The notes under the pieces are model-generated. The model did no database searches. It saw only the letters and a list, made by a program, of their open reading frames with translations, and had not been told where the DNA came from. The translations under genes and the position numbers were made by a program. This document shows positions 1-64,000 of a DNA stretch of 64,000 bases, piece after piece (positions within the stretch are counted from its first letter, which is position 1; the number at the start of each line of letters is the position of its first letter). The DNA lies in contig NZ_CP107899.1 of the NCBI RefSeq assembly GCF_036013915.1, positions 5,270,001 through 5,334,000 on the forward strand, in the 5' to 3' direction. The DNA is from Streptomyces sp. NBC_00464. GTDB taxonomy: Bacteria > Actinomycetota > Actinomycetes > Streptomycetales > Streptomycetaceae.

Positions 1-138
1 CGCGTGGACGACCACGGCGGCGAGGTGTACGTCTACCGGCGCGCACGCCAGTCCTGCCACATCTGCGGCACGGAGATCCGCACGGCGGACCTGGCAGCCC
101 GGAACCTGTTCTGGTGCCCGGACTGCCAGTCCCGCTGA
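1..138 (+). CDS. Fpg/Nei-family DNA glycosylase, C-terminal end only
   Basis: Only the last 45 residues are in the window; the gene begins before the left edge. They form a complete zinc finger of the formamidopyrimidine-DNA glycosylase / endonuclease VIII class: CHIC, sixteen residues, then CPDC, ending at a TGA. In this family the finger sits at the extreme C-terminus and holds the enzyme on duplex DNA during excision of oxidised bases (base excision repair). Which subfamily (Fpg, Nei1 or Nei2) cannot be told without the N-terminal catalytic helix-two-turn-helix part. The gene is followed by a 326-bp non-coding stretch rich in repeats, so it is probably the last gene of its transcript. Confidence 0.85.
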   Translation, partial: RVDDHGGEVYVYRRARQSCHICGTEIRTADLAARNLFWCPDCQSR

Positions 139-192
139 GTGAAAGTCGCGCTGGCCGCGCGGTCGGTGCGACCCGCACGGGCCGTGCGGTCG

Positions 193-435
193 TCCTCAAT
201 CGCCGGACGGGCTTGATTCCGCCCCCGGCTTTCGCCCCTCCCGGCTTTCGCCCCGAGACCTTCGCCCCTCCCGGCTTTCGCCTCCTCCGGTTTTCGCCCT
301 GAGGGCACGAGCAGCCATCTCAAGCCCGTCCGGCGATTGAGGACAGAGCGCCCGAAGGGCGCTGCGCGACAGCCCGCGGCGCTGAGCCGCAACACGCGCG
401 CCCGGCGAAACCAAGCCCGTCCGGCGATTGAGGAC
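193..435. repeat. Three copies of a 24-bp dispersed Streptomyces-type repeat
   Basis: A 24-bp element whose core reads CAATCGCCGGACGGGCTTG occurs at 193-216 on the plus strand and inverted at 320-343 and 412-435. The first two copies face each other, so they could form a long-range hairpin between the convergent ends of the glycosylase and acetyltransferase genes. From memory this element is scattered through intergenic gaps of many Streptomyces genomes; its function is not known to me. The rest of 139-464 contains no credible gene. Confidence 0.8.
221..301 (+). repeat. Degenerate short tandem repeat, about 16-bp unit
   Basis: About five imperfect units ending in GGCTTTCG or a close variant (such as CCCCTCCCGGCTTTCG) follow one another between the first two copies of the dispersed repeat. 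Unit lengths vary from about 13 to 16 bp. No reading frame across it looks coding. Confidence 0.6.
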
Positions 436-464
436 AAGGCCGGCCGCCGGACGCACCCGGCACC

Positions 465-1697
465 CTAGAACCCCCGCGGCAACCACGGCGCCACGTCGGA
501 CAGGAACGCCGCCGACGCCTCCGCCACCGCCCCGGCCCGCAACTCCCGCACCCGCCCGGCCAGCGCCAGCGAACTCAGCGCCTCGCCGCCCAGATACGCG
601 GAACCCAGCTCCCGTACCGAAAGCGCCAGATCCGCCGCGTCCTCGGTGCGCTTGCACGACGCGCCGCCCTTCGCGTCGGCCGTCAGCCGCCAACGTCCGG
701 CGTTCCAGGGGCAGAACGCGTCCTCGACCTCGAACACCACGTCCAGTGGCCCCCGGTAGGTCCGCGCCTCCAGCGCCGCGCCCACGTCCACCAGCCGCAC
801 ATGGAGCGAGTCCCGCAGCCGGATGTCGCACCGCCGCACGTCCGACACCAGGTGCAGCACCGCGTCGTCCGCCGGCCTGTTCCGTGCCTCGACCGTCGAT
901 GTCAGGTCGATCCCGAACACGAACTGCCACAGCGCCGCGTATGCCGCCGGATCCAGCGCCGCCAGATCGCTCACCACGACGCGCCCCTTGGGGCCCGCAT
1001 CATCCCATTCCGGCTTGATGTGGTAGGTCGCGTAGCCGACGAGTTCGCCGTCGCGCTCCGCCAGCAGGCACTGCAACGCCGAGCCGCCCGCGCGTGAACT
1101 CTCCGGGTCGATCAGCGACTTGCGCTCCCAGCCGGGACCGTGGGCCGGGGTGCCCGGCCGGCCCGGTACCAGCCGCGCGTACACGCTCTCGCAGGCCGCG
1201 ACCGCCTCGTCCTTCTTCGCGTACCGGAGCCGGACCTCGTCCGTGCCCTCGGGCACGGACAGCCGCACCCGGTCCGTGTCGATCGCCAGAGACATCTGCC
1301 GGGTCGCCGCCCCGTACCCGAAGCGGCCGTAGATCGCGGGTTCCGACGCGGTCAGCAGGGCGAGAGGCTCACCCAGCGCCCGTACGTCGTCGAGCTGGCG
1401 GCGCATCATCGAGGTCAGCAGACCGCGCCTGCGGTGCGTGGACGCGACGCTCACCATCGTGACGCCGGCCGCCGGCACCAGCGCCCCGCCGGGCACGGCC
1501 ACCCGGAAGCTGAACGCCCCCGCCGTCGCGACCACGTCGTCGCCGTCCCAGATCCCGATCGACCGCTCGTACTCGGTCACGGACTGATACTGCTCCCGCT
1601 GCTCGGCGGGCTCCTCGGCCCCTCCGAACGCAAGCTCCAGGGACGAAAACCACTGGTTCCACTCGGACGGTTGCAATACGCGGAGCTCTGTTGTCAT
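465..1697 (-). CDS. Eis-like GNAT family N-acetyltransferase
   Basis: A 410-residue protein with the layout of the Eis (enhanced intracellular survival) acetyltransferases: an N-terminal GNAT fold with the acetyl-CoA loop THRRRGLL at about 87-94, a second degenerate GNAT domain, and a C-terminal sterol-carrier-like domain. The chain ends in PRGF; in Eis enzymes the carboxylate of the terminal Phe is the proposed catalytic base, so the exact end fits. Family members transfer acetyl groups from acetyl-CoA to amines such as aminoglycosides or lysines; the natural substrate of the Streptomyces homologues is unknown. It is transcribed divergently from the phosphatase gene next door, across a 105-bp gap. 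Confidence 0.85.
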   Translation of the reverse strand: MTTELRVLQPSEWNQWFSSLELAFGGAEEPAEQREQYQSVTEYERSIGIWDGDDVVATAGAFSFRVAVPGGALVPAAGVTMVSVASTHRRRGLLTSMMRRQLDDVRALGEPLALLTASEPAIYGRFGYGAATRQMSLAIDTDRVRLSVPEGTDEVRLRYAKKDEAVAACESVYARLVPGRPGTPAHGPGWERKSLIDPESSRAGGSALQCLLAERDGELVGYATYHIKPEWDDAGPKGRVVVSDLAALDPAAYAALWQFVFGIDLTSTVEARNRPADDAVLHLVSDVRRCDIRLRDSLHVRLVDVGAALEARTYRGPLDVVFEVEDAFCPWNAGRWRLTADAKGGASCKRTEDAADLALSVRELGSAYLGGEALSSLALAGRVRELRAGAVAEASAAFLSDVAPWLPRGF

Positions 1698-1802
1698 ATG
1701 CCATCCCTACCAGGGCTTTCGCAGCCGGGCGAGTCGTTTTCGAACGCATTGTCACAGGGGTCCCCCTGCACCGGAGCCCGCGGGGTGGATAAGGTCCCCG
1801 CA

Positions 1803-2948
1803 ATGGCCCGACGCGCAGGAGCAGAGACGTACCCGGCCCGATTGCGGAAATCGGCGCACCGGGTACGCACCACGCTGCGCAGGTCCGGGGTCGACTACTT
1901 CCGCGGGGACGGATCGGACTGGATCGCCCTGGCCGCCCTGCTGCTGACCATCCCGGCCATCACCTGCGGCACCCTGCTGAACCCGGTGTGGTGCTCGCCC
2001 ACCGTGCTCGTCCTGCCGATCGTCGCCGGCGGCCTGCTGCTTCGGCCCGCCAGCCTGCTCGGGCTGTACGCGACCGCCGCCGCGGCCCTGATCGTGGAGT
2101 CGCTCTGGCTCGGTCCGTACGAGGACGGCCCGGCCCGGGTCACCCCGGGCACCGTGCTGACGGTCGCGGCCTGCGGATTTCTGGGCCTGATCCTCGCCCA
2201 GTTCCGTGCCAGGGTCGGCGTGCCGTGGCGGCGCGGCGGCACCATGCTCTTCGACCTGCGCGAACGCATCCGGGTCCAGAGCGCGCTGCCCCGCCTCCCG
2301 CAGGGCTGGCACCGTGAGATGGCGCTGCGCCCGGCGGGCGGGCAGTCCTTCTCGGGCGACTTCGTCGTCGCGGCCCGCACCAACGGCGGCCGCACGCTGG
2401 AGGCCGTGCTCACCGATGTCTCGGGCAAGGGCATGGACGCCGGCTCCCGGGCGCTGCTGCTCTCCGGTGCCTTCGGCGGACTCCTCGGATCGCTGCCGCC
2501 GCACGGCTTCCTCCCCGCAGCCAACGGATATCTGCTGCGCCAGGACTGGGACGAGGGTTTCGCCACGTCGATCCATCTGGTGCTGGACCTGGAGTCCGGT
2601 GACTACGAGCTCCTCTCGGCAGGCCATCCGCCCGCCCTCCAGCTCCACGCAGGCAGTGGCCAGTGGGAGGAGATGGCGGCGGAAGGCCCGCTGCTCGGGG
2701 TGTACGACGGGGCGGAGTTCGATGCCGTGAAGGGGCATCTGGCCCCCGGTGATGTCCTGATGCTGTTCACCGACGGCCTTGTGGAGGCCTCCGACCGTGA
2801 CATCGCGGAAGGCATCGACCGGCTGACGGGCGAGGCCGACCGCTATGTCACCACGGGCTTCGAGGGCGCGGCCTGGCACCTCATCGAGGCCTGCGCCAAG
2901 GACGTCAACGACGACCGGGCGCTGCTGCTGCTGTCACGCAGATCCTGA
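1803..2948 (+). CDS. Membrane-bound PP2C/SpoIIE-family serine phosphatase
   Basis: A 381-residue protein. Residues 41-133 contain about four hydrophobic segments, and 150-380 form a SpoIIE-type PP2C domain. The metal and catalytic motifs are visible: GDF at 185-187, DVSGKGMDA at 205-213, SAGHPP at 272-277, FTDGLVEA at 322-329 and DDRALL near 370. Such phosphatases dephosphorylate anti-sigma-factor antagonists or similar serine-phosphorylated regulators. No kinase or STAS partner is adjacent, so its target is unknown. I chose the ATG at 1803, just before the basic N-terminus and the first membrane segment; the open frame extends much further upstream but only as antisense to the acetyltransferase. 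Confidence 0.85.
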   Translation: MARRAGAETYPARLRKSAHRVRTTLRRSGVDYFRGDGSDWIALAALLLTIPAITCGTLLNPVWCSPTVLVLPIVAGGLLLRPASLLGLYATAAAALIVESLWLGPYEDGPARVTPGTVLTVAACGFLGLILAQFRARVGVPWRRGGTMLFDLRERIRVQSALPRLPQGWHREMALRPAGGQSFSGDFVVAARTNGGRTLEAVLTDVSGKGMDAGSRALLLSGAFGGLLGSLPPHGFLPAANGYLLRQDWDEGFATSIHLVLDLESGDYELLSAGHPPALQLHAGSGQWEEMAAEGPLLGVYDGAEFDAVKGHLAPGDVLMLFTDGLVEASDRDIAEGIDRLTGEADRYVTTGFEGAAWHLIEACAKDVNDDRALLLLSRRS

Positions 2949-2998
2949 ACCGTGCGCAACCGGTTCGAACCGGGCGTACGTCAACACGCGCATGCCCG

Positions 2999-4213
2999 TC
3001 ACCGGATCGGGAGCGGCATCGCCTCGCGCCCGCCGGGCAGCAGCCGTGCCAGCCAGTGGGAGCGCCCGGCGGCCAGAGGTGCCAGGACCGCGAGGACGAG
3101 CACATAGCCGGCGATGAACGGGGAGAGCCGTTCGTCCAGGCCCGCGCCCGCCGCCATCGTGGCGAGGATCAGGGCGAACTCGCCGCGCGCCACCAGGGTC
3201 GTGGAGATGTTCGCCGTGGCCTGCGGGCCGAATCCGTACACCTTGGCGGCGGCGAGCCCGGCCACGACGTTCATGGCGAGGGTCACCGCGACGGCGGCCA
3301 GTACCGGCCACAGCACGGTCGGCAGATCACCGGGGTTGATGGAGAGACCGAAGGCGAAGAAGAAGATCGCGCCGAAGGCGTCCCGCAGCGGGTGGACCAG
3401 TTTGAGGATGCGGGTCCCCGAGGTCGTACTGCCGAGCATCAGGCCCACCATGAAGGCGCCGATGGCGTCCGCGACCCCGAACCACTCGGAGATGCCGGCC
3501 ACGAGGACGGCGGCGCCGAGGAAGGAGATGACGAGGAGTTCGTCGTCCCGGGTGTTGATGAGCTTGCCGATGACCTTGGTGCCGAACCGGGCGGCCAGCG
3601 CGAGGACCAGCAGGAATCCGAAGGCCTTGCCGCCGTCGACCGCGGCCGATGCGAGGCTGTCGGCGCCCGAGAGGATGGGCTGGAGGGCCGCCAGGTACAG
3701 GGCGAGGAACACGTCCTCGACGACGATGATGCCGAGGATCGGCTTGGTCTCCGGATTGCCGATGCGGCCGAGGTCCACCAGGACCTTGGTGACGATGGCC
3801 GACGAGGAGATGCCGAGCACCCCGGCGAGGACCAGCGCCTCCGAGGTGCCCCAGCCGAGGGCGAAGCCGAAGCCGAGCCCGGCGCCGACGTTCAGGGCGA
3901 GATAGGTGCCGCCCGCGACGGCCATCTTGCGGCCGCCCGCTTTGAGGTCGTCGAGGTGGAATTCCAGGCCCAGGTAGAAGAGGAGCAGTACCAGACCGAG
4001 TGCGGAGAGCATCTCCAGGTCGTGCGGGTCGGCGACGAGAACGATGCCGGGGGTGTGCGGGCCGAGCAGGATCCCGGCCAGGATGAACAGCGGGATGGTC
4101 GGCAGTCCGATGCGGCTGCCGACGCGGGCGAGGACGGCGGCGGCCAGGAAGGCGCCGCCCATGGCGATGAGCGTGTCTGCGTGTCCGATGAGCTTGGTCC
4201 TTCGTCGGGTCAA
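2999..4213 (-). CDS. CPA2-type cation/proton antiporter
   Basis: A protein of about 404 residues that is hydrophobic throughout, with 12-13 predicted membrane segments, matching the Na+/H+ exchanger domain of KefB/NapA-type CPA2 transporters. No TrkA-N or TrkA-C regulatory domain follows; the chain stops directly after the membrane domain. Family members exchange K+ or Na+ for protons at the cytoplasmic membrane. The longest start is a TTG at 4213 with no clear ribosome site; the ATG at 4162, just before the first membrane segment, is a good alternative. It is divergent from the HD-domain gene over an AT-richer gap. Confidence 0.85.
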   Translation of the reverse strand: MTRRRTKLIGHADTLIAMGGAFLAAAVLARVGSRIGLPTIPLFILAGILLGPHTPGIVLVADPHDLEMLSALGLVLLLFYLGLEFHLDDLKAGGRKMAVAGGTYLALNVGAGLGFGFALGWGTSEALVLAGVLGISSSAIVTKVLVDLGRIGNPETKPILGIIVVEDVFLALYLAALQPILSGADSLASAAVDGGKAFGFLLVLALAARFGTKVIGKLINTRDDELLVISFLGAAVLVAGISEWFGVADAIGAFMVGLMLGSTTSGTRILKLVHPLRDAFGAIFFFAFGLSINPGDLPTVLWPVLAAVAVTLAMNVVAGLAAAKVYGFGPQATANISTTLVARGEFALILATMAAGAGLDERLSPFIAGYVLVLAVLAPLAAGRSHWLARLLPGGREAMPLPIR

Positions 4214-4237
4214 GAGAGCGTCAAGGAATCGTCAGTA

Positions 4238-4266
4238 ATTAGTTTACCGAACGATTGACGCTGCAA
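4238..4266 (-). promoter_or_regulatory. Possible promoter of the antiporter gene
   Basis: On the minus strand TTGCAG is followed after 17 bases by ACTAAT, a fair match to a vegetative -35/-10 pair, about 25 bases upstream of the TTG start. The stretch is clearly more AT-rich than its surroundings. Prediction by eye only. Confidence 0.3.
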
Positions 4267-4333
4267 CTATGGCCGCCCGAGGAGCTCACGACGAAGGGGC
4301 GGGCGACGAGGGCTTCACTCATAGGGTCGGGTC

Positions 4334-4819
4334 ATGACCGCATCACGCGCAGAGCTGACCCTGACCGAAGTCGAGGCCATCGCCCGCGAGGCCCATGCCG
4401 CACAGCGGGACAAGGCGGGCAGGCCGTACGGCGAACACCTCGCGGCCGTCGCCGAGGGGGTGCGGGCCCGGGGCGGCAGCGACGAACAGATCGCCGCGGC
4501 CTGGCTGCACGACGCGGTGGAGGACGACGCGCTGTCGGAGGGGTGGCTGGCCGGGGCCGCACTGCCGCAGCCGGTCAAGGACATGGTCCTCGCCGTCACC
4601 AAGCGGGACGGCGAGGACCTTCCGTCTTACGCCCGGCGCATCCTGGCCACGCCCGGAGCCCTGCTGATCAAGGAGGCCGACCTCGCGCACAACGCCGACC
4701 CGGCCCGCCTCGCGGCACTGGACCCGGCGACCCGTACCCGGCTGACCGAAAAGTATGCGCTGGTACGGGGGCTGCTCGGGCTCACCGCCCCGCAATCGCC
4801 CGCCGGGCGTCGGGATTGA
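4334..4819 (+). CDS. HD-domain phosphohydrolase (RelA/SpoT hydrolase-like)
   Basis: A 161-residue single-domain protein. His35, the doublet His59-Asp60 (LHDAVED) and a later ADLAHN motif match the metal-binding pattern of the HD hydrolase domain of RelA/SpoT and the stand-alone Mesh1/SAH enzymes, which remove pyrophosphate from (p)ppGpp. Length and motif spacing fit a small alarmone hydrolase, but substrate specificity cannot be read from motifs alone. The ATG at 4334 has no strong Shine-Dalgarno. A TAGGGT hexamer seven bases upstream of it would suit a -10 box of a leaderless transcript. It ends just before a strong hairpin terminator. Confidence 0.75.
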   Translation: MTASRAELTLTEVEAIAREAHAAQRDKAGRPYGEHLAAVAEGVRARGGSDEQIAAAWLHDAVEDDALSEGWLAGAALPQPVKDMVLAVTKRDGEDLPSYARRILATPGALLIKEADLAHNADPARLAALDPATRTRLTEKYALVRGLLGLTAPQSPAGRRD

Positions 4820-4830
4820 GCCAACACGTC

Positions 4831-4860
4831 GGAGCCCGGCCCGCGAACGGGCCGGGCTCC
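4831..4860. terminator. Hairpin terminator between HD gene and acyltransferase gene
   Basis: Perfect 13-bp inverted repeat GGAGCCCGGCCCG / CGGGCCGGGCTCC with a 4-base loop, sitting between two convergent genes, so it may serve both directions. Confidence 0.8.
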
Positions 4861-4894
4861 GGCATGTCCCGGCGTCGACGCCGGTGTTGCGCTC

Positions 4895-6046
4895 TCAGAG
4901 CTTCGCGGAGTCCCGCCGGAACGCCCAGTTCATGTCCGGCTCGGTCACACACCGCAGGGCGCGCCGCACCGGCGGCGTACACAGCAGGGTCACCCCCGTC
5001 GAGGCGACGACGGTGACCAGTACCAGACCGGTCGGCGAGATCAGCCAGTCGTTCCGGTCGAAGACACCGGCGTATTCGGCGCCCTTCACCATGAACCCGT
5101 GCAGCAGATAGCCGCAGATCGTGCCGGCTCCGAGCACTGTGAACCACATGTGGCGCCGCGGGACCCAGGACAGGAACCCGGCGGTGAGCAGCGTCGCGCA
5201 GCCGAACAGGATGAGCGTCATCACCACGCCCGCCCACCAGGGTGCGTCCAGGTCCTGGGCGGAGAAGTCACGCAGGAACCAGTCCGTCGTCAGTCGGGGG
5301 GCCACCCAGTAGGCGAGGGCCAACGCACCGGCGAACAGCGGCAGGGACAGCAGTCGCACCTCGCGGCGCTGCACCAACTTGAAGTGCTCGGGCTTGAGTT
5401 GGAGGCCGAGCACGAAGAACGGCAGGAACTGCAGCACGCGCGGCAAGTCGAGGTGCTCGGTGATGCCGGGGGTGACCGAGGCGAGAACGGCGATGACGAG
5501 GGAGACCGTCAGCGGGTAGCGCATGCTGCGCCACAGCGGGGTGGTGAGGCGCCAGATGAACAGGGCGATCAGGAACCAGGCGAGGTACCACGGGTCGGTC
5601 AGGCTGATCGCGGCGTCGGGCTCGTGGCCCGCGTACCGCCGGAACAGCGTGTAGGCCGTCTCGAACACCACGTACGGCACGGCGACGCCGGTGATCAGGC
5701 GCTTCGCCTTGGCCGGGCTCATGTCGAACGAGCGTGAGAAATAGCCGGAGATGATGATGAAGGCCGGCATGTGGAAGGTGTACGTCACCATGTACAGCGC
5801 ACGGGCGGCCCTGCTCCCCTCCATGACCGGCACCCACGAGTGAGCCACCGCGACCAGCACGATGGCCAGGTACTTGGCATTGTCGAAGTAGGCGTCCCGC
5901 CTCTTCGCGGCTGCCGCCGGGGCAGGCCGGCCGGGGGATGGTGCGGGACCGTCGACCGTGGTCACCGCTGCTTGGCGTCTGGGCTCCGACTCCCGGGTCG
6001 CCGGTGGGAGCGTGGCCCTCTGAAACACGTTCGGAGCTTGGAACAT
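4895..6046 (-). CDS. Acyltransferase family 3 membrane protein (sugar O-acetylase-like)
   Basis: A 383-residue protein with about ten membrane segments. Near residue 50 it has FDNAKYLAIVLVAVAHSW and further on FHMPAFIIISGYFSR, the paired motifs of the acyltransferase-3 superfamily, most like the NolL/fucose 4-O-acetylase branch. Such enzymes move an acyl group from acyl-CoA to an exported sugar or envelope polymer. The ATG at 6046 was chosen because AGGG sits about eight bases upstream; residues 1-45 before the first motif are Pro/Ala/Arg-rich and likely cytoplasmic. The frame is open a further 500 bases upstream, but that part has mixed codon use and an AT-rich leader. Confidence 0.8.
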   Translation of the reverse strand: MFQAPNVFQRATLPPATRESEPRRQAAVTTVDGPAPSPGRPAPAAAAKRRDAYFDNAKYLAIVLVAVAHSWVPVMEGSRAARALYMVTYTFHMPAFIIISGYFSRSFDMSPAKAKRLITGVAVPYVVFETAYTLFRRYAGHEPDAAISLTDPWYLAWFLIALFIWRLTTPLWRSMRYPLTVSLVIAVLASVTPGITEHLDLPRVLQFLPFFVLGLQLKPEHFKLVQRREVRLLSLPLFAGALALAYWVAPRLTTDWFLRDFSAQDLDAPWWAGVVMTLILFGCATLLTAGFLSWVPRRHMWFTVLGAGTICGYLLHGFMVKGAEYAGVFDRNDWLISPTGLVLVTVVASTGVTLLCTPPVRRALRCVTEPDMNWAFRRDSAKL

Positions 6047-6537
6047 CTCAGGCACCCTAGACGCCTCGATTGCAATTCGTAAAACCGTCGTCGGATATTG
6101 CGTGTTCCCGTTCGATTGAATGTCAAACCATCGAAATCTGTCCGGTATGCACGTGTTAATCCCCCTTAAATGGCGCATATCGGCAGGTAGTTGGGGAAGG
6201 TGAATTCCGTCTCGCTCAAGCGTTGGAATTGCCTGTGAATGAACTGTGTGGAAACAGAAACGATCACCGTTGCAAATGCCTGGACGCGGAGAGTTCCCGC
6301 CGCGGGGCGCCCCGGCGTCCCGCCCTGCTGCCGTCCGGCCGATGCAGGGCGGCAGGGCCGTCAACTGACCGGCGCGCAGGGGGCGCAGGGGGCGCAAGAT
6401 GGCGCGATATCGACAGGTCGATTCGTCAGCTGGCAGCGACCACAGGGGAGTTGGTGGCACGATGGACACCAACGGAGGAGTGCGCGGCCGCACGCCTCCG
6501 GGCCGGCAAGGCGGACCGACCGAGGGTGTGAGCAGTC
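6047..6537. other. Intergenic region with AT-rich leader, no gene seen
   Basis: This 491-bp gap separates the acyltransferase start from a small membrane protein gene. The first 150 bases are unusually AT-rich for this chromosome (runs such as TTCGTAAAACCG and TTAATCCCCCTTAAATGG), as expected of a promoter and long 5' leader on the minus strand. Short frames here lack codon bias and ribosome sites, so I call no gene. Confidence 0.5.
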
Positions 6538-6732
6538 GTGGCCATTTCACTGTCTGTGGTGCTTCTTTTGGCGATCATCCTGGTGGTCCTGATCCGAGGT
6601 GGCTCCATCAAGGCCGGACCCGCGATCGTCGCGGTGCTCTTCGGCTTCTTCCTGGCATCGACCGGCATGGCGCCGTCGATCCAGAAGTTCATGGACTCGA
6701 TAGCGCAGAGCATCAACCAGATCAGCTTCTGA
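6538..6732 (+). CDS. Small conserved membrane protein, 64 residues
   Basis: A GTG-start reading frame with G/C third positions encoding a hydrophobic protein: an N-terminal membrane segment (about 4-20), a short RGGS loop, then a second hydrophobic stretch (about 27-44) ending in an amphipathic tail. I recall similar small proteins beside the tRNA-Gly/tig region in other streptomycetes but know no function. It is followed by a strong hairpin that separates it from the convergent tRNA-Gly. Confidence 0.6.
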   Translation: MAISLSVVLLLAIILVVLIRGGSIKAGPAIVAVLFGFFLASTGMAPSIQKFMDSIAQSINQISF

Positions 6733-6792
6733 CCGGCACCGCTCCGCGCGCCCGTGCGGCGGCGTGCGGCGAAGGCTGCCGGGAACGCGAAA

Positions 6793-6838
6793 GGCCCGGT
6801 CCGGCGGACATCCCCGAGGGGATCCGCCGGGCCGGGCC
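6793..6838. terminator. Hairpin terminator between small membrane gene and tRNA-Gly
   Basis: A long GC-rich inverted repeat: GGCCCGG and CCGGCGGA pair with TCCGCCGG and CCGGGCC, with one mismatch region and a loop around GAGG. It lies between convergent transcripts. Confidence 0.7.
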
Positions 6839-6848
6839 CGAAGCATGG

Positions 6849-6919
6849 AGCGGGCGACGGGAATCGAACCCGCGTAGCTAGTTTGGAAGACTAGGGCTCT
6901 ACCATTGAGCTACGCCCGC
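6849..6919 (-). tRNA. tRNA-Gly (anticodon TCC)
   Basis: On the minus strand a 71-nt cloverleaf: acceptor GCGGGCG pairs with CGCCCGC, D-arm GCTCAATGGTAGAGC, anticodon loop CTTCCAA with anticodon TCC, and T-arm GCGGGTTCGATTCCCGT. The 3' CCA is not encoded. Confidence 0.95.
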
Positions 6920-7084
6920 ATGCAGCGCACCGCAGGTCACGGCGACCGCGGCACGAGAAGCATCGTAGCGGTTCACGGGCGCTGTCCGCACACCTGATGA
7001 CTGCAGACGGCTCCGAGTCCGGCGGCGCCCGCGTAAAGCGTCCGATGCACTGCCCGTCTGCATGTACCCTACGTGTCGCACCGA

Positions 7085-7161
7085 CGGGGTGTGGCGCAGC
7101 TTGGTAGCGCGTCCGCTTTGGGAGCGGAAGGTCGTCGGTTCGAATCCGGCCACCCCGACCA
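7085..7161 (+). tRNA. tRNA-Pro (anticodon TGG)
   Basis: A 77-nt cloverleaf including an encoded CCA: acceptor CGGGGTG pairs with CACCCCG, anticodon stem CCGC/GCGG around loop TTTGGGA (anticodon TGG), T-arm GTCGGTTCGAATCCGGC. It is divergent from tRNA-Gly and lies 150 bp upstream of tig. Confidence 0.95.
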
Positions 7162-7311
7162 CCGGCAAGATCGCATTGTGGGAGTTCTCCCCCTTGCCGT
7201 TACTATGCAAAATGCGTGCCCGTGTGTCTGATGTACCGGGCTCGGTCCGCGAAGCCGCCACCGTGCGGTGGAGCAGAACCCCAAGAAGTCAGCCACCAAG
7301 GAGACCGAACC

Positions 7312-8706
7312 GTGAAGAGCGCCGTGGAGACCCTGAACCCGACCCGGGTTCGGCTCAGCATTGAGGTGCCCTTCGAGGAGCTCAAGGACAGCCTCGACGC
7401 GGCGTACAAGAAGATCAACCAGCAGGTCACGGTGAAGGGGTTCCGCAAGGGCAAGATCCCCAACCGGGTCATCGACCAGCGGTTCGGCCGTGGCGCAGTG
7501 CTGGAGGAGGCCGTCAACGACGCGCTCCCGAAGTTCTACACCGAGGCCGTCAACGAGGGTGAGCTCAACGTCCTCGGCCAGCCGGAGGTCGATATCACGG
7601 AGCTGAAGGACGGCGAGCTGCTGTCCTTCACCGCCGAGGTTGACGTACGCCCCGAGATCGAGATCCCGGACTACTCCGGCATCGAGGTCACCGTCGACGC
7701 GCTTGAGGTCAGCGACGAGGACGTCGAGAAGGCCGTGGAGCAGCTGCGCGAGCGCTTCGCCTCGACCAACCCGGTCGAGCGCGCCGCCGCCGAGGGCGAC
7801 GTCGTCACGATCGACCTGCAGGCCAAGGTCGAGGGCGAGGTCCTTGAGGACGGCGTGGCCGAGGGTGTCTCGTACACCATCGGTTCCGGCGAGCTCCTCG
7901 ACGGCATCGACGACGCTGTCACCGGCCTGGAGGCGGGTGGCGAGGCCACCTTCACCTCCTCGCTGAAGGGCGGCTCCGCCGAGGGCAAGGACGCCGAGGT
8001 CACCGTCAAGGTCACCGCCGTCGCCGCCCGTGAGCTCCCCGAGCTGGACGACGACTTCGCCCAGATGGCCAGCGAGTTCGACACGCTGGAGGAGCTGAAG
8101 GCGGACAGCCGCAAGCGCCTGGAGAACACCAAGCAGTACGACCAGGCCACCCAGGCCCAGGAGCGGGTCCTGGAGGAGCTGCTGAAGCTCGCCGAGGTCC
8201 CGATCCCGGAGAAGCTGCTCGCGGACGAGGTCCAGACCCGCAAGCACAACCTGGAGCACCACCAGCTCGGCCAGATGGGTCTCGACCTCGAGAAGTACCT
8301 GGAGATCCAGGGCAAGACCCTTGAGGAGTTCGAGGCGGAGACGTCCGAGCAGGCCATCAAGGGCATCAAGACCCAGTTCATCCTGGACGAGCTCGTCAAC
8401 AAGGAGAAGCTGAACGTCAACCAGGAGGAGCTCACCGAGCACCTCATGCGGCGCGCTCAGTCCTCCGGCATGAGCCCCGACCAGTTCGCCCAGGCCGTCG
8501 TCGAAGGCGGCCAGGTGCCGATGCTCGTCGGCGAGGTCGCCCGCGGCAAGGCGCTGGCCGTGGTCGTCGAGGCCGCCAAGGTCATCGACACCAACGGTGA
8601 GGTCGTCGAGCTGGAGGACGACGAGGACGTGGCGGAGGAGGCCACCGAGGTGGTCGAGGCCGCCGAGGGCACCGCCGACGCCGCCGAGGAGAAGACCGAG
8701 GCCTGA
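7312..8706 (+). CDS. tig: Trigger factor, ribosome-associated chaperone and peptidyl-prolyl isomerase
   Basis: A 464-residue protein with the three trigger-factor parts: an N-terminal ribosome-binding domain ending in the loop GFRKGKIP (about 41-48), a central FKBP-type isomerase domain (about 155-245) and a long helical C-terminal chaperone domain. It binds near the ribosomal exit tunnel and shields nascent chains. The extreme C-terminus is an acidic Glu/Ala/Val-rich tail typical of actinobacterial versions. The GTG at 7312 is preceded by AAGGAG at ideal distance; an in-frame upstream extension overlaps the promoter region and is not used. A 38-bp hairpin follows and isolates it from the clp genes. 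Confidence 0.97.
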
Positions 8707-8725
8707 GCCTCGCGCTGAACCCGCA

Positions 8726-8763
8726 CGACGGGCTCCGGACGCCATCGCGTCCGGAGCCCGTCG
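8726..8763 (+). terminator. Terminator after tig
   Basis: A 16-bp perfect stem, CGACGGGCTCCGGACG paired with its complement, with a 6-base loop, 20 bp after the tig stop codon. Confidence 0.85.
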
Positions 8764-8814
8764 TCGTATCGGCGGACGCCCCCCCCACAACCCTTGTGCG
8801 GACTGCGGAGCTTG

Positions 8815-8828
8815 CGCTCCCAGCGAAC
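8815..8828 (-). promoter_or_regulatory. Likely ClgR operator upstream of clpP1
   Basis: On the minus strand the sequence GTTCGCTGGGAGCG matches the ClgR binding pattern GTTCGC-N5-GCG described for Streptomyces. ClgR activates the clpP1P2 operon, clpC and lon, and is itself degraded by ClpP, giving a feedback loop. The site lies 134 bp upstream of the clpP1 start codon, a position suited to activation. This identification is by sequence match only. Confidence 0.75.
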
Positions 8829-8961
8829 AGTTGCGGAAGCGGGATGGCGTTGTCCCACCTGCGCGTTAGGGTCCATGAAGAGGAAGGGTCGGGGAGTCCC
8901 GGCCCACCCGGTACGAAGACGCTGAGACGGCCGGAGCCGTCAGAGACGAGCAGGTGGATAC

Positions 8962-9579
8962 GTGACGAATCTGATGCCCTACGCCGCCGGAGAGCCGTCC
9001 CTCGGTGGAGGCCTCGGTGACCAGGTCTACAGCCGACTGCTCGGCGAACGCATCATCTTCCTCGGTCAGCAGGTCGACGATGACATCGCCAACAAGATCA
9101 CCGCACAGCTGCTTCTCCTTGCCGCCGAGCCGGACAAGGACATCTACCTCTACATCAACAGCCCCGGTGGTTCGGTGACGGCCGGCATGGCGGTCTACGA
9201 CACCATGCAGTACATCCCGAACGACGTCGTCACCATCGGTATGGGCATGGCGGCCTCGATGGGCCAGTTCCTGCTCACCGGCGGCGCCGCCGGCAAGCGC
9301 TTCGCGCTCCCGAACACCGACATCCTCATGCACCAGGGTTCGGCCGGTATCGGCGGTACGGCCTCGGACATCAAGATCCAGGCCCAGTACCTGCTGCGCA
9401 CCAAGCAGCGCATGGCGGAGATCACCGCCCGCCACTCCGGCCAGACCGTGGAGACGATCATCCGCGACGGCGACCGTGACCGCTGGTACACCGCGGAGGA
9501 GGCCAAGGAATACGGCCTCATCGACGAGATCATCACGGTCGCATCGGGCGTTCCGGGCGGCGGCGGCACCGGCGCCTGA
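8962..9579 (+). CDS. clpP1: ATP-dependent Clp protease proteolytic subunit ClpP1
   Basis: A 205-residue serine protease subunit. The catalytic triad is visible as Ser99 (AASMGQ), His124 (MHQGSAG) and an Asp at about 173 in the DRDRW segment. In Streptomyces ClpP1 and ClpP2 form the core that degrades unfolded proteins and regulators with ClpX or ClpC ATPases, and it influences sporulation. The GTG at 8962 follows a GCAGGTGGA ribosome site. The gene is the first of a clpP1-clpP2 operon under the ClgR-type site upstream; clpP2 begins 80 bp downstream with no terminator between. The glycine-rich tail PGGGGTGA is mildly unusual. Confidence 0.97.
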
Positions 9580-9659
9580 CCCGGTCAGCACCGGATCGCG
9601 CCGCACCGCACCGCTTTTCTCTCGTACGTCGAGACACCCAGCCACAGAACGCCACCAGG

Positions 9660-10343
9660 ATGGTGAACACCCACATGAACAACTTCCCCGGCGCGTCCGC
9701 GAACGGCCTCTACACCGGCCCGCAGGTGGACAACCGCTACATCGTCCCGCGCTTCGTGGAGCGCACCTCGCAGGGCGTGCGCGAGTACGACCCGTACGCG
9801 AAGCTCTTCGAGGAGCGCGTGATCTTCCTCGGTGTGCAGATCGACGACGCGTCCGCCAACGACGTCATGGCGCAGCTGCTGTGCCTGGAGTCGATGGACC
9901 CGGACCGGGACATCTCGATCTACATCAACAGCCCCGGCGGCTCGTTCACCGCGCTCACCGCGATCTACGACACGATGCAGTTCGTGAAGCCGGACATCCA
10001 GACGGTCTGCATGGGCCAGGCGGCCTCCGCCGCGGCCGTGCTGCTCGCCGCCGGCACGCCGGGCAAGCGCCTGGCGCTGCCGAACGCGCGCGTACTGATC
10101 CACCAGCCGTCCTCGCAGACCGGCCGTGAGCAGCTCTCCGACCTGGAGATCGCGGCCAACGAGATCCTGCGCATGCGGGCCCAGCTGGAGGAGCTGCTGG
10201 CCAAGCACTCCACCACGCCGATCGAGAAGATCCGTGACGACATCGAGCGGGACAAGATCCTGACCGCCGATGACGCCCTGGCCTATGGTCTGGTCGACCA
10301 GATCGTCGCGACCCGTAAGAGCGCGGCCGGAGCGGCCGCCTGA
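9660..10343 (+). CDS. clpP2: ATP-dependent Clp protease proteolytic subunit ClpP2
   Basis: A 227-residue ClpP with Ser123 (MGQAASAAA), His148 (IHQPSS) and a downstream Asp in the ERDK segment. It has a longer N-terminus than ClpP1 (about 35 extra residues, processed in some streptomycetes). It is co-transcribed with clpP1 and forms the mixed ClpP1P2 particle. The ATG at 9660 is preceded by CACCAGG; an in-frame ATG at 9675 (MNNFPG) is an alternative start that better matches the homologues I remember. Confidence 0.96.
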
Positions 10344-10500
10344 CGTCGGCCTTTACCCCTTGGTGCGGCAGGGTCACCCGGCCCCGGCCGTGTGAACCGT
10401 GCCAAGGGGGGCCCGAACGGGGGGCCAGGCAAGGTACCGTCGGATAGAGGCACCAGGAGCCGCTGAACCAGGCGTCTCCCAGGCGAAGGGGAAGCACCTC

Positions 10501-11799
<1,299 letters not shown>

Positions 11800-11816
11800 C
11801 GGTTGGTTCTTCGTAC

Positions 11817-11861
11817 GCGAAGGGGCGCCCGGCCAGGTGAACTGGCCGGGCGCCCCTTCGC
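11817..11861. terminator. Bidirectional terminator after clpX
   Basis: A perfect 20-bp stem (GCGAAGGGGCGCCCGGCCAG and its complement) with loop GTGAA, located between the convergent clpX and Pro/Gln-rich membrane protein genes. Confidence 0.9.
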
Positions 11862-11873
11862 GTTGCGTGGGAC

Positions 11874-12839
11874 CTACTTGACCTCGACGCGGACGTCGTT
11901 GCGGAGCTTGGCCGCGGTGTTGGCGGCCTCCTCCAGCGAGACGCTCTTGCCGAGCATGAGATCCGCCGTATCGATGTTGATGACGATGGCGATGGTGCTG
12001 TGGTCACCCCAGATGCAGAATGGAATGGCCACGGACTTGCCACCGCTCTCCGAGGCAGGAGATTCGGACTCCTGGCACTTCATCACGCCGTTCTCGAAAC
12101 CGTCCGGCGTGAAGGTCTTGGGGCTCCCGACGAGCTTGCCTTCCTTCTCGTCGCCCTTGTCCGTCTCCGTCTTCAGCTTGGCGAACATGGCGTCGACGAC
12201 CGCTTCGGGGTCGTCGATCGTGCCGTACGCGCCTTGGTACGACAGCATCTTCTGGGCGGGGGATTCGCCGGAGGTGTAACTTCCCTGGCCCGACTTGGCG
12301 TTCTTGACCCCATAACTCTCGAAGTCCTTGAGATCCTCCGACGAGGAGCCGCCGTCGCTCTCGTCGGACTTCTTGTACGTCCCGCCCAGCACCGTCGCCG
12401 GAGCCGTCAGCTTGTACGTCTTGCCGTCGTCCGCGACCGAGCTGCCCCCGCCCGATGTCAGGAAGTACACCCCGCCGCCGATGACCGCCAGCGCCACGAT
12501 GACGCCGCCGATGATCAGGCCCGTCTTCTTCTTCGGCGGAGCGGCCGGCGGGAACGGAGGCTGCTGGCCGTAGCCGGGCTGGCCGCCGTACGGGGGAGTG
12601 GGGGGCTGCTGGCCGTACGGGCCGGGCTGCTGGGCCTGCGGGTAGCCGTAGCCCGGCTGCGGGGGCTGCTGCTGGGGCGGAACGCCCTGGGGGGCCTGCT
12701 GCGGGTAGCCATAACCGGGCTGCCCCTGCGGCGGGCCCTGCGGCGGCGGGCCGCCGTAGGGACCCGGCTGCTGGCCGTACGGTCCGGGCTGGCCCTGCTG
12801 CGGCTGGCCGTCGTACGGGCCCGGCTGGTTGTAGCTCAT
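11874..12839 (-). CDS. Pro/Gly/Gln-rich single-pass membrane protein, function unknown
   Basis: A 321-residue protein in three parts. Residues 1-102 are a low-complexity arm made of PGPYGQQP- and PGYGYPQ-like units. A KKK anchor leads into one membrane helix (about 106-128), and the rest is an extracellular domain of about 190 residues with two cysteines near the C-terminus (KCQES and FCIWGD) that could form a disulfide. Such layouts are common among actinobacterial surface proteins, and I do not recognise the outer domain. The ATG at 12839 follows an AGGGGACA ribosome site. The Pro/Gln arm resembles that of the LCP protein near 58.4 kb, probably by composition only. Confidence 0.75.
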   Translation of the reverse strand: MSYNQPGPYDGQPQQGQPGPYGQQPGPYGGPPPQGPPQGQPGYGYPQQAPQGVPPQQQPPQPGYGYPQAQQPGPYGQQPPTPPYGGQPGYGQQPPFPPAAPPKKKTGLIIGGVIVALAVIGGGVYFLTSGGGSSVADDGKTYKLTAPATVLGGTYKKSDESDGGSSSEDLKDFESYGVKNAKSGQGSYTSGESPAQKMLSYQGAYGTIDDPEAVVDAMFAKLKTETDKGDEKEGKLVGSPKTFTPDGFENGVMKCQESESPASESGGKSVAIPFCIWGDHSTIAIVINIDTADLMLGKSVSLEEAANTAAKLRNDVRVEVK

Positions 12840-12978
12840 CTGCGGTGTCCCCTGTTCGTGATACTTATGCGTTCCGAACATCCTGACGGACGGCCCGCGG
12901 CTGTGGGGCACCGGGAGCCACACCGTTACTGAACAAACCGGTTTCAGTGCATGACTGTGACGGCCCTAAACTGTGGGC

Positions 12979-15600
12979 GTGACCGAGAACGCAGCGCAGC
13001 AGCCAGCCAGCAACCCCGAACTGCCGACCCAGTACACGCCGGCCGAGGTAGAGGGGAAGCTGTACGAGCGCTGGGTAGAACGCGGTTACTTCGAGGCGGA
13101 CGAGCACAGCGAGAAGCCGCCGTACTCCATCGTTATCCCGCCCCCCAACGTCACCGGATCCCTGCACCTGGGACACGCCTTCGAGCACACGCTGATCGAC
13201 GCCCTCGTCCGCCGCAAGCGGATGCAGGGGTTCGAGGCGCTCTACCAGCCGGGCATGGACCACGCCGGCATCGCCACCCAGAACGTCGTCGAGCGCGAGC
13301 TCGCCAAGGAGGGCAAGTCCCGCCACGACCTGGGCCGCGAGGCCTTCGTCGAGCGCGTCTGGCAGTGGAAGAACGAGTCCGGCGGCCAGATCTCCGGCCA
13401 GATGCGCCGCCTCGGCGAGGGCGTCGCCTGGTCCCGTGAGCGCTTCACCATGGACGAGGGCCTGTCCAAGGCCGTCCAGACCATCTTCAAGCGGATGTAC
13501 GACGACGGGCTGATCTACCGCGCCGAGCGCATCATCAACTGGTGCCCGCGCTGCCTCACCGCGATCTCGGACATCGAGGTCGAGTACCAGGAGGACGACG
13601 GCGAGCTCGTCTCCATGCAGTACGGCGAGGGCGACGAGACCATCGTCGTCGCCACCACCCGCGCCGAGACGATGCTCGGTGACACCGCCGTCGCCGTCCA
13701 CCCCGACGACGAGCGCTACAAGCACCTGGTCGGCAAGCAGATCAAGCTGCCGCTGACCGACCGCACCATCCCGGTCGTCGCCGACCATCACGTCGACCCC
13801 GAGTTCGGCACAGGCGCCGTCAAGGTGACTCCGGCCCACGACCCGAACGACTTCGAGATCGGCAAGCGTCACGACCTGCCGTTCCTCACGGTCCTCGACG
13901 AGCGCGCCGTCATCACGGCCCCCGGCCCCTTCCAGGGCCTGGACCGCCTGGAGGCCCGCTCCGCCATCGTCGCCGCCCTGCGCGCCGAGGGCCGGATCGT
14001 CGCCGAGAAGCGGCCGTACGTCCACTCCGTCGGCCACTGCTCGCGCTGCAAGACCACCATCGAGCCGCGCCTCTCCCTCCAGTGGTGGGTCAAGGTCGCC
14101 CCGCTCGCCGAGGCGGCCGGTGACGCCGTCCGCGACGGCAAGGTCAAGATCCACCCGCAGGAGATGGAGAAGCGCTACTTCGACTGGGTCGACAACCTCC
14201 ACGACTGGTGCATCTCGCGCCAGCTCTGGTGGGGCCACCGCATCCCCGTCTGGTACGGCCCGAACGGCGAGGTCGTCTGCGTGGGACCTGACGACGAGGC
14301 GCCGACCGGCGAGGGCTGGACCCAGGACAGCGATGTCCTGGACACCTGGTTCTCCTCCGGCCTGTGGCCGTTCTCCACGCTCGGCTGGCCCGAACAGACC
14401 GACAGCCTCGCGAAGTTCTACCCGAACTCCGTCCTGGTCACCGGCTACGACATCCTCTTCTTCTGGGTCGCCCGGATGATGATGTTCGGCCTGTACGTCA
14501 ACGACGGCGTCCCGCCGTTCGGGACGATCGTCCTGCACGGCATGGTCCGCGACGAGCACGGCAAGAAGATGTCGAAGTCCTTCGGCAACGTGGTCAACCC
14601 GCTGGACTGGATGGACAAGTACGGCTCCGACGCGCTCCGCTTCACCCTGGCGCGCGGCGCCAACCCCGGCACCGATGTGCCGATCGGCGAGGAGTGGGTC
14701 CAGGGTTCCGCCAAGTTCTCCAACAAGATCTGGAACGCCACCCGCTTCGCGCTGATGAACGGCGCGACGATCGAGGGCGAACTGCCGTCCGCCGACGAGA
14801 TGTCGGTGACCGACCGCTGGATCCTGTCCCGCCTCAACAAGACGGTCGCGGAAGTCGACGCGTTCTACGACGACTACCAGTTCTCCAAGCTCAGCGAATC
14901 GCTCCGGCACTTCGCCTGGGACGAGGTCTTCGACTGGTACGTCGAGCTGTCCAAGACCACGTTCTTCGGCGGCGGCCGCCCGGCCGAGGTCTCGGGCCGG
15001 GTCCTGGGCGAGGTCCTCGACGTGATGCTGCGACTGCTGCACCCGGTCGTCCCGTTCGTCACGGAAACCCTCTGGACCGCCCTCACCGGCCGAGAGTCCG
15101 TCGTCATCGCCGAATGGCCGGCGGACAGCGGCTTCCGTGACGACGCGGCCGAGAAGGAGATCGAGTTCGTCCAGCAGGTCGTCACCGAGGTTCGCCGCTT
15201 CCGCAACGACCAGGGCCTGCAGCCCGGCCAGAAGGTTCCGGCCGAGCTCACCCTGACCGGGACCGCGCTCGCCCCGCACGAGGCGGCCATCCGCCAGCTG
15301 CTGCGCCTGCAGCCGGCCGGGGACGGCTTCCACGCCACCGCGTCGCTGCCGGTCGCCGGAGCCACCGTCGCCCTCGACCTCTCCGGCACGATCGACGTCG
15401 GGGCCGAGCGCAAGCGCCTCACGAAGGACCTGGAGGCCGCCCAGAAGGAGAAGGCGCAGGCCACCGGGAAGCTCGGCAACGAGGCGTTCCTGGCCAAGGC
15501 CCCGGACAACGTGGTCGACAAGATCCGTGGCCGGCTCGCCAAGGCCGAGGCCGACATCGAGCGGATCACCAACCAGCTGGCGGCCCTGCCGCAGAGCTGA
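12979..15600 (+). CDS. valS: Valyl-tRNA synthetase
   Basis: A class I aminoacyl-tRNA synthetase of about 873 residues that charges tRNA-Val. The HIGH-type motif appears as [13 protein letters not shown] near 55-67 and the KMSKS loop as [10 protein letters not shown] near 527-536; the editing domain lies between them, and the C-terminal coiled arm ([17 protein letters not shown]...) is present as in bacterial ValS. I chose GTG 12979 (VTENAA...) because homologues begin there; a second in-frame GTG lies six bases upstream. No T-box leader is seen before the gene. A strong terminator follows eight bases after the stop. Confidence 0.97.
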
Positions 15601-15607
15601 GACCGCT

Positions 15608-15657
15608 GAAGCCCCCGTCCCCCTCGAACGGAAGCGAACGAGGGGGACGGGGGCTTC
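15608..15657 (+). terminator. Terminator after valS
   Basis: A 19-bp perfect stem GAAGCCCCCGTCCCCCTCG with its complement and a 12-base loop, immediately after valS. Confidence 0.85.
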
Positions 15658-15675
15658 GTCGTGCGCGGCGGGGCC

Positions 15676-16063
15676 TCAGTCCTCCAGCGCCACCGGCCCC
15701 GTAGCCACCGGCTCCGCGTTGCGACGGGTCTTCGCCCAGCCGTTGCGGCCGCGCAGGGGACGGACGAAGACCCGCGCCGAGACGATGAACAGGTGGTACG
15801 CGTAGAGCCGCAGCCCGATGCCCCCCCACAGCAGGGAGTTCCCGAACGAGGCCTCGGGGGCGTAGTCCCGGCGGTGGACCACCATGTGCAGCAGCTGGTC
15901 CGCGGCGAGCACCTGCCCGGGGTGACGGGCGAGCGCGGCCGGCAGGGCGAACTCGACCGGGGTGAGATCGAGCCAGTGACCGTCCAGCCCCGGCCAGGAC
16001 CGGGTGCATGCCGTCGGGGGCGGCGATCAGGATCAGAGGTATGGGGCGCACATTTACCACCAT
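15676..16063 (-). pseudogene. Frameshifted remnant between valS and folC
   Basis: Read on the minus strand, the first part from ATG 16063 or GTG 16051 encodes VRPIPLILIAAPDGMHPVLAG. A one-base shift within a run of four G then continues in another frame as LDGHWLDLTPVEFALPAAL. The latter, LTPVEFALPAALARHPGQV, resembles the winged-helix domain of OmpR-type response regulators. The chain then runs on through a hydrophobic stretch (LRLYAYHLFIVSARVFV) and ends in RGRNGWAKTRRN, which reminds me of the C-terminal tail of membrane glycosyltransferases. Third codon positions are almost all G or C on both sides of the shift, so the sequence was recently coding. It could be a degraded regulator, a fusion of two gene ends, or a sequencing error in the G run. 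Confidence 0.5.
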
Positions 16064-16166
16064 GCGCCCGGTGCGGGCGTTATGCCGACAGCGGGCCGTT
16101 GCGGGTGTTTCGGGCCGGTCGCCGGGCGCTGCGCGCGATGTCCGTGCCGATCCGTAGACTGGCCCC

Positions 16167-17690
16167 GTGAGTGAGCCCCGCCCTTCCGACCGGCACGACG
16201 CGTCCGACTCCGACGAGACCTTCGCGGAGATCGTCGACGAAGCGACCCAGCGCGACCCCGACCTGGCGGTGATCGAGGCCGGGAGCCGTACGCTGCGCGC
16301 CGCCTCCGGACCGCCCCCGGGTGACGAGGTCCCCGCCCGCCCCGCCGACCCGGAGGTGGACAAAGCCCTGCGCGCGGTGGAGCAGGAGCTCGCCGGGCGC
16401 TGGGGCGAGACCAAGCTGGAGCCGTCCGTGGCGCGCATCGCCGCGCTGATGGACGTGCTCGGCGAGCCGCAGCGCGCCTATCCCTCCATCCACATCACGG
16501 GGACCAACGGCAAGACGAGCACGGCCCGCATGATCGAGGCCCTGCTCGGCGCCTTCGATCTGCGGACCGGCCGCTACACCTCGCCGCACGTCCAGTCGAT
16601 CACCGAGCGGATCAGCCTGGACGGCTCCCCGATGGACCCCGAGCGGTTCGTCGAGACGTACCAGGACATCAAGCCGTACGTCGAGATGGTCGACGCGCAG
16701 CAGCCCTACCGGCTCTCCTTCTTCGAGGTGCTCACCGGCATGGCGTACGCGGCCTTCGCCGACGCGCCGGTCGACGTCGCCGTCGTCGAGGTCGGCATGG
16801 GCGGCAGCTGGGACGCGACCAATGTGATCGACTCCACGGTCGCCGTCGTCACCCCCATCTCCCTGGACCACACCGACCGGCTGGGCTCCACGCCGGGCGA
16901 GATCGCGGTGGAGAAGTCCGGGATCATCAAGCAGGGCGCGACGGTCATCCTCGCCCAGCAGCCCGTCGACGCCGCCCAGGTGATGCTGAAGAAGGCCGTC
17001 GAGGTCGACGCCACCGTGGCCCGTGAGGGCATGGAGTTCGGCGTCGTCTCCCGCGAGATCGCGGTCGGCGGCCAGCTGCTGACGCTCCGCGGCCTCGGCG
17101 GCGAGTACGAGAACATCTTCCTTCCGCTGTACGGCGCCCACCAGGCGCGCAACGCGGTGGTGGCGCTCTGCGCGGTCGAGGCGTTCTTCGGCATCGGCGC
17201 CGAGCAGACCGGATCGCTCGACGCCGACATCATCCGCAAGGCCTTCGCCTCGGTGATCTCGCCGGGCCGCCTCGAAGTGGTCCGCTCCAGCCCGACCGTC
17301 GTCCTGGACGCCGCGCACAACCCGGCAGGCGCCCAGGCGACCGCCGAGGGGCTCTCCGAGGCGTTCGGCTTCTCCCGGCTGATCGGTGTGGTCGGTGCCA
17401 GCGGCGACAAGGACGTCCGGGGGCTCCTCGAAGCCTTCGAGCCGATCTTCGCCGAGGTCGTCGTCACCCAGAACTCCAGCGGACGCGCGATGGACGCGGA
17501 CGAGCTCGCCGCGGTCGCCGTCGAGGTCTTCGGCAACGACCGCGTCCAGGTCGAACCCCGGCTCGACGACGCGCTGGAGGCGGCGATCACCCTCGCCGAG
17601 GAAGAGGACGAGTACGCGGGCGCCGGGGTGCTGGTGACCGGATCCGTGATCACGGTCGGCGAGGCCCGGCTGCTTCTGGGAAGGCGCTGA
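16167..17690 (+). CDS. folC: Bifunctional folylpolyglutamate synthase / dihydrofolate synthase
   Basis: A 507-residue Mur-ligase-type enzyme that adds glutamate to dihydropteroate and to folates. The ATP loop ITGTNGKTSTARM lies near 110-122, the SPH motif at YTSPHVQSITER, the DHTDRLG motif follows, and VLDAAHNPAGA is in the C-terminal domain. An N-terminal extension of about 65 residues, acidic and Pro-rich, precedes the catalytic core and is longer than in E. coli FolC. The GTG at 16167 was taken; an internal start closer to the core cannot be excluded. The next gene starts six bases after the stop, so the two form an operon. Confidence 0.95.
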   Translation: MSEPRPSDRHDASDSDETFAEIVDEATQRDPDLAVIEAGSRTLRAASGPPPGDEVPARPADPEVDKALRAVEQELAGRWGETKLEPSVARIAALMDVLGEPQRAYPSIHITGTNGKTSTARMIEALLGAFDLRTGRYTSPHVQSITERISLDGSPMDPERFVETYQDIKPYVEMVDAQQPYRLSFFEVLTGMAYAAFADAPVDVAVVEVGMGGSWDATNVIDSTVAVVTPISLDHTDRLGSTPGEIAVEKSGIIKQGATVILAQQPVDAAQVMLKKAVEVDATVAREGMEFGVVSREIAVGGQLLTLRGLGGEYENIFLPLYGAHQARNAVVALCAVEAFFGIGAEQTGSLDADIIRKAFASVISPGRLEVVRSSPTVVLDAAHNPAGAQATAEGLSEAFGFSRLIGVVGASGDKDVRGLLEAFEPIFAEVVVTQNSSGRAMDADELAAVAVEVFGNDRVQVEPRLDDALEAAITLAEEEDEYAGAGVLVTGSVITVGEARLLLGRR

Positions 17691-17695
17691 CCGAA

Positions 17696-18052
17696 GTGCG
17701 TACGCTCTGTGCATCGACGCTGATCGGCGAGTTCTTCGTGATCGGGTTCGCCGGACTCGTCGCGATGAAGTCCGACGACCTGACGTCCGCCACCGTCTGG
17801 ACGGTCTGCGGCATCGGCATGCTGCTCTCCGTGCTGCTCTGCGGAATGATCACCCGCCCCGGCGGCATACAGCTCGGCTGGGCGCTCCAGATCGCGCTGC
17901 TCGCCAGTGGCTTCGTCGTCCCGATGATGTTCATTCTCGGCCTCGTCTTCGGCGGCCTGTGGTGGGCCTCCGTGCACTACGGCCGCAAGATCGACGAGGT
18001 GAAGGCCCGCTGGGCCGCGCAGGAGGCGGCGCAGGCGCCCGCCGGCACCTGA
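17696..18052 (+). CDS. DUF4233 small membrane protein
   Basis: A 118-residue protein with four predicted membrane segments and a charged C-terminal tail (HYGRKIDEVKARW...). It matches the DUF4233 family that follows folC in actinobacteria; its function is unknown. The GTG start six bases after the folC stop and the shared strand indicate co-transcription with folC. Confidence 0.85.
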   Translation: MRTLCASTLIGEFFVIGFAGLVAMKSDDLTSATVWTVCGIGMLLSVLLCGMITRPGGIQLGWALQIALLASGFVVPMMFILGLVFGGLWWASVHYGRKIDEVKARWAAQEAAQAPAGT

Positions 18053-18161
18053 GGGGCAGGCAGGGCCGCCCGGGGTCCGGTGGCCAAACCCGGCCGCCGG
18101 CCCGTCACCGTACCCCTGTAACCTCGCCTCACCGCACCCGTATGCCTGCAAGGAGCCGCAC

Positions 18162-18575
18162 ATGACCCAGCGCACCCTCGTTCTTCTCAAGCCCGACGCC
18201 GTCCGTCGCGGTCTGGTCGGCGAAATCGTCGGCCGCATCGAGCGCAAGGCCGGCTGGAAGATCACGGCGCTGGAGCTCCGTACCCTCGACCGTGCCACGC
18301 TGGAGCAGCACTACGCCGAGCACGTCGGCCGCCCGTTCTACGAGCCGCTCGTCGAGTTCATGCAGTCCGGCCCGATCGTCGCCCTGGTGGCCGAGGGCGA
18401 GCGCGTCATCGAGGGCGTACGCGCCCTGGCGGGCCCCACCGACCCGATCGCCGCCGCGCCCGGATCGATCCGTGGCGACTTCGGCACCATCACCCGGGAG
18501 AACCTCATCCACGCCTCGGACTCCGAGGAGTCCGCAGAGCGAGAAATGAAGCTGTTCTTTCCGGGACTTTCCTGA
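18162..18575 (+). CDS. ndk: Nucleoside diphosphate kinase
   Basis: A 137-residue enzyme of full family length that transfers the gamma-phosphate between nucleoside triphosphates and diphosphates, using a phospho-His intermediate. The catalytic His117 lies in NLIHASDS, and the N-terminal nucleotide site TLVLLKPDAVRR is intact. The ATG at 18162 follows AAGGAGC. A terminator with a short T-containing tail follows, and the gene probably forms its own unit or the end of the folC-DUF4233-ndk group. Confidence 0.97.
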   Translation: MTQRTLVLLKPDAVRRGLVGEIVGRIERKAGWKITALELRTLDRATLEQHYAEHVGRPFYEPLVEFMQSGPIVALVAEGERVIEGVRALAGPTDPIAAAPGSIRGDFGTITRENLIHASDSEESAEREMKLFFPGLS

Positions 18576-18607
18576 CCTTCGATCAGCCGAACAGCGCTCA
18601 TGACCTG

Positions 18608-18633
18608 GGGCGACCGAAGTAATTCGGTCGCCC
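18608..18633 (+). terminator. Terminator after ndk
   Basis: An 11-bp perfect stem GGGCGACCGAA / TTCGGTCGCCC with loop GTAA, 32 bp after the ndk stop. The following 234 bp up to mreB (18634-18867) hold no gene and presumably contain the mre promoters. Confidence 0.8.
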
Positions 18634-18867
18634 TTCGGCATACGGTCTCCGATCGCGGGAACGCATCCCTTCGACGTAACGTCACCATGAGTGGAACGGC
18701 CACCCGTTCTGCTCAGCATGGCGAAGGGCCCTCGCGCTGTGTCGGTGTATCCGGCACTACGATGGAAGCTTCCACGCCCGCAGCGCTCATCTCGCCTACC
18801 AAAACAAGCCATATCGCTTTCGCTTGGGAAGGCCCGACGCATCCTCATGGGGAACAAGGGGAACTCA

Positions 18868-19887
18868 ATGTCGTTCATCGGCCGTGACATGGCTATCGAC
18901 CTCGGGACTGCCAACACGCTGGTGTACGTCAGGGGGCGCGGCATCGTACTGAACGAGCCGTCCGTCGTGGCCATCAACACCAACACCGGCGGCATCCTCG
19001 CGGTCGGCTCCGAGGCCAAGAAGATGATCGGCCGTACACCGGGCAACATCGTTGCCGTACGGCCCCTGAAGGACGGCGTGATCGCCGACTTCGAGATCAC
19101 GGAGCGGATGCTCCGCTACTTCATCCTGAAGATCCACAAGCGCCGCTACCTGGCCCGCCCTCGGGTCGTCGTCTGCGTGCCCTCCGGCATCACCGGGGTC
19201 GAGCGACGCGCCGTCATCGAGGCGTCGACGCAGGCCGGTGCCCGCCAGGTGCACATCATCGAGGAGCCCATGGCGGCGGCCATCGGCTCCGGCCTGCCGG
19301 TCCACGAGGCCACCGGCAACATGGTCGTCGACATCGGCGGCGGCACCACCGAGGTCGCGGTCATCTCGCTCGGCGGAATCGTCACGGCCCAGTCCATCCG
19401 GGTCGCCGGTGACGAACTGGACAACGCGATCATCCAGCACATCAAGAAGGAGTACTCGCTCCTGCTCGGTGAGCGCACCGCCGAACAGATCAAGATCACC
19501 ATCGGATCGGCCTTCGAGCTGGAGAAGGACGAGCACACCGAGATCCGGGGCCGCGACCTCGTCTCGGGGCTGCCCAAGACCGTGGTCATCTCCGCCACCG
19601 AGGTCCGCAAGGCGATCGAGGAGCCGGTCAACGCGATCGTCGACGCGGTCAAGACGACGCTCGACAAGTGCCCGCCGGAGCTCTCCGGCGACGTCATGGA
19701 CCGCGGCATCGTCCTCACCGGCGGCGGCGCGCTGCTGCGCGGCCTGGACGAGCGGCTGCGCCACGAGACGGGCATGCCGATCCACATCGCCGAGGACCCG
19801 CTGGACTCCGTCGCGCTCGGGTCCGGCAAGTGCGTCGAGGAGTTCGAGGCGCTCCAGCAGGTGCTGGACGCCCAGCCCCGGCGCTAG
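18868..19887 (+). CDS. mreB: Rod shape-determining protein MreB (actin-like)
   Basis: A 339-residue actin homologue. The ATP-site motifs [11 protein letters not shown] near the N-terminus, [16 protein letters not shown] in the middle and [14 protein letters not shown] near the C-terminus are intact. In Streptomyces MreB localises to sporulation septa and directs spore wall thickening rather than rod shape. I chose ATG 18868 (MSFIGRD) because AAGGGG lies seven bases upstream; ATG 18847 (MGNKGNS) is an alternative. It is the first gene of the mreB-mreC-mreD-pbp2-rodA cluster. Confidence 0.96.
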
Positions 19888-19985
19888 AAATTCCACGGAC
19901 CTCCGCGCGGACGCTGCCGCTCCGCGCGGAGGATCGTTGATATACAGGCACGAACATTCCTACGAGGAAGGCACGGCCGCCGCAC

Positions 19986-21038
19986 GTGAGGGACACACGA
20001 GAGAGCCGGCTGCTCCTGGTGCTGCTGATCGCCATCGCATTCGCCCTGATCACGGTGGACATCCGCGGCGGCGAGGAGTCACCGGTCGACGGCGCCCGGC
20101 AGGCCGCCGCCACCGTCTTCGGACCGGTGGAGAACGGCGTGGCGGCAGCGGTCGACCCGGTGGGCAACGCCATAGGGGCCGTACGCGCCTCCGGCGACCG
20201 CCACGACAAGATCGCCGCGCTGGAGAAGCAGAACGCCGAACTCAAGACGAGGCTCGGCAGCGACGACCGCAACCGCAGCCGGGTCCGCGAGCTCGACAAG
20301 ATGCTCAAGAAGTCGGACGCCGGCCAGTACGGCATCAAGGCCGCCGAAGTCATCGCCATAGGAGCGGCCCAGGGCTTCTCCTGGACGGTCACCATCGACG
20401 CCGGATCCAAGGACGGTCTCAAGCGCGACATGACCGTCCTCAACGGCGACGGACTCGTCGGCCGCGTCACCACCGTCGGCCCGGACACCGCCACGGTGCT
20501 CCTGGCCAACGACCCCGACTTCACCGTCGGCACCCGCATGGAGTCCACCGACGAACTCGGCTTCGCCACCGGCCAGGGCTCGCGCCCGCTGTCCGTCCAG
20601 TTCCTGAACGGCAAGGCCAAGGTCAAGAAGGGCGACCGCCTCGTCACCTTCGGCTCCAGCAAGGACAAGCCGTTCGTGCCCGGCGTCCCGGTCGGCGAGG
20701 TCGTCCGCGTCGACCCGTCCGGCGGCGACCTCACCCGGACCGTCTACGTCCGCCCGTACGTCGGCTTCACCAAGCTCGACATCGTCGGCATCGTCGTCCA
20801 GGCACCCCGCGAGGACCCCCGCGACACGGTGCTGCCGAAGAAGGCCGTCAAGCCGGCCAAGCCGAAGCCCACCCCGACCGTCACCGTCACCATCTCGCCC
20901 AACGGCGACATCGTCGACACCAGCGGCAACGTGGTCGGGAACATCCACCAGAGCACGAGTCCCAGCGGCAGCCCGGACCCGAACCCCAGTGGGAACGCCA
21001 CACCGAACGCCGACAACGCGGTAAACGAACAGAGGTAG
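19986..21038 (+). CDS. mreC: Rod shape-determining protein MreC
   Basis: A 350-residue protein: a short cytoplasmic start, one membrane helix (about 8-25), a coiled coil (about 70-110), then the beta-sandwich MreC domain to about 285. It forms a periplasmic-side scaffold connecting MreB/MreD to the wall synthases. The C-terminus is a Pro/Lys/Ser/Asn-rich linker-like tail (from about residue 290) that lies outside the conserved domain. GTG 19986 starts directly before the charged anchor MRDTRESR. mreD starts 11 bp downstream. Confidence 0.94.
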   Translation: MRDTRESRLLLVLLIAIAFALITVDIRGGEESPVDGARQAAATVFGPVENGVAAAVDPVGNAIGAVRASGDRHDKIAALEKQNAELKTRLGSDDRNRSRVRELDKMLKKSDAGQYGIKAAEVIAIGAAQGFSWTVTIDAGSKDGLKRDMTVLNGDGLVGRVTTVGPDTATVLLANDPDFTVGTRMESTDELGFATGQGSRPLSVQFLNGKAKVKKGDRLVTFGSSKDKPFVPGVPVGEVVRVDPSGGDLTRTVYVRPYVGFTKLDIVGIVVQAPREDPRDTVLPKKAVKPAKPKPTPTVTVTISPNGDIVDTSGNVVGNIHQSTSPSGSPDPNPSGNATPNADNAVNEQR

Positions 21039-21049
21039 AGCTGATCCCC

Positions 21050-21715
21050 ATGCGTGTCAACCGGACTCTGCTCTCCATCGCTCTGGTCGTGATCGCCCTC
21101 GTCGTCCAGGTATCCGTACTCGCCCGGCTCCAGCTCCCCGGCGCCGTGCCCGACCTGCTGCTCATGGTCGTCGTCGGCCTGGCCCTGGTGTACGGGCACG
21201 TCAGCGGGGCCCTCATCGGTTTCGGCGCGGGCCTCCTCGCCGACCTGGCACCCCCGGCCGACCACGCCGCCGGACGCTACGCCCTGGTGCTCTGCGTCAT
21301 CGGCTACCTCGCCGGACTGGCCAGGCCCGAGAACGGGCAGCTCAAGTCCGCCTTCGTCCCGATGGCCGTGGTCGTCGCGGCGGCGATCGGATCGACCCTG
21401 CTCTACGCGGGCGTCGGCGCGCTCGTCGGCGACACGGCCGCCCGCCATGTGGGCCTGGGCAGCCTGCTGTTCACCGCGGCCGTCTACGACCTGCTCCTCG
21501 CGCCGTTCACCGTTCCGCTGATCATGGCGATCGCCAGACGCACGGTGAACGACCCGCTCACCGAGTCCTCCTCCGGCCGAGGCGACGCCGCGGCCGGCTG
21601 GCTCGCCGCGGGCACCGGGCTCCGGATCGGCAGCCAGCGCGGCGGACTGCGCGTCAAGGCCGCCCGCAACCGCGCCGCACGCGCCGGACGGATCAAGGGA
21701 GTCAAGCGACTGTGA
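21050..21715 (+). CDS. mreD: Rod shape-determining protein MreD
   Basis: A 221-residue membrane protein with five or six hydrophobic segments in residues 1-165, as in MreD. A basic C-terminal cytoplasmic tail (RVKAARNRAARAGRIKGVKR) extends past the last helix and is longer than in E. coli. It partners MreC and the elongation synthases. The ATG at 21050 begins eleven bases after the mreC stop; the preceding GAGGTAGAG supplies a ribosome site. The much longer open frame reading in from upstream is antisense or out-of-frame noise over mreB and mreC. Confidence 0.93.
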   Translation: MRVNRTLLSIALVVIALVVQVSVLARLQLPGAVPDLLLMVVVGLALVYGHVSGALIGFGAGLLADLAPPADHAAGRYALVLCVIGYLAGLARPENGQLKSAFVPMAVVVAAAIGSTLLYAGVGALVGDTAARHVGLGSLLFTAAVYDLLLAPFTVPLIMAIARRTVNDPLTESSSGRGDAAAGWLAAGTGLRIGSQRGGLRVKAARNRAARAGRIKGVKRL

Positions 21716-21776
21716 CCCTGCATGACCCGGGGACCGCCCACCGCGCCCCCAGCCCGACCACCACCGGGGGCGCCCC

Positions 21777-23942
21777 GTGACCAACATCCCGGAGACGGGC
21801 CGGACCCAGCGGGTCCAGATCCGTCTCATCGTCATCCAGGTCCTCGTCTTCTCCCTGCTGCTCACCCTCGGCGGCCGCCTCTGGTACCTCCAGATCCGCA
21901 ACGGCCAGGAGTACTCCGACGAGGCGAAGAACAACCACGTCCAGCAGGTCGTCCAGCCCGCCGCCCGCGGCTCCATCCTCGACGCCCGTGGCGTACCCCT
22001 CGCCGACAACGAGACCCGCCTCGTCGTCTCCGCCAGCCGCACCGAGCTGCTGAAGATGGACGACGACGGCAAGAGCGTCCTGACCCGGCTCGCCGGCGTC
22101 CTCGACATGAAGCCCAAGGACGTCCTCGACAAGGTCCGGCTCTGCGACGCGAAGACCCCGCAGCCCTGCTGGAACGGCTCGCCCTACCAGCCGATCCCGG
22201 TCACCGACGAGGCCACCACCCAGCAGGCCCTCCAGATCCGCGAACGCGCGGAGGACTTCCCCGGCATCACCGCCGAGCCCACCGCCGTCCGCCGCTACGC
22301 CGCCCCCGGCAAGGCCAACACCGCCCAGGTCCTCGGCTATCTCTCGCCCGTCACCGACGACGAGATCACCAAGGCCCAGGACAGCGACTCGCCCTACCTC
22401 CGCTCCGACCAGGTCGGCCGCTCCGGCCTGGAGCGCACGTACGACAAGGAACTGCGCGGCAAGGCGGGCGTCACCCGCTACGAGGTCGACAACCTCGGCC
22501 GGGTCATCGGCCAGGCCAAGAACGACGAGGCGGAGCCCGGCGCCAGCGTCGTCACCTCCATCGACGCCCGCGTCCAGGCCGTCGCCGAGTACGAGCTCAA
22601 CCAGGCCATGAAGGTGGCCCGTACCGAGTTCGACACCAACACCGGCGAGAACTACAAGGCCGACTCCGGCGCCGTCGTCGTCATGGAGGCCAAGACCGGC
22701 CGGGTCGTCTCCATGGCCTCCCTGCCCAGCTACGACCCCAACGCCTGGGTCGGCGGCATCTCCGGCAAGGACTACGCCAAGCTCACCGGAAAGAACTCCA
22801 ACTTCCCGCTGCTGAACCGGGCCATCCAGGGCCAGGCCGCACCCGGCTCCATCTTCAAGGTCATCTCCTCCACCGCCGCGGTCAACGCCGGGTACCCCTT
22901 CGACGGGAACTACCCCTGCCCCAGCTCGTACTCCATCGGCGGCCAGACCTTCAAGAACTTCGAGTCCCAGGGCTACGGCAGCATCACCATCGGCCGCGCC
23001 CTCGAAGTCTCCTGCGACACCGTGTACTACGGCCTCGCACACAAGGAGTGGCAGAAGGACGGCGGGAACAACCCCAAGAAGAACCCCAACGACTGGTTCT
23101 ACAAGACCGCCCACCAGTTCGGCCTCGGCAAGGAGACCGGCATCGACCTCCCCAACGAGGTCAGCGGCCGCGTCCCGGACCGCGAGTGGAAGAAGAACTT
23201 CGCCAAGGCCAACCACGACGCCTGGTGCAAGCAGGGCAAGAAGGGCGGCACGTACGTCGAGCAGATCGCGTACGAGAACTGCCTCGAAGGCGACAGGATG
23301 CGCGCCGGTGACTCCGTCAACTACTCGATCGGCCAGGGCGACACCCTCGTCACCCCGATCCAGATGGCGACCATCTACGCGGCCATCTCCAACGGCGGCA
23401 CCCTCTACGACCCCACCGTCGGCAAGGCGATCGTCAGCGGCGACGGCAGGACCGTCCAGGAGATCGAGCCCACGTCGCACGGCAAGCTCCCCTTCACCAA
23501 GAAGACGCGCAACGAAATAGACGAAGCCCTCGCGGGTGTCGCGACCCGCGGCTCCGCCGCCTGGCGATTCGGCGGCTGGCCGCAGGACAAGATCCCGATG
23601 CACGCCAAGACGGGTACGGCCGAGGTCTACGGCAAGCAGACGACCTCCTGGTTCGCCACGTACACCAAGGACTACTCGATCGTCATGACGATCTCCCAGG
23701 GTGGTACGGGTTCCGGCGCGTCCGGGCCCGCCGTCCGCAACATCTACAACGCCCTCTACGGCCTCGACGCCTCGGGCAAGCAGGACCTCAAGAAGGCCCT
23801 GCTGCCGACCCCGCAGAAGTCGCTGCCGAAGATCCAGACGGACGGCACCATCGACGCCCCGAAGATCAAGCCGTACGACCCGAACTCGCAGAAGCCGCCG
23901 ACCGAGCAGACGCTCGCCGCGGTCCTGGGGAGGCGCGACTGA
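21777..23942 (+). CDS. pbp2: Penicillin-binding protein 2 (elongation/spore-wall transpeptidase)
   Basis: A 721-residue class B PBP. It has an N-terminal membrane anchor (about 19-38), a dimerisation domain, then a transpeptidase domain with the serine motif SIFK near 359, SVN near 513 and KTGT near 611. It cross-links peptidoglycan together with the SEDS polymerase encoded immediately downstream; the two genes overlap in an ATGA. The start is GTG at 21777. The C-terminal tail after KTGT is about 100 residues, rich in Lys and Pro, and probably flexible. Confidence 0.95.
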   Translation: MTNIPETGRTQRVQIRLIVIQVLVFSLLLTLGGRLWYLQIRNGQEYSDEAKNNHVQQVVQPAARGSILDARGVPLADNETRLVVSASRTELLKMDDDGKSVLTRLAGVLDMKPKDVLDKVRLCDAKTPQPCWNGSPYQPIPVTDEATTQQALQIRERAEDFPGITAEPTAVRRYAAPGKANTAQVLGYLSPVTDDEITKAQDSDSPYLRSDQVGRSGLERTYDKELRGKAGVTRYEVDNLGRVIGQAKNDEAEPGASVVTSIDARVQAVAEYELNQAMKVARTEFDTNTGENYKADSGAVVVMEAKTGRVVSMASLPSYDPNAWVGGISGKDYAKLTGKNSNFPLLNRAIQGQAAPGSIFKVISSTAAVNAGYPFDGNYPCPSSYSIGGQTFKNFESQGYGSITIGRALEVSCDTVYYGLAHKEWQKDGGNNPKKNPNDWFYKTAHQFGLGKETGIDLPNEVSGRVPDREWKKNFAKANHDAWCKQGKKGGTYVEQIAYENCLEGDRMRAGDSVNYSIGQGDTLVTPIQMATIYAAISNGGTLYDPTVGKAIVSGDGRTVQEIEPTSHGKLPFTKKTRNEIDEALAGVATRGSAAWRFGGWPQDKIPMHAKTGTAEVYGKQTTSWFATYTKDYSIVMTISQGGTGSGASGPAVRNIYNALYGLDASGKQDLKKALLPTPQKSLPKIQTDGTIDAPKIKPYDPNSQKPPTEQTLAAVLGRRD

Positions 23943-25132
23943 TGGCCGGCTTCTCCGTCCAGCGGTACGCCCCCGAGCGCTCCACCTGGGGCAGGCTCAC
24001 CGCCCGCGACTCCGTCGTGCGCCGCCTCGACTGGCCGCTGCTCGGCTCGGCGATCGCGCTCTCGTTCATCGGCTCGCTGCTCGTCTGGTCGGCGACCCGG
24101 GGACGTGACTCGCTCACCCACGGCGACCCGTACTACTTCCTCTTCCGCCACGCCCTCAACACGGGCATCGGCATCGCCCTGATGATCGGGACGATCTGGC
24201 TCGGCCACCGGACCCTGCGCGGCGCCGTACCGATCCTGTACGGCCTGTCCGTCGTCCTCGTGATGGCGGTCCTCACCCCGCTCGGCACCACCGTCAACGG
24301 CGCCCACGCCTGGATCCTGCTGCCCGGCGGCTTCTCCCTGCAGCCCTCCGAGTTCACCAAGATCACCATCATTCTCGGCATGGCGATGCTGCTCGCCGCC
24401 CGCGTCGACGCGGGCGACCAACTGCACCCCGACCACCGGACCGTCGCCAAGGCCCTCGGCCTGGCGGCGCTCCCGATGGCGGTCGTCATGGGAATGCCGG
24501 ACCTCGGGTCCGTGATGGTGATGGTCATCATCGTGCTCGGCGTACTGCTGGCCTCCGGGGCGTCGAACCGCTGGGTCTTCGGAATCCTCGGCGCGGGCGT
24601 CGCCGGAGCCGTCGCCATCTGGCAGCTCGGACTGCTCGACGACTACCAGATCGCCCGGTTCGCCGCCTTCGCCAACCCGGCGCTCGACCCGGCCGGCGTC
24701 GGCTACAACACCAACCAGGCCCGCATCGCCATCGGCTCCGGCGGCCTCTCCGGCACCGGCCTCTTCCAGGGCACCCAGACCACCGGCCAGTTCGTCCCCG
24801 AGCAGCAGACCGACTTCGTCTTCACCGTCGCCGGTGAGGAACTCGGCTTCCTCGGCGCCGGACTCATCCTGGTCCTGCTCGGCGTCGTCCTGTGGCGTGC
24901 CTGCCGCATCGCCCGCGAGACCACCGAGCTCTACGGCACGATCGTCGCCGCCGGAATCATCGCCTGGTTCGCCTTCCAGGCCTTCGAGAACATCGGCATG
25001 ACGCTCGGCATCATGCCGGTCGCCGGACTGCCACTGCCGTTCGTCTCCTACGGAGGCTCCTCGATGTTCGCCGTCTGGGTGGCCATCGGACTGCTCCAGT
25101 CGATCAGGGTGCAACGGCCGATAACGGCCTGA
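23942..25132 (+). CDS. sfr: SEDS-family peptidoglycan polymerase RodA/Sfr
   Basis: A 396-residue polytopic protein with about ten membrane segments and the SEDS signature near the C-terminus (MPVAGLPLPFVSYGGSS). SEDS proteins polymerise lipid II into glycan strands as partners of class B PBPs. The start codon overlaps the stop of pbp2, suggesting translational coupling and a fixed ratio. In S. coelicolor this gene is called sfr and belongs to the mre cluster involved in spore wall synthesis (from memory). The first 30 residues are hydrophilic and basic. Confidence 0.94.
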   Translation: MAGFSVQRYAPERSTWGRLTARDSVVRRLDWPLLGSAIALSFIGSLLVWSATRGRDSLTHGDPYYFLFRHALNTGIGIALMIGTIWLGHRTLRGAVPILYGLSVVLVMAVLTPLGTTVNGAHAWILLPGGFSLQPSEFTKITIILGMAMLLAARVDAGDQLHPDHRTVAKALGLAALPMAVVMGMPDLGSVMVMVIIVLGVLLASGASNRWVFGILGAGVAGAVAIWQLGLLDDYQIARFAAFANPALDPAGVGYNTNQARIAIGSGGLSGTGLFQGTQTTGQFVPEQQTDFVFTVAGEELGFLGAGLILVLLGVVLWRACRIARETTELYGTIVAAGIIAWFAFQAFENIGMTLGIMPVAGLPLPFVSYGGSSMFAVWVAIGLLQSIRVQRPITA

Positions 25133-25183
25133 GCCGTCGCGGGCCCACTGCCCATCCGCGTACATCACGTCTAGATTCGATTC

Positions 25184-26704
25184 ATGGCGGACTCGAAGCG
25201 CGAGATCGAGCGGAAGTACGAAGCCACCGACGCCACCCGGCTGCCCGACCTGAGCCGGGTGGCCGGGGTCGCGGCCGTCGAGCACCACGGTGTCAGCGAA
25301 CTCGACGCCGTCTACTACGACACCGAGGACCTCCGGCTCGCCGCCGACAGCCTCACCCTGCGCCGCCGCACCGGGGGCGCCGATGCCGGCTGGCACCTCA
25401 AATTCCCGGTCGCCTCCGGCATCCGCGACGAGATCAGGGCCCCGCTCTCCGACACCCTGCCCCCGGACCTGGCCGGCCTCGTCCGCTCCCGGGTCCGCGA
25501 CACCGCCCTCGTCCCCGTCGTCCGGCTCCGCTCCGCCCGTGACGTCCACCTGCTCAACGGCCCGGACGGCGAACCGCTCGCCGAACTCAGCGTCGACGCG
25601 GTCCGGGCCGAACGCCTCCACGGAGGCAGCCGCAGCACCGCCTGGACCGAGATCGAGGTCGAACTCGCCGACGACGGCGACCCCGCCCTCCTCGACGTCG
25701 TCGAACGGCGACTGCGCAAGGCCGGGATACGGCCCTCCGCAGCCCCCTCCAAACTGTCCCGCGCCCTGGCCGAGACCTCCCCGAAGAGGAAACGGCAACG
25801 GGAACACGCCGCGCCCCCGCACACCGCGGGCGACCACGTCCTCGCCTACGTACGCCACCAGATCACCGCGATCGTCGCCCTCGACCCGGCCGTGCGCCGG
25901 GGCCTGCCCGACTCCGTGCACCGGATGCGGGTCGCCACCCGCAGGCTCCGCAGCGCGCTCCGCACCTACCGCAAGGTCCTCGACCGGACGGTCACCGACC
26001 CCGTCGGCGAGGAGCTGAAATGGCTCGCGGCGGAACTCGGCGTCGACCGCGACCAGGAGGTCCTCGACGCCCGCCTGCGCACCCGGCTCGACGGCCTGCC
26101 CCGCACCCTGGTCCTCGGCCCGGTCCGCGCCCGGCTGCGGATCTGGTCCACGGCCCGCCGCAGCGGCTCCCGCCGCCGTACCGTCGCGGTACTCGACGGC
26201 GCCCGCTACCTCACGCTCCTGCACACCCTGGACGCGCTCCTCGCCGACCCGCCCCTGCTGCCCGCCTCCGCCGACCCGCCCGGCAAGGCGCTCGCCCGCG
26301 CCGCGCACAAGGACCACAAACGCCTCGCCACCCGGCTCGCCCACGCCCTGGAACACCCGCCGGGCCCGGACCGCGACGCCGCCCTGCACGACGCCCGCAA
26401 GGCGGCGAAACGCGCACGCTACGCGGCGGAGGCGGCCCGCCCCGCCCTCGGCAGACCGGCCCGCAGAGCCGTCAAGCGGCTCAAGGCCGTCCAGGGCGTC
26501 CTCGGCGACCACCAGGACAGCGTGGTCGCCCGTGAGGCCCTGCGCGCCCTCGCCGTCCAGGCCCATGCGGCGGGGGAGTCCTCGTTCACCTGGGGACTGC
26601 TGTACGGGCAGGAGGAGGCGACGGCCGCGGCACGCGAGCGGGAACTGCCCGGGGTGTGGGCGCGCGCTTCCCGTGCGGAAATCCGGGCGGCGTCCGGAGG
26701 CTGA
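25184..26704 (+). CDS. CYTH-CHAD domain protein (polyphosphate/triphosphate-associated)
   Basis: A 506-residue protein. Residues 1-200 form a CYTH (triphosphate tunnel) domain with the hallmark EIERK at 7-11 (ExExK). Residues 215-500 form a CHAD domain, a helical module rich in conserved His and Arg (for example VHRMRVATRRLRSALR and HDARKAAKRARYAAE). CYTH enzymes hydrolyse inorganic tri- or polyphosphate, and CHAD binds polyphosphate. Fusions of the two are widespread in actinobacteria. The ATG at 25184 begins 51 bp after rodA; it could be read through from the mre operon or have its own promoter. Confidence 0.9.
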   Translation: MADSKREIERKYEATDATRLPDLSRVAGVAAVEHHGVSELDAVYYDTEDLRLAADSLTLRRRTGGADAGWHLKFPVASGIRDEIRAPLSDTLPPDLAGLVRSRVRDTALVPVVRLRSARDVHLLNGPDGEPLAELSVDAVRAERLHGGSRSTAWTEIEVELADDGDPALLDVVERRLRKAGIRPSAAPSKLSRALAETSPKRKRQREHAAPPHTAGDHVLAYVRHQITAIVALDPAVRRGLPDSVHRMRVATRRLRSALRTYRKVLDRTVTDPVGEELKWLAAELGVDRDQEVLDARLRTRLDGLPRTLVLGPVRARLRIWSTARRSGSRRRTVAVLDGARYLTLLHTLDALLADPPLLPASADPPGKALARAAHKDHKRLATRLAHALEHPPGPDRDAALHDARKAAKRARYAAEAARPALGRPARRAVKRLKAVQGVLGDHQDSVVAREALRALAVQAHAAGESSFTWGLLYGQEEATAAARERELPGVWARASRAEIRAASGG

Positions 26705-26754
26705 GCAGCGCGGTACGCTGGATGGTCACCCCTGCCAGCTCTCGAAAGTTCGCG

Positions 26755-28680
26755 ATGTCTGTCGATTCGGTCTTCCCACAGCTCGAAGCTCTGCTCCCGC
26801 ATGTGCAGAAGCCCATCCAGTACGTCGGCGGTGAGCTGAACTCCACCGTCAAACCGTGGGACGAATGCGACGTCCGCTGGGCCCTCATGTACCCCGATGC
26901 GTACGAGGTCGGACTGCCCAACCAGGGCGTCATGATCCTTTACGAGGTACTCAACGAGCGTCAGGGCGTCCTCGCCGAGCGCACCTACAGCGTCTGGCCG
27001 GACCTCGAAGCGCTGATGCGCGAGCACAAGGTGCCGCAGTTCACCGTGGACGGTCACCGCCCGGTCAAGGCGTTCGACGTCTTCGGGCTGAGCTTCTCCA
27101 CCGAGCTCGGCTACACCAACATGCTCACCGCCCTGGACCTGGCCGGCATCCCGCTCTCCGCCAAGGACCGCGGCCTCGACGACCCGATCGTGCTCGCCGG
27201 CGGCCATGCCGCGTTCAACCCCGAGCCGATCGCGGAGTTCATCGACTGCGCGGTCATCGGCGACGGCGAACAGGCGGTCCTGGAGATCACCGAGATCGTC
27301 CGCGCCTGGAAGGCCGAAGGCCGCCCCGGCGGCCGCGAGGAGGTGCTGTTCCGCCTCGCGAAGACGGGTGGCGTCTACGTCCCCGGCTTCTACGACGTCG
27401 AATACCTCCCGGACGGCCGCATCGGCCGCATGGTGCCGAACAAGTCGGGCGTGCCGTGGCGCGTGTCCAAGCACACCGTCATGGACCTCGACGAGTGGCC
27501 CTACCCCAAGCAGCCCCTGGTCCCGCTCGCCGAGACGGTGCACGAGCGGATGTCCGTGGAGATCTTCCGCGGCTGCACCCGCGGCTGCCGTTTCTGCCAG
27601 GCCGGCATGATCACGCGCCCCGTTCGGGAGCGAAGCATCACCGGCATCGGCGACATGGTGGAGAAGGGGCTCAAGGCGACAGGCTTCGAGGAGGTGGGTC
27701 TGCTCTCGCTCTCCTCCGCGGACCACACCGAGATCGGTGAGATCGCCAAGGGCCTCGCAGACCGCTACACCGAGGACAAGATCGGCCTCTCGCTGCCCTC
27801 CACCCGCGTCGACGCGTTCAACGTGGACCTGGCCAACGAGCTGACCCGCAACGGCCGCCGCTCCGGTCTCACCTTCGCCCCCGAGGGCGGCTCCGAGCGC
27901 ATGCGCAAGGTCATCAACAAGATGGTCTCGGAGGAGGACCTGATCCGTACGGTCTCCACCGCGTACGGCAACGGCTGGCGTCAGGTGAAGCTGTACTTCA
28001 TGTGCGGCCTGCCCACCGAGACCGACGAGGACGTCCTCCAGATCGGCGACATGGCGGTCAAGGTCATCGCCAAGGGCCGCGAGGTCTCCGGACAGAACGA
28101 CATCCGCTGCACCGTCTCCATCGGCGGTTTCGTGCCCAAGCCGCACACCCCGTTCCAGTGGGCCCCGCAGCTCAGCGCCGAGGAGACCGACGCCCGGCTG
28201 ACCAAGCTCCGCGACAAGATCCGCGGCGACAAGAAGTACGGCCGTTCGATCGGCTTCCGCTACCACGACGGCAAGCCCGGCATCGTCGAGGGCCTGCTCT
28301 CCCGCGGTGACCGCCGCGTCGGCTCCGTCATCCGGGCCGTCTACGAGGCCGGCGGCCGCTTCGACGGCTGGCGCGAGTACTTCAGCTACGACCTGTGGAT
28401 GAAGAGCGCCGAGAAGACGCTGCCCGACTTCGGTGTGGACGTCGACTGGTACACGACTCGCGAGCGGACCTACGAGGAGGTCCTGCCCTGGGACCACCTG
28501 GACTCCGGTCTCGACAAGGACTGGCTCTGGGAGGACTGGCAGGACTCGCTCGACGAGACCGAGGTCGAGGACTGCCGCTGGACGCCGTGCTTCGACTGTG
28601 GAGTTTGTCCCCAAATGGACACCAGTATCCAGATCGGCCCGACAGGAAAGAAGCTCCTGCCGCTGACGGTCGTGAAGTAG
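26755..28680 (+). CDS. B12-binding/radical SAM protein, TIGR03960 family
   Basis: A 641-residue protein. Residues 1-250 look like a B12-binding-like Rossmann region, followed by a radical SAM domain with its iron-sulfur ligands in CTRGCRFC (Cys274, 278, 281). It ends with CFDCGVC near the C-terminus, possibly a second metal site. It fits TIGR03960, whose members often act with, or are fused to, a DUF2344 domain; here that partner is a separate gene 1.4 kb downstream. The substrate is unknown. ATG 26755 was chosen from the conserved start MSVDSVFPQLE; the ribosome site is weak and ATG 26722 is possible. Confidence 0.88.
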   Translation: MSVDSVFPQLEALLPHVQKPIQYVGGELNSTVKPWDECDVRWALMYPDAYEVGLPNQGVMILYEVLNERQGVLAERTYSVWPDLEALMREHKVPQFTVDGHRPVKAFDVFGLSFSTELGYTNMLTALDLAGIPLSAKDRGLDDPIVLAGGHAAFNPEPIAEFIDCAVIGDGEQAVLEITEIVRAWKAEGRPGGREEVLFRLAKTGGVYVPGFYDVEYLPDGRIGRMVPNKSGVPWRVSKHTVMDLDEWPYPKQPLVPLAETVHERMSVEIFRGCTRGCRFCQAGMITRPVRERSITGIGDMVEKGLKATGFEEVGLLSLSSADHTEIGEIAKGLADRYTEDKIGLSLPSTRVDAFNVDLANELTRNGRRSGLTFAPEGGSERMRKVINKMVSEEDLIRTVSTAYGNGWRQVKLYFMCGLPTETDEDVLQIGDMAVKVIAKGREVSGQNDIRCTVSIGGFVPKPHTPFQWAPQLSAEETDARLTKLRDKIRGDKKYGRSIGFRYHDGKPGIVEGLLSRGDRRVGSVIRAVYEAGGRFDGWREYFSYDLWMKSAEKTLPDFGVDVDWYTTRERTYEEVLPWDHLDSGLDKDWLWEDWQDSLDETEVEDCRWTPCFDCGVCPQMDTSIQIGPTGKKLLPLTVVK

Positions 28681-28730
28681 ATCCGCTGACATGACACCGC
28701 CCGGCTCCTGCCGGGTGACATCTCGGTGAC

Positions 28731-28767
28731 GAAGGCCCGGTCGGGGGAAACCCCCGGCCGGGCCTTC
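28731..28767 (+). terminator. Terminator after the radical SAM gene
   Basis: Stem GAAGGCCCGG and CGGGGG pairs with CCCCCG and CCGGGCCTTC around an AAA loop, with one internal mismatch. It means the downstream gene probably has its own promoter. Confidence 0.75.
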
Positions 28768-28781
28768 GCGTCCTGAGGTGC

Positions 28782-29972
28782 ATGGAATACGGAAAGCACC
28801 AGGCACCCGCGCGGTACGAGAGCGGCGACGGCTGCCTCACCACGCTCGTCAGGATTCCGGTGAGGATCGTCGTCCTCGTCCTCGTCCTGCCGGTGCGGAT
28901 GGTCTGGGACGCCCTGGTCGCGGGCGCTCGCGCTGCCGACCGGATTCTGCTGCGTCCGCTGGGACGGGCGCTGGTGTGGCTCTTCGAGGTCCTGGTCGCG
29001 ATCCCGGCCCGTTGGCTGTACGCCCGGGTACTGACCCCGCTGGGACACGGGCTGCGGTGGCTGGCCGTGGCGGTGTTCGTGTGGCCGTGGGTCGCGCTGT
29101 GGCGGTATGGGGTGGTGCCCGTGGTGCGGTACGGGATCGTGGTGCCGCTCGTCCGGCTGTACGAGCAGGTGCTCACCCCGGTCGGGCACGGGTTGCGGTG
29201 GATCTGGCAGGCGCTGCTGCTTCCGGCCGGACGCGGCATCGCCACCGCCGTGAAGTGGCTGCTCACCGCCGTGTTCGTCATGCCGGTGGTCCTCCTGTGG
29301 CGCTACGTCCTCAAGCCACTCGGGCCGGCCGTCGCCTGGCTGGCGGAACACCTGATCGTGCTGCCGCTGGTGTGGACGTACCGGGAACTGCTCACCCCGC
29401 TGGGCCACTGCATCGCCTGGCTCCTCGATCTGCTGGTCCGTGGTGTCGAGGCCGGCTGCCGGGGGCTGTGGGCCGCCGTCAGGTGGCTGGTCACGGTGCT
29501 TCTCGTCAGCCCGGTGGTCTGGGTGTACCGGCGGATCCTGGCCCCCGTCGGGCGGGAGATCGCCGCCGCGTTCGGCGTGGCCTGGCGGGTCGCCGGATTC
29601 ATCTCGCGGGCCGTGGGCCGGGCGCTGGCCTGGCTGGCGTGGCATCTGGTCGGGGCGCCGGTGGCCTGGGCCTACCGCACGGTGTGCACCCCGGTCGGGC
29701 ACTTCCTGCGCGACGCCGTGCTCGCCCCCGCCGGGCGCGCCGCCCTCGCGGTGGGCCGGACGGCCCGGCAGACACTGCGCACGGCCCGCGAGACCGTCCG
29801 GCAGACCGGGCGCGACGCGTGGCGGGCGCTGGTCGGCGGGGGGCGCGAACCCGAGCCCCGGGAACCGGGAAGCCTGTCTGCGCGTACTCTGGGTAGTACA
29901 ACGACTGTGCCCAGTGCGGCGCCCGAACCAGAGATCTCCCTGCGGAAAGAGAAAACCGTTCAGCAGGGGTGA
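28782..29972 (+). CDS. Membrane-associated protein built of repeated LTPxGH units
   Basis: A 396-residue protein I do not recognise. From about residue 50 to 320 it is a chain of hydrophobic Trp/Arg-rich segments, each built around a core like W-x-Y-R-x-x-L-T-P-x-G-H-x-x-x-W. Clear copies centre at about 60, 88, 135, 181, 208, 257 and 305, that is, with spacings near 47 and 27 residues. The segments could be short membrane or interfacial helices. A Thr/Arg/Gln-rich amphipathic stretch (315-350) and a disordered tail follow. ATG 28782 has GAGG five bases upstream. It sits between the two radical-SAM-related genes and uses normal high-GC codons. Confidence 0.7.
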   Translation: MEYGKHQAPARYESGDGCLTTLVRIPVRIVVLVLVLPVRMVWDALVAGARAADRILLRPLGRALVWLFEVLVAIPARWLYARVLTPLGHGLRWLAVAVFVWPWVALWRYGVVPVVRYGIVVPLVRLYEQVLTPVGHGLRWIWQALLLPAGRGIATAVKWLLTAVFVMPVVLLWRYVLKPLGPAVAWLAEHLIVLPLVWTYRELLTPLGHCIAWLLDLLVRGVEAGCRGLWAAVRWLVTVLLVSPVVWVYRRILAPVGREIAAAFGVAWRVAGFISRAVGRALAWLAWHLVGAPVAWAYRTVCTPVGHFLRDAVLAPAGRAALAVGRTARQTLRTARETVRQTGRDAWRALVGGGREPEPREPGSLSARTLGSTTTVPSAAPEPEISLRKEKTVQQG

Positions 29973-30095
29973 GCCGGACCGGACACCCCGGGGCCACCCG
30001 TATTTCGAGGGCGGCGTTCCACCGCGTCCGCTCCGCACCGAGGAGAAGAACCACTGGGCAAGCGACAGCCCGAAGGCCCGCCGCCCGCACCGGCA

Positions 30096-30878
30096 GTGCA
30101 GCGCATCCGACTGCGCTACACCAAGCGCGGCCGCCTCCGGTTCACCAGTCACCGAGACTTCCAGCGTGCCTTCGAGCGGGCGCTGCGCCGCTCCGAGGTG
30201 CCCATGGCCTACTCGGCGGGCTTCACCCCGCACCCCAAGGTGTCGTACGCCAACGCCGCACCCACCGGCACGGGCAGCGAGGCCGAGTTCCTGGAGATCG
30301 CCCTCACCGAGGCCCGTGATCCGGGCACGCTGCGCGAGCTCCTCAACGACTCGCTGCCGGACGGTCTCGACATCACCGACGCCGTCGAGGCCCGCACCTC
30401 GGGCCTCGCCGACCGGCTCACCGCCTCCATCTGGGAGATGCGGCTGAACGGGGTCGCCGTGGAGGACGCCGAGAAGGCCGTCGCCGCGTTCAACGCGGCG
30501 GAGAGCGTCGAGGTCGAGCGCCGTACGAAGAACGGCGTCCGGAGCTTCGACGCCCGCTCCGCGGTCGTCGACCTGCAGGCTCTTGATCATCAGCCTGATA
30601 GGCCCGGGGACAAGGCCTGTGCGATACTGCGGCTGGTTGTTCGGCACGTGACACCTGCCGTTCGGCCTGACGACGTCCTGTCCGGTCTCCGCGTTGTGGC
30701 CGACCTGGCGCCGCCGGTCCCCGCAGCGGTGACCAGGCTGGCGCAGGGGCTCTTCGACGAGGAGTCCGGCACGGTGACCGACCCGCTCGCGCCTGACCGC
30801 GAGGCAGCCCCGGCCGCTCCATCCACGGCCGCCGGGACCACCGCCGCGACAGCGCCCGAGGGTGCAGGTTCCGCGTAA
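30096..30878 (+). CDS. TIGR03936/DUF2344 radical-SAM-associated protein
   Basis: A protein of about 260 residues with the DUF2344 signature near its start: RYTKRGRLRFTSHRDFQR, then AYSAGFTPHPKVSYA. In many bacteria this domain is fused to the C-terminus of the TIGR03960 radical SAM protein encoded upstream, so the two very likely work together; their reaction is unknown. The GTG at 30096 lacks a ribosome site. A CTG at 30054, in frame and preceded by GAGGAGAAG at ideal distance, would add MGKRQPEGPPPAPA and is the more likely true start. The C-terminal 40 residues are Pro/Ala-rich and disordered. Confidence 0.87.
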   Translation: MQRIRLRYTKRGRLRFTSHRDFQRAFERALRRSEVPMAYSAGFTPHPKVSYANAAPTGTGSEAEFLEIALTEARDPGTLRELLNDSLPDGLDITDAVEARTSGLADRLTASIWEMRLNGVAVEDAEKAVAAFNAAESVEVERRTKNGVRSFDARSAVVDLQALDHQPDRPGDKACAILRLVVRHVTPAVRPDDVLSGLRVVADLAPPVPAAVTRLAQGLFDEESGTVTDPLAPDREAAPAAPSTAAGTTAATAPEGAGSA

Positions 30879-31110
30879 GGCGGTCGTTGTAGCGCAGCCC
30901 TCGGACTCGGGAGCCACCTGGGCCGGGCCGCGCGCTGACCCATAAGACTTTCGCCAGGCCGTGCGCACAACGTGTACGGAACCGGCGAGCCAGACATTCA
31001 GTTCCCGTGCGGCGCCCGCGCCCCGGACGGCGGTACCGCGTACACCATGCGGACCGTGCCGGACCGGAATCAGGCGCGGCGCCCGGGAGCCCGACGGGAG
31101 AACCGCCCGC

Positions 31111-34100
31111 ATGCCTCAGCCCACCGAACCCGGCACGACCGGGAACGCAGAAGACAACAACACCCCCGGGGACAAGCTGCCGCCGCGCCGTAGGCGCCGC
31201 GCGGCATCCCGCCCGGCGGGCCCGCCGACGGCGGGCGCACAGGCCGGAGCCGAGGCGTCGGCCATACCGGCCGTTGACGCCGGAGTGTCGGAAGCCAGCA
31301 CCGAGAACACCACCGAGGCCGAGGCCGCGCCGCCCGTTCGTGCGCGCCGCCGGGCCGTCCGTAAGGCGACCGCCCCTGCCGGTGCGCCGCAGGCCGCCGA
31401 GGCCGTAGAGGTCGTGGAGCCGGTTGTCGCGGTCGCGGCTCCGGCCGAGGAGGAAGCCGTGGAGCCGGTCGAGGCGCCGCGTGCGCGCCGTCGCGCGTCC
31501 CGCAAGGCGACCGCCCCGGCGGGTGCGCCGCAGGCCGCCGAGGTCGTGGAGCCGGTTGTCGCCGCTGCCGCACCGGTCGAGGAAGAGGTCGTGGAACCGG
31601 TCGAGACGCCGGCGCCGCGTGCGCGTCGTCGCGCCGTCCGCAAGGCGACCGCCCCCGCCGGTGCGCCGCAGGCCGCCGAGGTGGCCGAGATCGTCGAGGA
31701 GGCCGTCGCGGCCGAGGCCGCCGTGGCCGAGCCCGTCGTCGCAGAGGCGCCGCGTGGCCGTACCCGGCGCCGGGCCTCCGCCCCCGCCGGTGCGCCGCAG
31801 GCCGCCCGGACCGAAGACGCCGCCGAGCCGGTTGTCGCCGCTGCCGCGCCGGTCGAGGAAGAGGCCGCAGAGCCGGTCGAGGCCCCGCGCGGCCGTCGTC
31901 GCGCGTCCCGCAAGGCGACCTCTCCCGCGGGTGCCCCGCAGGTCACGGAGGCCGCCGAGGAGCGCACCGAGATCCAGACGGGCGAGAGCCTGCCCGAGGC
32001 AGCCGTGGAGGAGCTGGCCGCCGAGACCGCCGAGGTCGAGGAGGCCGCCCCGCGCGGCCGTCAGCGCCGCCGGGCCACCGCCGCCGCCGGCCGGCCCGAG
32101 TTCACCGGCAAGGTCGAGGAGCCCGCGCGCAAGAGCCGCCGGGCGACGCGCCCCGCCGTCGCCGTGTTCCAGGCGCCGGTCTTCGCCGAGCCGATGTTCC
32201 AGACCCCGGAGACCGCGGCGGCCGCAGCCGCCGCCCAGCCCCCCGTCGCGCACGACGAGGAGCCCGAGGACGAGATCGTGACGGTGGAGGAGCAGGCCAC
32301 CGCCCCCGCCGAGCCGGAGGCCCCCGCCGAGGCCGCGCCGCAGGGCGGCTCGCGCCGCCGTCGCCGCCGCCGCGGTGAGGCTGCCGAGGCCGAGCCCGCC
32401 GCCGCGCCCGCCCCGGCCGCCGCTCCGGCCCAGGAGCAGACCGAGGACGAGCACGAGCACGAGCCTTCGAACGAGAGCGACGCCGAGCAGGACGGGGAGG
32501 AGACCGACGAGTACGGCGACCGCCCGTCGCGCCGTCGCCGTCGTGGTGGCCGTCGCCGCCGTCGTGGTGAGTCCGCCGAGGACGACGCCGCCGAGCAGCA
32601 CGCGGACGACGCCGCCGAGCGTTCCGACGACGAGCAGACGCGTGCCCAGGAGTCCGAGGACGAGGGCGACGACGAGCAGGACGACAACGACTCCGGTGCC
32701 TCCGGATCGAGCAGCAGCCGGCGCCGGCGCCGGCGCCGCCGTCGCAGCGGTGACTCCGCGTCCGACGCCGAGAACGGCACGGACGACCCGGAGCGCACGG
32801 TCGTCAAGGTCCGGGAGCCGCGCAAGAAGGAAGAGCGCGAGCCCGGCACCGGCTTCGACGAGGTCCAGTCCATCAAGGGCTCGACCCGTATGGAGGCGAA
32901 GAAGCAGCGCCGCCGCGAGGGTCGCGAGCAGGGCCGCCGGCGGGTTCCGATCATCACCGAGGCGGAGTTCCTCGCCCGTCGCGAGGCCGTCGAGCGGGTC
33001 ATGGTCGTCCGCCAGAACGGCGAGCGCACCCAGATCGGCGTCCTTGAGGACAACGTGCTCGTCGAGCACTACGTCAACAAGGAGCAGGCCACCAGCTACG
33101 TCGGCAACGTCTACCTGGGCAAGGTCCAGAACGTCCTGCCGTCCATGGAGGCCGCCTTCGTCGACATCGGCAAGGGCCGCAACGCCGTCCTGTACGCCGG
33201 TGAGGTCAACTTCGAGGCGCTCGGCATGGCCCACGGGCCGCGCCGTATCGAGACCGCGCTCAAGTCCGGCCAGTCCGTTCTCGTCCAGGTGACGAAGGAC
33301 CCGATCGGCCACAAGGGCGCCCGCCTGACCAGCCAGGTCTCGCTGCCCGGCCGCTACCTGGTCTACGTGCCCGAGGGCTCGATGACCGGGATCAGCCGCA
33401 AGCTGCCCGACACCGAGCGCGCCCGGCTCAAGACCATCCTCAAGAAGATCGTCCCCGAGGACGCGGGCGTCATCGTCCGTACCGCCGCGGAGGGCGCGAG
33501 CGAGGACGAGCTGCGCCGCGACGTCGAGCGGCTGCAGCAGCAGTGGGAGGACATCCAGAAGAAGTCGAAGAGCAGCGGCAGCTCCAACGCGCCGACGCTG
33601 CTCTACGGCGAGCCGGACATGACCGTCCGGGTCGTCCGCGACATCTTCAACGAGGACTTCTCCAAGGTCATCGTCAGCGGTGACGAGGCGTGGGACACCA
33701 TCTACGGCTACGTCTCGCACGTGGCGCCCGACCTGACGGACCGGCTGTCGCGGTGGACCTCCGAGGTCGACATCTTCGCGACGTACCGGATCGACGAGCA
33801 GCTCATGAAGGCGCTGGACCGCAAGGTCTACCTGCCGAGCGGCGGCTCGCTGGTGATCGACAAGACCGAGGCGATGGTCGTCGTCGACGTCAACACCGGC
33901 AAGTTCACCGGGCAGGGCGGCAACCTCGAGGAGACCGTCACCAAGAACAACCTGGAGGCGGCCGAGGAGATCGTGCGTCAGCTGCGGCTGCGCGACCTCG
34001 GTGGCATCGTCGTCGTCGACTTCATCGACATGGTGCTGGAGTCCAACCGGGACCTGGTGCTGCGGCGTCTGCTGGAGTGCCTGGGACGCGACCGTACGAA

Positions 34101-35184
34101 GCACCAGGTCGCCGAGGTCACCTCGCTGGGCCTGGTCCAGATGACCCGCAAGCGGGTCGGCCAGGGTCTGCTGGAGTCCTTCTCCGAGACCTGTGTCCAC
34201 TGCAACGGGCGCGGCGTGATCGTGCACATGGAGCAGCCCACCTCGGTGGGTGGCGGCGGCGGCAACGGCAAGCGTTCCAAGAAGCGCCGTGGCGGTTCGG
34301 GCCAGGAGCACGACCACGACCACGACCACGAGCACGTCTCCGAGACGGACACCGACGTCGAGACCGAGGCCGAGGTGGCTGCGGAGGTGGCCGCTCCGCT
34401 GGCGCTTCCCGAGCCGGAGTTCGTCCCGGACGAGGAGCTGTACAGCAGCCCGGCCGAGGCCGAGGCGGCAGCAGGGCGCGGCCGTGGCCGTCGCCGGGCG
34501 ACCCGTAAGGCGACGGCCCCGGCCGGCGCCCCGCGGGCCGCGTCCGCCCCGGCCCCGGTGGCCGAGCCGGTCGTGGCACCGGAGCCCGTGGTGGAGCCGG
34601 AGCCGGTCGTGGCCCCGGAGCCGGTGGCCGAGACCCCGGTTGCCGAGGTTCCGGCCGAGGCGCCGCAGGGCCGTACGCGCCGTCGGGCGACCCGTAAGGC
34701 GACCGCCCCGGCGGGTTCGCCCGCTCCGGCCGCAGAGCCGGTCGTGGTCCCCGTCGCCGAGGAGCCGGTGTCCGACGCCGACCCGGTTGCCGCGGAGGAC
34801 CCGGTCGTCGAGGCGCCGCCCGCCGAGGCCCCTGCCGAGGAGCCGGCCGCACCGCCGCGTGCCCGGCGCCGGGCGACCCGTAAGGCCACCGCGCCCGCGG
34901 GTTCCCCCGCAGGTGCCGAGGACGCCGCGGTCGTCGTGGTGACGGGCGCCGAGCCGGCCGCCGAGCCGGAGTCCGCCACCGAGGCGGAGGCCGAGCCGGC
35001 ACCGGCCAAGAAGGCGGCCCGCAAGACCGCGAAGAAGGTCACGGCCAAGAAGGCGGCCGTGAAGAAGACGGCGGCCAAGAAGACCGTCGCGAAGAAGACG
35101 ACGGCCAAGAAGGCGGCGGCGAAGAAGACGGTGGCGGCTGAGCAGTCGTCGTCCGCCGTCACGGCTTCGACCGACGAGGTCTGA
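31111..35184 (+). CDS. rne: RNase E/G family endoribonuclease with very long disordered arms
   Basis: A 1357-residue protein. The catalytic core (about 610-1045) contains an embedded S1 segment (SYVGNVYLGKVQNVLPSME), the DNase-I-like site VVVDVNTGKFTG near 921 with a second acidic patch VVVDFIDM, and the zinc-link CVHCNGRG near 1029 that dimerises the enzyme. It initiates mRNA decay and rRNA maturation. The N-terminal 600 residues and C-terminal 310 are low-complexity and carry about nine copies of a basic repeat of the type RRRAxRKATAPAG; the very end is a Lys/Ala tail like histone H1. ATG 31111 follows GGGAG. The 232-bp leader before it holds no gene. Confidence 0.95.
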   Translation: MPQPTEPGTTGNAEDNNTPGDKLPPRRRRRAASRPAGPPTAGAQAGAEASAIPAVDAGVSEASTENTTEAEAAPPVRARRRAVRKATAPAGAPQAAEAVEVVEPVVAVAAPAEEEAVEPVEAPRARRRASRKATAPAGAPQAAEVVEPVVAAAAPVEEEVVEPVETPAPRARRRAVRKATAPAGAPQAAEVAEIVEEAVAAEAAVAEPVVAEAPRGRTRRRASAPAGAPQAARTEDAAEPVVAAAAPVEEEAAEPVEAPRGRRRASRKATSPAGAPQVTEAAEERTEIQTGESLPEAAVEELAAETAEVEEAAPRGRQRRRATAAAGRPEFTGKVEEPARKSRRATRPAVAVFQAPVFAEPMFQTPETAAAAAAAQPPVAHDEEPEDEIVTVEEQATAPAEPEAPAEAAPQGGSRRRRRRRGEAAEAEPAAAPAPAAAPAQEQTEDEHEHEPSNESDAEQDGEETDEYGDRPSRRRRRGGRRRRRGESAEDDAAEQHADDAAERSDDEQTRAQESEDEGDDEQDDNDSGASGSSSSRRRRRRRRRSGDSASDAENGTDDPERTVVKVREPRKKEEREPGTGFDEVQSIKGSTRMEAKKQRRREGREQGRRRVPIITEAEFLARREAVERVMVVRQNGERTQIGVLEDNVLVEHYVNKEQATSYVGNVYLGKVQNVLPSMEAAFVDIGKGRNAVLYAGEVNFEALGMAHGPRRIETALKSGQSVLVQVTKDPIGHKGARLTSQVSLPGRYLVYVPEGSMTGISRKLPDTERARLKTILKKIVPEDAGVIVRTAAEGASEDELRRDVERLQQQWEDIQKKSKSSGSSNAPTLLYGEPDMTVRVVRDIFNEDFSKVIVSGDEAWDTIYGYVSHVAPDLTDRLSRWTSEVDIFATYRIDEQLMKALDRKVYLPSGGSLVIDKTEAMVVVDVNTGKFTGQGGNLEETVTKNNLEAAEEIVRQLRLRDLGGIVVVDFIDMVLESNRDLVLRRLLECLGRDRTKHQVAEVTSLGLVQMTRKRVGQGLLESFSETCVHCNGRGVIVHMEQPTSVGGGGGNGKRSKKRRGGSGQEHDHDHDHEHVSETDTDVETEAEVAAEVAAPLALPEPEFVPDEELYSSPAEAEAAAGRGRGRRRATRKATAPAGAPRAASAPAPVAEPVVAPEPVVEPEPVVAPEPVAETPVAEVPAEAPQGRTRRRATRKATAPAGSPAPAAEPVVVPVAEEPVSDADPVAAEDPVVEAPPAEAPAEEPAAPPRARRRATRKATAPAGSPAGAEDAAVVVVTGAEPAAEPESATEAEAEPAPAKKAARKTAKKVTAKKAAVKKTAAKKTVAKKTTAKKAAAKKTVAAEQSSSAVTASTDEV

Positions 35185-35317
35185 CCTCTTCGCACCGCGC
35201 GTTGACGCAGTCAGGCCGGTCCCTCCACGGGGCCGGCCTGCTGCGTTCCGGCACCGGTCGCGCCCGCCTCCGCGCGGCGCCCCGGGCCATCCGCACCATG
35301 GACCCAGGAGAACCCTC

Positions 35318-36070
35318 ATGATCGGCATGATTCTGGCGGCCGGCGCAGGCCGACGCCTGCGCCCCTACACCGACACGCTGCCCAAGGCCCTGGTGCCGGT
35401 GGGCCCCGAGGGGGACGAGGAGAGCCTGACCGTCGTCGACCTGACCCTGGGCAACTTCGCCGAGGTCGGTCTGACCGATGTGGCGATCATCGTGGGCTAC
35501 CGCAAGGAAGCCCTGTACGAGCGCAAGGCAGCCCTTGAGGCGAAGTACGGCGTCACGCTCACGCTGATCGACAACGACAAGGCCGAGGAGTGGAACAACG
35601 CCTACTCCCTCTGGTGCGGCCGTGACGCCCTCAAGGACGGCGTGATCCTCGCCAACGGCGACACCGTGCACCCCGTCTCCGTCGAGAAGACGCTGCTCGC
35701 CGCACGCGGCGAGGGCAAGAAGATCATCCTCGCCCTCGACACGGTGAAGCAGCTCGCCGACGAGGAGATGAAGGTCGTCGTCGACCCCGAGCGGGGTGTT
35801 CGGCGGATCACGAAGCTGATGGACCCGGCCGAGGCCACCGGCGAGTACATCGGCGTCACCCTCATCGAGGGCGATGCGGCCGAGGAGCTGGCCGACGCGC
35901 TGAGGACGACGTATCTGCGCGACCCGGACCTCTACTACGAGGACGGCTACCAGGAGCTCGTCAACCGCGGCTTCAAGGTCGACGTGGAGCCGATCGGCGA
36001 CATCAAGTGGGTCGAGATCGACAACCACGAGGACCTGGCCAAGGGCAGGAAGATCGCGTGCCAGTACTGA
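35318..36070 (+). CDS. Nucleotidyltransferase, phosphocholine-cytidylyltransferase (LicC)-like
   Basis: A 250-residue single-domain NTP transferase. The signature MIGMILAAGAGRRLRPYT followed by LPKALVPV at the N-terminus is the GxGxRxxPxT nucleotide-binding loop. The segment EEWNNAYSLW resembles the choline/ethanolamine-phosphate cytidylyltransferase subfamily (LicC), and GDxxH (NGDTVHP) supplies the metal Asp. It probably activates a phospho-alcohol as a CDP derivative. The next gene, a glycerol-1-phosphate dehydrogenase homologue, starts inside its last codons, so the substrate may be glycerol phosphate. ATG 35318 follows CCAGGAGAA. The TGA overlaps the next gene. Confidence 0.82.
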   Translation: MIGMILAAGAGRRLRPYTDTLPKALVPVGPEGDEESLTVVDLTLGNFAEVGLTDVAIIVGYRKEALYERKAALEAKYGVTLTLIDNDKAEEWNNAYSLWCGRDALKDGVILANGDTVHPVSVEKTLLAARGEGKKIILALDTVKQLADEEMKVVVDPERGVRRITKLMDPAEATGEYIGVTLIEGDAAEELADALRTTYLRDPDLYYEDGYQELVNRGFKVDVEPIGDIKWVEIDNHEDLAKGRKIACQY

Positions 36071-37119
36071 CCCGGCTGATCCCCGCACCGGTCGTCGTCG
36101 ACATCCGGGCCGGCGCGCTGGCCGATCTGGCGGCCGTCCTCGCGGATCAGCGGATCTCCGGCTCGGGGAAGCTGGCGATCGCGATCAGCGGGGGTTCCGG
36201 CCGGGCGCTGCGGGAGCGGCTCTCGGACAGCCTGCCGGGTGCGTCCTGGTTCGAGGTGGGCGGCGGAACGCTGGACGACGCCGTCAAGCTCGCGGAGGCC
36301 ATGAAGTCCGGCCGGTACGACGCCGTCGTCGGCCTCGGTGGCGGCAAGATCATCGACTGTGCGAAGTTCGCCGCGGCGCGCGTCGGGCTGCCGCTGGTCG
36401 CCGTGGCGACGAACCTGTCCCACGACGGTCTGTGCTCACCGGTGGCCACGCTGGACAACGACGCGGGGCGCGGCTCGTACGGTGTCCCGAACCCGATCGC
36501 CGTCGTCATCGACCTCGACATCATCCGTGAGGCACCGGTCCGTTTCGTGCGGTCCGGGATCGGTGACGCGCTCTCGAACATCTCCGCGGTGGCGGACTGG
36601 GAGCTCGCCCACCGGGTCAACGGCGAGGACATGGACGGACTGGCCGCCGCGATGGCCCGGCAGGCCGGTGAGGCCGTGCTGCGCCACCCCGGGGCTGTCG
36701 GGGACGACGGCTTCCTCCAGGTGCTGGCCGAGGGGCTGGTGCTGACCGGCATCTCGATGTCCGTGTCGGGGGACAGCCGTCCCGCCTCCGGCGCCTGCCA
36801 CGAGATCAACCACGCCTTCGACCTGCTCTTTCCCAAGCGTGCGGCGAGCCACGGTGAGCAGTGCGGTCTGGGTGCGGCGTTCGCGATGCACCTGCGCGGA
36901 GCGCACCAGGAGTCCGTACGGATGGCCGAGACGCTGCGGCGCCACGGTCTGCCGGTCACCGCGGAGGAGATCGGGTTCAGCGCGGACGAGTTCGTCTCGG
37001 TGGTCGGTTTCGCACCCCGGACCCGGCCGGGCCGCTACACGATCCTGGAGCATCTGGACCTGTCCCCGGACGGGATCCGGGACGCCTACGCCGACTACGT
37101 CAGAGCCGCCGGTTCCTGA
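36058..37119 (+). CDS. Iron-containing dehydrogenase, glycerol-1-phosphate dehydrogenase (EgsA/AraM)-like
   Basis: A 353-residue protein of the glycerol-1-phosphate / glycerol dehydrogenase superfamily. The nucleotide-binding segment GLGGGKIIDCAKFAA and the metal ligands are visible: Asp in GIGDALSN, His in the CHEINH segment and His in ASHGEQCG. Family members reduce dihydroxyacetone phosphate to sn-glycerol-1-phosphate with NAD(P)H. The GTG start at 36058 lies within the last 13 bases of the nucleotidyltransferase gene, showing tight coupling. Together the two could supply a CDP-activated glycerol phosphate of unusual stereochemistry. No CDP-alcohol phosphatidyltransferase lies next to them. 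Confidence 0.83.
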   Translation: MPVLTRLIPAPVVVDIRAGALADLAAVLADQRISGSGKLAIAISGGSGRALRERLSDSLPGASWFEVGGGTLDDAVKLAEAMKSGRYDAVVGLGGGKIIDCAKFAAARVGLPLVAVATNLSHDGLCSPVATLDNDAGRGSYGVPNPIAVVIDLDIIREAPVRFVRSGIGDALSNISAVADWELAHRVNGEDMDGLAAAMARQAGEAVLRHPGAVGDDGFLQVLAEGLVLTGISMSVSGDSRPASGACHEINHAFDLLFPKRAASHGEQCGLGAAFAMHLRGAHQESVRMAETLRRHGLPVTAEEIGFSADEFVSVVGFAPRTRPGRYTILEHLDLSPDGIRDAYADYVRAAGS

Positions 37120-37199
37120 AGCCGGGGCCGGGAACGGGGCCCGGTTTGACCGGGCTGTACCGGTCCCCGTAATCTTGACCGTCGGCGTTTGTTTCGCCA

Positions 37200-37328
37200 C
37201 ACCTCTGAGCACTCACCTCCCGCTCGTTCGGGAGAGGCCGCTCGTCCAATCCGGATCATCACGGGTCCCCGGACCCGTGTGAGCAGCTGGCTTCAGAGGT
37301 TTTCGCTTCGAGTGAGAGTGAGATCCGC
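37200..37328 (+). promoter_or_regulatory. Structured 5' leader of the rplU-rpmA operon
   Basis: Upstream of rplU two stable hairpins can form: CCTCCCG / CGGGAGAGG-type pairing at about 37216-37238 and CACGGGTC / GACCCGTG at about 37259-37278. The leader runs on to the GTG at 37329 without an obvious strong Shine-Dalgarno apart from GAGTGAGA. Ribosomal protein operons often control themselves through such leaders; whether this one binds L21 or L27 is unknown. Confidence 0.4.
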
Positions 37329-37649
37329 GTGTACGCCATCGTGCGCAGCGGTGGTCGCCAGCACAAGGTTGCTGTCGGCGACATCGTTGAGGTTGACAAG
37401 ATTCCCACCGCCAATGTTGGCGACACGGTAGAGCTCTCTACCCTGCTCGTTGTCGACGGCGACGCTGTGACCAGCGACCCGTGGGTGCTGGACGGCATCA
37501 AGGTCCAGGCCGAGATTGTGGACCACCACAAGGGCGCGAAGATCGACATCCTTCGCTACAAGAACAAGACCGGCTACCGCCGTCGCCAGGGTCACCGCCA
37601 GCAGTACACGGCGATCAAGGTCACCGGTATCCCCGCGGCTGCGAAGTAA
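37329..37649 (+). CDS. rplU: 50S ribosomal protein L21
   Basis: A 106-residue protein of normal family length. It begins [18 protein letters not shown], and the conserved RNA-binding C-terminal segment [16 protein letters not shown] contacts 23S rRNA. It starts with GTG at 37329, and rpmA follows 14 bp after its stop, the standard rplU-rpmA-obg arrangement in bacteria. Its 5' leader is structured, which could allow autoregulation. Confidence 0.98.
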
Positions 37650-37663
37650 GGGACTGAGAACAC

Positions 37664-37921
37664 ATGGCACACAAGAAGGGCGCATCGTCCACCCGGAACG
37701 GGCGCGATTCCAATGCTCAGCGGCTCGGCGTGAAGCGCTTCGGCGGTCAGGCCGTCAACGCCGGTGAGATCCTGGTCCGCCAGCGCGGCACCCACTTCCA
37801 CCCGGGCACGGGCGTCGGCCGTGGCGGCGACGACACGCTGTTCGCCCTCGCCGCCGGTGCGGTCGAGTTCGGCACGCACCGTGGCCGCAAGGTCGTGAAC
37901 ATCGTTCCGATCGCCGGCTGA
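37664..37921 (+). CDS. rpmA: 50S ribosomal protein L27
   Basis: An 85-residue protein beginning [16 protein letters not shown] and containing the characteristic [13 protein letters not shown]27 sits near the peptidyl transferase centre of the large subunit. It is co-transcribed with rplU, and a hairpin follows 31 bp after its stop, so obg may be expressed partly by read-through and partly from its own promoter. The N-terminus lacks the cleavable extension seen in Firmicutes. Confidence 0.98.
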
Positions 37922-37951
37922 TTTTCGGCGCTCGTCGAGCGGTATGACGTG

Positions 37952-37992
37952 GAGGCGGACCTCACTTCCTGTTACGGGAAGTGGGTCCGCCT
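37952..37992 (+). terminator. Hairpin between rpmA and obg
   Basis: AGGCGGACCTCACTTCC pairs with GGAAGTGGGTCCGCCT (one bulge) followed by TTTCG. A second smaller hairpin (GTGCTCC / GGAGCAC) lies at about 38031-38049. Confidence 0.7.
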
Positions 37993-38092
37993 TTCGCGTG
38001 TTGCTCCTACAGGAGCGCGAGCTTTCGCGTGGTGCTCCGAGCGGGAGCACGAGCGAGATATTTCTGCACGTATGTAACTGGAGGTTCCAACC

Positions 38093-39532
38093 ATGACCAC
38101 CTTCGTGGACCGCGTCGAGCTGCATGCCGCCGCGGGTAACGGGGGCCACGGCTGCGCCTCCGTTCACCGTGAGAAGTTCAAGCCGCTCGGCGGCCCGGAC
38201 GGCGGCAACGGCGGCCGTGGCGGTGATGTGACCCTGATCGTCGATCAGGCCGTCACCACGCTCCTCGACTATCACCACCACCCTCACCGCAAGGCCACCA
38301 ACGGCCAGCCCGGTGCCGGTGACAACCGCACCGGCAAGGAGGGCCAGGACCTGATCCTGCCCGTGCCGGACGGCACCGTCGTGCTCGACACGGACGGCAA
38401 TGTGCTCGCCGACCTGGTCGGCCAGGGCACCATGTTCGTCGCCGGCCAGGGCGGCCGCGGCGGCCTCGGCAACGGCGCACTGGCCTCCGCCCGGCGCAAG
38501 GCCCCCGGCTTCGCGCTCCTCGGCGAGCCCGGTGAGAGCCGGGACATCGTCCTGGAGCTCAAGACCGTCGCCGACGTGGCTCTGGTGGGTTACCCGAGCG
38601 CCGGCAAGTCCTCGCTGATCTCGGTCCTGTCGGCTGCCAAGCCGAAGATCGCCGACTACCCGTTCACGACCCTCGTCCCGAACCTGGGCGTGGTCACCGC
38701 GGGCAGCACCGTCTACACCATCGCCGACGTCCCGGGCCTGATCCCGGGCGCCAGCCAGGGCAAGGGCCTCGGCCTGGAGTTCCTGCGGCACGTCGAGCGC
38801 TGCTCGGTGCTCGTGCACGTGCTGGACACGGCGACGCTGGAGTCCGACCGTGACCCGCTCTCCGACCTCGACATGATCGAGGAGGAGCTGAAGCTTTACG
38901 GGGGTCTGGAGGACCGGCCCCGCATCGTCGTCCTCAACAAGATCGACATCCCGGACGGCCAGGACCTCGCGGAGATGATCCGCCCGGACCTGGAGGCCCG
39001 CGGCTACCGCGTCTTCGAGGTGTCGGCGGTCGCCCGTACCGGCCTCAAGGAGCTCTCCTTCGCGCTGGCCGGTGTCATCGCCGAGGCGCGTGCCGCCAAG
39101 CCGGTGGAGGAGGCGACCCGTATCGTCATCCGCCCCAAGGCGGTCGACGACGCCGGGTTCACCGTGGTGCTGGAGGACGACGGCATCTACCGGGTGCGCG
39201 GCGAGAAGCCGGAGCGCTGGGTGCGTCAGACCGACTTCAACAACGACGAGGCCGTGGGCTACCTGGCCGACCGGCTGAACCGGCTCGGTGTCGAGGACGC
39301 GCTGCGCAAGGCCGGTGCCCGGGCGGGCGACGGCGTGGCCATCGGTGCCGAGGACAACGCCGTGGTCTTCGACTGGGAGCCGACGGTGACCGCCGGTGCG
39401 GAGATGCTCGGCCGCCGTGGTGAGGACCACCGTCTGGAGGAGCCGCGTCCGGCCGCTCAGCGCCGTCGCGACCGCGAGGACGAGCGCGACGACGTCAGCA
39501 AGGAGTACCAGGAGTTCGACCCCTTCGCGTAG
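38093..39532 (+). CDS. obg: Obg-family GTPase
   Basis: A 479-residue essential GTPase linked to ribosome maturation, stress response and, in Streptomyces, the onset of aerial mycelium formation. The glycine-rich Obg fold occupies 1-158 (for example [14 protein letters not shown]). The G domain follows with P-loop GYPSAGKSS near 165-173, DVPGL and NKID. An OCT domain spans about 345-425, and a charged C-terminal tail is rich in Arg/Asp/Glu. ATG 38093 follows CTGGAGG. A perfect 19-bp terminator follows the gene. Confidence 0.97.
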
Positions 39533-39548
39533 GGATCGGGGCTTGTCG

Positions 39549-39589
39549 AAAGCCGGGCACGGCCGGATCCTCCGGCCGTGCCCGGCTTT
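39549..39589. terminator. Terminator after obg
   Basis: A perfect 19-bp stem AAAGCCGGGCACGGCCGGA with loop TCC, followed by a T run. It lies between convergent obg and the glycopolymer gene and can serve both. Confidence 0.92.
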
Positions 39590-39601
39590 TTCGTGGACTC
39601 G

Positions 39602-42600
39602 TTACTCGCGTTCGTCGGTGAGTTCCTTCGCCTTCTCCAGCATGCGGTCCACCACCCGGCCCGAGGCGTGGCCGTCGTCCAGGTCGCAGAAGAGCCGGTG
39701 GAACCGCTCGTAGCGCTCCTCGTGGGCGGCCGCCACCTCGTCGATGTTGCGGATCGCGCCGATCAGCTCCTCGGACGTGCTGATCAGCGGGCCGGGCGCG
39801 TCGTTCTCGAAGTCGAAGTAGAAGCCGCGCAGTTGGTCCCGGTAGTGCTCCAGGTCGTAGGTGAAGAAGAGCATCGGCCGCCTGAGATGCGCGTAGTCGA
39901 ACATCACGGACGAGTAGTCCGTGATCATGACGTCGGCGACGAGGTAGAGATCGGCGATGTCGGGGTACTCGGACACGTCGAAGACGAATCCGTTCCCTGC
40001 CCCGGGGATGCTGTCCACCACGTTGGAATGGCGGCGGATCAGCAGGATGTGATCGTCACCGAGATGCTCCCGCGCCTGTTCGATGTCCAGTCGCAGATCG
40101 AACTTGAACTGCCCCTGCCGATGCGCCAGGTCGTCGCGCCAGGTGGGGGCGTAGAGCACGATCTTCTTGCCGTCCGGCAGCCCGATGCGCGCCTTGATCT
40201 CCTTGGCCCGTGCCTGGAGGTCGGGTGCGTAGAGGTAGTCGTTGCGCGGATAGCCGGTCTCGACGATCTCGCCGGCGTACCCCATGGCCCGCTTGAGGAT
40301 CGGGGTGCTGAACCGGTTGGAGGACACCAGCATGTTCCAGTTGAGGGACTCCTGCTGGAGCTGGGCGTGGTACTGCGGATTGAACTTCGGCGCGTCGATG
40401 TCCAGGCCGATCTTCTTCAGCATGGTGCCGTGCCAGGTCTGGACGATGACCTGGCCCGGGCGGCGCTCGATCCAGTGCGGGAGATGCGCGTTGGTCACGA
40501 TGTACCGGCAGCGGGCCAGCGCGTCGTACCACTCGGTTCCCCAGAAGCGCACCTTCTCGGCTGTCGGCGGCAGGTCCACCTGTCCGTCCCTGACCAGCCA
40601 CAGGTGCTGGACATCCGCGTTGCGCCGGAGCAGCTCCTCGTGGATGGCGCGAGGGCTGTCGGAGTACTGCTTGCCGTTGTAGCTGATGTACAGCACGGCG
40701 TCGCGCAGCGGCTTCTCGCGGCCGGCCTCGTACACCTCGCGGTGCAGCCTGTCCTGCCGGTAGCGGCCGCGTTCGAGGATGGTCAGATCGGAGGGGCACT
40801 GCAGCTGGGGGAAGTCGTGCCAGCGGGATTCGAAGTGGTACTCCCGGCCTGCGTGTTCGCCCGATACCGGAAAGTCCGGCACTGCGAGCCGGTCGATGAC
40901 GAACGGGACGTCGGGGCTGCCGTCCCCCGGCCGAAGGTAGAAGTTCCACCGGCCGCTCTTCAGCGGCCGGGGGCCGTTGGGGCCTGCCATGGCCGAGGGC
41001 GTGAACCTGGCGACGAACGTACCGTCCGGGAGCACCTCGAGCGGCACGGTCTTCTCGTCGAAGAAGTCACGGGCCTTGATGAGGAAGGAAGGATCGCTCA
41101 GATCGGCCGGCGTGGAACCGCGGACGGTGTACTCGCCCTCGGTCATCCGCACCGCGGTCATCCTGGCCTGGACCGGGCGTCCGGAGAACTTCAGATAGCC
41201 GTTGTTTCCCGCGATCAGCGCGAGCTCGTTCCGCTCGGCGGCCTGGGCGAGGGTGGCGGGGAGCCGGATCTGGCGGTCGGCGAGTCCGTCGCGGACCACG
41301 GTGCCGAAGCGGCGCTCCGTTCCGTCGGGGGCGGTGGCGACGAGCTCGGTGCTCCAGTTGCGCCGGGAGGCCAGGGCCGGATTGGCGCCCTCCGTGGCCG
41401 TTGTCCCGTCGGCCATGTCCTGGTGCTCGGGCAGCAGCGCGACGTCCTTGAGCGGCACCAGGACCCGGAAGGAGGCGCGGCCGTCCGGACCGGGCTCCAG
41501 GACGGTGGGGTAGGAGATGACCTCCCCGCTCTTACGGTTGGAGACTTCCAGGCTCACCGACTCGCCCGCCGTCAGCGGGACGCGGATCTCGCCCTCGATC
41601 TCCACGCTCTCGTCCACGGCGCGGTGATCGGTGATCAGGGCGCGTACCCGCTCGACACGCAGCTTCAGGGCGCCCGTGGAGGTGTTGGGGAGCAGCCGGA
41701 AGTTCTCGTCCAGCCACTGGTACGGCGCGTGGTTGGCCGCACCCGCTCCGCTCGCGTGCACGGCACGCTTGCGGACCAGTCCCGCGGAGGCGATGCCCAG
41801 GCCGACGTGCCAGGTGCCCTCCACCCACTGGCCGCCCTTGCAGAGCTTTGCGGGGTCGAACAGCAGCTCCCAGCCCGCCCAGTCGTAGTTGTTCTCCTTC
41901 CGGGAGGACAGTGCGGTGCACTCCGGGCTGTAGACGTTGTGCAGGGGCAGCACCGTACGCCGTCGCGAGCCGTGCTTCTTGAGCGCCAGGACCTTGACGG
42001 CGCTGTGCTTCGTCGACTGGTCGATCCGGTCGATCCACGCGTGGCCGGACAGCCGCAGCTTGCCGTTCTCCCAGCTGACCTTCTGGAGCGGAGCACGGGG
42101 CGTGAGGTCGGGGTCGATCCGTCGAGCCCGTTTCGGTATCAGGCCGGCACTGTGGTCCAGGGCGGAGAAGCTTGCGTACTTCCGAACCCGCCCCTCGATC
42201 TCGATCGGGTCGCCGCGCCGCTCGGAGTTGATCAGCTCGACCAGCTCGGTCATGGCGTGCTTGCGTACCAGCAGCCATTTGACCCGCTGGGTGGCGGTCA
42301 GCTCCATGACCACCTGCGGATCCACCTGGTTCAGGAACTGGTTGATGACCCGCAGGAACTCGGCACGGAACTCTTCGTCCCCGTCGGGAAGCACATTGAG
42401 GAAGATCCGCAGATCGCCCTTGAGGACGGTGCGGTCGTACTCGCGCTTCAGCGTCGCGGCCTCTTCCCCGGGCTGCCTGCCGAAGAAGCGGCTCACCGAC
42501 TCCACCGCGGCCGAACGGTCGCGTACGGCCTTCGGCTCGGTCCTGCGCTGGGTGATGGACGGGGTGCCCTCGCCCTCGCGCAGCCGCCAGTAGTACGTGG

Positions 42601-43213
42601 GAGTGCTGATGATGTCGACGGCCTCGGCCAGGAACTGGGCGGGCACGATGACCGGGACGTCCTCGTAGAGCACCCCTTCGGGGAAGGCCAGCCTGTGCTT
42701 CTCCCAGAACGAGCGCCGGAAGACCTTGTTACAGGCGATCTTGTCGTTGAGGAGCTTCCTGTTCACGGACACATGGGTCCGCTGGACGGCGCCGCCGGCG
42801 AGGATGCGGTGCATCGGTGACTGCCACACCTTGGTCCTGTTGATGTGCAGCACGTTGCCCGTGATGAAGTCCGAACCGCTCTCGTCCAGGCTTGCCAGCA
42901 TGAGGCGGTAGGCGTCCGGCGGAATCATGTCGTCGCTGTCGACGAACGCGACGAACTCGCTCTCGGGCCCGAGCAGTCCGAGCCCCGTGTTCCGTGCGGC
43001 ACCGAGGCCGGCGTTCTCCTTGTTGACCAGCCGGAACCGCGGGTCGCGGGCCTCGTACGCGGCAGCGATGGCGGCCGAATTGTCGGGGGACCCGTCGTTC
43101 ACCATGATGACTTCGAGGTCCTTGAGGGTCTGCGCGGCCAGTGAGTCCAGACAGGCGGGCAGATACTGCTCCACGCTGTAGATCGGCACGATGACGCTGA
43201 GACGAGGGGCCAT
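39602..43213 (-). CDS. Bifunctional GT2 glycosyltransferase / CDP-glycerol glycerophosphotransferase-like wall polymerase
   Basis: A 1203-residue protein. The N-terminal 240 residues form a family-2 glycosyltransferase: VIVPIYSVEQYLPACLDSL, VNDGSPDNSA, then the DSDD metal motif. A middle region of about 550 residues has beta-rich modules I do not recognise. The C-terminal 400 residues are TagF/TagB-like, with VQTWHGTMLKKIG, TGYPRND and ITDYSSVMFDYA. Such proteins build teichoic-acid-like polymers by adding sugars and alcohol- or sugar-phosphates at the inner membrane face. ATG 43213 has AAAGGAAA upstream and is taken over the longer upstream frame. It is the second gene of a two-gene operon, 20 bp after its shorter relative. 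Confidence 0.88.
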   Translation of the reverse strand: MAPRLSVIVPIYSVEQYLPACLDSLAAQTLKDLEVIMVNDGSPDNSAAIAAAYEARDPRFRLVNKENAGLGAARNTGLGLLGPESEFVAFVDSDDMIPPDAYRLMLASLDESGSDFITGNVLHINRTKVWQSPMHRILAGGAVQRTHVSVNRKLLNDKIACNKVFRRSFWEKHRLAFPEGVLYEDVPVIVPAQFLAEAVDIISTPTYYWRLREGEGTPSITQRRTEPKAVRDRSAAVESVSRFFGRQPGEEAATLKREYDRTVLKGDLRIFLNVLPDGDEEFRAEFLRVINQFLNQVDPQVVMELTATQRVKWLLVRKHAMTELVELINSERRGDPIEIEGRVRKYASFSALDHSAGLIPKRARRIDPDLTPRAPLQKVSWENGKLRLSGHAWIDRIDQSTKHSAVKVLALKKHGSRRRTVLPLHNVYSPECTALSSRKENNYDWAGWELLFDPAKLCKGGQWVEGTWHVGLGIASAGLVRKRAVHASGAGAANHAPYQWLDENFRLLPNTSTGALKLRVERVRALITDHRAVDESVEIEGEIRVPLTAGESVSLEVSNRKSGEVISYPTVLEPGPDGRASFRVLVPLKDVALLPEHQDMADGTTATEGANPALASRRNWSTELVATAPDGTERRFGTVVRDGLADRQIRLPATLAQAAERNELALIAGNNGYLKFSGRPVQARMTAVRMTEGEYTVRGSTPADLSDPSFLIKARDFFDEKTVPLEVLPDGTFVARFTPSAMAGPNGPRPLKSGRWNFYLRPGDGSPDVPFVIDRLAVPDFPVSGEHAGREYHFESRWHDFPQLQCPSDLTILERGRYRQDRLHREVYEAGREKPLRDAVLYISYNGKQYSDSPRAIHEELLRRNADVQHLWLVRDGQVDLPPTAEKVRFWGTEWYDALARCRYIVTNAHLPHWIERRPGQVIVQTWHGTMLKKIGLDIDAPKFNPQYHAQLQQESLNWNMLVSSNRFSTPILKRAMGYAGEIVETGYPRNDYLYAPDLQARAKEIKARIGLPDGKKIVLYAPTWRDDLAHRQGQFKFDLRLDIEQAREHLGDDHILLIRRHSNVVDSIPGAGNGFVFDVSEYPDIADLYLVADVMITDYSSVMFDYAHLRRPMLFFTYDLEHYRDQLRGFYFDFENDAPGPLISTSEELIGAIRNIDEVAAAHEERYERFHRLFCDLDDGHASGRVVDRMLEKAKELTDERE

Positions 43214-43233
43214 GGCTGCGGTTTCCTTTCGGG

Positions 43234-45465
43234 TCAGACCCGCTCGAACAGCTCGAGCGCCTGGGCCGGTGTGGGTGCCGGCACGCGGTCGGCGAGCGGT
43301 ACGACGGGAAGGAGGTTCTCCTCGCCCAGGAAGACTCTGCGGACGACACGCTCCGAGGCCCGGCCGTCGTCGAAGTCGCAGAAGCGCTCCCGGAACGCGC
43401 TGCGCAGCGCGGCGGACGCCGGGCTCTGCCACTCGCCGGACCGAAGGATCTCGGTGAGCTGCGCCTGAGTGGTGGCGACGGCGCCGGGGGGCTCGGCCGG
43501 CAGGTCGAAGTAGCTGCCGCGGACGACCTTGTACGTGTCCCAGTCGTCGGCGAAGATCACGATCGGCCGGTCCAGGTTGGCGTAGTCGAACATCGCCGAG
43601 GAGTAGTCGGTGATCAGGGCGTCGGCCGCGAGGTAGAGCTGCTCCACGTTCTGGTGGGCGGAGACGTCGATCACCCGGCCGCTGGCCTGGAGCTCGGCGA
43701 GGCGGCCGGTGGCCCGGTAGAAGTAGTGGCCCCGGACCAGCAGTGTGACGTCGGGGCCGAGCTCTTCGGCCAGCGCTTCGAGGTCGATCCGCGGGGTGAA
43801 TTCCTTCTGGTATTCACGGTGGGTCGGCATATAGAGAAAGATCTTGGAGCCGTTCGCCGCGCCGAGTTCGCGACGGGCGCGCGCGACCTCCTCGGCTCCG
43901 GCGTTGACCAGTACGTCGTTGCGCGGATAGCCGGTCTCCAGCGAGGTGTAGGAGCACGGATAGACCCGCTCCCACACCGAGGTGGAGAAGTTGTTGGACG
44001 AAAGGCTGTAGTCCCAGCGGTCGCACCGCCGCAACAGGTCCGCCATCTTCATGCTCGTGGAGGCCGGGTAGTCGGCCTGGTCGAGCCCCATCGTCTTCAG
44101 CGGGGTGCCGTGGTGGGTCTGCAGATGGATCTGGCCCTCGCGCTTGACCAGCGCGTCCGCGAAGTTCACGTTGTTGACGAAGTACTTCCCGCGGGCCAGC
44201 ACCGTCCAGTACTCGCGGGAGCCGACGACGGCCACCTCGACGCCCTTGGGCACCCGGCTCACGTGCTCCGCGCGTACCAACCAGACCCGGCGGATGTGCG
44301 GGGCCAGCCGGGCCAGTTCGGCATCGATGGCCGCGGGGCTGCACGCGTAGCCCCGGCTCCAGTAGGCGGAGAAGACCGCGAGGTTCTCCTCGACCGGCAG
44401 CCGCAGCTGGGACCGGTAGAACATCTGCATCGCGGTCCGCTTGGCCCGGTTGACGCCCTCGCCGGTGCGCGCCCGTGCCCGGTTGCGCACCCGGTTCGCC
44501 CGGGTGACAGCCGTCAGGGCCAGATAGGCATCCTTTCCGAGCAGCGCGTACTTGCAACCGCGGCCACCGCCCGGACGCTCGAATCCTTCCGGCAGCCGTC
44601 GGTTGTAGTCGGCGGCCGCCCGGTGGAAGAAGTCGGACCGCGCATTCTTGGGGAGGCGGCCCGGCTTTTCCAGCACGGTGAGATAGTGGTCGACCATTTT
44701 TCCGAAAAGTGCGGGGCGCCAGGAATCGTGTTCCGGATGTTCGTCCAGATAGGCGAATACGCGGTCGTACTGGGCGAATACGTCGAAATGCTTGCGGCTG
44801 ACCGTGCGAAGGATGTTTCCGCCCTCGCGTCGCTGGCGGTAGAGCACGCAGGTGCGGTCGAGCAACGCGATGCGTTCCGCCGCGACCAGGGTGGTGTAGG
44901 TCCAGGGGGCGTCCTCGTAGTACCCGGCCGGGAACCGGAACCCGTGTGTCTCGACGAAATCGCGGCGGTAGGCCTTGTTCCAGACGATCTGCAGCAGGTC
45001 GAGCAGCTCGGGCCGCTCCGAAAGGGGGAAGACGGCGGGCTCGCCGCGGCCGAGGAGGTCGGCTCGCCGGTTGGGCAGCAGTCGGCCGTCCCAGTAGCTG
45101 CGCATGTAGTCGTAGATCAGGATCTCGGGGTCGTCCGTCGCGTCGAGGCGCTCGGCGATGGCACCGAGCGAGCCGGGCGTCAGCGTGTCGTCGCTGTCGA
45201 GGAAGATCAGGTAGTCGCCGGCCGCCTGCTCGATTCCGGCATTACGGGCGTGTCCCAGCCCCACGTTCTCGCTGAGGTGGAGGACCCGGACCCGCGTGTC
45301 ACGCGCCGCGTACTCGTCGAGGATGGCGCCGGAGCCGTCCGGCGAGCAGTCGTCCACAGCGATGACTTCGAAGTCGGTGAAGTCCTGTCGCAGTACCGAG
45401 TCGAGGCACTCCCGAACATACCCCTGCACGTTGTACGCAGGCACGATGAGTGTCAGTCGAGGCAT
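43234..45465 (-). CDS. GT2 glycosyltransferase / CDP-glycerol glycerophosphotransferase-like protein, shorter paralog
   Basis: A 743-residue protein with the same two end domains as its neighbour but without the long middle region. GT2 at the start has LIVPAYNVQGYVRECLDSV, AVDDCSPDGSG and DSDDTLTPG. The TagF-like domain from about 340 has LQTHHGTPLKTMG, ETGYPRNDV and LITDYSSAMFDYA. From its neighbours it probably initiates or elongates a phosphate-linked wall glycopolymer. ATG 45465 lies at the border of an AT-rich divergent promoter region shared with galE. The downstream paralog follows after 20 bp, so they are co-transcribed. Confidence 0.88.
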   Translation of the reverse strand: MPRLTLIVPAYNVQGYVRECLDSVLRQDFTDFEVIAVDDCSPDGSGAILDEYAARDTRVRVLHLSENVGLGHARNAGIEQAAGDYLIFLDSDDTLTPGSLGAIAERLDATDDPEILIYDYMRSYWDGRLLPNRRADLLGRGEPAVFPLSERPELLDLLQIVWNKAYRRDFVETHGFRFPAGYYEDAPWTYTTLVAAERIALLDRTCVLYRQRREGGNILRTVSRKHFDVFAQYDRVFAYLDEHPEHDSWRPALFGKMVDHYLTVLEKPGRLPKNARSDFFHRAAADYNRRLPEGFERPGGGRGCKYALLGKDAYLALTAVTRANRVRNRARARTGEGVNRAKRTAMQMFYRSQLRLPVEENLAVFSAYWSRGYACSPAAIDAELARLAPHIRRVWLVRAEHVSRVPKGVEVAVVGSREYWTVLARGKYFVNNVNFADALVKREGQIHLQTHHGTPLKTMGLDQADYPASTSMKMADLLRRCDRWDYSLSSNNFSTSVWERVYPCSYTSLETGYPRNDVLVNAGAEEVARARRELGAANGSKIFLYMPTHREYQKEFTPRIDLEALAEELGPDVTLLVRGHYFYRATGRLAELQASGRVIDVSAHQNVEQLYLAADALITDYSSAMFDYANLDRPIVIFADDWDTYKVVRGSYFDLPAEPPGAVATTQAQLTEILRSGEWQSPASAALRSAFRERFCDFDDGRASERVVRRVFLGEENLLPVVPLADRVPAPTPAQALELFERV

Positions 45466-45712
45466 CCTTCACCAGTCCAGAGATCCGTTTGCGGGGTCCG
45501 TGCGAAGGCGCGATTCGCATTGCGGAATCATGGGGGGAGCACCTGAACACCTGAACAGCGTAATTGATTGACATCCGACTGCCGTGGCCTCGTGTTCGCC
45601 TCGGCTTCATATCGAACGATAATACTGATCCTATTTTTTTGTCCGATTCGATTTACGTACACGTAGAGTGAACCTTTAGGTAGAGCCACGTGCAGAGGGA
45701 GAGACGCACAGA
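45466..45712. promoter_or_regulatory. AT-rich divergent promoter region between glycopolymer operon and galE
   Basis: This 247-bp gap is strikingly AT-rich in its centre (ATAATACTGATCCTATTTTT near 45620-45640) compared with the genes on both sides. It must hold promoters for both directions. A tandem direct repeat ACCTGAACACCTGAAC lies at about 45541-45556. The galE side carries AGAGGGAGAG as ribosome site. I cannot assign sigma factors. Confidence 0.6.
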
Positions 45713-46699
45713 ATGACTTGGATGGTTACGGGTGGGGCCGGATACATCGGTGCGCACGTCGTACGGGCGATGCTTGCCGGAGGTCTGCAGGTGGTCGTGT
45801 ACGACGACCTGTCGACGGGAAACGCCGGGAACGTGCCCGACGGGGTGCCCCTGATCACCGGCAGCGTGCTGGACCGGCAGGCCCTGGACGCGGCGATCCG
45901 TGACCATGCCGTGGCGGGCGTGGTGCATGTCGCGGGGAAGAAGCAGGTCGGCGAGTCCGTCCAGCGCCCCCTCCACTACTACCGGGAGAACGTGACCGGC
46001 CTGGAGGTGCTGCTGGAGAGCATGGTCGCGGCCGGAGTCGACCGCCTGGTGTTCTCCTCGTCGGCCGCCGTCTACGGCATGCCCGACGTCGAGCTCGTCA
46101 CCGAGGACACCCCCTGTGCGCCGATGAGCCCGTACGGGGAGACCAAGCTCATCGGCGAATGGCTGATCCACGCCACCGCCAGGGCCCACGGGCTGCGCTG
46201 CGCCTCGCTCCGCTACTTCAACGTCGCCGGCGCGGCCGCGCCCGAGCTTGCCGACGACGGGGTGTCCAACCTCATCCCGATGGTCTTCGAACGCCTCGAC
46301 GCCGGTGAGGGGCCGCGGATCTTCGGCGACGACTATGCGACGCCCGACGGCACCTGCGTCCGCGACTACATCCATGTGGAGGACATCGCCTCCGCCCACC
46401 TCGCGGCCGCACGCAGGCTGAAAGGGGCCGAGCCCGGCACGGATCTCACGCTGAACATCGGGCGTGGCGAGGGCAGCTCGGTACGCGAGATGGTCGACCG
46501 CATCCTCAAGGCGACGGACAGCGGGGACATCGCCCCCGAGGTGACCGCCCGCCGCGCCGGTGACCCGGCTCGCGTGGTCGCGGGCGCGGAACGGATCCGT
46601 GCGGAGCTGGGCTGGTCGGCCCGGTACGGCATCGACGAGATGATCGAATCCGCCTGGCAGGGCTGGCGCCTCCGCCACCCGTGGGCCCGGCGGGAATGA
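45713..46699 (+). CDS. galE: UDP-glucose 4-epimerase
   Basis: A 328-residue short-chain dehydrogenase-type epimerase that interconverts UDP-glucose and UDP-galactose, or their N-acetyl forms. The NAD loop TGGAGYIGAH lies near 6-15, the catalytic SSSAAVYG segment and Y-x-x-x-K (YGETK) are present, and the C-terminal sugar region RRAGDPARVVAG is typical of GalE. It is divergent from the glycopolymer operon, so it may supply UDP-galactose for that polymer. The ATG at 45713 follows AGAGGGAGAG. Confidence 0.93.
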   Translation: MTWMVTGGAGYIGAHVVRAMLAGGLQVVVYDDLSTGNAGNVPDGVPLITGSVLDRQALDAAIRDHAVAGVVHVAGKKQVGESVQRPLHYYRENVTGLEVLLESMVAAGVDRLVFSSSAAVYGMPDVELVTEDTPCAPMSPYGETKLIGEWLIHATARAHGLRCASLRYFNVAGAAAPELADDGVSNLIPMVFERLDAGEGPRIFGDDYATPDGTCVRDYIHVEDIASAHLAAARRLKGAEPGTDLTLNIGRGEGSSVREMVDRILKATDSGDIAPEVTARRAGDPARVVAGAERIRAELGWSARYGIDEMIESAWQGWRLRHPWARRE

Positions 46700-47003
46700 C
46701 GGGATCGGGCGGCTGGTCACCTGGCGGCCGGGGGCACGGAAAGGGGGTGCGTGAAAGGGTGCGTGAAATCCGCAGAATTCGATATCGAGTTCGACGTCAC
46801 TCATGTGTGTGGCAGTTTTCGTGAACCGGTGCGTGCGAAACGAAGCCGAATGGTTACGGGGGCCTGTCGCTTTTCCTTCGGACGAGTCGGTAAGCGGGTT
46901 GACGGAGCTGTTTCGGCGTGGATGAGAGGCCGGATCTGACTATGGTCACCCGGTAGGTCGCAGCTGCTGCGACAGGACCGCCGACTCATCGTGGGGCAGA
47001 ACT
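46700..47003. other. Intergenic region upstream of rmlA, no gene seen
   Basis: This 304-bp gap contains a direct repeat (GGGTGCGTGAAA, copies at about 46745 and 46757) and a TTGACG hexamer at 46899-46904 that might be part of a promoter, though no good -10 box sits 16-18 bases after it. No reading frame is convincing. Confidence 0.5.
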
Positions 47004-48074
47004 GTGAAGGCTCTCGTACTTTCCGGCGGGGCAGGCACCCGGCTTCGTCCCATTACTCATACCTCGGCCAAACAGCTGGTTCCGGTGGCGAACAAACCGG
47101 TGCTGTTCTACGGACTCGAAGCCATCGCGGAAGCCGGCATCACCGAGGTCGGCATCATCGTGGGCGACACCGAGGAGGAGATCCGCGCGGCGGTCGGCGA
47201 CGGCTCCCGGTTCGGCATCGACGTCACCTACATCCCGCAGTCCGAGCCGCTCGGACTCGCGCACGCGGTCCTGATCGCCCAGCGCTTCCTGGGCGACGAC
47301 GACTTCGTCATGTACCTCGGCGACAACTTCATCGTCGGCGGGATCGCCGGTCTGGTCGAAGGGTTCTGCGCGGACCGGCCCGACGCCCAGATCCTGCTGA
47401 CCCAGGTGCCCGACCCGACCTCGTTCGGTGTCGCCGAACTCGACGGGGACGGCAGGGTCGTGGCCCTGGAGGAGAAGCCGAAGGAACCCAAGAGCGACCT
47501 GGCACTCGTCGGCGTCTACCTCTTCACCCGGGTCATCCACGAGGCCGTCCGCTCCATCCGCCCGTCCTGGCGCGGCGAGCTGGAGATCACCCACGCCATC
47601 CAGTGGCTGATCGACCAGGAGCGCGACGTCCGCTCCACCACGATCCGCGGCTACTGGAAGGACACCGGCAACGTCACCGACATGCTGGAGGTCAACCGCA
47701 CCGTGCTGGAGACCGTCGAACCATGTACCCAGGGCGCTCACGTCGATGACGAGAGCGAGATCATCGGCCGGGTCCGGATCGAGCCGGGTGCCCGGGTCAC
47801 CCGCAGCCGGATCGTCGGCCCCGCCATCATCGGCGCCCGCTCGGTCATCAGCGACGCCTACGTCGGGCCGTTCACCTCGGTCGCCCAGGACTGCCGGATC
47901 GAGGACAGCGAGATCGAGTACTCCATCGTGCTGCGGGGCGCCTCGATCGACGGTGTCCGCCGCGTGGAGGCCTCCCTCATCGGCCATGAGGTCGAGGTGA
48001 CCCCCGCACCCCGCAGCCCGTCCGCCCACCGACTCGTCCTCGGCGACCACAGCAAGGTGCAGATCTCCTCATGA
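47004..48074 (+). CDS. rmlA: Glucose-1-phosphate thymidylyltransferase, long form
   Basis: A 356-residue enzyme making dTDP-glucose from glucose-1-phosphate and dTTP. The signature LSGGAGTRLRPITHTSAKQL is at the N-terminus, and the C-terminal third is a left-handed beta-helix of hexapeptide repeats (IIGRVRIEPGARV, IVGPAIIGARSVI). This makes it the long RmlA/StrD type common in antibiotic sugar pathways rather than the short RfbA. The start is GTG 47004. The stop overlaps the rmlB start in an ATGA, so translation is coupled. Confidence 0.93.
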   Translation: MKALVLSGGAGTRLRPITHTSAKQLVPVANKPVLFYGLEAIAEAGITEVGIIVGDTEEEIRAAVGDGSRFGIDVTYIPQSEPLGLAHAVLIAQRFLGDDDFVMYLGDNFIVGGIAGLVEGFCADRPDAQILLTQVPDPTSFGVAELDGDGRVVALEEKPKEPKSDLALVGVYLFTRVIHEAVRSIRPSWRGELEITHAIQWLIDQERDVRSTTIRGYWKDTGNVTDMLEVNRTVLETVEPCTQGAHVDDESEIIGRVRIEPGARVTRSRIVGPAIIGARSVISDAYVGPFTSVAQDCRIEDSEIEYSIVLRGASIDGVRRVEASLIGHEVEVTPAPRSPSAHRLVLGDHSKVQISS

Positions 48075-49057
48075 CGAACCGTCTCCTGGTGACCGGCGGC
48101 GCCGGCTTTATCGGCTCCCACTACGTCCGTACGCTGCTCGGCCCGGACGGCCCCGGGGACGTCGCCGTCACCGTGCTCGACAAGCTCACCTACGCGGGAA
48201 ATCCGGCCAACCTCGACGCCGTGCGCGGCCACCCCGGATTCTCGTTCGTGCAGGGCGACATCTGCGACGCGGAGCTGGTCGGCGGCCTCATGGCCGGACA
48301 CGACCAGGTGGTGCACTTCGCCGCCGAATCACATGTGGACCGCTCCATCGACGGCGGCGCCGAGTTCGTCCGTACCAACGTCCTGGGCACCCACACCCTT
48401 GTCGACGCCGCGCACCGGGCCGGTGTCACGACCTTCGTGCACATCTCCACCGACGAGGTCTACGGATCGATCGACGAAGGCTCCTGGACCGAGAGCGAAC
48501 CCCTCGCCCCCAACTCCCCGTACTCCGCCTCCAAGGCGTCGAGCGACCTGATCGCGCTCTCCTACCACCGCACCCACGGACTCGACGTACGGGTCACCCG
48601 CTGCTCCAACAACTACGGGCACCACCACTTCCCCGAGAAGGTCATCCCGCTCTTCGTCACCAACCTGCTGGACGGCCACCCGGTCCCGCTGTACGGCGAC
48701 GGCGCCCACGTCCGCGACTGGCTGCACATCGACGACCACGTCCAGGGCATCGAACTCGTGCGCACCAAGGGCCGAGCGGGCGAGGTCTACAACATCGGCG
48801 GCGGCACCGAGCTCTCCAACAAGGAGCTCACCGGACTGCTGCTGGAGGCCTGCGGCGCGGACTGGGACACGGACGTCACCCACGTCGAGGACCGCAAGGG
48901 ACACGACCGGCGCTACTCCGTCGACTGCACCAGGATCCGCGAGGAGCTCGGCTACGAGCCCCGCAAGGACTTCCGCACCGGACTCGCCGAGACCGTGCGG
49001 TGGTACCGCGACAACCGCTCCTGGTGGGAGCCGCTCAAGGAGAGGGCCGCCCTGTGA
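48071..49057 (+). CDS. rmlB: dTDP-glucose 4,6-dehydratase
   Basis: A 328-residue SDR enzyme that converts dTDP-glucose to dTDP-4-keto-6-deoxyglucose with bound NAD. The Rossmann motif VTGGAGFIGSHYVR, the catalytic STDEVYG segment and YSASKASSD (YxxxK) are intact, and NNYGHHHFPEKVIP is the RmlB hallmark. It overlaps rmlA upstream and rmlD downstream by four bases each, so the three genes form a tightly coupled operon. Confidence 0.96.
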   Translation: MTNRLLVTGGAGFIGSHYVRTLLGPDGPGDVAVTVLDKLTYAGNPANLDAVRGHPGFSFVQGDICDAELVGGLMAGHDQVVHFAAESHVDRSIDGGAEFVRTNVLGTHTLVDAAHRAGVTTFVHISTDEVYGSIDEGSWTESEPLAPNSPYSASKASSDLIALSYHRTHGLDVRVTRCSNNYGHHHFPEKVIPLFVTNLLDGHPVPLYGDGAHVRDWLHIDDHVQGIELVRTKGRAGEVYNIGGGTELSNKELTGLLLEACGADWDTDVTHVEDRKGHDRRYSVDCTRIREELGYEPRKDFRTGLAETVRWYRDNRSWWEPLKERAAL

Positions 49058-49956
49058 ACCCGGTCTGGCTGGTCACCGGGGCCGCCGGAATGCTCGGGCA
49101 GGACCTCATGGCCGCCCTCGCCCACGAGGACGTCACCGCGGTCGCCGCCGACCGTACGGCCCTGGACATCGCCGACCCCGGCAGCGTCCGGGAGGCGTTC
49201 GCCGCCCACCGCCCCGCGGTCGTCGTCAACTGCGCGGCCTGGACCGCCGTCGACGACGCCGAGAGCCAGGAGGCCGCCGCCCTGCGGGTCAACGGCACCG
49301 GCCCGGCGGTCCTCGCCGCGGCCTGCCGCGAGCACGGCACCGTCCTGCTCCACGTCTCCACCGACTACGTGTTCGCCGGGGACAGCGCCCGGCCGTACGG
49401 CGAGGACGACCCCACCGCCCCGCGCACCGCCTACGGCCGCACCAAACTGGCGGGCGAACGCGCCGTGCTGGAGACCCTTCCCGGCACCGGCTACGTCGTG
49501 CGCACCGCCTGGCTCTACGGCGCGGGCGGCGCCAACTTCGTCCGCACGATGATCAGGCTGGAGGGCGTCAAGGACACCCTCGACGTGGTGGACGACCAGC
49601 GCGGCCAGCCCACCTGGACCGTCGATCTGGCCGGCCGGCTCGTCCGGCTCGGACAGGCCGCGCTCGACGGCACCGCCCCGGCGGGCGTCTACCACGGCAC
49701 CAGCGGCGGCGAGACGACCTGGTTCGGTTTCACCCGGGAGATCTTCCGGCTGCTCGGCGCGGACCCGGCCCGGGTCCGCCCGACCACCAGCGGGGCCTTC
49801 GTGAGACCGGCCCCCCGGCCCGCGTACAGCGTGCTCGCGCACGAGCGGTTTGCCGCGGCCGGGATCGAACCCGTCCGGGACTGGCGCACGGCACTGGAGG
49901 AGGCGTTCCCGGCGCTGCTCGCCGCGGAACGCCCCCTGGCACCTGTCCGGCCCTGA
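49054..49956 (+). CDS. rmlD: dTDP-4-dehydrorhamnose reductase
   Basis: A 300-residue NAD(P)H-dependent reductase that completes dTDP-L-rhamnose. N-terminal VTGAAGMLGQDL, the VSTDYVFAGD segment and TAYGRTKLAGE (YxxxK) are all present. It starts with GTG inside the rmlB stop (GTGA). It is convergent with rmlC, whose stop codon lies 19 bp away, so the four rhamnose genes are arranged tail to tail rather than in a single operon. Confidence 0.94.
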   Translation: MNPVWLVTGAAGMLGQDLMAALAHEDVTAVAADRTALDIADPGSVREAFAAHRPAVVVNCAAWTAVDDAESQEAAALRVNGTGPAVLAAACREHGTVLLHVSTDYVFAGDSARPYGEDDPTAPRTAYGRTKLAGERAVLETLPGTGYVVRTAWLYGAGGANFVRTMIRLEGVKDTLDVVDDQRGQPTWTVDLAGRLVRLGQAALDGTAPAGVYHGTSGGETTWFGFTREIFRLLGADPARVRPTTSGAFVRPAPRPAYSVLAHERFAAAGIEPVRDWRTALEEAFPALLAAERPLAPVRP

Positions 49957-49975
49957 TCCGCTGGACAGGCCCCGA

Positions 49976-50614
49976 TCAGTGTCCGGCCGGGGCGAGCGGC
50001 CGACGGGCTGCGGGCGGACCGGCCGCCCGCAGCCGCGCGTAGTACGCCTCGCACTCCCCGTACGAGGGAAGCAGCCCCTGCTGCTCCGCCTCGGCCAGCG
50101 AAGGCGCCCCGGCGTCCTTCCCGGACAGCAGCGGCGCGATCTCCGCCGGCCAGGCGATACCCAGCTCCGCATCCAGCGGGTCGATGCCGTGCTCGCGCCC
50201 GGGGGCGTAACCCTCGGAGCAGAGATACACGACGCACGCGTCGTCCGTCAGCGCCATGAAGGCGTGGCCGAGCCCCTCGGCGAGGTACACCGCCCGGTGA
50301 TCGGTGTCGTCGAGCCGGACACCCTCCCACCGCTTGTACGTGGGCGAGCCGGCCCGGACGTCCACGATCACGTCGAGCACGGCGCCCCGCACGCACTTCA
50401 CGTACTTCGCCTGGCCCGGCGGTACGTCGGCGAAGTGGATCCCGCGCAGCGTGCCCCGGCGCGAGACGGAGAAGTTGGCCTGCGCGAGCCCCAGCGGATG
50501 CCCCGCGGCCTCCCCGAGATCCGAGGCCCTGAACCACTCGTGGAAGCTGCCCCGGCTGTCGGGGATGACCTCGGGCTCGTGCACCCAGGCCCCGGGGATG
50601 GAGAGCTGGCGCAT
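49976..50614 (-). CDS. rmlC: dTDP-4-dehydrorhamnose 3,5-epimerase
   Basis: A 212-residue cupin-type epimerase. Conserved features include DSRGSFHEWF, the catalytic His in LRGIHFADVPPGQAKYV, and YLAEGLGHAF with DPLDAELGI towards the C-terminus. It acts between RmlB and RmlD in dTDP-L-rhamnose synthesis. It could alternatively be a related 5-epimerase for another deoxysugar, but the complete rmlABD set beside it favours rhamnose. ATG 50614 has AGGAACAGGAC upstream. The C-terminal tail is Ala/Pro-rich. Confidence 0.92.
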   Translation of the reverse strand: MRQLSIPGAWVHEPEVIPDSRGSFHEWFRASDLGEAAGHPLGLAQANFSVSRRGTLRGIHFADVPPGQAKYVKCVRGAVLDVIVDVRAGSPTYKRWEGVRLDDTDHRAVYLAEGLGHAFMALTDDACVVYLCSEGYAPGREHGIDPLDAELGIAWPAEIAPLLSGKDAGAPSLAEAEQQGLLPSYGECEAYYARLRAAGPPAARRPLAPAGH

Positions 50615-50808
50615 GCGATCACGTCCTGTTCCTGAAATTCGCCGGGTCGTTCGGCCGTGGAGCCGACGTCTCCTGCAACGAGTCGCGGCGCGAAACAGAT
50701 ACGGAACGGTACGGACCGGGGCGAAACAGGGTCCAGGGTGCGGAACGCGAAGGCGCCGATTTCCGCGCTCGCGTAGATTGCGGGGTCCAGCGAGGCGAAC
50801 CATGGGGG

Positions 50809-51942
50809 ATGCACGTGTCAGGGGCCAGGCAGGGCGTCACGGAGGCCCGCAGGATCGTGGTCAAGGTCGGTTCCTCCTCCCTCACTACGGCATCCGGCGG
50901 CCTTGACGCGGACCGGGTCGACGCACTCGTCGACGTACTCGCCAAGGTGCGCAGCGGCGGCGAGCGGGAGGTCGTCCTCGTCTCCAGCGGCGCCATCGCG
51001 GCCGGCCTCGCCCCGCTCGGCCTGCACCGCAGGCCCAAGGACCTGGCCAGACAGCAGGCCGCCGCCAGTGTCGGCCAGGGGCTGCTCGTCGCCCGTTACA
51101 CCGCCTCCTTCGCCCGCTACGGCGTCCGCGTCGGCCAGGTCCTGCTCACCAGCAACGACACCAGCCGCCGCGCCCACTACCGCAACGCCTACCGCACCCT
51201 GGACCAGCTCCTGGACATGGGCGCGCTGCCGATCGTCAACGAGAACGACACCGTCGCCACCGACGAGATCCGCTTCGGCGACAACGACCGGCTCGCCGCA
51301 CTCGTCGCCCACCTCGTCCGCGCCGACCTGCTGATCCTCCTCTCGGACGTGGACGGCCTCTACGACGGCGACCCGAGCATCCCGGGCACCACCCGCATCG
51401 CCGAGGTCACCGGCCCCGCCGATCTGGCCGGGGTCAGCATCGGCAGCGCCGGCAAGGCGGGCGTCGGTACCGGCGGCATGGTCACCAAGGTCGAGGCCGC
51501 CCGGATCGCCACCGCGGCCGGTGTGCCGGTCGTCCTGACCTCGGCGAGCCACGCGGCCGACGCGCTGGCGGGCCGCGACACCGGCACCTACTTCCACCGC
51601 ACCGGACGCCGCTCCGCGGACCGGCTCCTGTGGCTCGCCCACGCCTCCACCCCACAGGGTTCGCTGACCCTGGACGACGGGGCCGTGCAGGCGGTCGTGG
51701 AGCGCCACAGCTCGCTGCTGCCGGCCGGGATCGCCGCGGTCGAGGGCGAGTTCACCGCGGGCGACCCGGTGGAACTGCGCGATCTGCGGGGCCGGCCGGT
51801 CGCCCGGGGGCTCGTCAACTTCGACGCCAAGGAGATCCCGCAGCTCCTCGGCCGCTCCACCCGGGACCTGGCCCGCGAGCTCGGCCCCGCCTACGAGCGC
51901 GAGGTCGTACACAGGGACGATCTCGTCGTTCTCCACACCTGA
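50809..51942 (+). CDS. proB: Glutamate 5-kinase
   Basis: A 377-residue enzyme that phosphorylates glutamate, the first step of proline synthesis. The amino-acid-kinase domain has IVVKVGSSSLT, SSGAIAAG, and the NENDTVATDE segment; a PUA domain occupies about 285-370. The ATG at 50809 and an in-frame GTG six bases later (50815, preceded by GGGGGATG) are both possible starts. proA, the next enzyme of the pathway, lies 0.7 kb downstream with one small gene between them. Confidence 0.96.
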   Translation: MHVSGARQGVTEARRIVVKVGSSSLTTASGGLDADRVDALVDVLAKVRSGGEREVVLVSSGAIAAGLAPLGLHRRPKDLARQQAAASVGQGLLVARYTASFARYGVRVGQVLLTSNDTSRRAHYRNAYRTLDQLLDMGALPIVNENDTVATDEIRFGDNDRLAALVAHLVRADLLILLSDVDGLYDGDPSIPGTTRIAEVTGPADLAGVSIGSAGKAGVGTGGMVTKVEAARIATAAGVPVVLTSASHAADALAGRDTGTYFHRTGRRSADRLLWLAHASTPQGSLTLDDGAVQAVVERHSSLLPAGIAAVEGEFTAGDPVELRDLRGRPVARGLVNFDAKEIPQLLGRSTRDLARELGPAYEREVVHRDDLVVLHT

Positions 51943-52086
51943 CCGACCCCTGAAACGGCTGAAAGTCCAGCCTTCGGACAGAGACCTTCACGAAAACCGC
52001 CCCACGCCGGGCCGCGGACTGGTCCACTTTGTAGCAGGGACACTGCGGGACACACAGCACAGCGACACAGTCACAGGAGGCCGCCG

Positions 52087-52587
52087 GTGAGACGAGCGCG
52101 CCCGGGGGCGCCGCCCCGAGGAACGGGTGGCCGCGCCCTGACCAGCGTCGGAGCGGGGAGCGGCTTCGAGGCAAGCAGGTCCGCGGACCGGAGCGACGAG
52201 CGGACGGCCGGGCCGGAACCGACGGTGGCCGGCCAGGAACGCACACAGTCGAAGCTGTGGCACGTCACCCTCTGCGTCTCCGGCACCGAGATCCCGCTGA
52301 AGGAGGTCAGACGCGGTCTCGAACAGCTCGCGCACGACCACCCCTTCCTGCTGACCAGCCGCTATGCCAACGACCACGCAGAGGTCCGCTACTGGGAAGA
52401 GGCCCGCGACCTGCACGACGCGGCGGCGGTGGCCCTGCGGCTGTGGGGCGAGCACCGGTCCAGCGCGGGGCTGCCACCCTGGGAGATCGTGGGCCTGGAG
52501 GTCATCGACCGCGAGACGTACCACCAGCGCATCGCCGAGGGGTACGGGCCGCCCCCGGCCGCCCCGGTGGGTGTGCACCCGTACTGA
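52087..52587 (+). CDS. Conserved hypothetical protein between proB and proA
   Basis: A protein of up to 166 residues. The first 50 are Arg/Gly/Pro-rich and probably disordered or not translated. From about residue 54 ([20 protein letters not shown]) to 160 it looks like a small folded domain with the motif [19 protein letters not shown] recall a homologue at the same place in S. coelicolor, but no function. The GTG at 52087 follows CAGGAGG, supporting the long form. No membrane segment. It sits 83 bp before proA and may be co-transcribed with it. Confidence 0.72.
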
Positions 52588-52669
52588 CCCGGGCGCCGTC
52601 CCCCGGACGGCCGTCTCGCATCACGGGATACGTGACGGATGCCCGCAGCGTGCGCATTACTCTGCGGGC

Positions 52670-53953
52670 ATGACCACGCTTTCGCCGTACGACAACATGT
52701 CCCCGGTCGCCCAGGCCGCCTACCGGGCCCGCTCAGCGGCCGCCGACATTGCGCCACTTCCGCGCGCGGCGAAGGACGACGCGCTGCTGGCCATCGCGGA
52801 CGCGCTCGAAGTGCGCACCAGCGACATCCTCGCCGCCAACGCCGAGGACGTGGCGCGCGCCCGCGAGGCCGGGACCAGCGAGTCGGTCGTCGACCGGCTC
52901 ACCCTCACCCCCGAGCGGATCCGGGCCATCGCGGCCGACGTACGGGATGTCGCGGCGCTGCCCGACCCCGTCGGCGAGGTGGTGCGCGGCTCGACCCTGC
53001 CCAACGGCATCGATCTGCGTCAGGTCCGGGTGCCGCTCGGCGTGGTCGGGATCATCTACGAGGCCCGGCCCAATGTGACGGTGGACGCCGCGGCCCTCTG
53101 CCTGAAGTCGGGCAACGCCGTGCTGCTGCGCGGTTCGTCCTCCGCCCACGCCTCCAACAGCGCACTCGTCCGGGTGCTGCGCGACGCGGTCGGCGGCTCC
53201 GGACTGCCGGCCGACGCGGTGCAGCTGGTGCCGGGCGAGAACCGTGACTCCGTACGCGAGCTCATGCGGGCGCGCGGCCTGGTCGACGTGCTCATTCCGC
53301 GCGGCGGCGCCTCGCTGATCCGCACCGTCGTCGAGGAGTCCACCGTCCCGGTGATCGAGACCGGTACCGGCAACTGCCATGTGTACGTGGATGCGCAGAC
53401 CGATCTCGACATGGCCGTCGCCATCCTGGTCAACTCCAAGGCGCAGCGCCCGAGCGTCTGCAACGCCGCGGAGACGCTCCTGGTCCACAAGGACATCGCC
53501 GGCGCGTTCCTGCCGCGGGCCCTGGACGCGCTCGCCGAGGCCGGGGTGACCGTGCACGGTGACGAGCGGGTCCTGGAGTACGCCGAGGGGTCCAAGGCCA
53601 CCGTGGTGGCGGCGACGCCGGACGACTGGGAGACCGAGTACCTCTCGTACGACATCGCGGCGGCCGTCGTGGAGTCGCTGGACGCGGCCGTGGCGCACAT
53701 CCGGCTCTGGTCCTCCGGCCACACCGAGGCGATCGTGACGACCTCGCAGGCAGCGGCCCGCCGGTTCACCCAGTTGGTGGATTCGACGACGGTGGCGGTG
53801 AACGCCTCGACACGTTTCACGGACGGCAGTCAGTTCGGCTTCGGTGCGGAGATCGGCATCTCCACACAGAAGCTGCACGCCAGGGGGCCCATGGGGCTGC
53901 CGGAGCTGACGTCCACGAAGTACATCGTGACCGGCGACGGCCATGTGAGGTGA
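52670..53953 (+). CDS. proA: Gamma-glutamyl phosphate reductase
   Basis: A 427-residue aldehyde-dehydrogenase-type enzyme that reduces gamma-glutamyl phosphate to the semialdehyde, the second step of proline synthesis. The catalytic Cys is in [13 protein letters not shown], and the cofactor region [17 protein letters not shown] and the C-terminal [14 protein letters not shown] are intact. ATG 52670 was chosen from the homologous start MTTLSPYD; the open frame upstream overlaps the preceding gene in another frame. Confidence 0.96.
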
Positions 53954-54018
53954 CCGCGGGATGTGGCGAATGCGCCGTCTCCCTGCCCAAAGCCACCCCG
54001 CGGGTCTAGGCTGAAGCT

Positions 54019-54588
54019 GTGCCGGACGACGTGGGGGGCAGGCCGTTCCCGAACGGCTGGGAGCCCGACGACGACCGCGGGGGCGCGGACGAGGACTTCG
54101 CCTCCGTGGTGTTCGACGAGGACTTCGTCCGGGCAGCCGAGTTCCATGAACCGACCGCCGTCGAGCGGCTGTTGGCGGCTGCCGAGGCGCGCGCCGAGGC
54201 CGATGCCTACCGGACCCGGTCCGGCGGCGGGCCGCTGGACGACGACCTCTACGACGGTTTCGGGCGCGCGGGCGCCTATGGCGACGCGGATGACGACGAT
54301 TCCTACGACGGCGGTCCCTACGGCCGGCACGGCGGCTCCCTGCGCCCCTACCGGGGTGCCGCCCGCTGGCACCGGCCCGTGGCCTGGCTGCTGGCCGTGC
54401 TGATGGGAGTGGGCATGGTCGCGCTGGCCTTCAGCGCCGTCTACCGCAACACGTCGGGCGACCGTCAGGACCAGGTTCCACCGCCGGCCACGAGCGGCGT
54501 GGACAGCGCGCCGGGGCCCACCGCGGCCCCGTCCGCCGCAGACGGCTACTCCCGCCCGATGGTCTCCGCGGTCCCTCGCACGCCTTGA
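54019..54588 (+). CDS. Membrane protein with acidic VFDExFVRAA N-terminal arm (shorter paralog)
   Basis: A 189-residue protein: an acidic cytoplasmic arm (1-118, rich in Asp and Gly, with VFDEDFVRAA at 31-40), one membrane helix (about 123-143) and a short Pro/Ser/Ala-rich outer tail. The same VFDE(D/S)FVRAA motif with similar flanks recurs in the next gene, so the two are paralogs at least in their inner arms. I recall the S. coelicolor counterpart as SCO2584, a putative membrane protein placed by interaction studies near the spore-wall machinery; treat that as unverified. The start is GTG 54019. A 14-bp tandem repeat array begins in its stop codon. Confidence 0.7.
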   Translation: MPDDVGGRPFPNGWEPDDDRGGADEDFASVVFDEDFVRAAEFHEPTAVERLLAAAEARAEADAYRTRSGGGPLDDDLYDGFGRAGAYGDADDDDSYDGGPYGRHGGSLRPYRGAARWHRPVAWLLAVLMGVGMVALAFSAVYRNTSGDRQDQVPPPATSGVDSAPGPTAAPSAADGYSRPMVSAVPRTP

Positions 54589-54770
54589 CGCGCACGGTGT
54601 GGTCCGTGCAGCGTAGTCCGTGCGGCGTGGTCCGTACGGCGTGGTCCGTACGGCATGGTCCGTACGGTGTGATGCGCACGCCGTGACCCGTACGGCGTGA
54701 TCCGCGCACCGCGACCCGCACGGTGTCGCGACCCGCACGGTGTGACCCGCGCGCCCTGACCCGCACGGCG
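54586..54770 (+). repeat. 14-bp tandem repeat array, 13 units
   Basis: Thirteen head-to-tail degenerate copies of a 14-bp unit close to TGGTCCGTACGGCG run from 54586 to 54770. One unit carries a 3-bp insertion (54726-54742). The first unit contains the stop codon of the preceding gene. Early units favour GGTCCGTACGG, late ones GACCCGCACGG. Units contain the half-palindrome CCGTACGG. The remaining gap to 55060 contains no clear gene. Confidence 0.9.
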
Positions 54771-55060
54771 TAGCCGTCCCGGGCCGCCGCGGCGTGCCGA
54801 GCCCGGCCGTGGGCGCCGTGGCTTGTGCGGCCACGACCCGCCCGACCGGGGGAACCCCGGGGCAGTTCCCGCCCGTCGCCGCGTTTACCTCCGCCGCAAT
54901 CGACCTACTCTGAAGATATGACCCCTCACCCGCTCGAAGAGGGGGCTTCTCACTTGTCCGTGCATGCCCACGCATGACGGGCAGACCCTGTCCGGAGCCT
55001 TTCGGCCGGAAGGGGCGCACCGTTTCGGCCCCGGTCGGTGGCGTGGAGTCGGGAGAAGTC

Positions 55061-56176
55061 ATGGCAGACCGCGGAGATCCACCCGAAGGCCCGTCGGAGA
55101 ACAGCGCGAGCGGCAGCGAGGACGAGTACCGGTCACTGGTCTTCGACGAGTCCTTCGTCCGGGCCGCCAGGTTGCAGGAGTTCTCCGCCCAGGAGCGCAT
55201 GGGAGAGCACGCCCGTGCCGTCCGGAGCCTGCCAGGCCGTGCTGTCCGCAACGGCTCACGGGCCGCGCTCGCCCTGGTCGTCCTGATCGCCCTGGCCTTC
55301 GGCACCGCCGTCTTCATGGGCTTCCGCCACCCCTACCAGAACCCCGTCACCAGGAGGGCCGAGCCGCTGCGGATGACCGTCGTCCCGCTGGCGCCGCGCG
55401 GAGTCGTGCCCGCCGGCACCACAGCCGCCCTCTTCGCGAGCAGCCCCGCCGCCCCGTTCCCGAAGGGGGTCGCAGGCATCAGCCTTCCGGTGACCCGGCG
55501 GACGGCGAACTTCTCCGACAGCCAGGTGTACGCAGCGCTGGCCACGGCCAGGGACTACCTGGTGGCCTCCTCGCTCGATCCCGACGTCCTGGGCGGGAAC
55601 GCCGTGCGCCCCGTGGAGTCACTGCTCGACCCGGACCAGATGAATCAGTTCGAGCAGAGCATGAGCGCCCCGCACGACGACGGGCAGCACGCGGCGTCCG
55701 GCTGGCTGGTGCGGTTCGATCCGGACGAGGTCACCCCCGATCCGGAGATCCGGGTCCGAGGCACGCTGCGATACGGCGAGGTGGGGGCCGACGCCCTGGA
55801 GGTGGTGTCGGACCACACCTTCGCCTATGTACTCCGCCCAGCCGTCTCGGGCCCTCAACAGGCGGGCGGTGCCTCGCTGTTCACCGTACGGCGGGAGATG
55901 CGCTTCCGGTTCGACCGGGACGATCTGCGGCTGCACCGGCTGGAGGTGCAGACCAGCTATGTCCAGGCCGGACCACAGTCCTGCTCCGCCGACACCACCG
56001 GGGCCCTGCGGCCGCTGCTCGCGGGCAAACGGGCGGTCGACGGCGGCCCGGCGGGCACCGACCCGTATGCGACGAGCCGGCCCGCCGCGGCGCTGTGCGG
56101 GACGCTGGCGGTCAGCTCCCTGCCGTCCCGGGCTCAGGGTCCTCGGGCCTCGGGGACTGCTCCGAGCCGTCCGTAG
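55061..56176 (+). CDS. Membrane protein with VFDExFVRAA arm and large outer domain
   Basis: A 371-residue protein. Residues 1-65 form a cytoplasmic arm with VFDESFVRAA at 27-36, matching the upstream paralog. One membrane helix follows (about 68-88), and the remaining 280 residues form an extracytoplasmic domain with no family I recognise; it contains two Cys near the end (CSADTTGAL and ALCGTL) that might pair. ATG 55061 has GGGAGAAG immediately upstream; a longer frame from 54974 is possible but less well supported. Its last 65 bp overlap the end of the convergent M48 protease gene. Confidence 0.75.
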   Translation: MADRGDPPEGPSENSASGSEDEYRSLVFDESFVRAARLQEFSAQERMGEHARAVRSLPGRAVRNGSRAALALVVLIALAFGTAVFMGFRHPYQNPVTRRAEPLRMTVVPLAPRGVVPAGTTAALFASSPAAPFPKGVAGISLPVTRRTANFSDSQVYAALATARDYLVASSLDPDVLGGNAVRPVESLLDPDQMNQFEQSMSAPHDDGQHAASGWLVRFDPDEVTPDPEIRVRGTLRYGEVGADALEVVSDHTFAYVLRPAVSGPQQAGGASLFTVRREMRFRFDRDDLRLHRLEVQTSYVQAGPQSCSADTTGALRPLLAGKRAVDGGPAGTDPYATSRPAAALCGTLAVSSLPSRAQGPRASGTAPSRP

Positions 56177-57248
56177 CGTCGTTTCTGGCCGTCCCGGCCC
56201 CCTTGGCGCCTGCGCCGCCCGCGCCGGTGAACTTGTCGCGGAGCTTGCCGCCCAGGTCGCCGGCTCCGCCCGCTATGTCGCCGACCAGCTTCATCAGCGG
56301 GTCCTTGCTGCTGCGCACCGAGTCGGCGTAGTGCGAGGCGGACTCCTTGAAGGCGTCCGTCACCGAGGTGTCCTTGTCCTCGTCGCGCCGCGGGTAGTGG
56401 CCGTCCATGATCCGCTGGTAGTCGCGGGTCTCGGACCACTTCTTCAGCTCGGCCGCGCGCACTGTCGTGAACGGGTGCGAACGGGGGAGCACGTTCAGGA
56501 TCTTGAGGACGGAATCGCGCAGGTCGCCCGCCTTCTCGTACTCGTCGGCCTGGGCGAGGAACGCGTCCACGTTCATCTCGTGGAGGTGGTTGCCGCCGGC
56601 GATCTTCATCAGCCCTCGCATCGAGGCCCGCACATCCTGGCCGACCAGCAGACCGGCCCGGTCGGCGGACAGCTCGGACTTGCGGAACCACTCGCGCAGT
56701 GCGGTGACGATCGCCATGATCGCGACATTGCCGAGGGGGATCCACGCCACCTTGAGGGCGAGATTGGTGAGGAAGAGCAGGATCGTGCGGTACACGGCAT
56801 GGCCGGAGAGGGCGTGCCCCACCTCATGCCCGACGACCGCGCGCATCTCCTCCTCGTCGAGCAGTTCCACCAGGCCCGTCGTCACCACGATGATCGGCTC
56901 GTCCAGGCCGATGCACATGGCGTTGGGCTGCGGGTTCTGGCTGACGTACATCGGAGGGACCTTCTCCAGGTCCAGGATGTAGCAGGCATCCCGCAGCATG
57001 TCGTTGAGGTGGCTGAACTGCGCGTCGCTCACCCGGACGGAGTCCGACAGGAACAGCAGTCGCAGACTGCGCTCCGGCAGCAGTCCGCTCAGTGCCTTGA
57101 AGACGGTGTCGAAACCGCTCAGCTTGCGCAGCGCCACCAGGGCCGAACGGTCTGCCGGGTGTTCGTACGCCCGGGAGGAGATCCCCGGGAAACGCCTGCG
57201 CTGCCTGCTCGGCACGTTCTCATGGCTCTCGTGGCTGCCGTCGGTCAT
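56112..57248 (-). CDS. M48-family membrane metallopeptidase (HtpX-like)
   Basis: A 378-residue protein. The zinc site HEVGH lies at 141-145, followed by hydrophobic segments (about 152-185) and the third-ligand motif SELSADRAG near 190. Such proteases degrade damaged membrane or secreted proteins. A C-terminal extension of about 120 residues, ending Gly/Ala-rich and acidic, goes beyond the usual M48 domain. ATG 57248 has AGGGGGCC upstream. The gene's 3' end overlaps the convergent membrane-protein gene by 65 bp. Confidence 0.88.
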   Translation of the reverse strand: MTDGSHESHENVPSRQRRRFPGISSRAYEHPADRSALVALRKLSGFDTVFKALSGLLPERSLRLLFLSDSVRVSDAQFSHLNDMLRDACYILDLEKVPPMYVSQNPQPNAMCIGLDEPIIVVTTGLVELLDEEEMRAVVGHEVGHALSGHAVYRTILLFLTNLALKVAWIPLGNVAIMAIVTALREWFRKSELSADRAGLLVGQDVRASMRGLMKIAGGNHLHEMNVDAFLAQADEYEKAGDLRDSVLKILNVLPRSHPFTTVRAAELKKWSETRDYQRIMDGHYPRRDEDKDTSVTDAFKESASHYADSVRSSKDPLMKLVGDIAGGAGDLGGKLRDKFTGAGGAGAKGAGTARNDATDGSEQSPRPEDPEPGTAGS

Positions 57249-57358
57249 GAATGGGCCCCCTGTTCGTACGAGACGTCGCTCGCCCCCTGACAAATCCCAG
57301 CGTAGGTGCTGGGGCTACGGTGTGCGGGGGGCTGTGGATAACTGAGGAGACGCCCGAC

Positions 57359-57511
57359 ATGCCGCACACCGTTGCTCTGCTCGCTGCCGCATCCGAGGAA
57401 CAGGGGCCGGGCAACACGATCCGTATCGTGCTGATCGCCTCGCTCGTCGGAGCGGCCCTGCTGGCCTGGTTCCTGCTCCGCGGATACCGCAACGACGACA
57501 ACAACGACTGA
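57359..57511 (+). CDS. Tiny single-pass membrane protein, 50 residues
   Basis: The start ATG at 57359 has TGAGGAGA at ideal distance. The protein reads [11 protein letters not shown]..., then one membrane helix ([19 protein letters not shown]) and the short charged tail [10 protein letters not shown]. The G/C third-position bias and excellent ribosome site support it as a real gene. No known family. It is divergent from the protease and precedes a second tiny membrane protein gene, then nadD. Confidence 0.68.
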
Positions 57512-57595
57512 GTCGGCGTGAGCGTGCCCGGGACGCCCGCATACGATGTCCGCGACGTCTTCCCTCCGACTCCCGATCGATAGGTCCTGCCGAAG

Positions 57596-57757
57596 ATGAG
57601 CCTCACGAGCACCGCACACCAGCTGGTCACCGTCGCCGCCGAGGGCGAGCACGGTGGCAACCACGAAAGTCTCAGCCCGCTCCTCACCGGTGGCGGTGCG
57701 TTTGTCGCGCTTCTCCTCCTTCTGTGGATTACCACGCGCTTCAACCGCGACCGCTGA
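57596..57757 (+). CDS. Tiny single-pass membrane protein, 53 residues
   Basis: The frame from ATG 57596 to TGA 57757 encodes [18 protein letters not shown]..., a His/Gly-rich outer segment, one membrane helix ([16 protein letters not shown]) and a basic end RFNRDR. The ribosome site (GAAG) is modest, but codon use is typical and the basic tail after the helix is consistent with a membrane protein. I recall short proteins like this directly before nadD in streptomycetes. It was found by reading the gap between its neighbours. Confidence 0.62.
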
Positions 57758-57795
57758 GGCCGAGGCGTACAGCTGTGCCAGTAGGCTCTGCACGC

Positions 57796-58413
57796 ATGGG
57801 AGAGCAGGAAGTGCCTACCGGCCGCGGAAAGCGCCGACTCGGCGTGATGGGCGGGACGTTTGACCCGATTCATCATGGACACCTGGTGGCGGCCAGTGAA
57901 GTGGCCGCCCAGTTCCACCTCGACGAGGTGGTCTTCGTCCCGACCGGGCAGCCGTGGCAGAAGAGCCACAAGCAGGTCTCCCCGGCCGAGGACCGCTATC
58001 TGATGACCGTCATCGCGACGGCGTCCAACCCGCAGTTCTCGGTCAGCCGCAGCGATATCGACCGCAACGGCCCCACGTACACGATCGACACCCTGCGGGA
58101 CCTGCGCGCGGTCCACGGTGACGCGGACCTCTTCTTCATCACGGGCGCCGACGCTCTCTCCCAGATCCTCACCTGGCGGGATGCCGACGAGCTCTTCTCG
58201 CTGTCCCACTTCATCGGGGTGACGCGGCCGGGGCACGTGCTGACGGACGACGGGCTGCCGGAGGGGGGCGTCTCCCTCGTGGAGGTCCCCGCACTGGCCA
58301 TCTCCTCCACGGACTGCCGTGCGAGGGTCGCCCAGGGGGAGCCGGTCTGGTACCTGGTCCCGGACGGTGTGGTCCGCTACATCGACAAGCGCCAGCTGTA
58401 CCGCGGCGAATGA
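57796..58413 (+). CDS. nadD: Nicotinate-nucleotide adenylyltransferase
   Basis: A 205-residue nucleotidyltransferase that makes deamido-NAD from nicotinate mononucleotide and ATP. The N-terminal [13 protein letters not shown] carries the HxGH motif, and the second site is near [10 protein letters not shown] (ISST.xR). ATG 57796 was chosen because the preceding bases are the intergenic leader after the tiny membrane gene. The GTG of the LCP gene follows 20 bp after its stop, so nadD, the LCP gene and rsfS probably form one transcript. Confidence 0.95.
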
Positions 58414-58432
58414 GCCACGGAGAGGGGCACCG

Positions 58433-60178
58433 GTGAACGACCGACAGAATCCGTACGACCCGTACTACCAGCAGCCGCAGATCGTCGGCTACGACGAGTA
58501 CGGGCAGCCGGTGTACCAGCAGCAGGCCGGGCAGCAGCAGTACGACCCGTACGCACAGCAGCAGCCCCAGCAGCCCCCGCAGCAGGCGCCGCAGGCCGGT
58601 CAGGGGTACGGCTACGACCCGTACGCCCAGCAGCAGCAGCCTGCCGCGCCTCCGCAGCAGTACGACCCGTACGCCGCTCAGCAGAACCAGCAGAACCAGC
58701 AGCCCCAGCCGCCCCAGCAACAGCCCTCGCAGCAGGGTTACGGCTACGACGGCGGTTACGGCTACGACACGGGCCAGCAGCCCGCCGCGGTCGACACCAC
58801 GCAGCAGTGGAACATCCCGCAGCAGGCCCAGGCGCCCGCCGCCGCTCCGCCGCAGCGGGCCCCCGAACCGCAGCCGGCCGTGGAGCCGGACGCGGGTGTT
58901 CCGGGGCCGCGACGGGGCGACCGCGACTACGGCACGGAGCAGTTCTCCTTCATCGAGGAGCCCGACGAGGACTCCGAAGACGTCATCGACTGGCTGAAGT
59001 TCACCGAGAGCCGCAGCGAACGCCGCGAGGAGGCACGCCGCCGCGGTCACAACCGGATGGTCGCGCTGATCGTCGTCGTCGCACTGGTGGTGCTCGGCGG
59101 CGTCGGCTACCTGTGGTCCGCGGACAAGATCCCCGGTCTCTCCGCGTCGGAGAAGGAGACCACCACGGCGACCGGCCCGCAGCGGCGGGACGTCATCGTG
59201 GTGCACCTCCACAACACCAAGGCGGGCGGCACGTCCACGGCCCTGCTCGTCGACAACGTCACCACCAAGCAGGGCACCACGGTTCTGCTGCCCAACTCGC
59301 TGGCCGTCACCGACGAGGACGGTGCCACCACCACCCTCGGCAAATCGGTCGACGACGACGGGACCTCGGGAACCCGCGAGTCCATCGACTCGCTGCTCGG
59401 CACCGAGATCAGCGGCACGTGGCGGCTCGACACCCCGTATCTGGAGAACCTCGTCGACCTGGTCGGCAATATCGAGGTCGACACCGACACCGCTGTTCCC
59501 GACGCCAAGAAGGGCGCCGCGCCCCTGGTGAAGAAGGGCAAGGCGCAGACGCTCAGCGGGCCGATGGCCGTCGCGTACGCCACGTACCGCGGACCCGGCG
59601 AGGCCGAGGCCAAGCAGCTGATGCGGTTCGGGCAGGTCATGCGCGGAGTGCTGCGGAAGATCTCCGACGATCCGAAGGCCGCCACGGTCACGGTCGAGAC
59701 CCTGGCCCAGATCCTCGACCCGTCCCTGCCCGAGCAGGACCTCGGCGCCTCCCTGGCCAAGCTCGCCGAGCACGCCAAGATCGGCGACTACAAGACCGCG
59801 CTGCTGCCGGTCCAGGACGACGGCACCCTCACCGAGGCTGCCACGGAGAGCGTCGTCAAGGACATCCTGGGCGGCACGTTCAAGGCCCCGGCCGCGGACG
59901 CGGCGGTACGGGTCGGCGTCAAGGACGCCACGGGCAGCGGCCGCGGTACGGAGTCCGCCCGGATCGAGCTGGTCAACGGTGGCTACACCTTCGTCAACAG
60001 CGGCAAGTCAGGCGCGGTGGCGGCCTCCGAGGTCATCTACAAGGACGCGGCGGACAAGAAGAAGGCAACCGAGGTGGCCTCGACCCTCGGGCTGCCGGCG
60101 AGTGCGGCGAAGAAGGGCAAGACGGCCGGTAACGCGGACGTGTCCGTCGTCATCGGTCAGGACTACCAGATCAAGTAG
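58433..60178 (+). CDS. LCP/LytR-type cell-wall protein with Gln-rich arm and LytR C-terminal domain
   Basis: A 581-residue protein. Residues 1-200 are a cytoplasmic low-complexity arm of YDPY/QQQP units, then an acidic patch. A membrane helix lies at about 208-230, followed by an LCP-like domain (about 250-440) and a LytR_C domain (about 485-580). LCP proteins move wall polymers from lipid carriers onto peptidoglycan. The usual YVRxR...GRxxRQQ signature is not obvious; the region reads YATYRGPGEAEAKQLMRFG, with only Arg386 and Arg398 as candidates. From memory its counterpart in S. coelicolor (PdtA) attaches polydiglycosylphosphate. GTG 58433 has GGAGAGGGG upstream. Confidence 0.8.
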   Translation: MNDRQNPYDPYYQQPQIVGYDEYGQPVYQQQAGQQQYDPYAQQQPQQPPQQAPQAGQGYGYDPYAQQQQPAAPPQQYDPYAAQQNQQNQQPQPPQQQPSQQGYGYDGGYGYDTGQQPAAVDTTQQWNIPQQAQAPAAAPPQRAPEPQPAVEPDAGVPGPRRGDRDYGTEQFSFIEEPDEDSEDVIDWLKFTESRSERREEARRRGHNRMVALIVVVALVVLGGVGYLWSADKIPGLSASEKETTTATGPQRRDVIVVHLHNTKAGGTSTALLVDNVTTKQGTTVLLPNSLAVTDEDGATTTLGKSVDDDGTSGTRESIDSLLGTEISGTWRLDTPYLENLVDLVGNIEVDTDTAVPDAKKGAAPLVKKGKAQTLSGPMAVAYATYRGPGEAEAKQLMRFGQVMRGVLRKISDDPKAATVTVETLAQILDPSLPEQDLGASLAKLAEHAKIGDYKTALLPVQDDGTLTEAATESVVKDILGGTFKAPAADAAVRVGVKDATGSGRGTESARIELVNGGYTFVNSGKSGAVAASEVIYKDAADKKKATEVASTLGLPASAAKKGKTAGNADVSVVIGQDYQIK

Positions 60179-60402
60179 GGCGGTGGCGCGGACGGCCGGT
60201 TCGCCGGTTCGGTTCAGGGGCGGCTCCGGGGAGGGTTCCGGGGGCCGCCCCGCCGCCGTTCCCGGGCCGGCGCGGGCGGGTCCGGAGCCGCTCAGGGACG
60301 CTGCCGGAAGACTCCGGAACGGTCTTCGGAAGATGACTGCGTGGGCTGTCGGTGGTCCGTGAGACCCTAGAGGTTGATCTGACCGCCGACGAAAGCCTGC
60401 AT

Positions 60403-60834
60403 GTGACCGCCACGGACCGCTCCATCGAGCTCATCAACGCCGCCGCTCAGGCGGCCGCCGACCGGCTCGCGCACGACATCATTGCGTACGACGTCAGCGA
60501 CGTGCTGTCGATCACGGACGCCTTCCTGCTGGCTTCGGCCCCCAACGACCGCCAGGTCAAGTCGATCGTCGACGAGATCGAGGAGCAGCTTCAGAAGAAG
60601 CTCGGCGCCAAGCCGGTCCGCCGTGAAGGCGACCGCGACGCCCGCTGGATCCTCCTCGACTACGTCGACATCGTCATCCACGTCCAGCACAGCGAGGAGC
60701 GTGTCTTCTACGCGCTGGAGCGCCTGTGGAAGGACTGCCCCGAGATCCCCCTTCCCGAGGACGCCGTGAAGACCCGCGGCAAGGCCGAGGAGCACGCACA
60801 GCTCACCGGCGGCACGGAAGGTGAGCAGAGCTGA
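60403..60834 (+). CDS. rsfS: Ribosome silencing factor
   Basis: A 143-residue protein of the RsfS/Iojap family, which binds ribosomal protein L14 and blocks subunit joining in starvation. The core YDVSDVLSITDAFLLAS, the RREGDRDARWILLDY stretch and VHVQHSEERVFYALERLW are diagnostic. I chose GTG 60403 (VTATDRSIEL), which matches homologues, over the in-frame upstream start at 60352. The next gene starts within its stop codon. The Glu/Gly-rich C-terminal tail is typical of actinobacteria. Confidence 0.94.
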   Translation: MTATDRSIELINAAAQAAADRLAHDIIAYDVSDVLSITDAFLLASAPNDRQVKSIVDEIEEQLQKKLGAKPVRREGDRDARWILLDYVDIVIHVQHSEERVFYALERLWKDCPEIPLPEDAVKTRGKAEEHAQLTGGTEGEQS

Positions 60835-61484
60835 ACGGCAGCGGAAGCGGCAGGGGCCGCAGGATCGTCCTCTGGCGACACGGCCAGACGGCGTGGAACC
60901 TGGAGCGCCGGTTCCAGGGCTCCACGGACATCGAGCTCACCGAGGAAGGCGTCGGGCAGGCCCGCCGGGCCGCCCGGCTGCTCGCCTCGCTGAAGCCGGA
61001 CGCGATCGTCGCATCCGATCTGCGGCGGGCCGCGGCCACGGCGGCCGAGCTCGTCGCGATCACCGGCCTCGGTGTCGCGCACGACCCGGGACTGCGTGAG
61101 ACCTATGCGGGCGCCTGGCAGGGCCTCACCCACGAGGAGATCGTGGGGCTGTACGGCGATCAGTACGCGGCCTGGAAGCGCGGCGAGCCCGTGCGGCGCG
61201 GCGGCGGTGAGCTGGAGACGGAGGTCGCCGACAGGGCGGCTCCCGTCGTGCTCGCGCACGCCGACAAGCTGCCCGACGACGGCACGCTCGTCGTCGTCAG
61301 TCACGGTGGCACCATCCGGACCACCATCGGCCGGCTGCTGGGTCTCGAAGCGCACCACTGGGAAGGGCTCGGCGGACTCTCCAACTGCTGCTGGTCGGTG
61401 CTGGGCGAGGGTGCCCGCGGCTGGCGCCTGCTGGAGCACAACGCCGGCACCCTGCCCGAACCGGTGCTCGGAGACGACGCCTGA
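60831..61484 (+). CDS. Histidine phosphatase (phosphoglycerate mutase-like)
   Basis: A 217-residue protein. LWRHGQTAWN near 15-24 carries the phospho-accepting His in RHG, and VVSHGGTIR carries the second catalytic His. It is a member of the PhoE/CobC/GpmB broad family; its substrate is unknown. In frame there is a TGA at 60822-60824 and no ATG, GTG or TTG before the RHG motif. The only plausible start is CTG at 60831, overlapping the rsfS stop as CTGA, with AAGGTGAG upstream. Translation is therefore probably coupled to rsfS. Confidence 0.87.
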   Translation: MNGSGSGRGRRIVLWRHGQTAWNLERRFQGSTDIELTEEGVGQARRAARLLASLKPDAIVASDLRRAAATAAELVAITGLGVAHDPGLRETYAGAWQGLTHEEIVGLYGDQYAAWKRGEPVRRGGGELETEVADRAAPVVLAHADKLPDDGTLVVVSHGGTIRTTIGRLLGLEAHHWEGLGGLSNCCWSVLGEGARGWRLLEHNAGTLPEPVLGDDA

Positions 61485-61612
61485 CCGGGTGCCCGGGCGG
61501 CGCCCGCAGGGCGTCATCGGGTGGCTTCGGCCGGATTTCACTTTCTGGCTGGTCACAGGCTAAAGTTCTTCTTGTTCGCAGCGCGGAAACGCAGGGAAAC
61601 ACAGCGAACAGC

Positions 61613-61685
61613 GGGGCTATAGCTCAGTTGGTAGAGCGCCTGCATGGCATGCAGGAGGTCAGGAGTTCAATTCTCCTTAGCTCCA
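61613..61685 (+). tRNA. tRNA-Ala (anticodon GGC), copy 1
   Basis: A 73-nt cloverleaf: acceptor GGGGCTA with TAGCTCC, including the G3:U70 pair that is the alanine identity element. Anticodon stem CCTGC/GCAGG surrounds loop ATGGCAT. CCA is not encoded. Identical to the second copy 910 bp downstream. Confidence 0.96.
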
Positions 61686-61690
61686 CAATC

Positions 61691-61722
61691 AGGATCCCGT
61701 CCCCACCAGGGGGCGGGATCCT
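61691..61722 (+). terminator. Terminator after first tRNA-Ala
   Basis: AGGATCCCG(TCCCC) pairs with (GGGGG)CGGGATCCT around an ACCA loop, directly after the tRNA. Confidence 0.8.
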
Positions 61723-62145
61723 TGCGTGTTCCTCACGCGCGGGAGGCTGCCGTCAGTCAGGTGTGCAAGGCCATCGACCGCCGCCCGTTTCCCCTGTGCC
61801 CGCCGCCTCGGAGGAGGGTGGGATCTCCGGCAGGCTGACCCCCCTTGCGGGGTCATGGCAGAATCGGACCGCCGGAGGGGAGACGGACCGAACGGGGAGG
61901 AGCGCGCGATGCCTGCGAGCCGCCACGGGGTCCCGGACCTGCCCCTCGTCCGCCAGGGCCGCGCATGTTCCGGCCGCCCCGCTGACAGCTCGTTCCCGGC
62001 CACTCTCCTCCCGCGGGTCACTCGTCTCCCACGAGCCGTTCTTTTCCCGCGGGCCGACGCCGGCCCCCTCCGACGCCGAACGCCCGGTTGTCTCACCGGG
62101 ACCCTCCCCCTGTGCACGGCCCGCGGCCGCAGCCGGAGCTGATCC
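61723..62145. other. Gap after first tRNA-Ala, no supported gene
   Basis: About 420 bp. Several frames are open on both strands, but none has a ribosome site, recognisable domain or consistent codon bias. One small hairpin (GACCCCCCTT...GGGGTC near 61840-61856) is visible. Confidence 0.5.
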
Positions 62146-62379
62146 ATGGGTGCACACAGGCGGAAATGCGACTGGTGCGGCAGCGGTACGCCCATCGTCA
62201 GGGACATGGACCCGCTCAACGCGGACTATCAGTACTGGTGCGAGGAATGCGCACGGGCGCTGGTCATAAAGGGCGACGCCATCGAGACCTACCGGGAGCT
62301 GGAGGGGGAGCCGATCTACGGACGGCTGCTGGAGGAGCACTGCACGCTCAAGCGTTTCTACTCCTTCGCGACCGCCTGA
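62146..62379 (+). CDS. Small zinc-ribbon-like protein, 77 residues
   Basis: A basic N-terminus, then CDWC and CEEC separated by about 21 residues, forming a likely four-Cys zinc site; the rest is helical and ends LLEEHCTLKRFYSFATA. ATG 62146 follows CCGGAGCTG. Conserved-looking but of no known function. It lies between the two identical tRNA-Ala genes and may mark the unit that was duplicated or inserted with them. Confidence 0.72.
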   Translation: MGAHRRKCDWCGSGTPIVRDMDPLNADYQYWCEECARALVIKGDAIETYRELEGEPIYGRLLEEHCTLKRFYSFATA

Positions 62380-62522
62380 CCCGCCCCGGTGATCGGCCGG
62401 AGCGGGGCCGGAGAGGGCTCGGAGAGGCCTCGGGGAAGGACCGGCCGGAATCGATTTGGTGGACGGCCGGGGTGACCGGTAATGTTCTCGATGTCGCCAC
62501 GGGAGACCGGGCAGGACAACGC

Positions 62523-62595
62523 GGGGCTATAGCTCAGTTGGTAGAGCGCCTGCATGGCATGCAGGAGGTCAGGAGTTCAATTCTCCTTAGCTCCA
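62523..62595 (+). tRNA. tRNA-Ala (anticodon GGC), copy 2
   Basis: Sequence identical to the copy at 61613-61685, including flanking GC before and CA after the tRNA body; the G3:U70 pair is present and CCA is not encoded. A long terminator follows. Confidence 0.96.
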
Positions 62596-62606
62596 CAGTG
62601 AAGATC

Positions 62607-62643
62607 GACTGGCGGGCCATCCGAATCGGATGGCCCGCCAGTC
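62607..62643. terminator. Terminator after second tRNA-Ala
   Basis: A perfect 18-bp stem GACTGGCGGGCCATCCGA with its complement and an effectively one-base spacer (in practice a small loop), then GTTTT. It lies between convergent transcripts. Confidence 0.9.
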
Positions 62644-62670
62644 GTTTTGCGCGTCAAGTCGGCCGTCAGG

Positions 62671-64000
62671 TCAACTCCGGCCGCTGCCCAGTGCCTTCCG
62701 GCCGGTGCCCGGAGGCAGCGCGGGCCGCTCGGGAGCCTGCTGCTCGATCCGGAGCGCCAGGGCGGGACAACGGCGTACGGCACGCTGCGCACGTCCGCGC
62801 AGATGCATCGGAACCATGGCGTCCGCGAGCGCCGGGTATCCGTCGGCGCCCAGCCTGATCAGCTCCGGGACGATGTCCGCGCAGAGGCCGTGGCCCCGGC
62901 AGAGCGTCCAGTCGACGGCCAGCTTCTCGCCGCTCGGAACGGACTCCTCCACATCCTGGTACCCAGGTGCGGGCAGAGGGAGAACCCCGCGCGTCTCGCG
63001 GCCGCAGCCGCCGTCCAGCACATGCGCGGCCAGGTCGTCGGTGAACGCGGAGAGCGTGGACGACAGAAAGCGTGCCGAACCGTCCGGATGCTTGCAGGCG
63101 CCCCGCCCCTTGACCGCCAGCGTCACTTCACGCAGCGCCTCCAGAGCGGCGGGACCGCCCCCGTTCAGCACATCGGAGAGCCCGCCCGCGGCAGCCGGCA
63201 GCCCGAGCCTGCACGGGCCGCACTGGCCGGCGGTCTCGGCGGCCAGCCAGTTCGCCACGCGCAGGGACTCGCCGAGCGGGCAGGTCTCCGGTCCGATCGG
63301 CAGGATGGCACCCGCTCCCAGCGCGCCACCCGCCGCGGCCAGCGACTCCCGGGAGATGACGGCGTCATGCACGGCGTGCGCGCTGATCCAGTTGCCGTGA
63401 TAGCCGCCCGTCAGCACGCCCTGCGGCAACGGTGGCGCGCCGGCCAGCTGGAGGACGTACCGCAGCGGCACCCCCGTCGGCACCTCGATGACCATCGGGC
63501 GCGCGACCGCGCCGGAGAGTGTGAGGAGCACCGTGCCGGGCTCGTCGGGCAGGCCGGTGTCTCCGTAGCGGCGGGGGCCCATGCGGGCGGCGACGGCGAG
63601 TTGCGCGTACGTCTCCGCGTTCGACAGCAGGGTGGGGGCGCCGCCCACCCCCGACTCGGCGGCCCGTCCGCGGCGGCCCGGCGGCAGGGCGGGGCCGCCG
63701 GACGCCGCCCGGATGACGGCCGAGGCCTCACCCGAGACCATCCGCTCCGGGGTCCGCACCACCCGGGCCCGTAACGGCCGACCGCGCCGGTCGGACAGAC
63801 CCCGCTCGGCCAGCGCCGAGCGCACCGAGATCTCCGTGGAGTTGCGGGTGACGGCGACGATCAGGGTGCGGGCTCCGAGCGCCTCGGCCGCCAGCAGCGC
63901 GCCGTCCAGGATGAGGTGCGGTGCACGGTTGAGCAGCACCGTGTCCTTGCGGCAGGCGGGTTCGCCCTCGCTGCCGTTGATCACGACGACCGGCCGTACC
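62671..64000 (-). CDS. NuoF-like flavin/iron-sulfur oxidoreductase with C-terminal ferredoxin domain, cut by right edge
   Basis: At least 442 residues; the N-terminus lies beyond the window. The visible part matches the NADH-dehydrogenase subunit F fold: INGSEGEPACRKD (FMN region), a SLBB-like segment, and an iron-sulfur site in TAGQCGPCR with a further Cys at GRGACKHPDG. A C-terminal extension (CRGHGLCADIVPEL ... RRCPALAL) resembles a small single-cluster ferredoxin. No other Nuo genes are in the window, so it is probably a stand-alone electron-transfer protein rather than complex I. The C-terminus ends shortly after that domain. Confidence 0.85.
   Translation of the reverse strand, partial: VRPVVVINGSEGEPACRKDTVLLNRAPHLILDGALLAAEALGARTLIVAVTRNSTEISVRSALAERGLSDRRGRPLRARVVRTPERMVSGEASAVIRAASGGPALPPGRRGRAAESGVGGAPTLLSNAETYAQLAVAARMGPRRYGDTGLPDEPGTVLLTLSGAVARPMVIEVPTGVPLRYVLQLAGAPPLPQGVLTGGYHGNWISAHAVHDAVISRESLAAAGGALGAGAILPIGPETCPLGESLRVANWLAAETAGQCGPCRLGLPAAAGGLSDVLNGGGPAALEALREVTLAVKGRGACKHPDGSARFLSSTLSAFTDDLAAHVLDGGCGRETRGVLPLPAPGYQDVEESVPSGEKLAVDWTLCRGHGLCADIVPELIRLGADGYPALADAMVPMHLRGRAQRAVRRCPALALRIEQQAPERPALPPGTGRKALGSGRS

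Follow-up and report, generated by a model that had tools for sequence, protein, structure and literature searches.

A nucleotidyltransferase and glycerol-1-phosphate dehydrogenase-type gene pair between rne and rplU in Streptomyces: second copy of a genus-wide module and plausible substitute for TagD

Two overlapping genes between rne and rplU in Streptomyces sp. NBC_00464 raise the question of what a nucleotidyltransferase (NTase) and a dehydrogenase of the glycerol-1-phosphate (G1P) type would make at such a place, and which enzymes would use the product. The locus lies in a stretch of 64,000 nucleotides, referred to as the window (contig NZ_CP107899.1, positions 5,270,001 to 5,334,000), of a genome of 8.96 Mb. 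The NTase gene (35318..36070, + strand) was defined by its open reading frame and by profiles, and encodes a LicC/IPCT-type protein (PF00483) of 250 residues, a putative CTP:glycerol-1-phosphate cytidylyltransferase. The dehydrogenase gene (36058..37119, + strand) has a GTG start and encodes a glycerol-1-phosphate dehydrogenase (G1PDH)-type protein (Fe-ADH_2) of 353 residues that, judging by profiles and structures, putatively converts dihydroxyacetone phosphate (DHAP) to sn-glycerol-1-phosphate. The stop and start of the two genes overlap by 13 bases (36058..36070, + strand), from which translational coupling is inferred. The housekeeping neighbours, an RNase E/G gene upstream (30961..35184, + strand) and a gene downstream (37329..37649, + strand), are presumably rne and rplU, to judge by their translations. 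An earlier, sequence-only reading had given the same coordinates, overlap and enzyme families, which the open reading frames, the PF00483 and Fe-ADH_2 profiles and the solved G1PDH structures bear out; it had also correctly placed the pair between rne and rplU, with two TagF-type genes of which the nearer ends 2.5 kb past it.

The NTase, presumably a member of COG1213, scored 49.5 bits against PF00483 (cut-off 21.2). The closest solved structure was LicC (1jyk, E 6e-13), with a match confined to query residues 4-111, and 4jd0 was matched over nearly the full length; the N-terminal half is LicC-like, with a broader likeness to inositol-1-phosphate and sugar-phosphate NTases. The protein reached the cut-off of no NCBI equivalog model, its matches to the inositol-1-phosphate cytidylyltransferase/DIPPS and sugar-1-phosphate NTase models were all below cut-off, and it did not match TIGR01518, the model for TagD-type cytidylyltransferases. 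R13, K23 and D115 were invariant in 19 aligned sequences, including that of the window. These residues supply the catalytic Arg, Lys and Asp that, with the PF00483 domain, characterize the LicC/IPCT class; the set was taken from PMC12275187 and assigned by motif position, not by structural alignment. The accessible text of that paper describes it as critical in inositol-1-phosphate cytidylyltransferase.

An NTase with such relatives might instead activate another phospho-alcohol or a sugar phosphate (inositol-phosphate, phosphocholine or a sugar-1-phosphate), with the dehydrogenase acting on a related keto compound. The matches below cut-off are consistent with this, as is the long match to 4jd0, identified in the accessible text of PMC12275187 as the inositol-1-phosphate cytidylyltransferase of T. 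maritima, and one phosphotransferase homologue (locus L074) has an NTase domain of its own. We nevertheless consider such a substrate quite improbable, since the NTase gene adjoins that of a G1PDH-type enzyme, immediately upstream of it, in all 20 loci inspected outside Streptomyces, and accompanies it in all 80 of the best named loci listed for the window protein, while the dehydrogenase has its best solved relatives among the G1PDHs.

These relatives scored about 145 bits; 3ce9, which is labelled glycerol dehydrogenase, had 142 bits, and the following chain with that label had 71.5. The dehydrogenase scored 104 bits against PF13685 (Fe-ADH_2, cut-off 28), the Pfam family of EgsA and AraM. 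D170, H248 and H265, the presumed metal ligands, were invariant in 13 aligned sequences, again including that of the window, and align with the solved G1PDHs. Because the score of 243 bits did not reach the cut-off of 413 for PRK00843, the NCBIfam equivalog for G1PDH, the protein is termed G1PDH-type rather than a certified G1PDH. A third PF13685 match in the genome was rejected as a further dehydrogenase; its sequence and its shikimate-pathway neighbours indicate that it is presumably AroB.

A dehydrogenase of this family could also provide G1P for archaeal-type ether lipids via PcrB/GGGPS, as AraM does in Bacillus. Apart from the family membership, this would be in keeping with the available part of PMC6431249, according to which some species of Streptomyces possess the complete set of three archaeal lipid genes. 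For the genome of the window, the only one in which PcrB/GGGPS was sought, the ether-lipid use does not fit and is very improbable, because the search gave no match, so that the combination of AraM and PcrB expected of bacterial ether lipid synthesis is lacking; B. subtilis and four archaeal genomes, run as controls, did give matches. The coupled partner, moreover, is a nucleotidyltransferase. PMC8262930, in its accessible text, confines the lipid route via AraM to Bacillales.

Judged by tblastn match ends, every one of the 97 measured Streptomyces loci has the 13-base overlap; of 20 loci from outside Streptomyces, 14 share it, four overlap by 7 bases and two have a 26-base gap. This agrees with the coupling proposed in the sequence-only reading. 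In comparison with 12 close copies, the window pair had dN/dS values of 0.08-0.22, indicating purifying selection on both genes. The conserved overlap and the purifying selection argue that the gene pair is not a chance arrangement, and the same dN/dS values rule out decaying pseudogenes for the window clade, single-gene losses at this site occurring in other species. Scans for promoters, terminators and Rfam families around the pair yielded nothing useful.

The window pair is the second of two copies, in this genome, of a CDP-alcohol module that occurs throughout the genus. Another NTase-dehydrogenase pair was found in the same genome at C1:184672-186449, and the dehydrogenase was present in all 150 Streptomyces genomes sampled and the NTase in 149, the one miss (G132) being an NTase interrupted by contig ends. 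A unique insertion is thereby ruled out, and the supposition of a pair peculiar to this site is not supported. What does stand is that most Streptomyces lack a pair in the rne-rplU interval: a copy was found there in 12 of the 150 genomes, the same number as had two dehydrogenases, the second lying directly before rplU in every case. Three Streptomyces of a separate class sample (G274, G304 and G410) likewise carry two dehydrogenases each. The rne-rplU site of G118 and of G092 held the dehydrogenase only, and that of G132 just the end of the NTase, at a contig end. Both NTase copies of G131 gave split matches.

The operon of the main copy, as seen on L004, consists of a CDP-alcohol phosphotransferase with DUF5941, the NTase, the dehydrogenase, a small CDP-alcohol phosphotransferase, a GT2 gene, a TagG-like permease and a TagH-like ATPase, followed by hpnC/hpnD-type genes, with galE divergent. 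Among the best 80 named loci listed for the window protein, 68 had these neighbours and 12 were the rne-rplU copy. The accessible text of PMC13118837 describes the main Streptomyces region as syntenic, with araM, tagG, tagH, crtB and a CDP-alcohol phosphatidyltransferase, the same genes as in the main operon here, and reports a sugar-phosphate nucleotidyltransferase duplicated in 76 of 929 genomes; that text neither assigns the pair a function nor mentions a copy at rne-rplU or a comparison with TagD.

Among 38 dehydrogenases placed on a tree, those at rne-rplU fell into two groups, a single clade not being rejected (p 0.27), and the window dehydrogenase grouped apart from the main copy of its own genome, so that a recent duplication of that main copy is ruled out. 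The NTase tree (31 rows) rejected a single rne-rplU clade (p 2e-7, one identical pair being unconstrained); five rows were omitted from this tree, two of G131 because of the split matches and three (L043, L044 and L054) because of truncation at contig ends. The two NTases of a genome were more alike than its two dehydrogenases in eight of the nine genomes with both copies matched, the comparison in G020 covering just 369 bases and the matches of the ninth, G131, falling in different parts. The extreme was G080, in which the NTases were 99.6% and the dehydrogenases 85.9% identical. Stronger constraint on the NTases may account for part of their greater likeness, but their mixing in the tree is suggestive of gene conversion from one locus to the other.

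The dehydrogenase was found in 72 of 296 genomes of the class, comprising all 28 Streptomyces and 44 of the 268 others; the latter proteins are 46-53% identical (full-length matches) and spread over eight other families. The neighbourhood was fetched for 20 of these 44 genomes. A CDP-alcohol phosphotransferase lay near the pair in 16 of the 20 loci (15 by tblastn, one by Pfam), and of the other four, one had a weak match and three had none within the span, one of these being truncated by a contig end. A TagF-type match fell inside the fetched span at three of the 20. Locus L063 groups the pair with TagGH-like genes, both phosphotransferases, a GT2 gene, a GT2-TagF fusion and an extra PF04464 gene; at L074, the NTase domain borne by the phosphotransferase homologue is MobA-like. 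DUF5941 was present in 34 of the 44 dehydrogenase-bearing genomes outside Streptomyces versus 17 of the 224 others, and in 30 of those 34 it was at most 15 kb from the dehydrogenase. The earlier proposal of a CDP-alcohol as the likely product is supported, and a pair conserved without any CDP-alcohol-using partner, the pattern that would have spoken against it, was not what was found.

A second possibility is that the CDP-alcohol phosphotransferases encoded in the main operon are the sole users of what the pair makes, in the synthesis of a phosphoglycerol-bearing lipid or glycan that the TagGH-like transporter exports. The rne-rplU copy would then be a spare, and the nearness of TagF would be incidental, resulting from an insertion hot spot or from relatedness. 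The phosphotransferase of the Streptomyces main operon and of 16 outside loci, the close association with DUF5941 and the scarcity of TagF in the outside neighbourhoods all agree with this possibility, as do the eight of 150 Streptomyces that have the dehydrogenase and no PF04464 match, and the species in which the NTase or the dehydrogenase is singly absent at rne-rplU. How well it accounts for the distribution of TagF and TagD is considered below.

The window contains two candidate users of CDP-glycerol, a GT2-PF04464 (TagF-type) bifunctional polymerase of about 1203 residues with an inferred start (39602..43213, - strand) and a GT2-PF04464 polymerase of 743 residues (43234..45465, - strand), both on the strand opposite to the pair. 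Counting both, the genome has six PF04464 matches. A GalE-type epimerase gene (45713..46699, + strand) is probably part of a wall-polymer neighbourhood, and the window additionally carries an LCP-LytR_C ligase gene (58244-60178) and rmlA- and rmlB-type genes.

The association of such genes with the rne-rplU copy was examined over approximately 16 kb downstream of rplU in 12 two-copy genomes, including the window (8.5 kb in G147 and 12.4 kb in G102), and in 49 single-copy genomes that were picked by us from 138, mostly for long contigs and hence non-randomly. G003 was left out of the count (flank 2.4 kb). Window-type TagF genes, defined as at least 50% identical by a line set after the rows had been viewed, were present in this downstream span in 10 of the 11 two-copy genomes, as against 3 of 49 single-copy ones; for any PF04464-like match, the numbers were 10 of 11 versus 19 of 49. 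The genes were 10-14 kb away in G118. G080 has the pair at rne-rplU and no window-type TagF nearby, and G103 and G136 have window-type TagF genes near rplU and no pair there. All 12 named rne-rplU loci among the best 80 listed had a TagF-type gene close by, at least one of them, L145, being the same contig as G070 to judge by length. Two-copy genomes averaged 5.2 PF04464 matches and single-copy genomes 3.3 (p 0.0006, ignoring relatedness). In S. coelicolor, SCO2589 and SCO2590 are annotated as CDP-glycerol glycerophosphotransferases, according to the accessible part of PMC6629963.

Matches to PF04464 were found in 142 of the 150 Streptomyces. Since the eight genomes without one, and three more in which it was marginal (E 3e-5 to 7e-4), all keep the dehydrogenase, TagF cannot be the only user of the product. 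TagD (TIGR01518) was over cut-off in none of the 150 (best 70.9 bits, cut-off 165.4). A weak match of 48-71 bits was present in 63 of them, including the genome of the window, and this TagD-like protein could be an alternative source of CDP-glycerol in those species. Among class genomes outside Streptomyces, TagF was present in 42 of the 44 that carry the dehydrogenase versus 71 of the 224 others, a comparison that, like all co-occurrence counts and p-values given here, ignores relatedness. The curated TagD cut-off was reached by just three of the 296 class genomes, so that the mutual exclusion of TagD and the dehydrogenase depends on a looser line of 100 bits, our own threshold, which 22 class genomes passed. 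Of the 72 genomes outside Streptomyces in which the TagF match was strong (E of 1e-80 or lower), 40 had the dehydrogenase, 10 had TagD with at least 100 bits, none had both and 22 had neither. The dehydrogenase and such a TagD were not found together outside Streptomyces at looser TagF lines (1e-60 and 1e-20) either. In family f26, seven genomes had TagD and the eighth (G378) the dehydrogenase at the 1e-80 line, and one to three had neither route at the looser lines.

Service to the main-operon phosphotransferases alone leaves three of these observations unexplained, namely the presence of TagF without TagD, the exclusion between TagD and the dehydrogenase, and the local linkage of TagF to the rne-rplU copy, and we regard it as unlikely, though a serious contender. 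The sequence-only reading had named the two polymerases as the only likely users in the window. The link to TagF is, unexpectedly, upheld by genome co-occurrence, by the local linkage and by the lack of TagD matches over cut-off, and its polymerase guess is thus better founded than its own grounds; the exclusiveness is not upheld, because the usual neighbours of the module are CDP-alcohol phosphotransferases and not TagF. Co-occurrence, which that reading had offered as a check, was found with both TagF and DUF5941.

The reading we prefer, which on the genomic evidence is evenly poised between right and wrong, is that the pair is a supply unit of two steps, running from DHAP via G1P to CDP-glycerol for envelope phosphotransferases and probably for TagF polymerases, in place of TagD. 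In the first step the dehydrogenase, to judge by its family, would reduce dihydroxyacetone phosphate to sn-glycerol-1-phosphate, and in the second the NTase would couple G1P with CTP to form a CDP-glycerol opposite in handedness to the TagD product, its glycerol having the form that is usual in archaea. The main copy in Streptomyces would supply the exporter and the CDP-alcohol phosphotransferases encoded in the same operon. Its product would also substitute for that of TagD in feeding TagF-type polymerases; it is because the usual enzyme, TagD, was not found that the pair may supply the glycerol of cell-wall polymers. The rne-rplU copy would be an extra one, selected in a minority of species, and would most likely boost the supply to the TagF-type genes just past obg. 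Use of CDP-glycerol of the opposite hand by TagF seems feasible, because two TagF-like capsule polymerases, when given racemic CDP-glycerol in vitro, incorporated either enantiomer (PMC8262930, accessible text). None of the matches listed in the literature search linked a G1P dehydrogenase to a cytidylyltransferase in Streptomyces.

Several observations weigh against the preferred reading, 1) CpgD, a related COG1213 enzyme, gave no product with glycerol-1-phosphate in the data accessible from PMC12275187, 2) both the dehydrogenase and the NTase score below the equivalog models, 3) nearly a third of the strong-TagF genomes outside Streptomyces (22 of 72) have neither route, and TagF is near the pair in few of the outside loci, and 4) the partners are sometimes single at rne-rplU (G118, G092 and G132), and G080, G103 and G136 break the linkage.

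It is plausible that the pair is a TagD substitute in Streptomyces and in other actinobacteria. The broader statement, that Streptomyces and several other actinobacterial families have exchanged TagD for a route of archaeal type, made up of the G1P dehydrogenase and a LicC/IPCT-type cytidylyltransferase, and build their glycerol teichoic acids, including lipoteichoic acid, as mirror-image polymers from CDP-sn-glycerol-1-phosphate, is put forward tentatively, as possible rather than probable. Streptomyces is known to contain glycerol teichoic acids, and the main operon was found in an assembly of S. hygroscopicus (L190). This species has a lipoteichoic acid of the poly(glycerol phosphate) type, and sequenced actinobacterial genomes were described in 2011 as having no clear LtaS orthologues, an alternative route being offered as a hypothesis (PMC3196553, accessible text). 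In B. subtilis the wall and lipoteichoic acids are opposite in hand, and GlpQ is a stereospecific hydrolase (PMC7086022, in part). If the pair does stand in for TagD, it would name the missing step of actinobacterial glycerol teichoic acid synthesis and predict the handedness of the polymer. Bacterial G1P dehydrogenases outside Bacillus would also gain a role other than ether lipid synthesis, which would bear on the lipid-divide arguments in the accessible parts of PMC5059525 and PMC6431249.

The proposed pathway recalls several known systems and differs from each of them. The dehydrogenase resembles B. subtilis AraM and archaeal EgsA in its Fe-ADH_2 family, its metal-ligand pattern and its best solved structures, but unlike them it is below the NCBIfam equivalog, is coupled to an NTase and belongs to a genome with no PcrB/GGGPS match. 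The pneumococcal CDP-2-glycerol pathway (Gtp1-3) likewise employs a dehydrogenase and an NTase to make an unusual CDP-glycerol; its product is the 2-isomer, unlike the one proposed for the window pair. The NTase shares solved-structure relatives and the Arg, Lys and Asp residues with LicC, inositol-1-phosphate cytidylyltransferase and CpgD, whereas the known COG1213-type members covered by the accessible sources take phosphocholine, inositol-1-phosphate or phosphoglycerate instead of the proposed G1P. As in the supply of TagF by TagD/TarD, the proposed product is CDP-glycerol for PF04464 polymerases, but the window NTase belongs to PF00483, unlike TagD/TarD, and its proposed substrate is the other enantiomer.

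The two nucleotidyltransferase (NTase) copies of the Streptomyces genome G080 (loci L021 and L022) were 99.6% identical, while its two dehydrogenase copies shared only 85.9% identity. The NTase copies within G111 (L041 and L042) and within G003 (L025 and L040) were likewise much closer to one another than were the dehydrogenase copies of the same genome. The pattern looks as if gene conversion had homogenised the NTase alone.

Incomplete pairs were also observed. Between rne and rplU, the dehydrogenase was present without the NTase in G092 (L045) and G118 (L024), while in G132 (L055) an NTase end, without the dehydrogenase, ran into the contig end just before rplU. In G131, the matches of both NTase copies (L019 and L020) were partial and split, whether because the genes are truly damaged or because two near-identical copies were misassembled.

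In the window, the RNase E protein (30961-35184) had flanking arms with many near-identical repeats of the ATRKATAPAGAP type. Beyond the TagF-type genes, the interval 45713-60178 contained galE, genes of the rmlA and rmlB types and a ligase of the LCP-LytR_C kind, and looks like a wall-glycopolymer region. The same genome carried a second pair of PF04464 genes (G000:C1:4868485-4874251) and single PF04464 genes at C1:7472844 and C1:2350500.

Outside Streptomyces, a glycerophosphodiester phosphodiesterase gene (L063:5537-6346) shared a cluster with the pair and TagF-type genes. In G378 (L071:6245-8458), the sole genome of family f26 in the class sample with the dehydrogenase, the pair was adjoined by a GlfT2-type galactofuranosyltransferase and an ABC exporter. 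At a third locus, a large phosphotransferase homologue (L074:5633-7471) combined a MobA-like NTase domain with a CDP-alcohol phosphotransferase domain, the layout of IPCT/DIPPS enzymes, and a bifunctional CDP-polyol enzyme may have been the ancestor of the DUF5941 enzymes.
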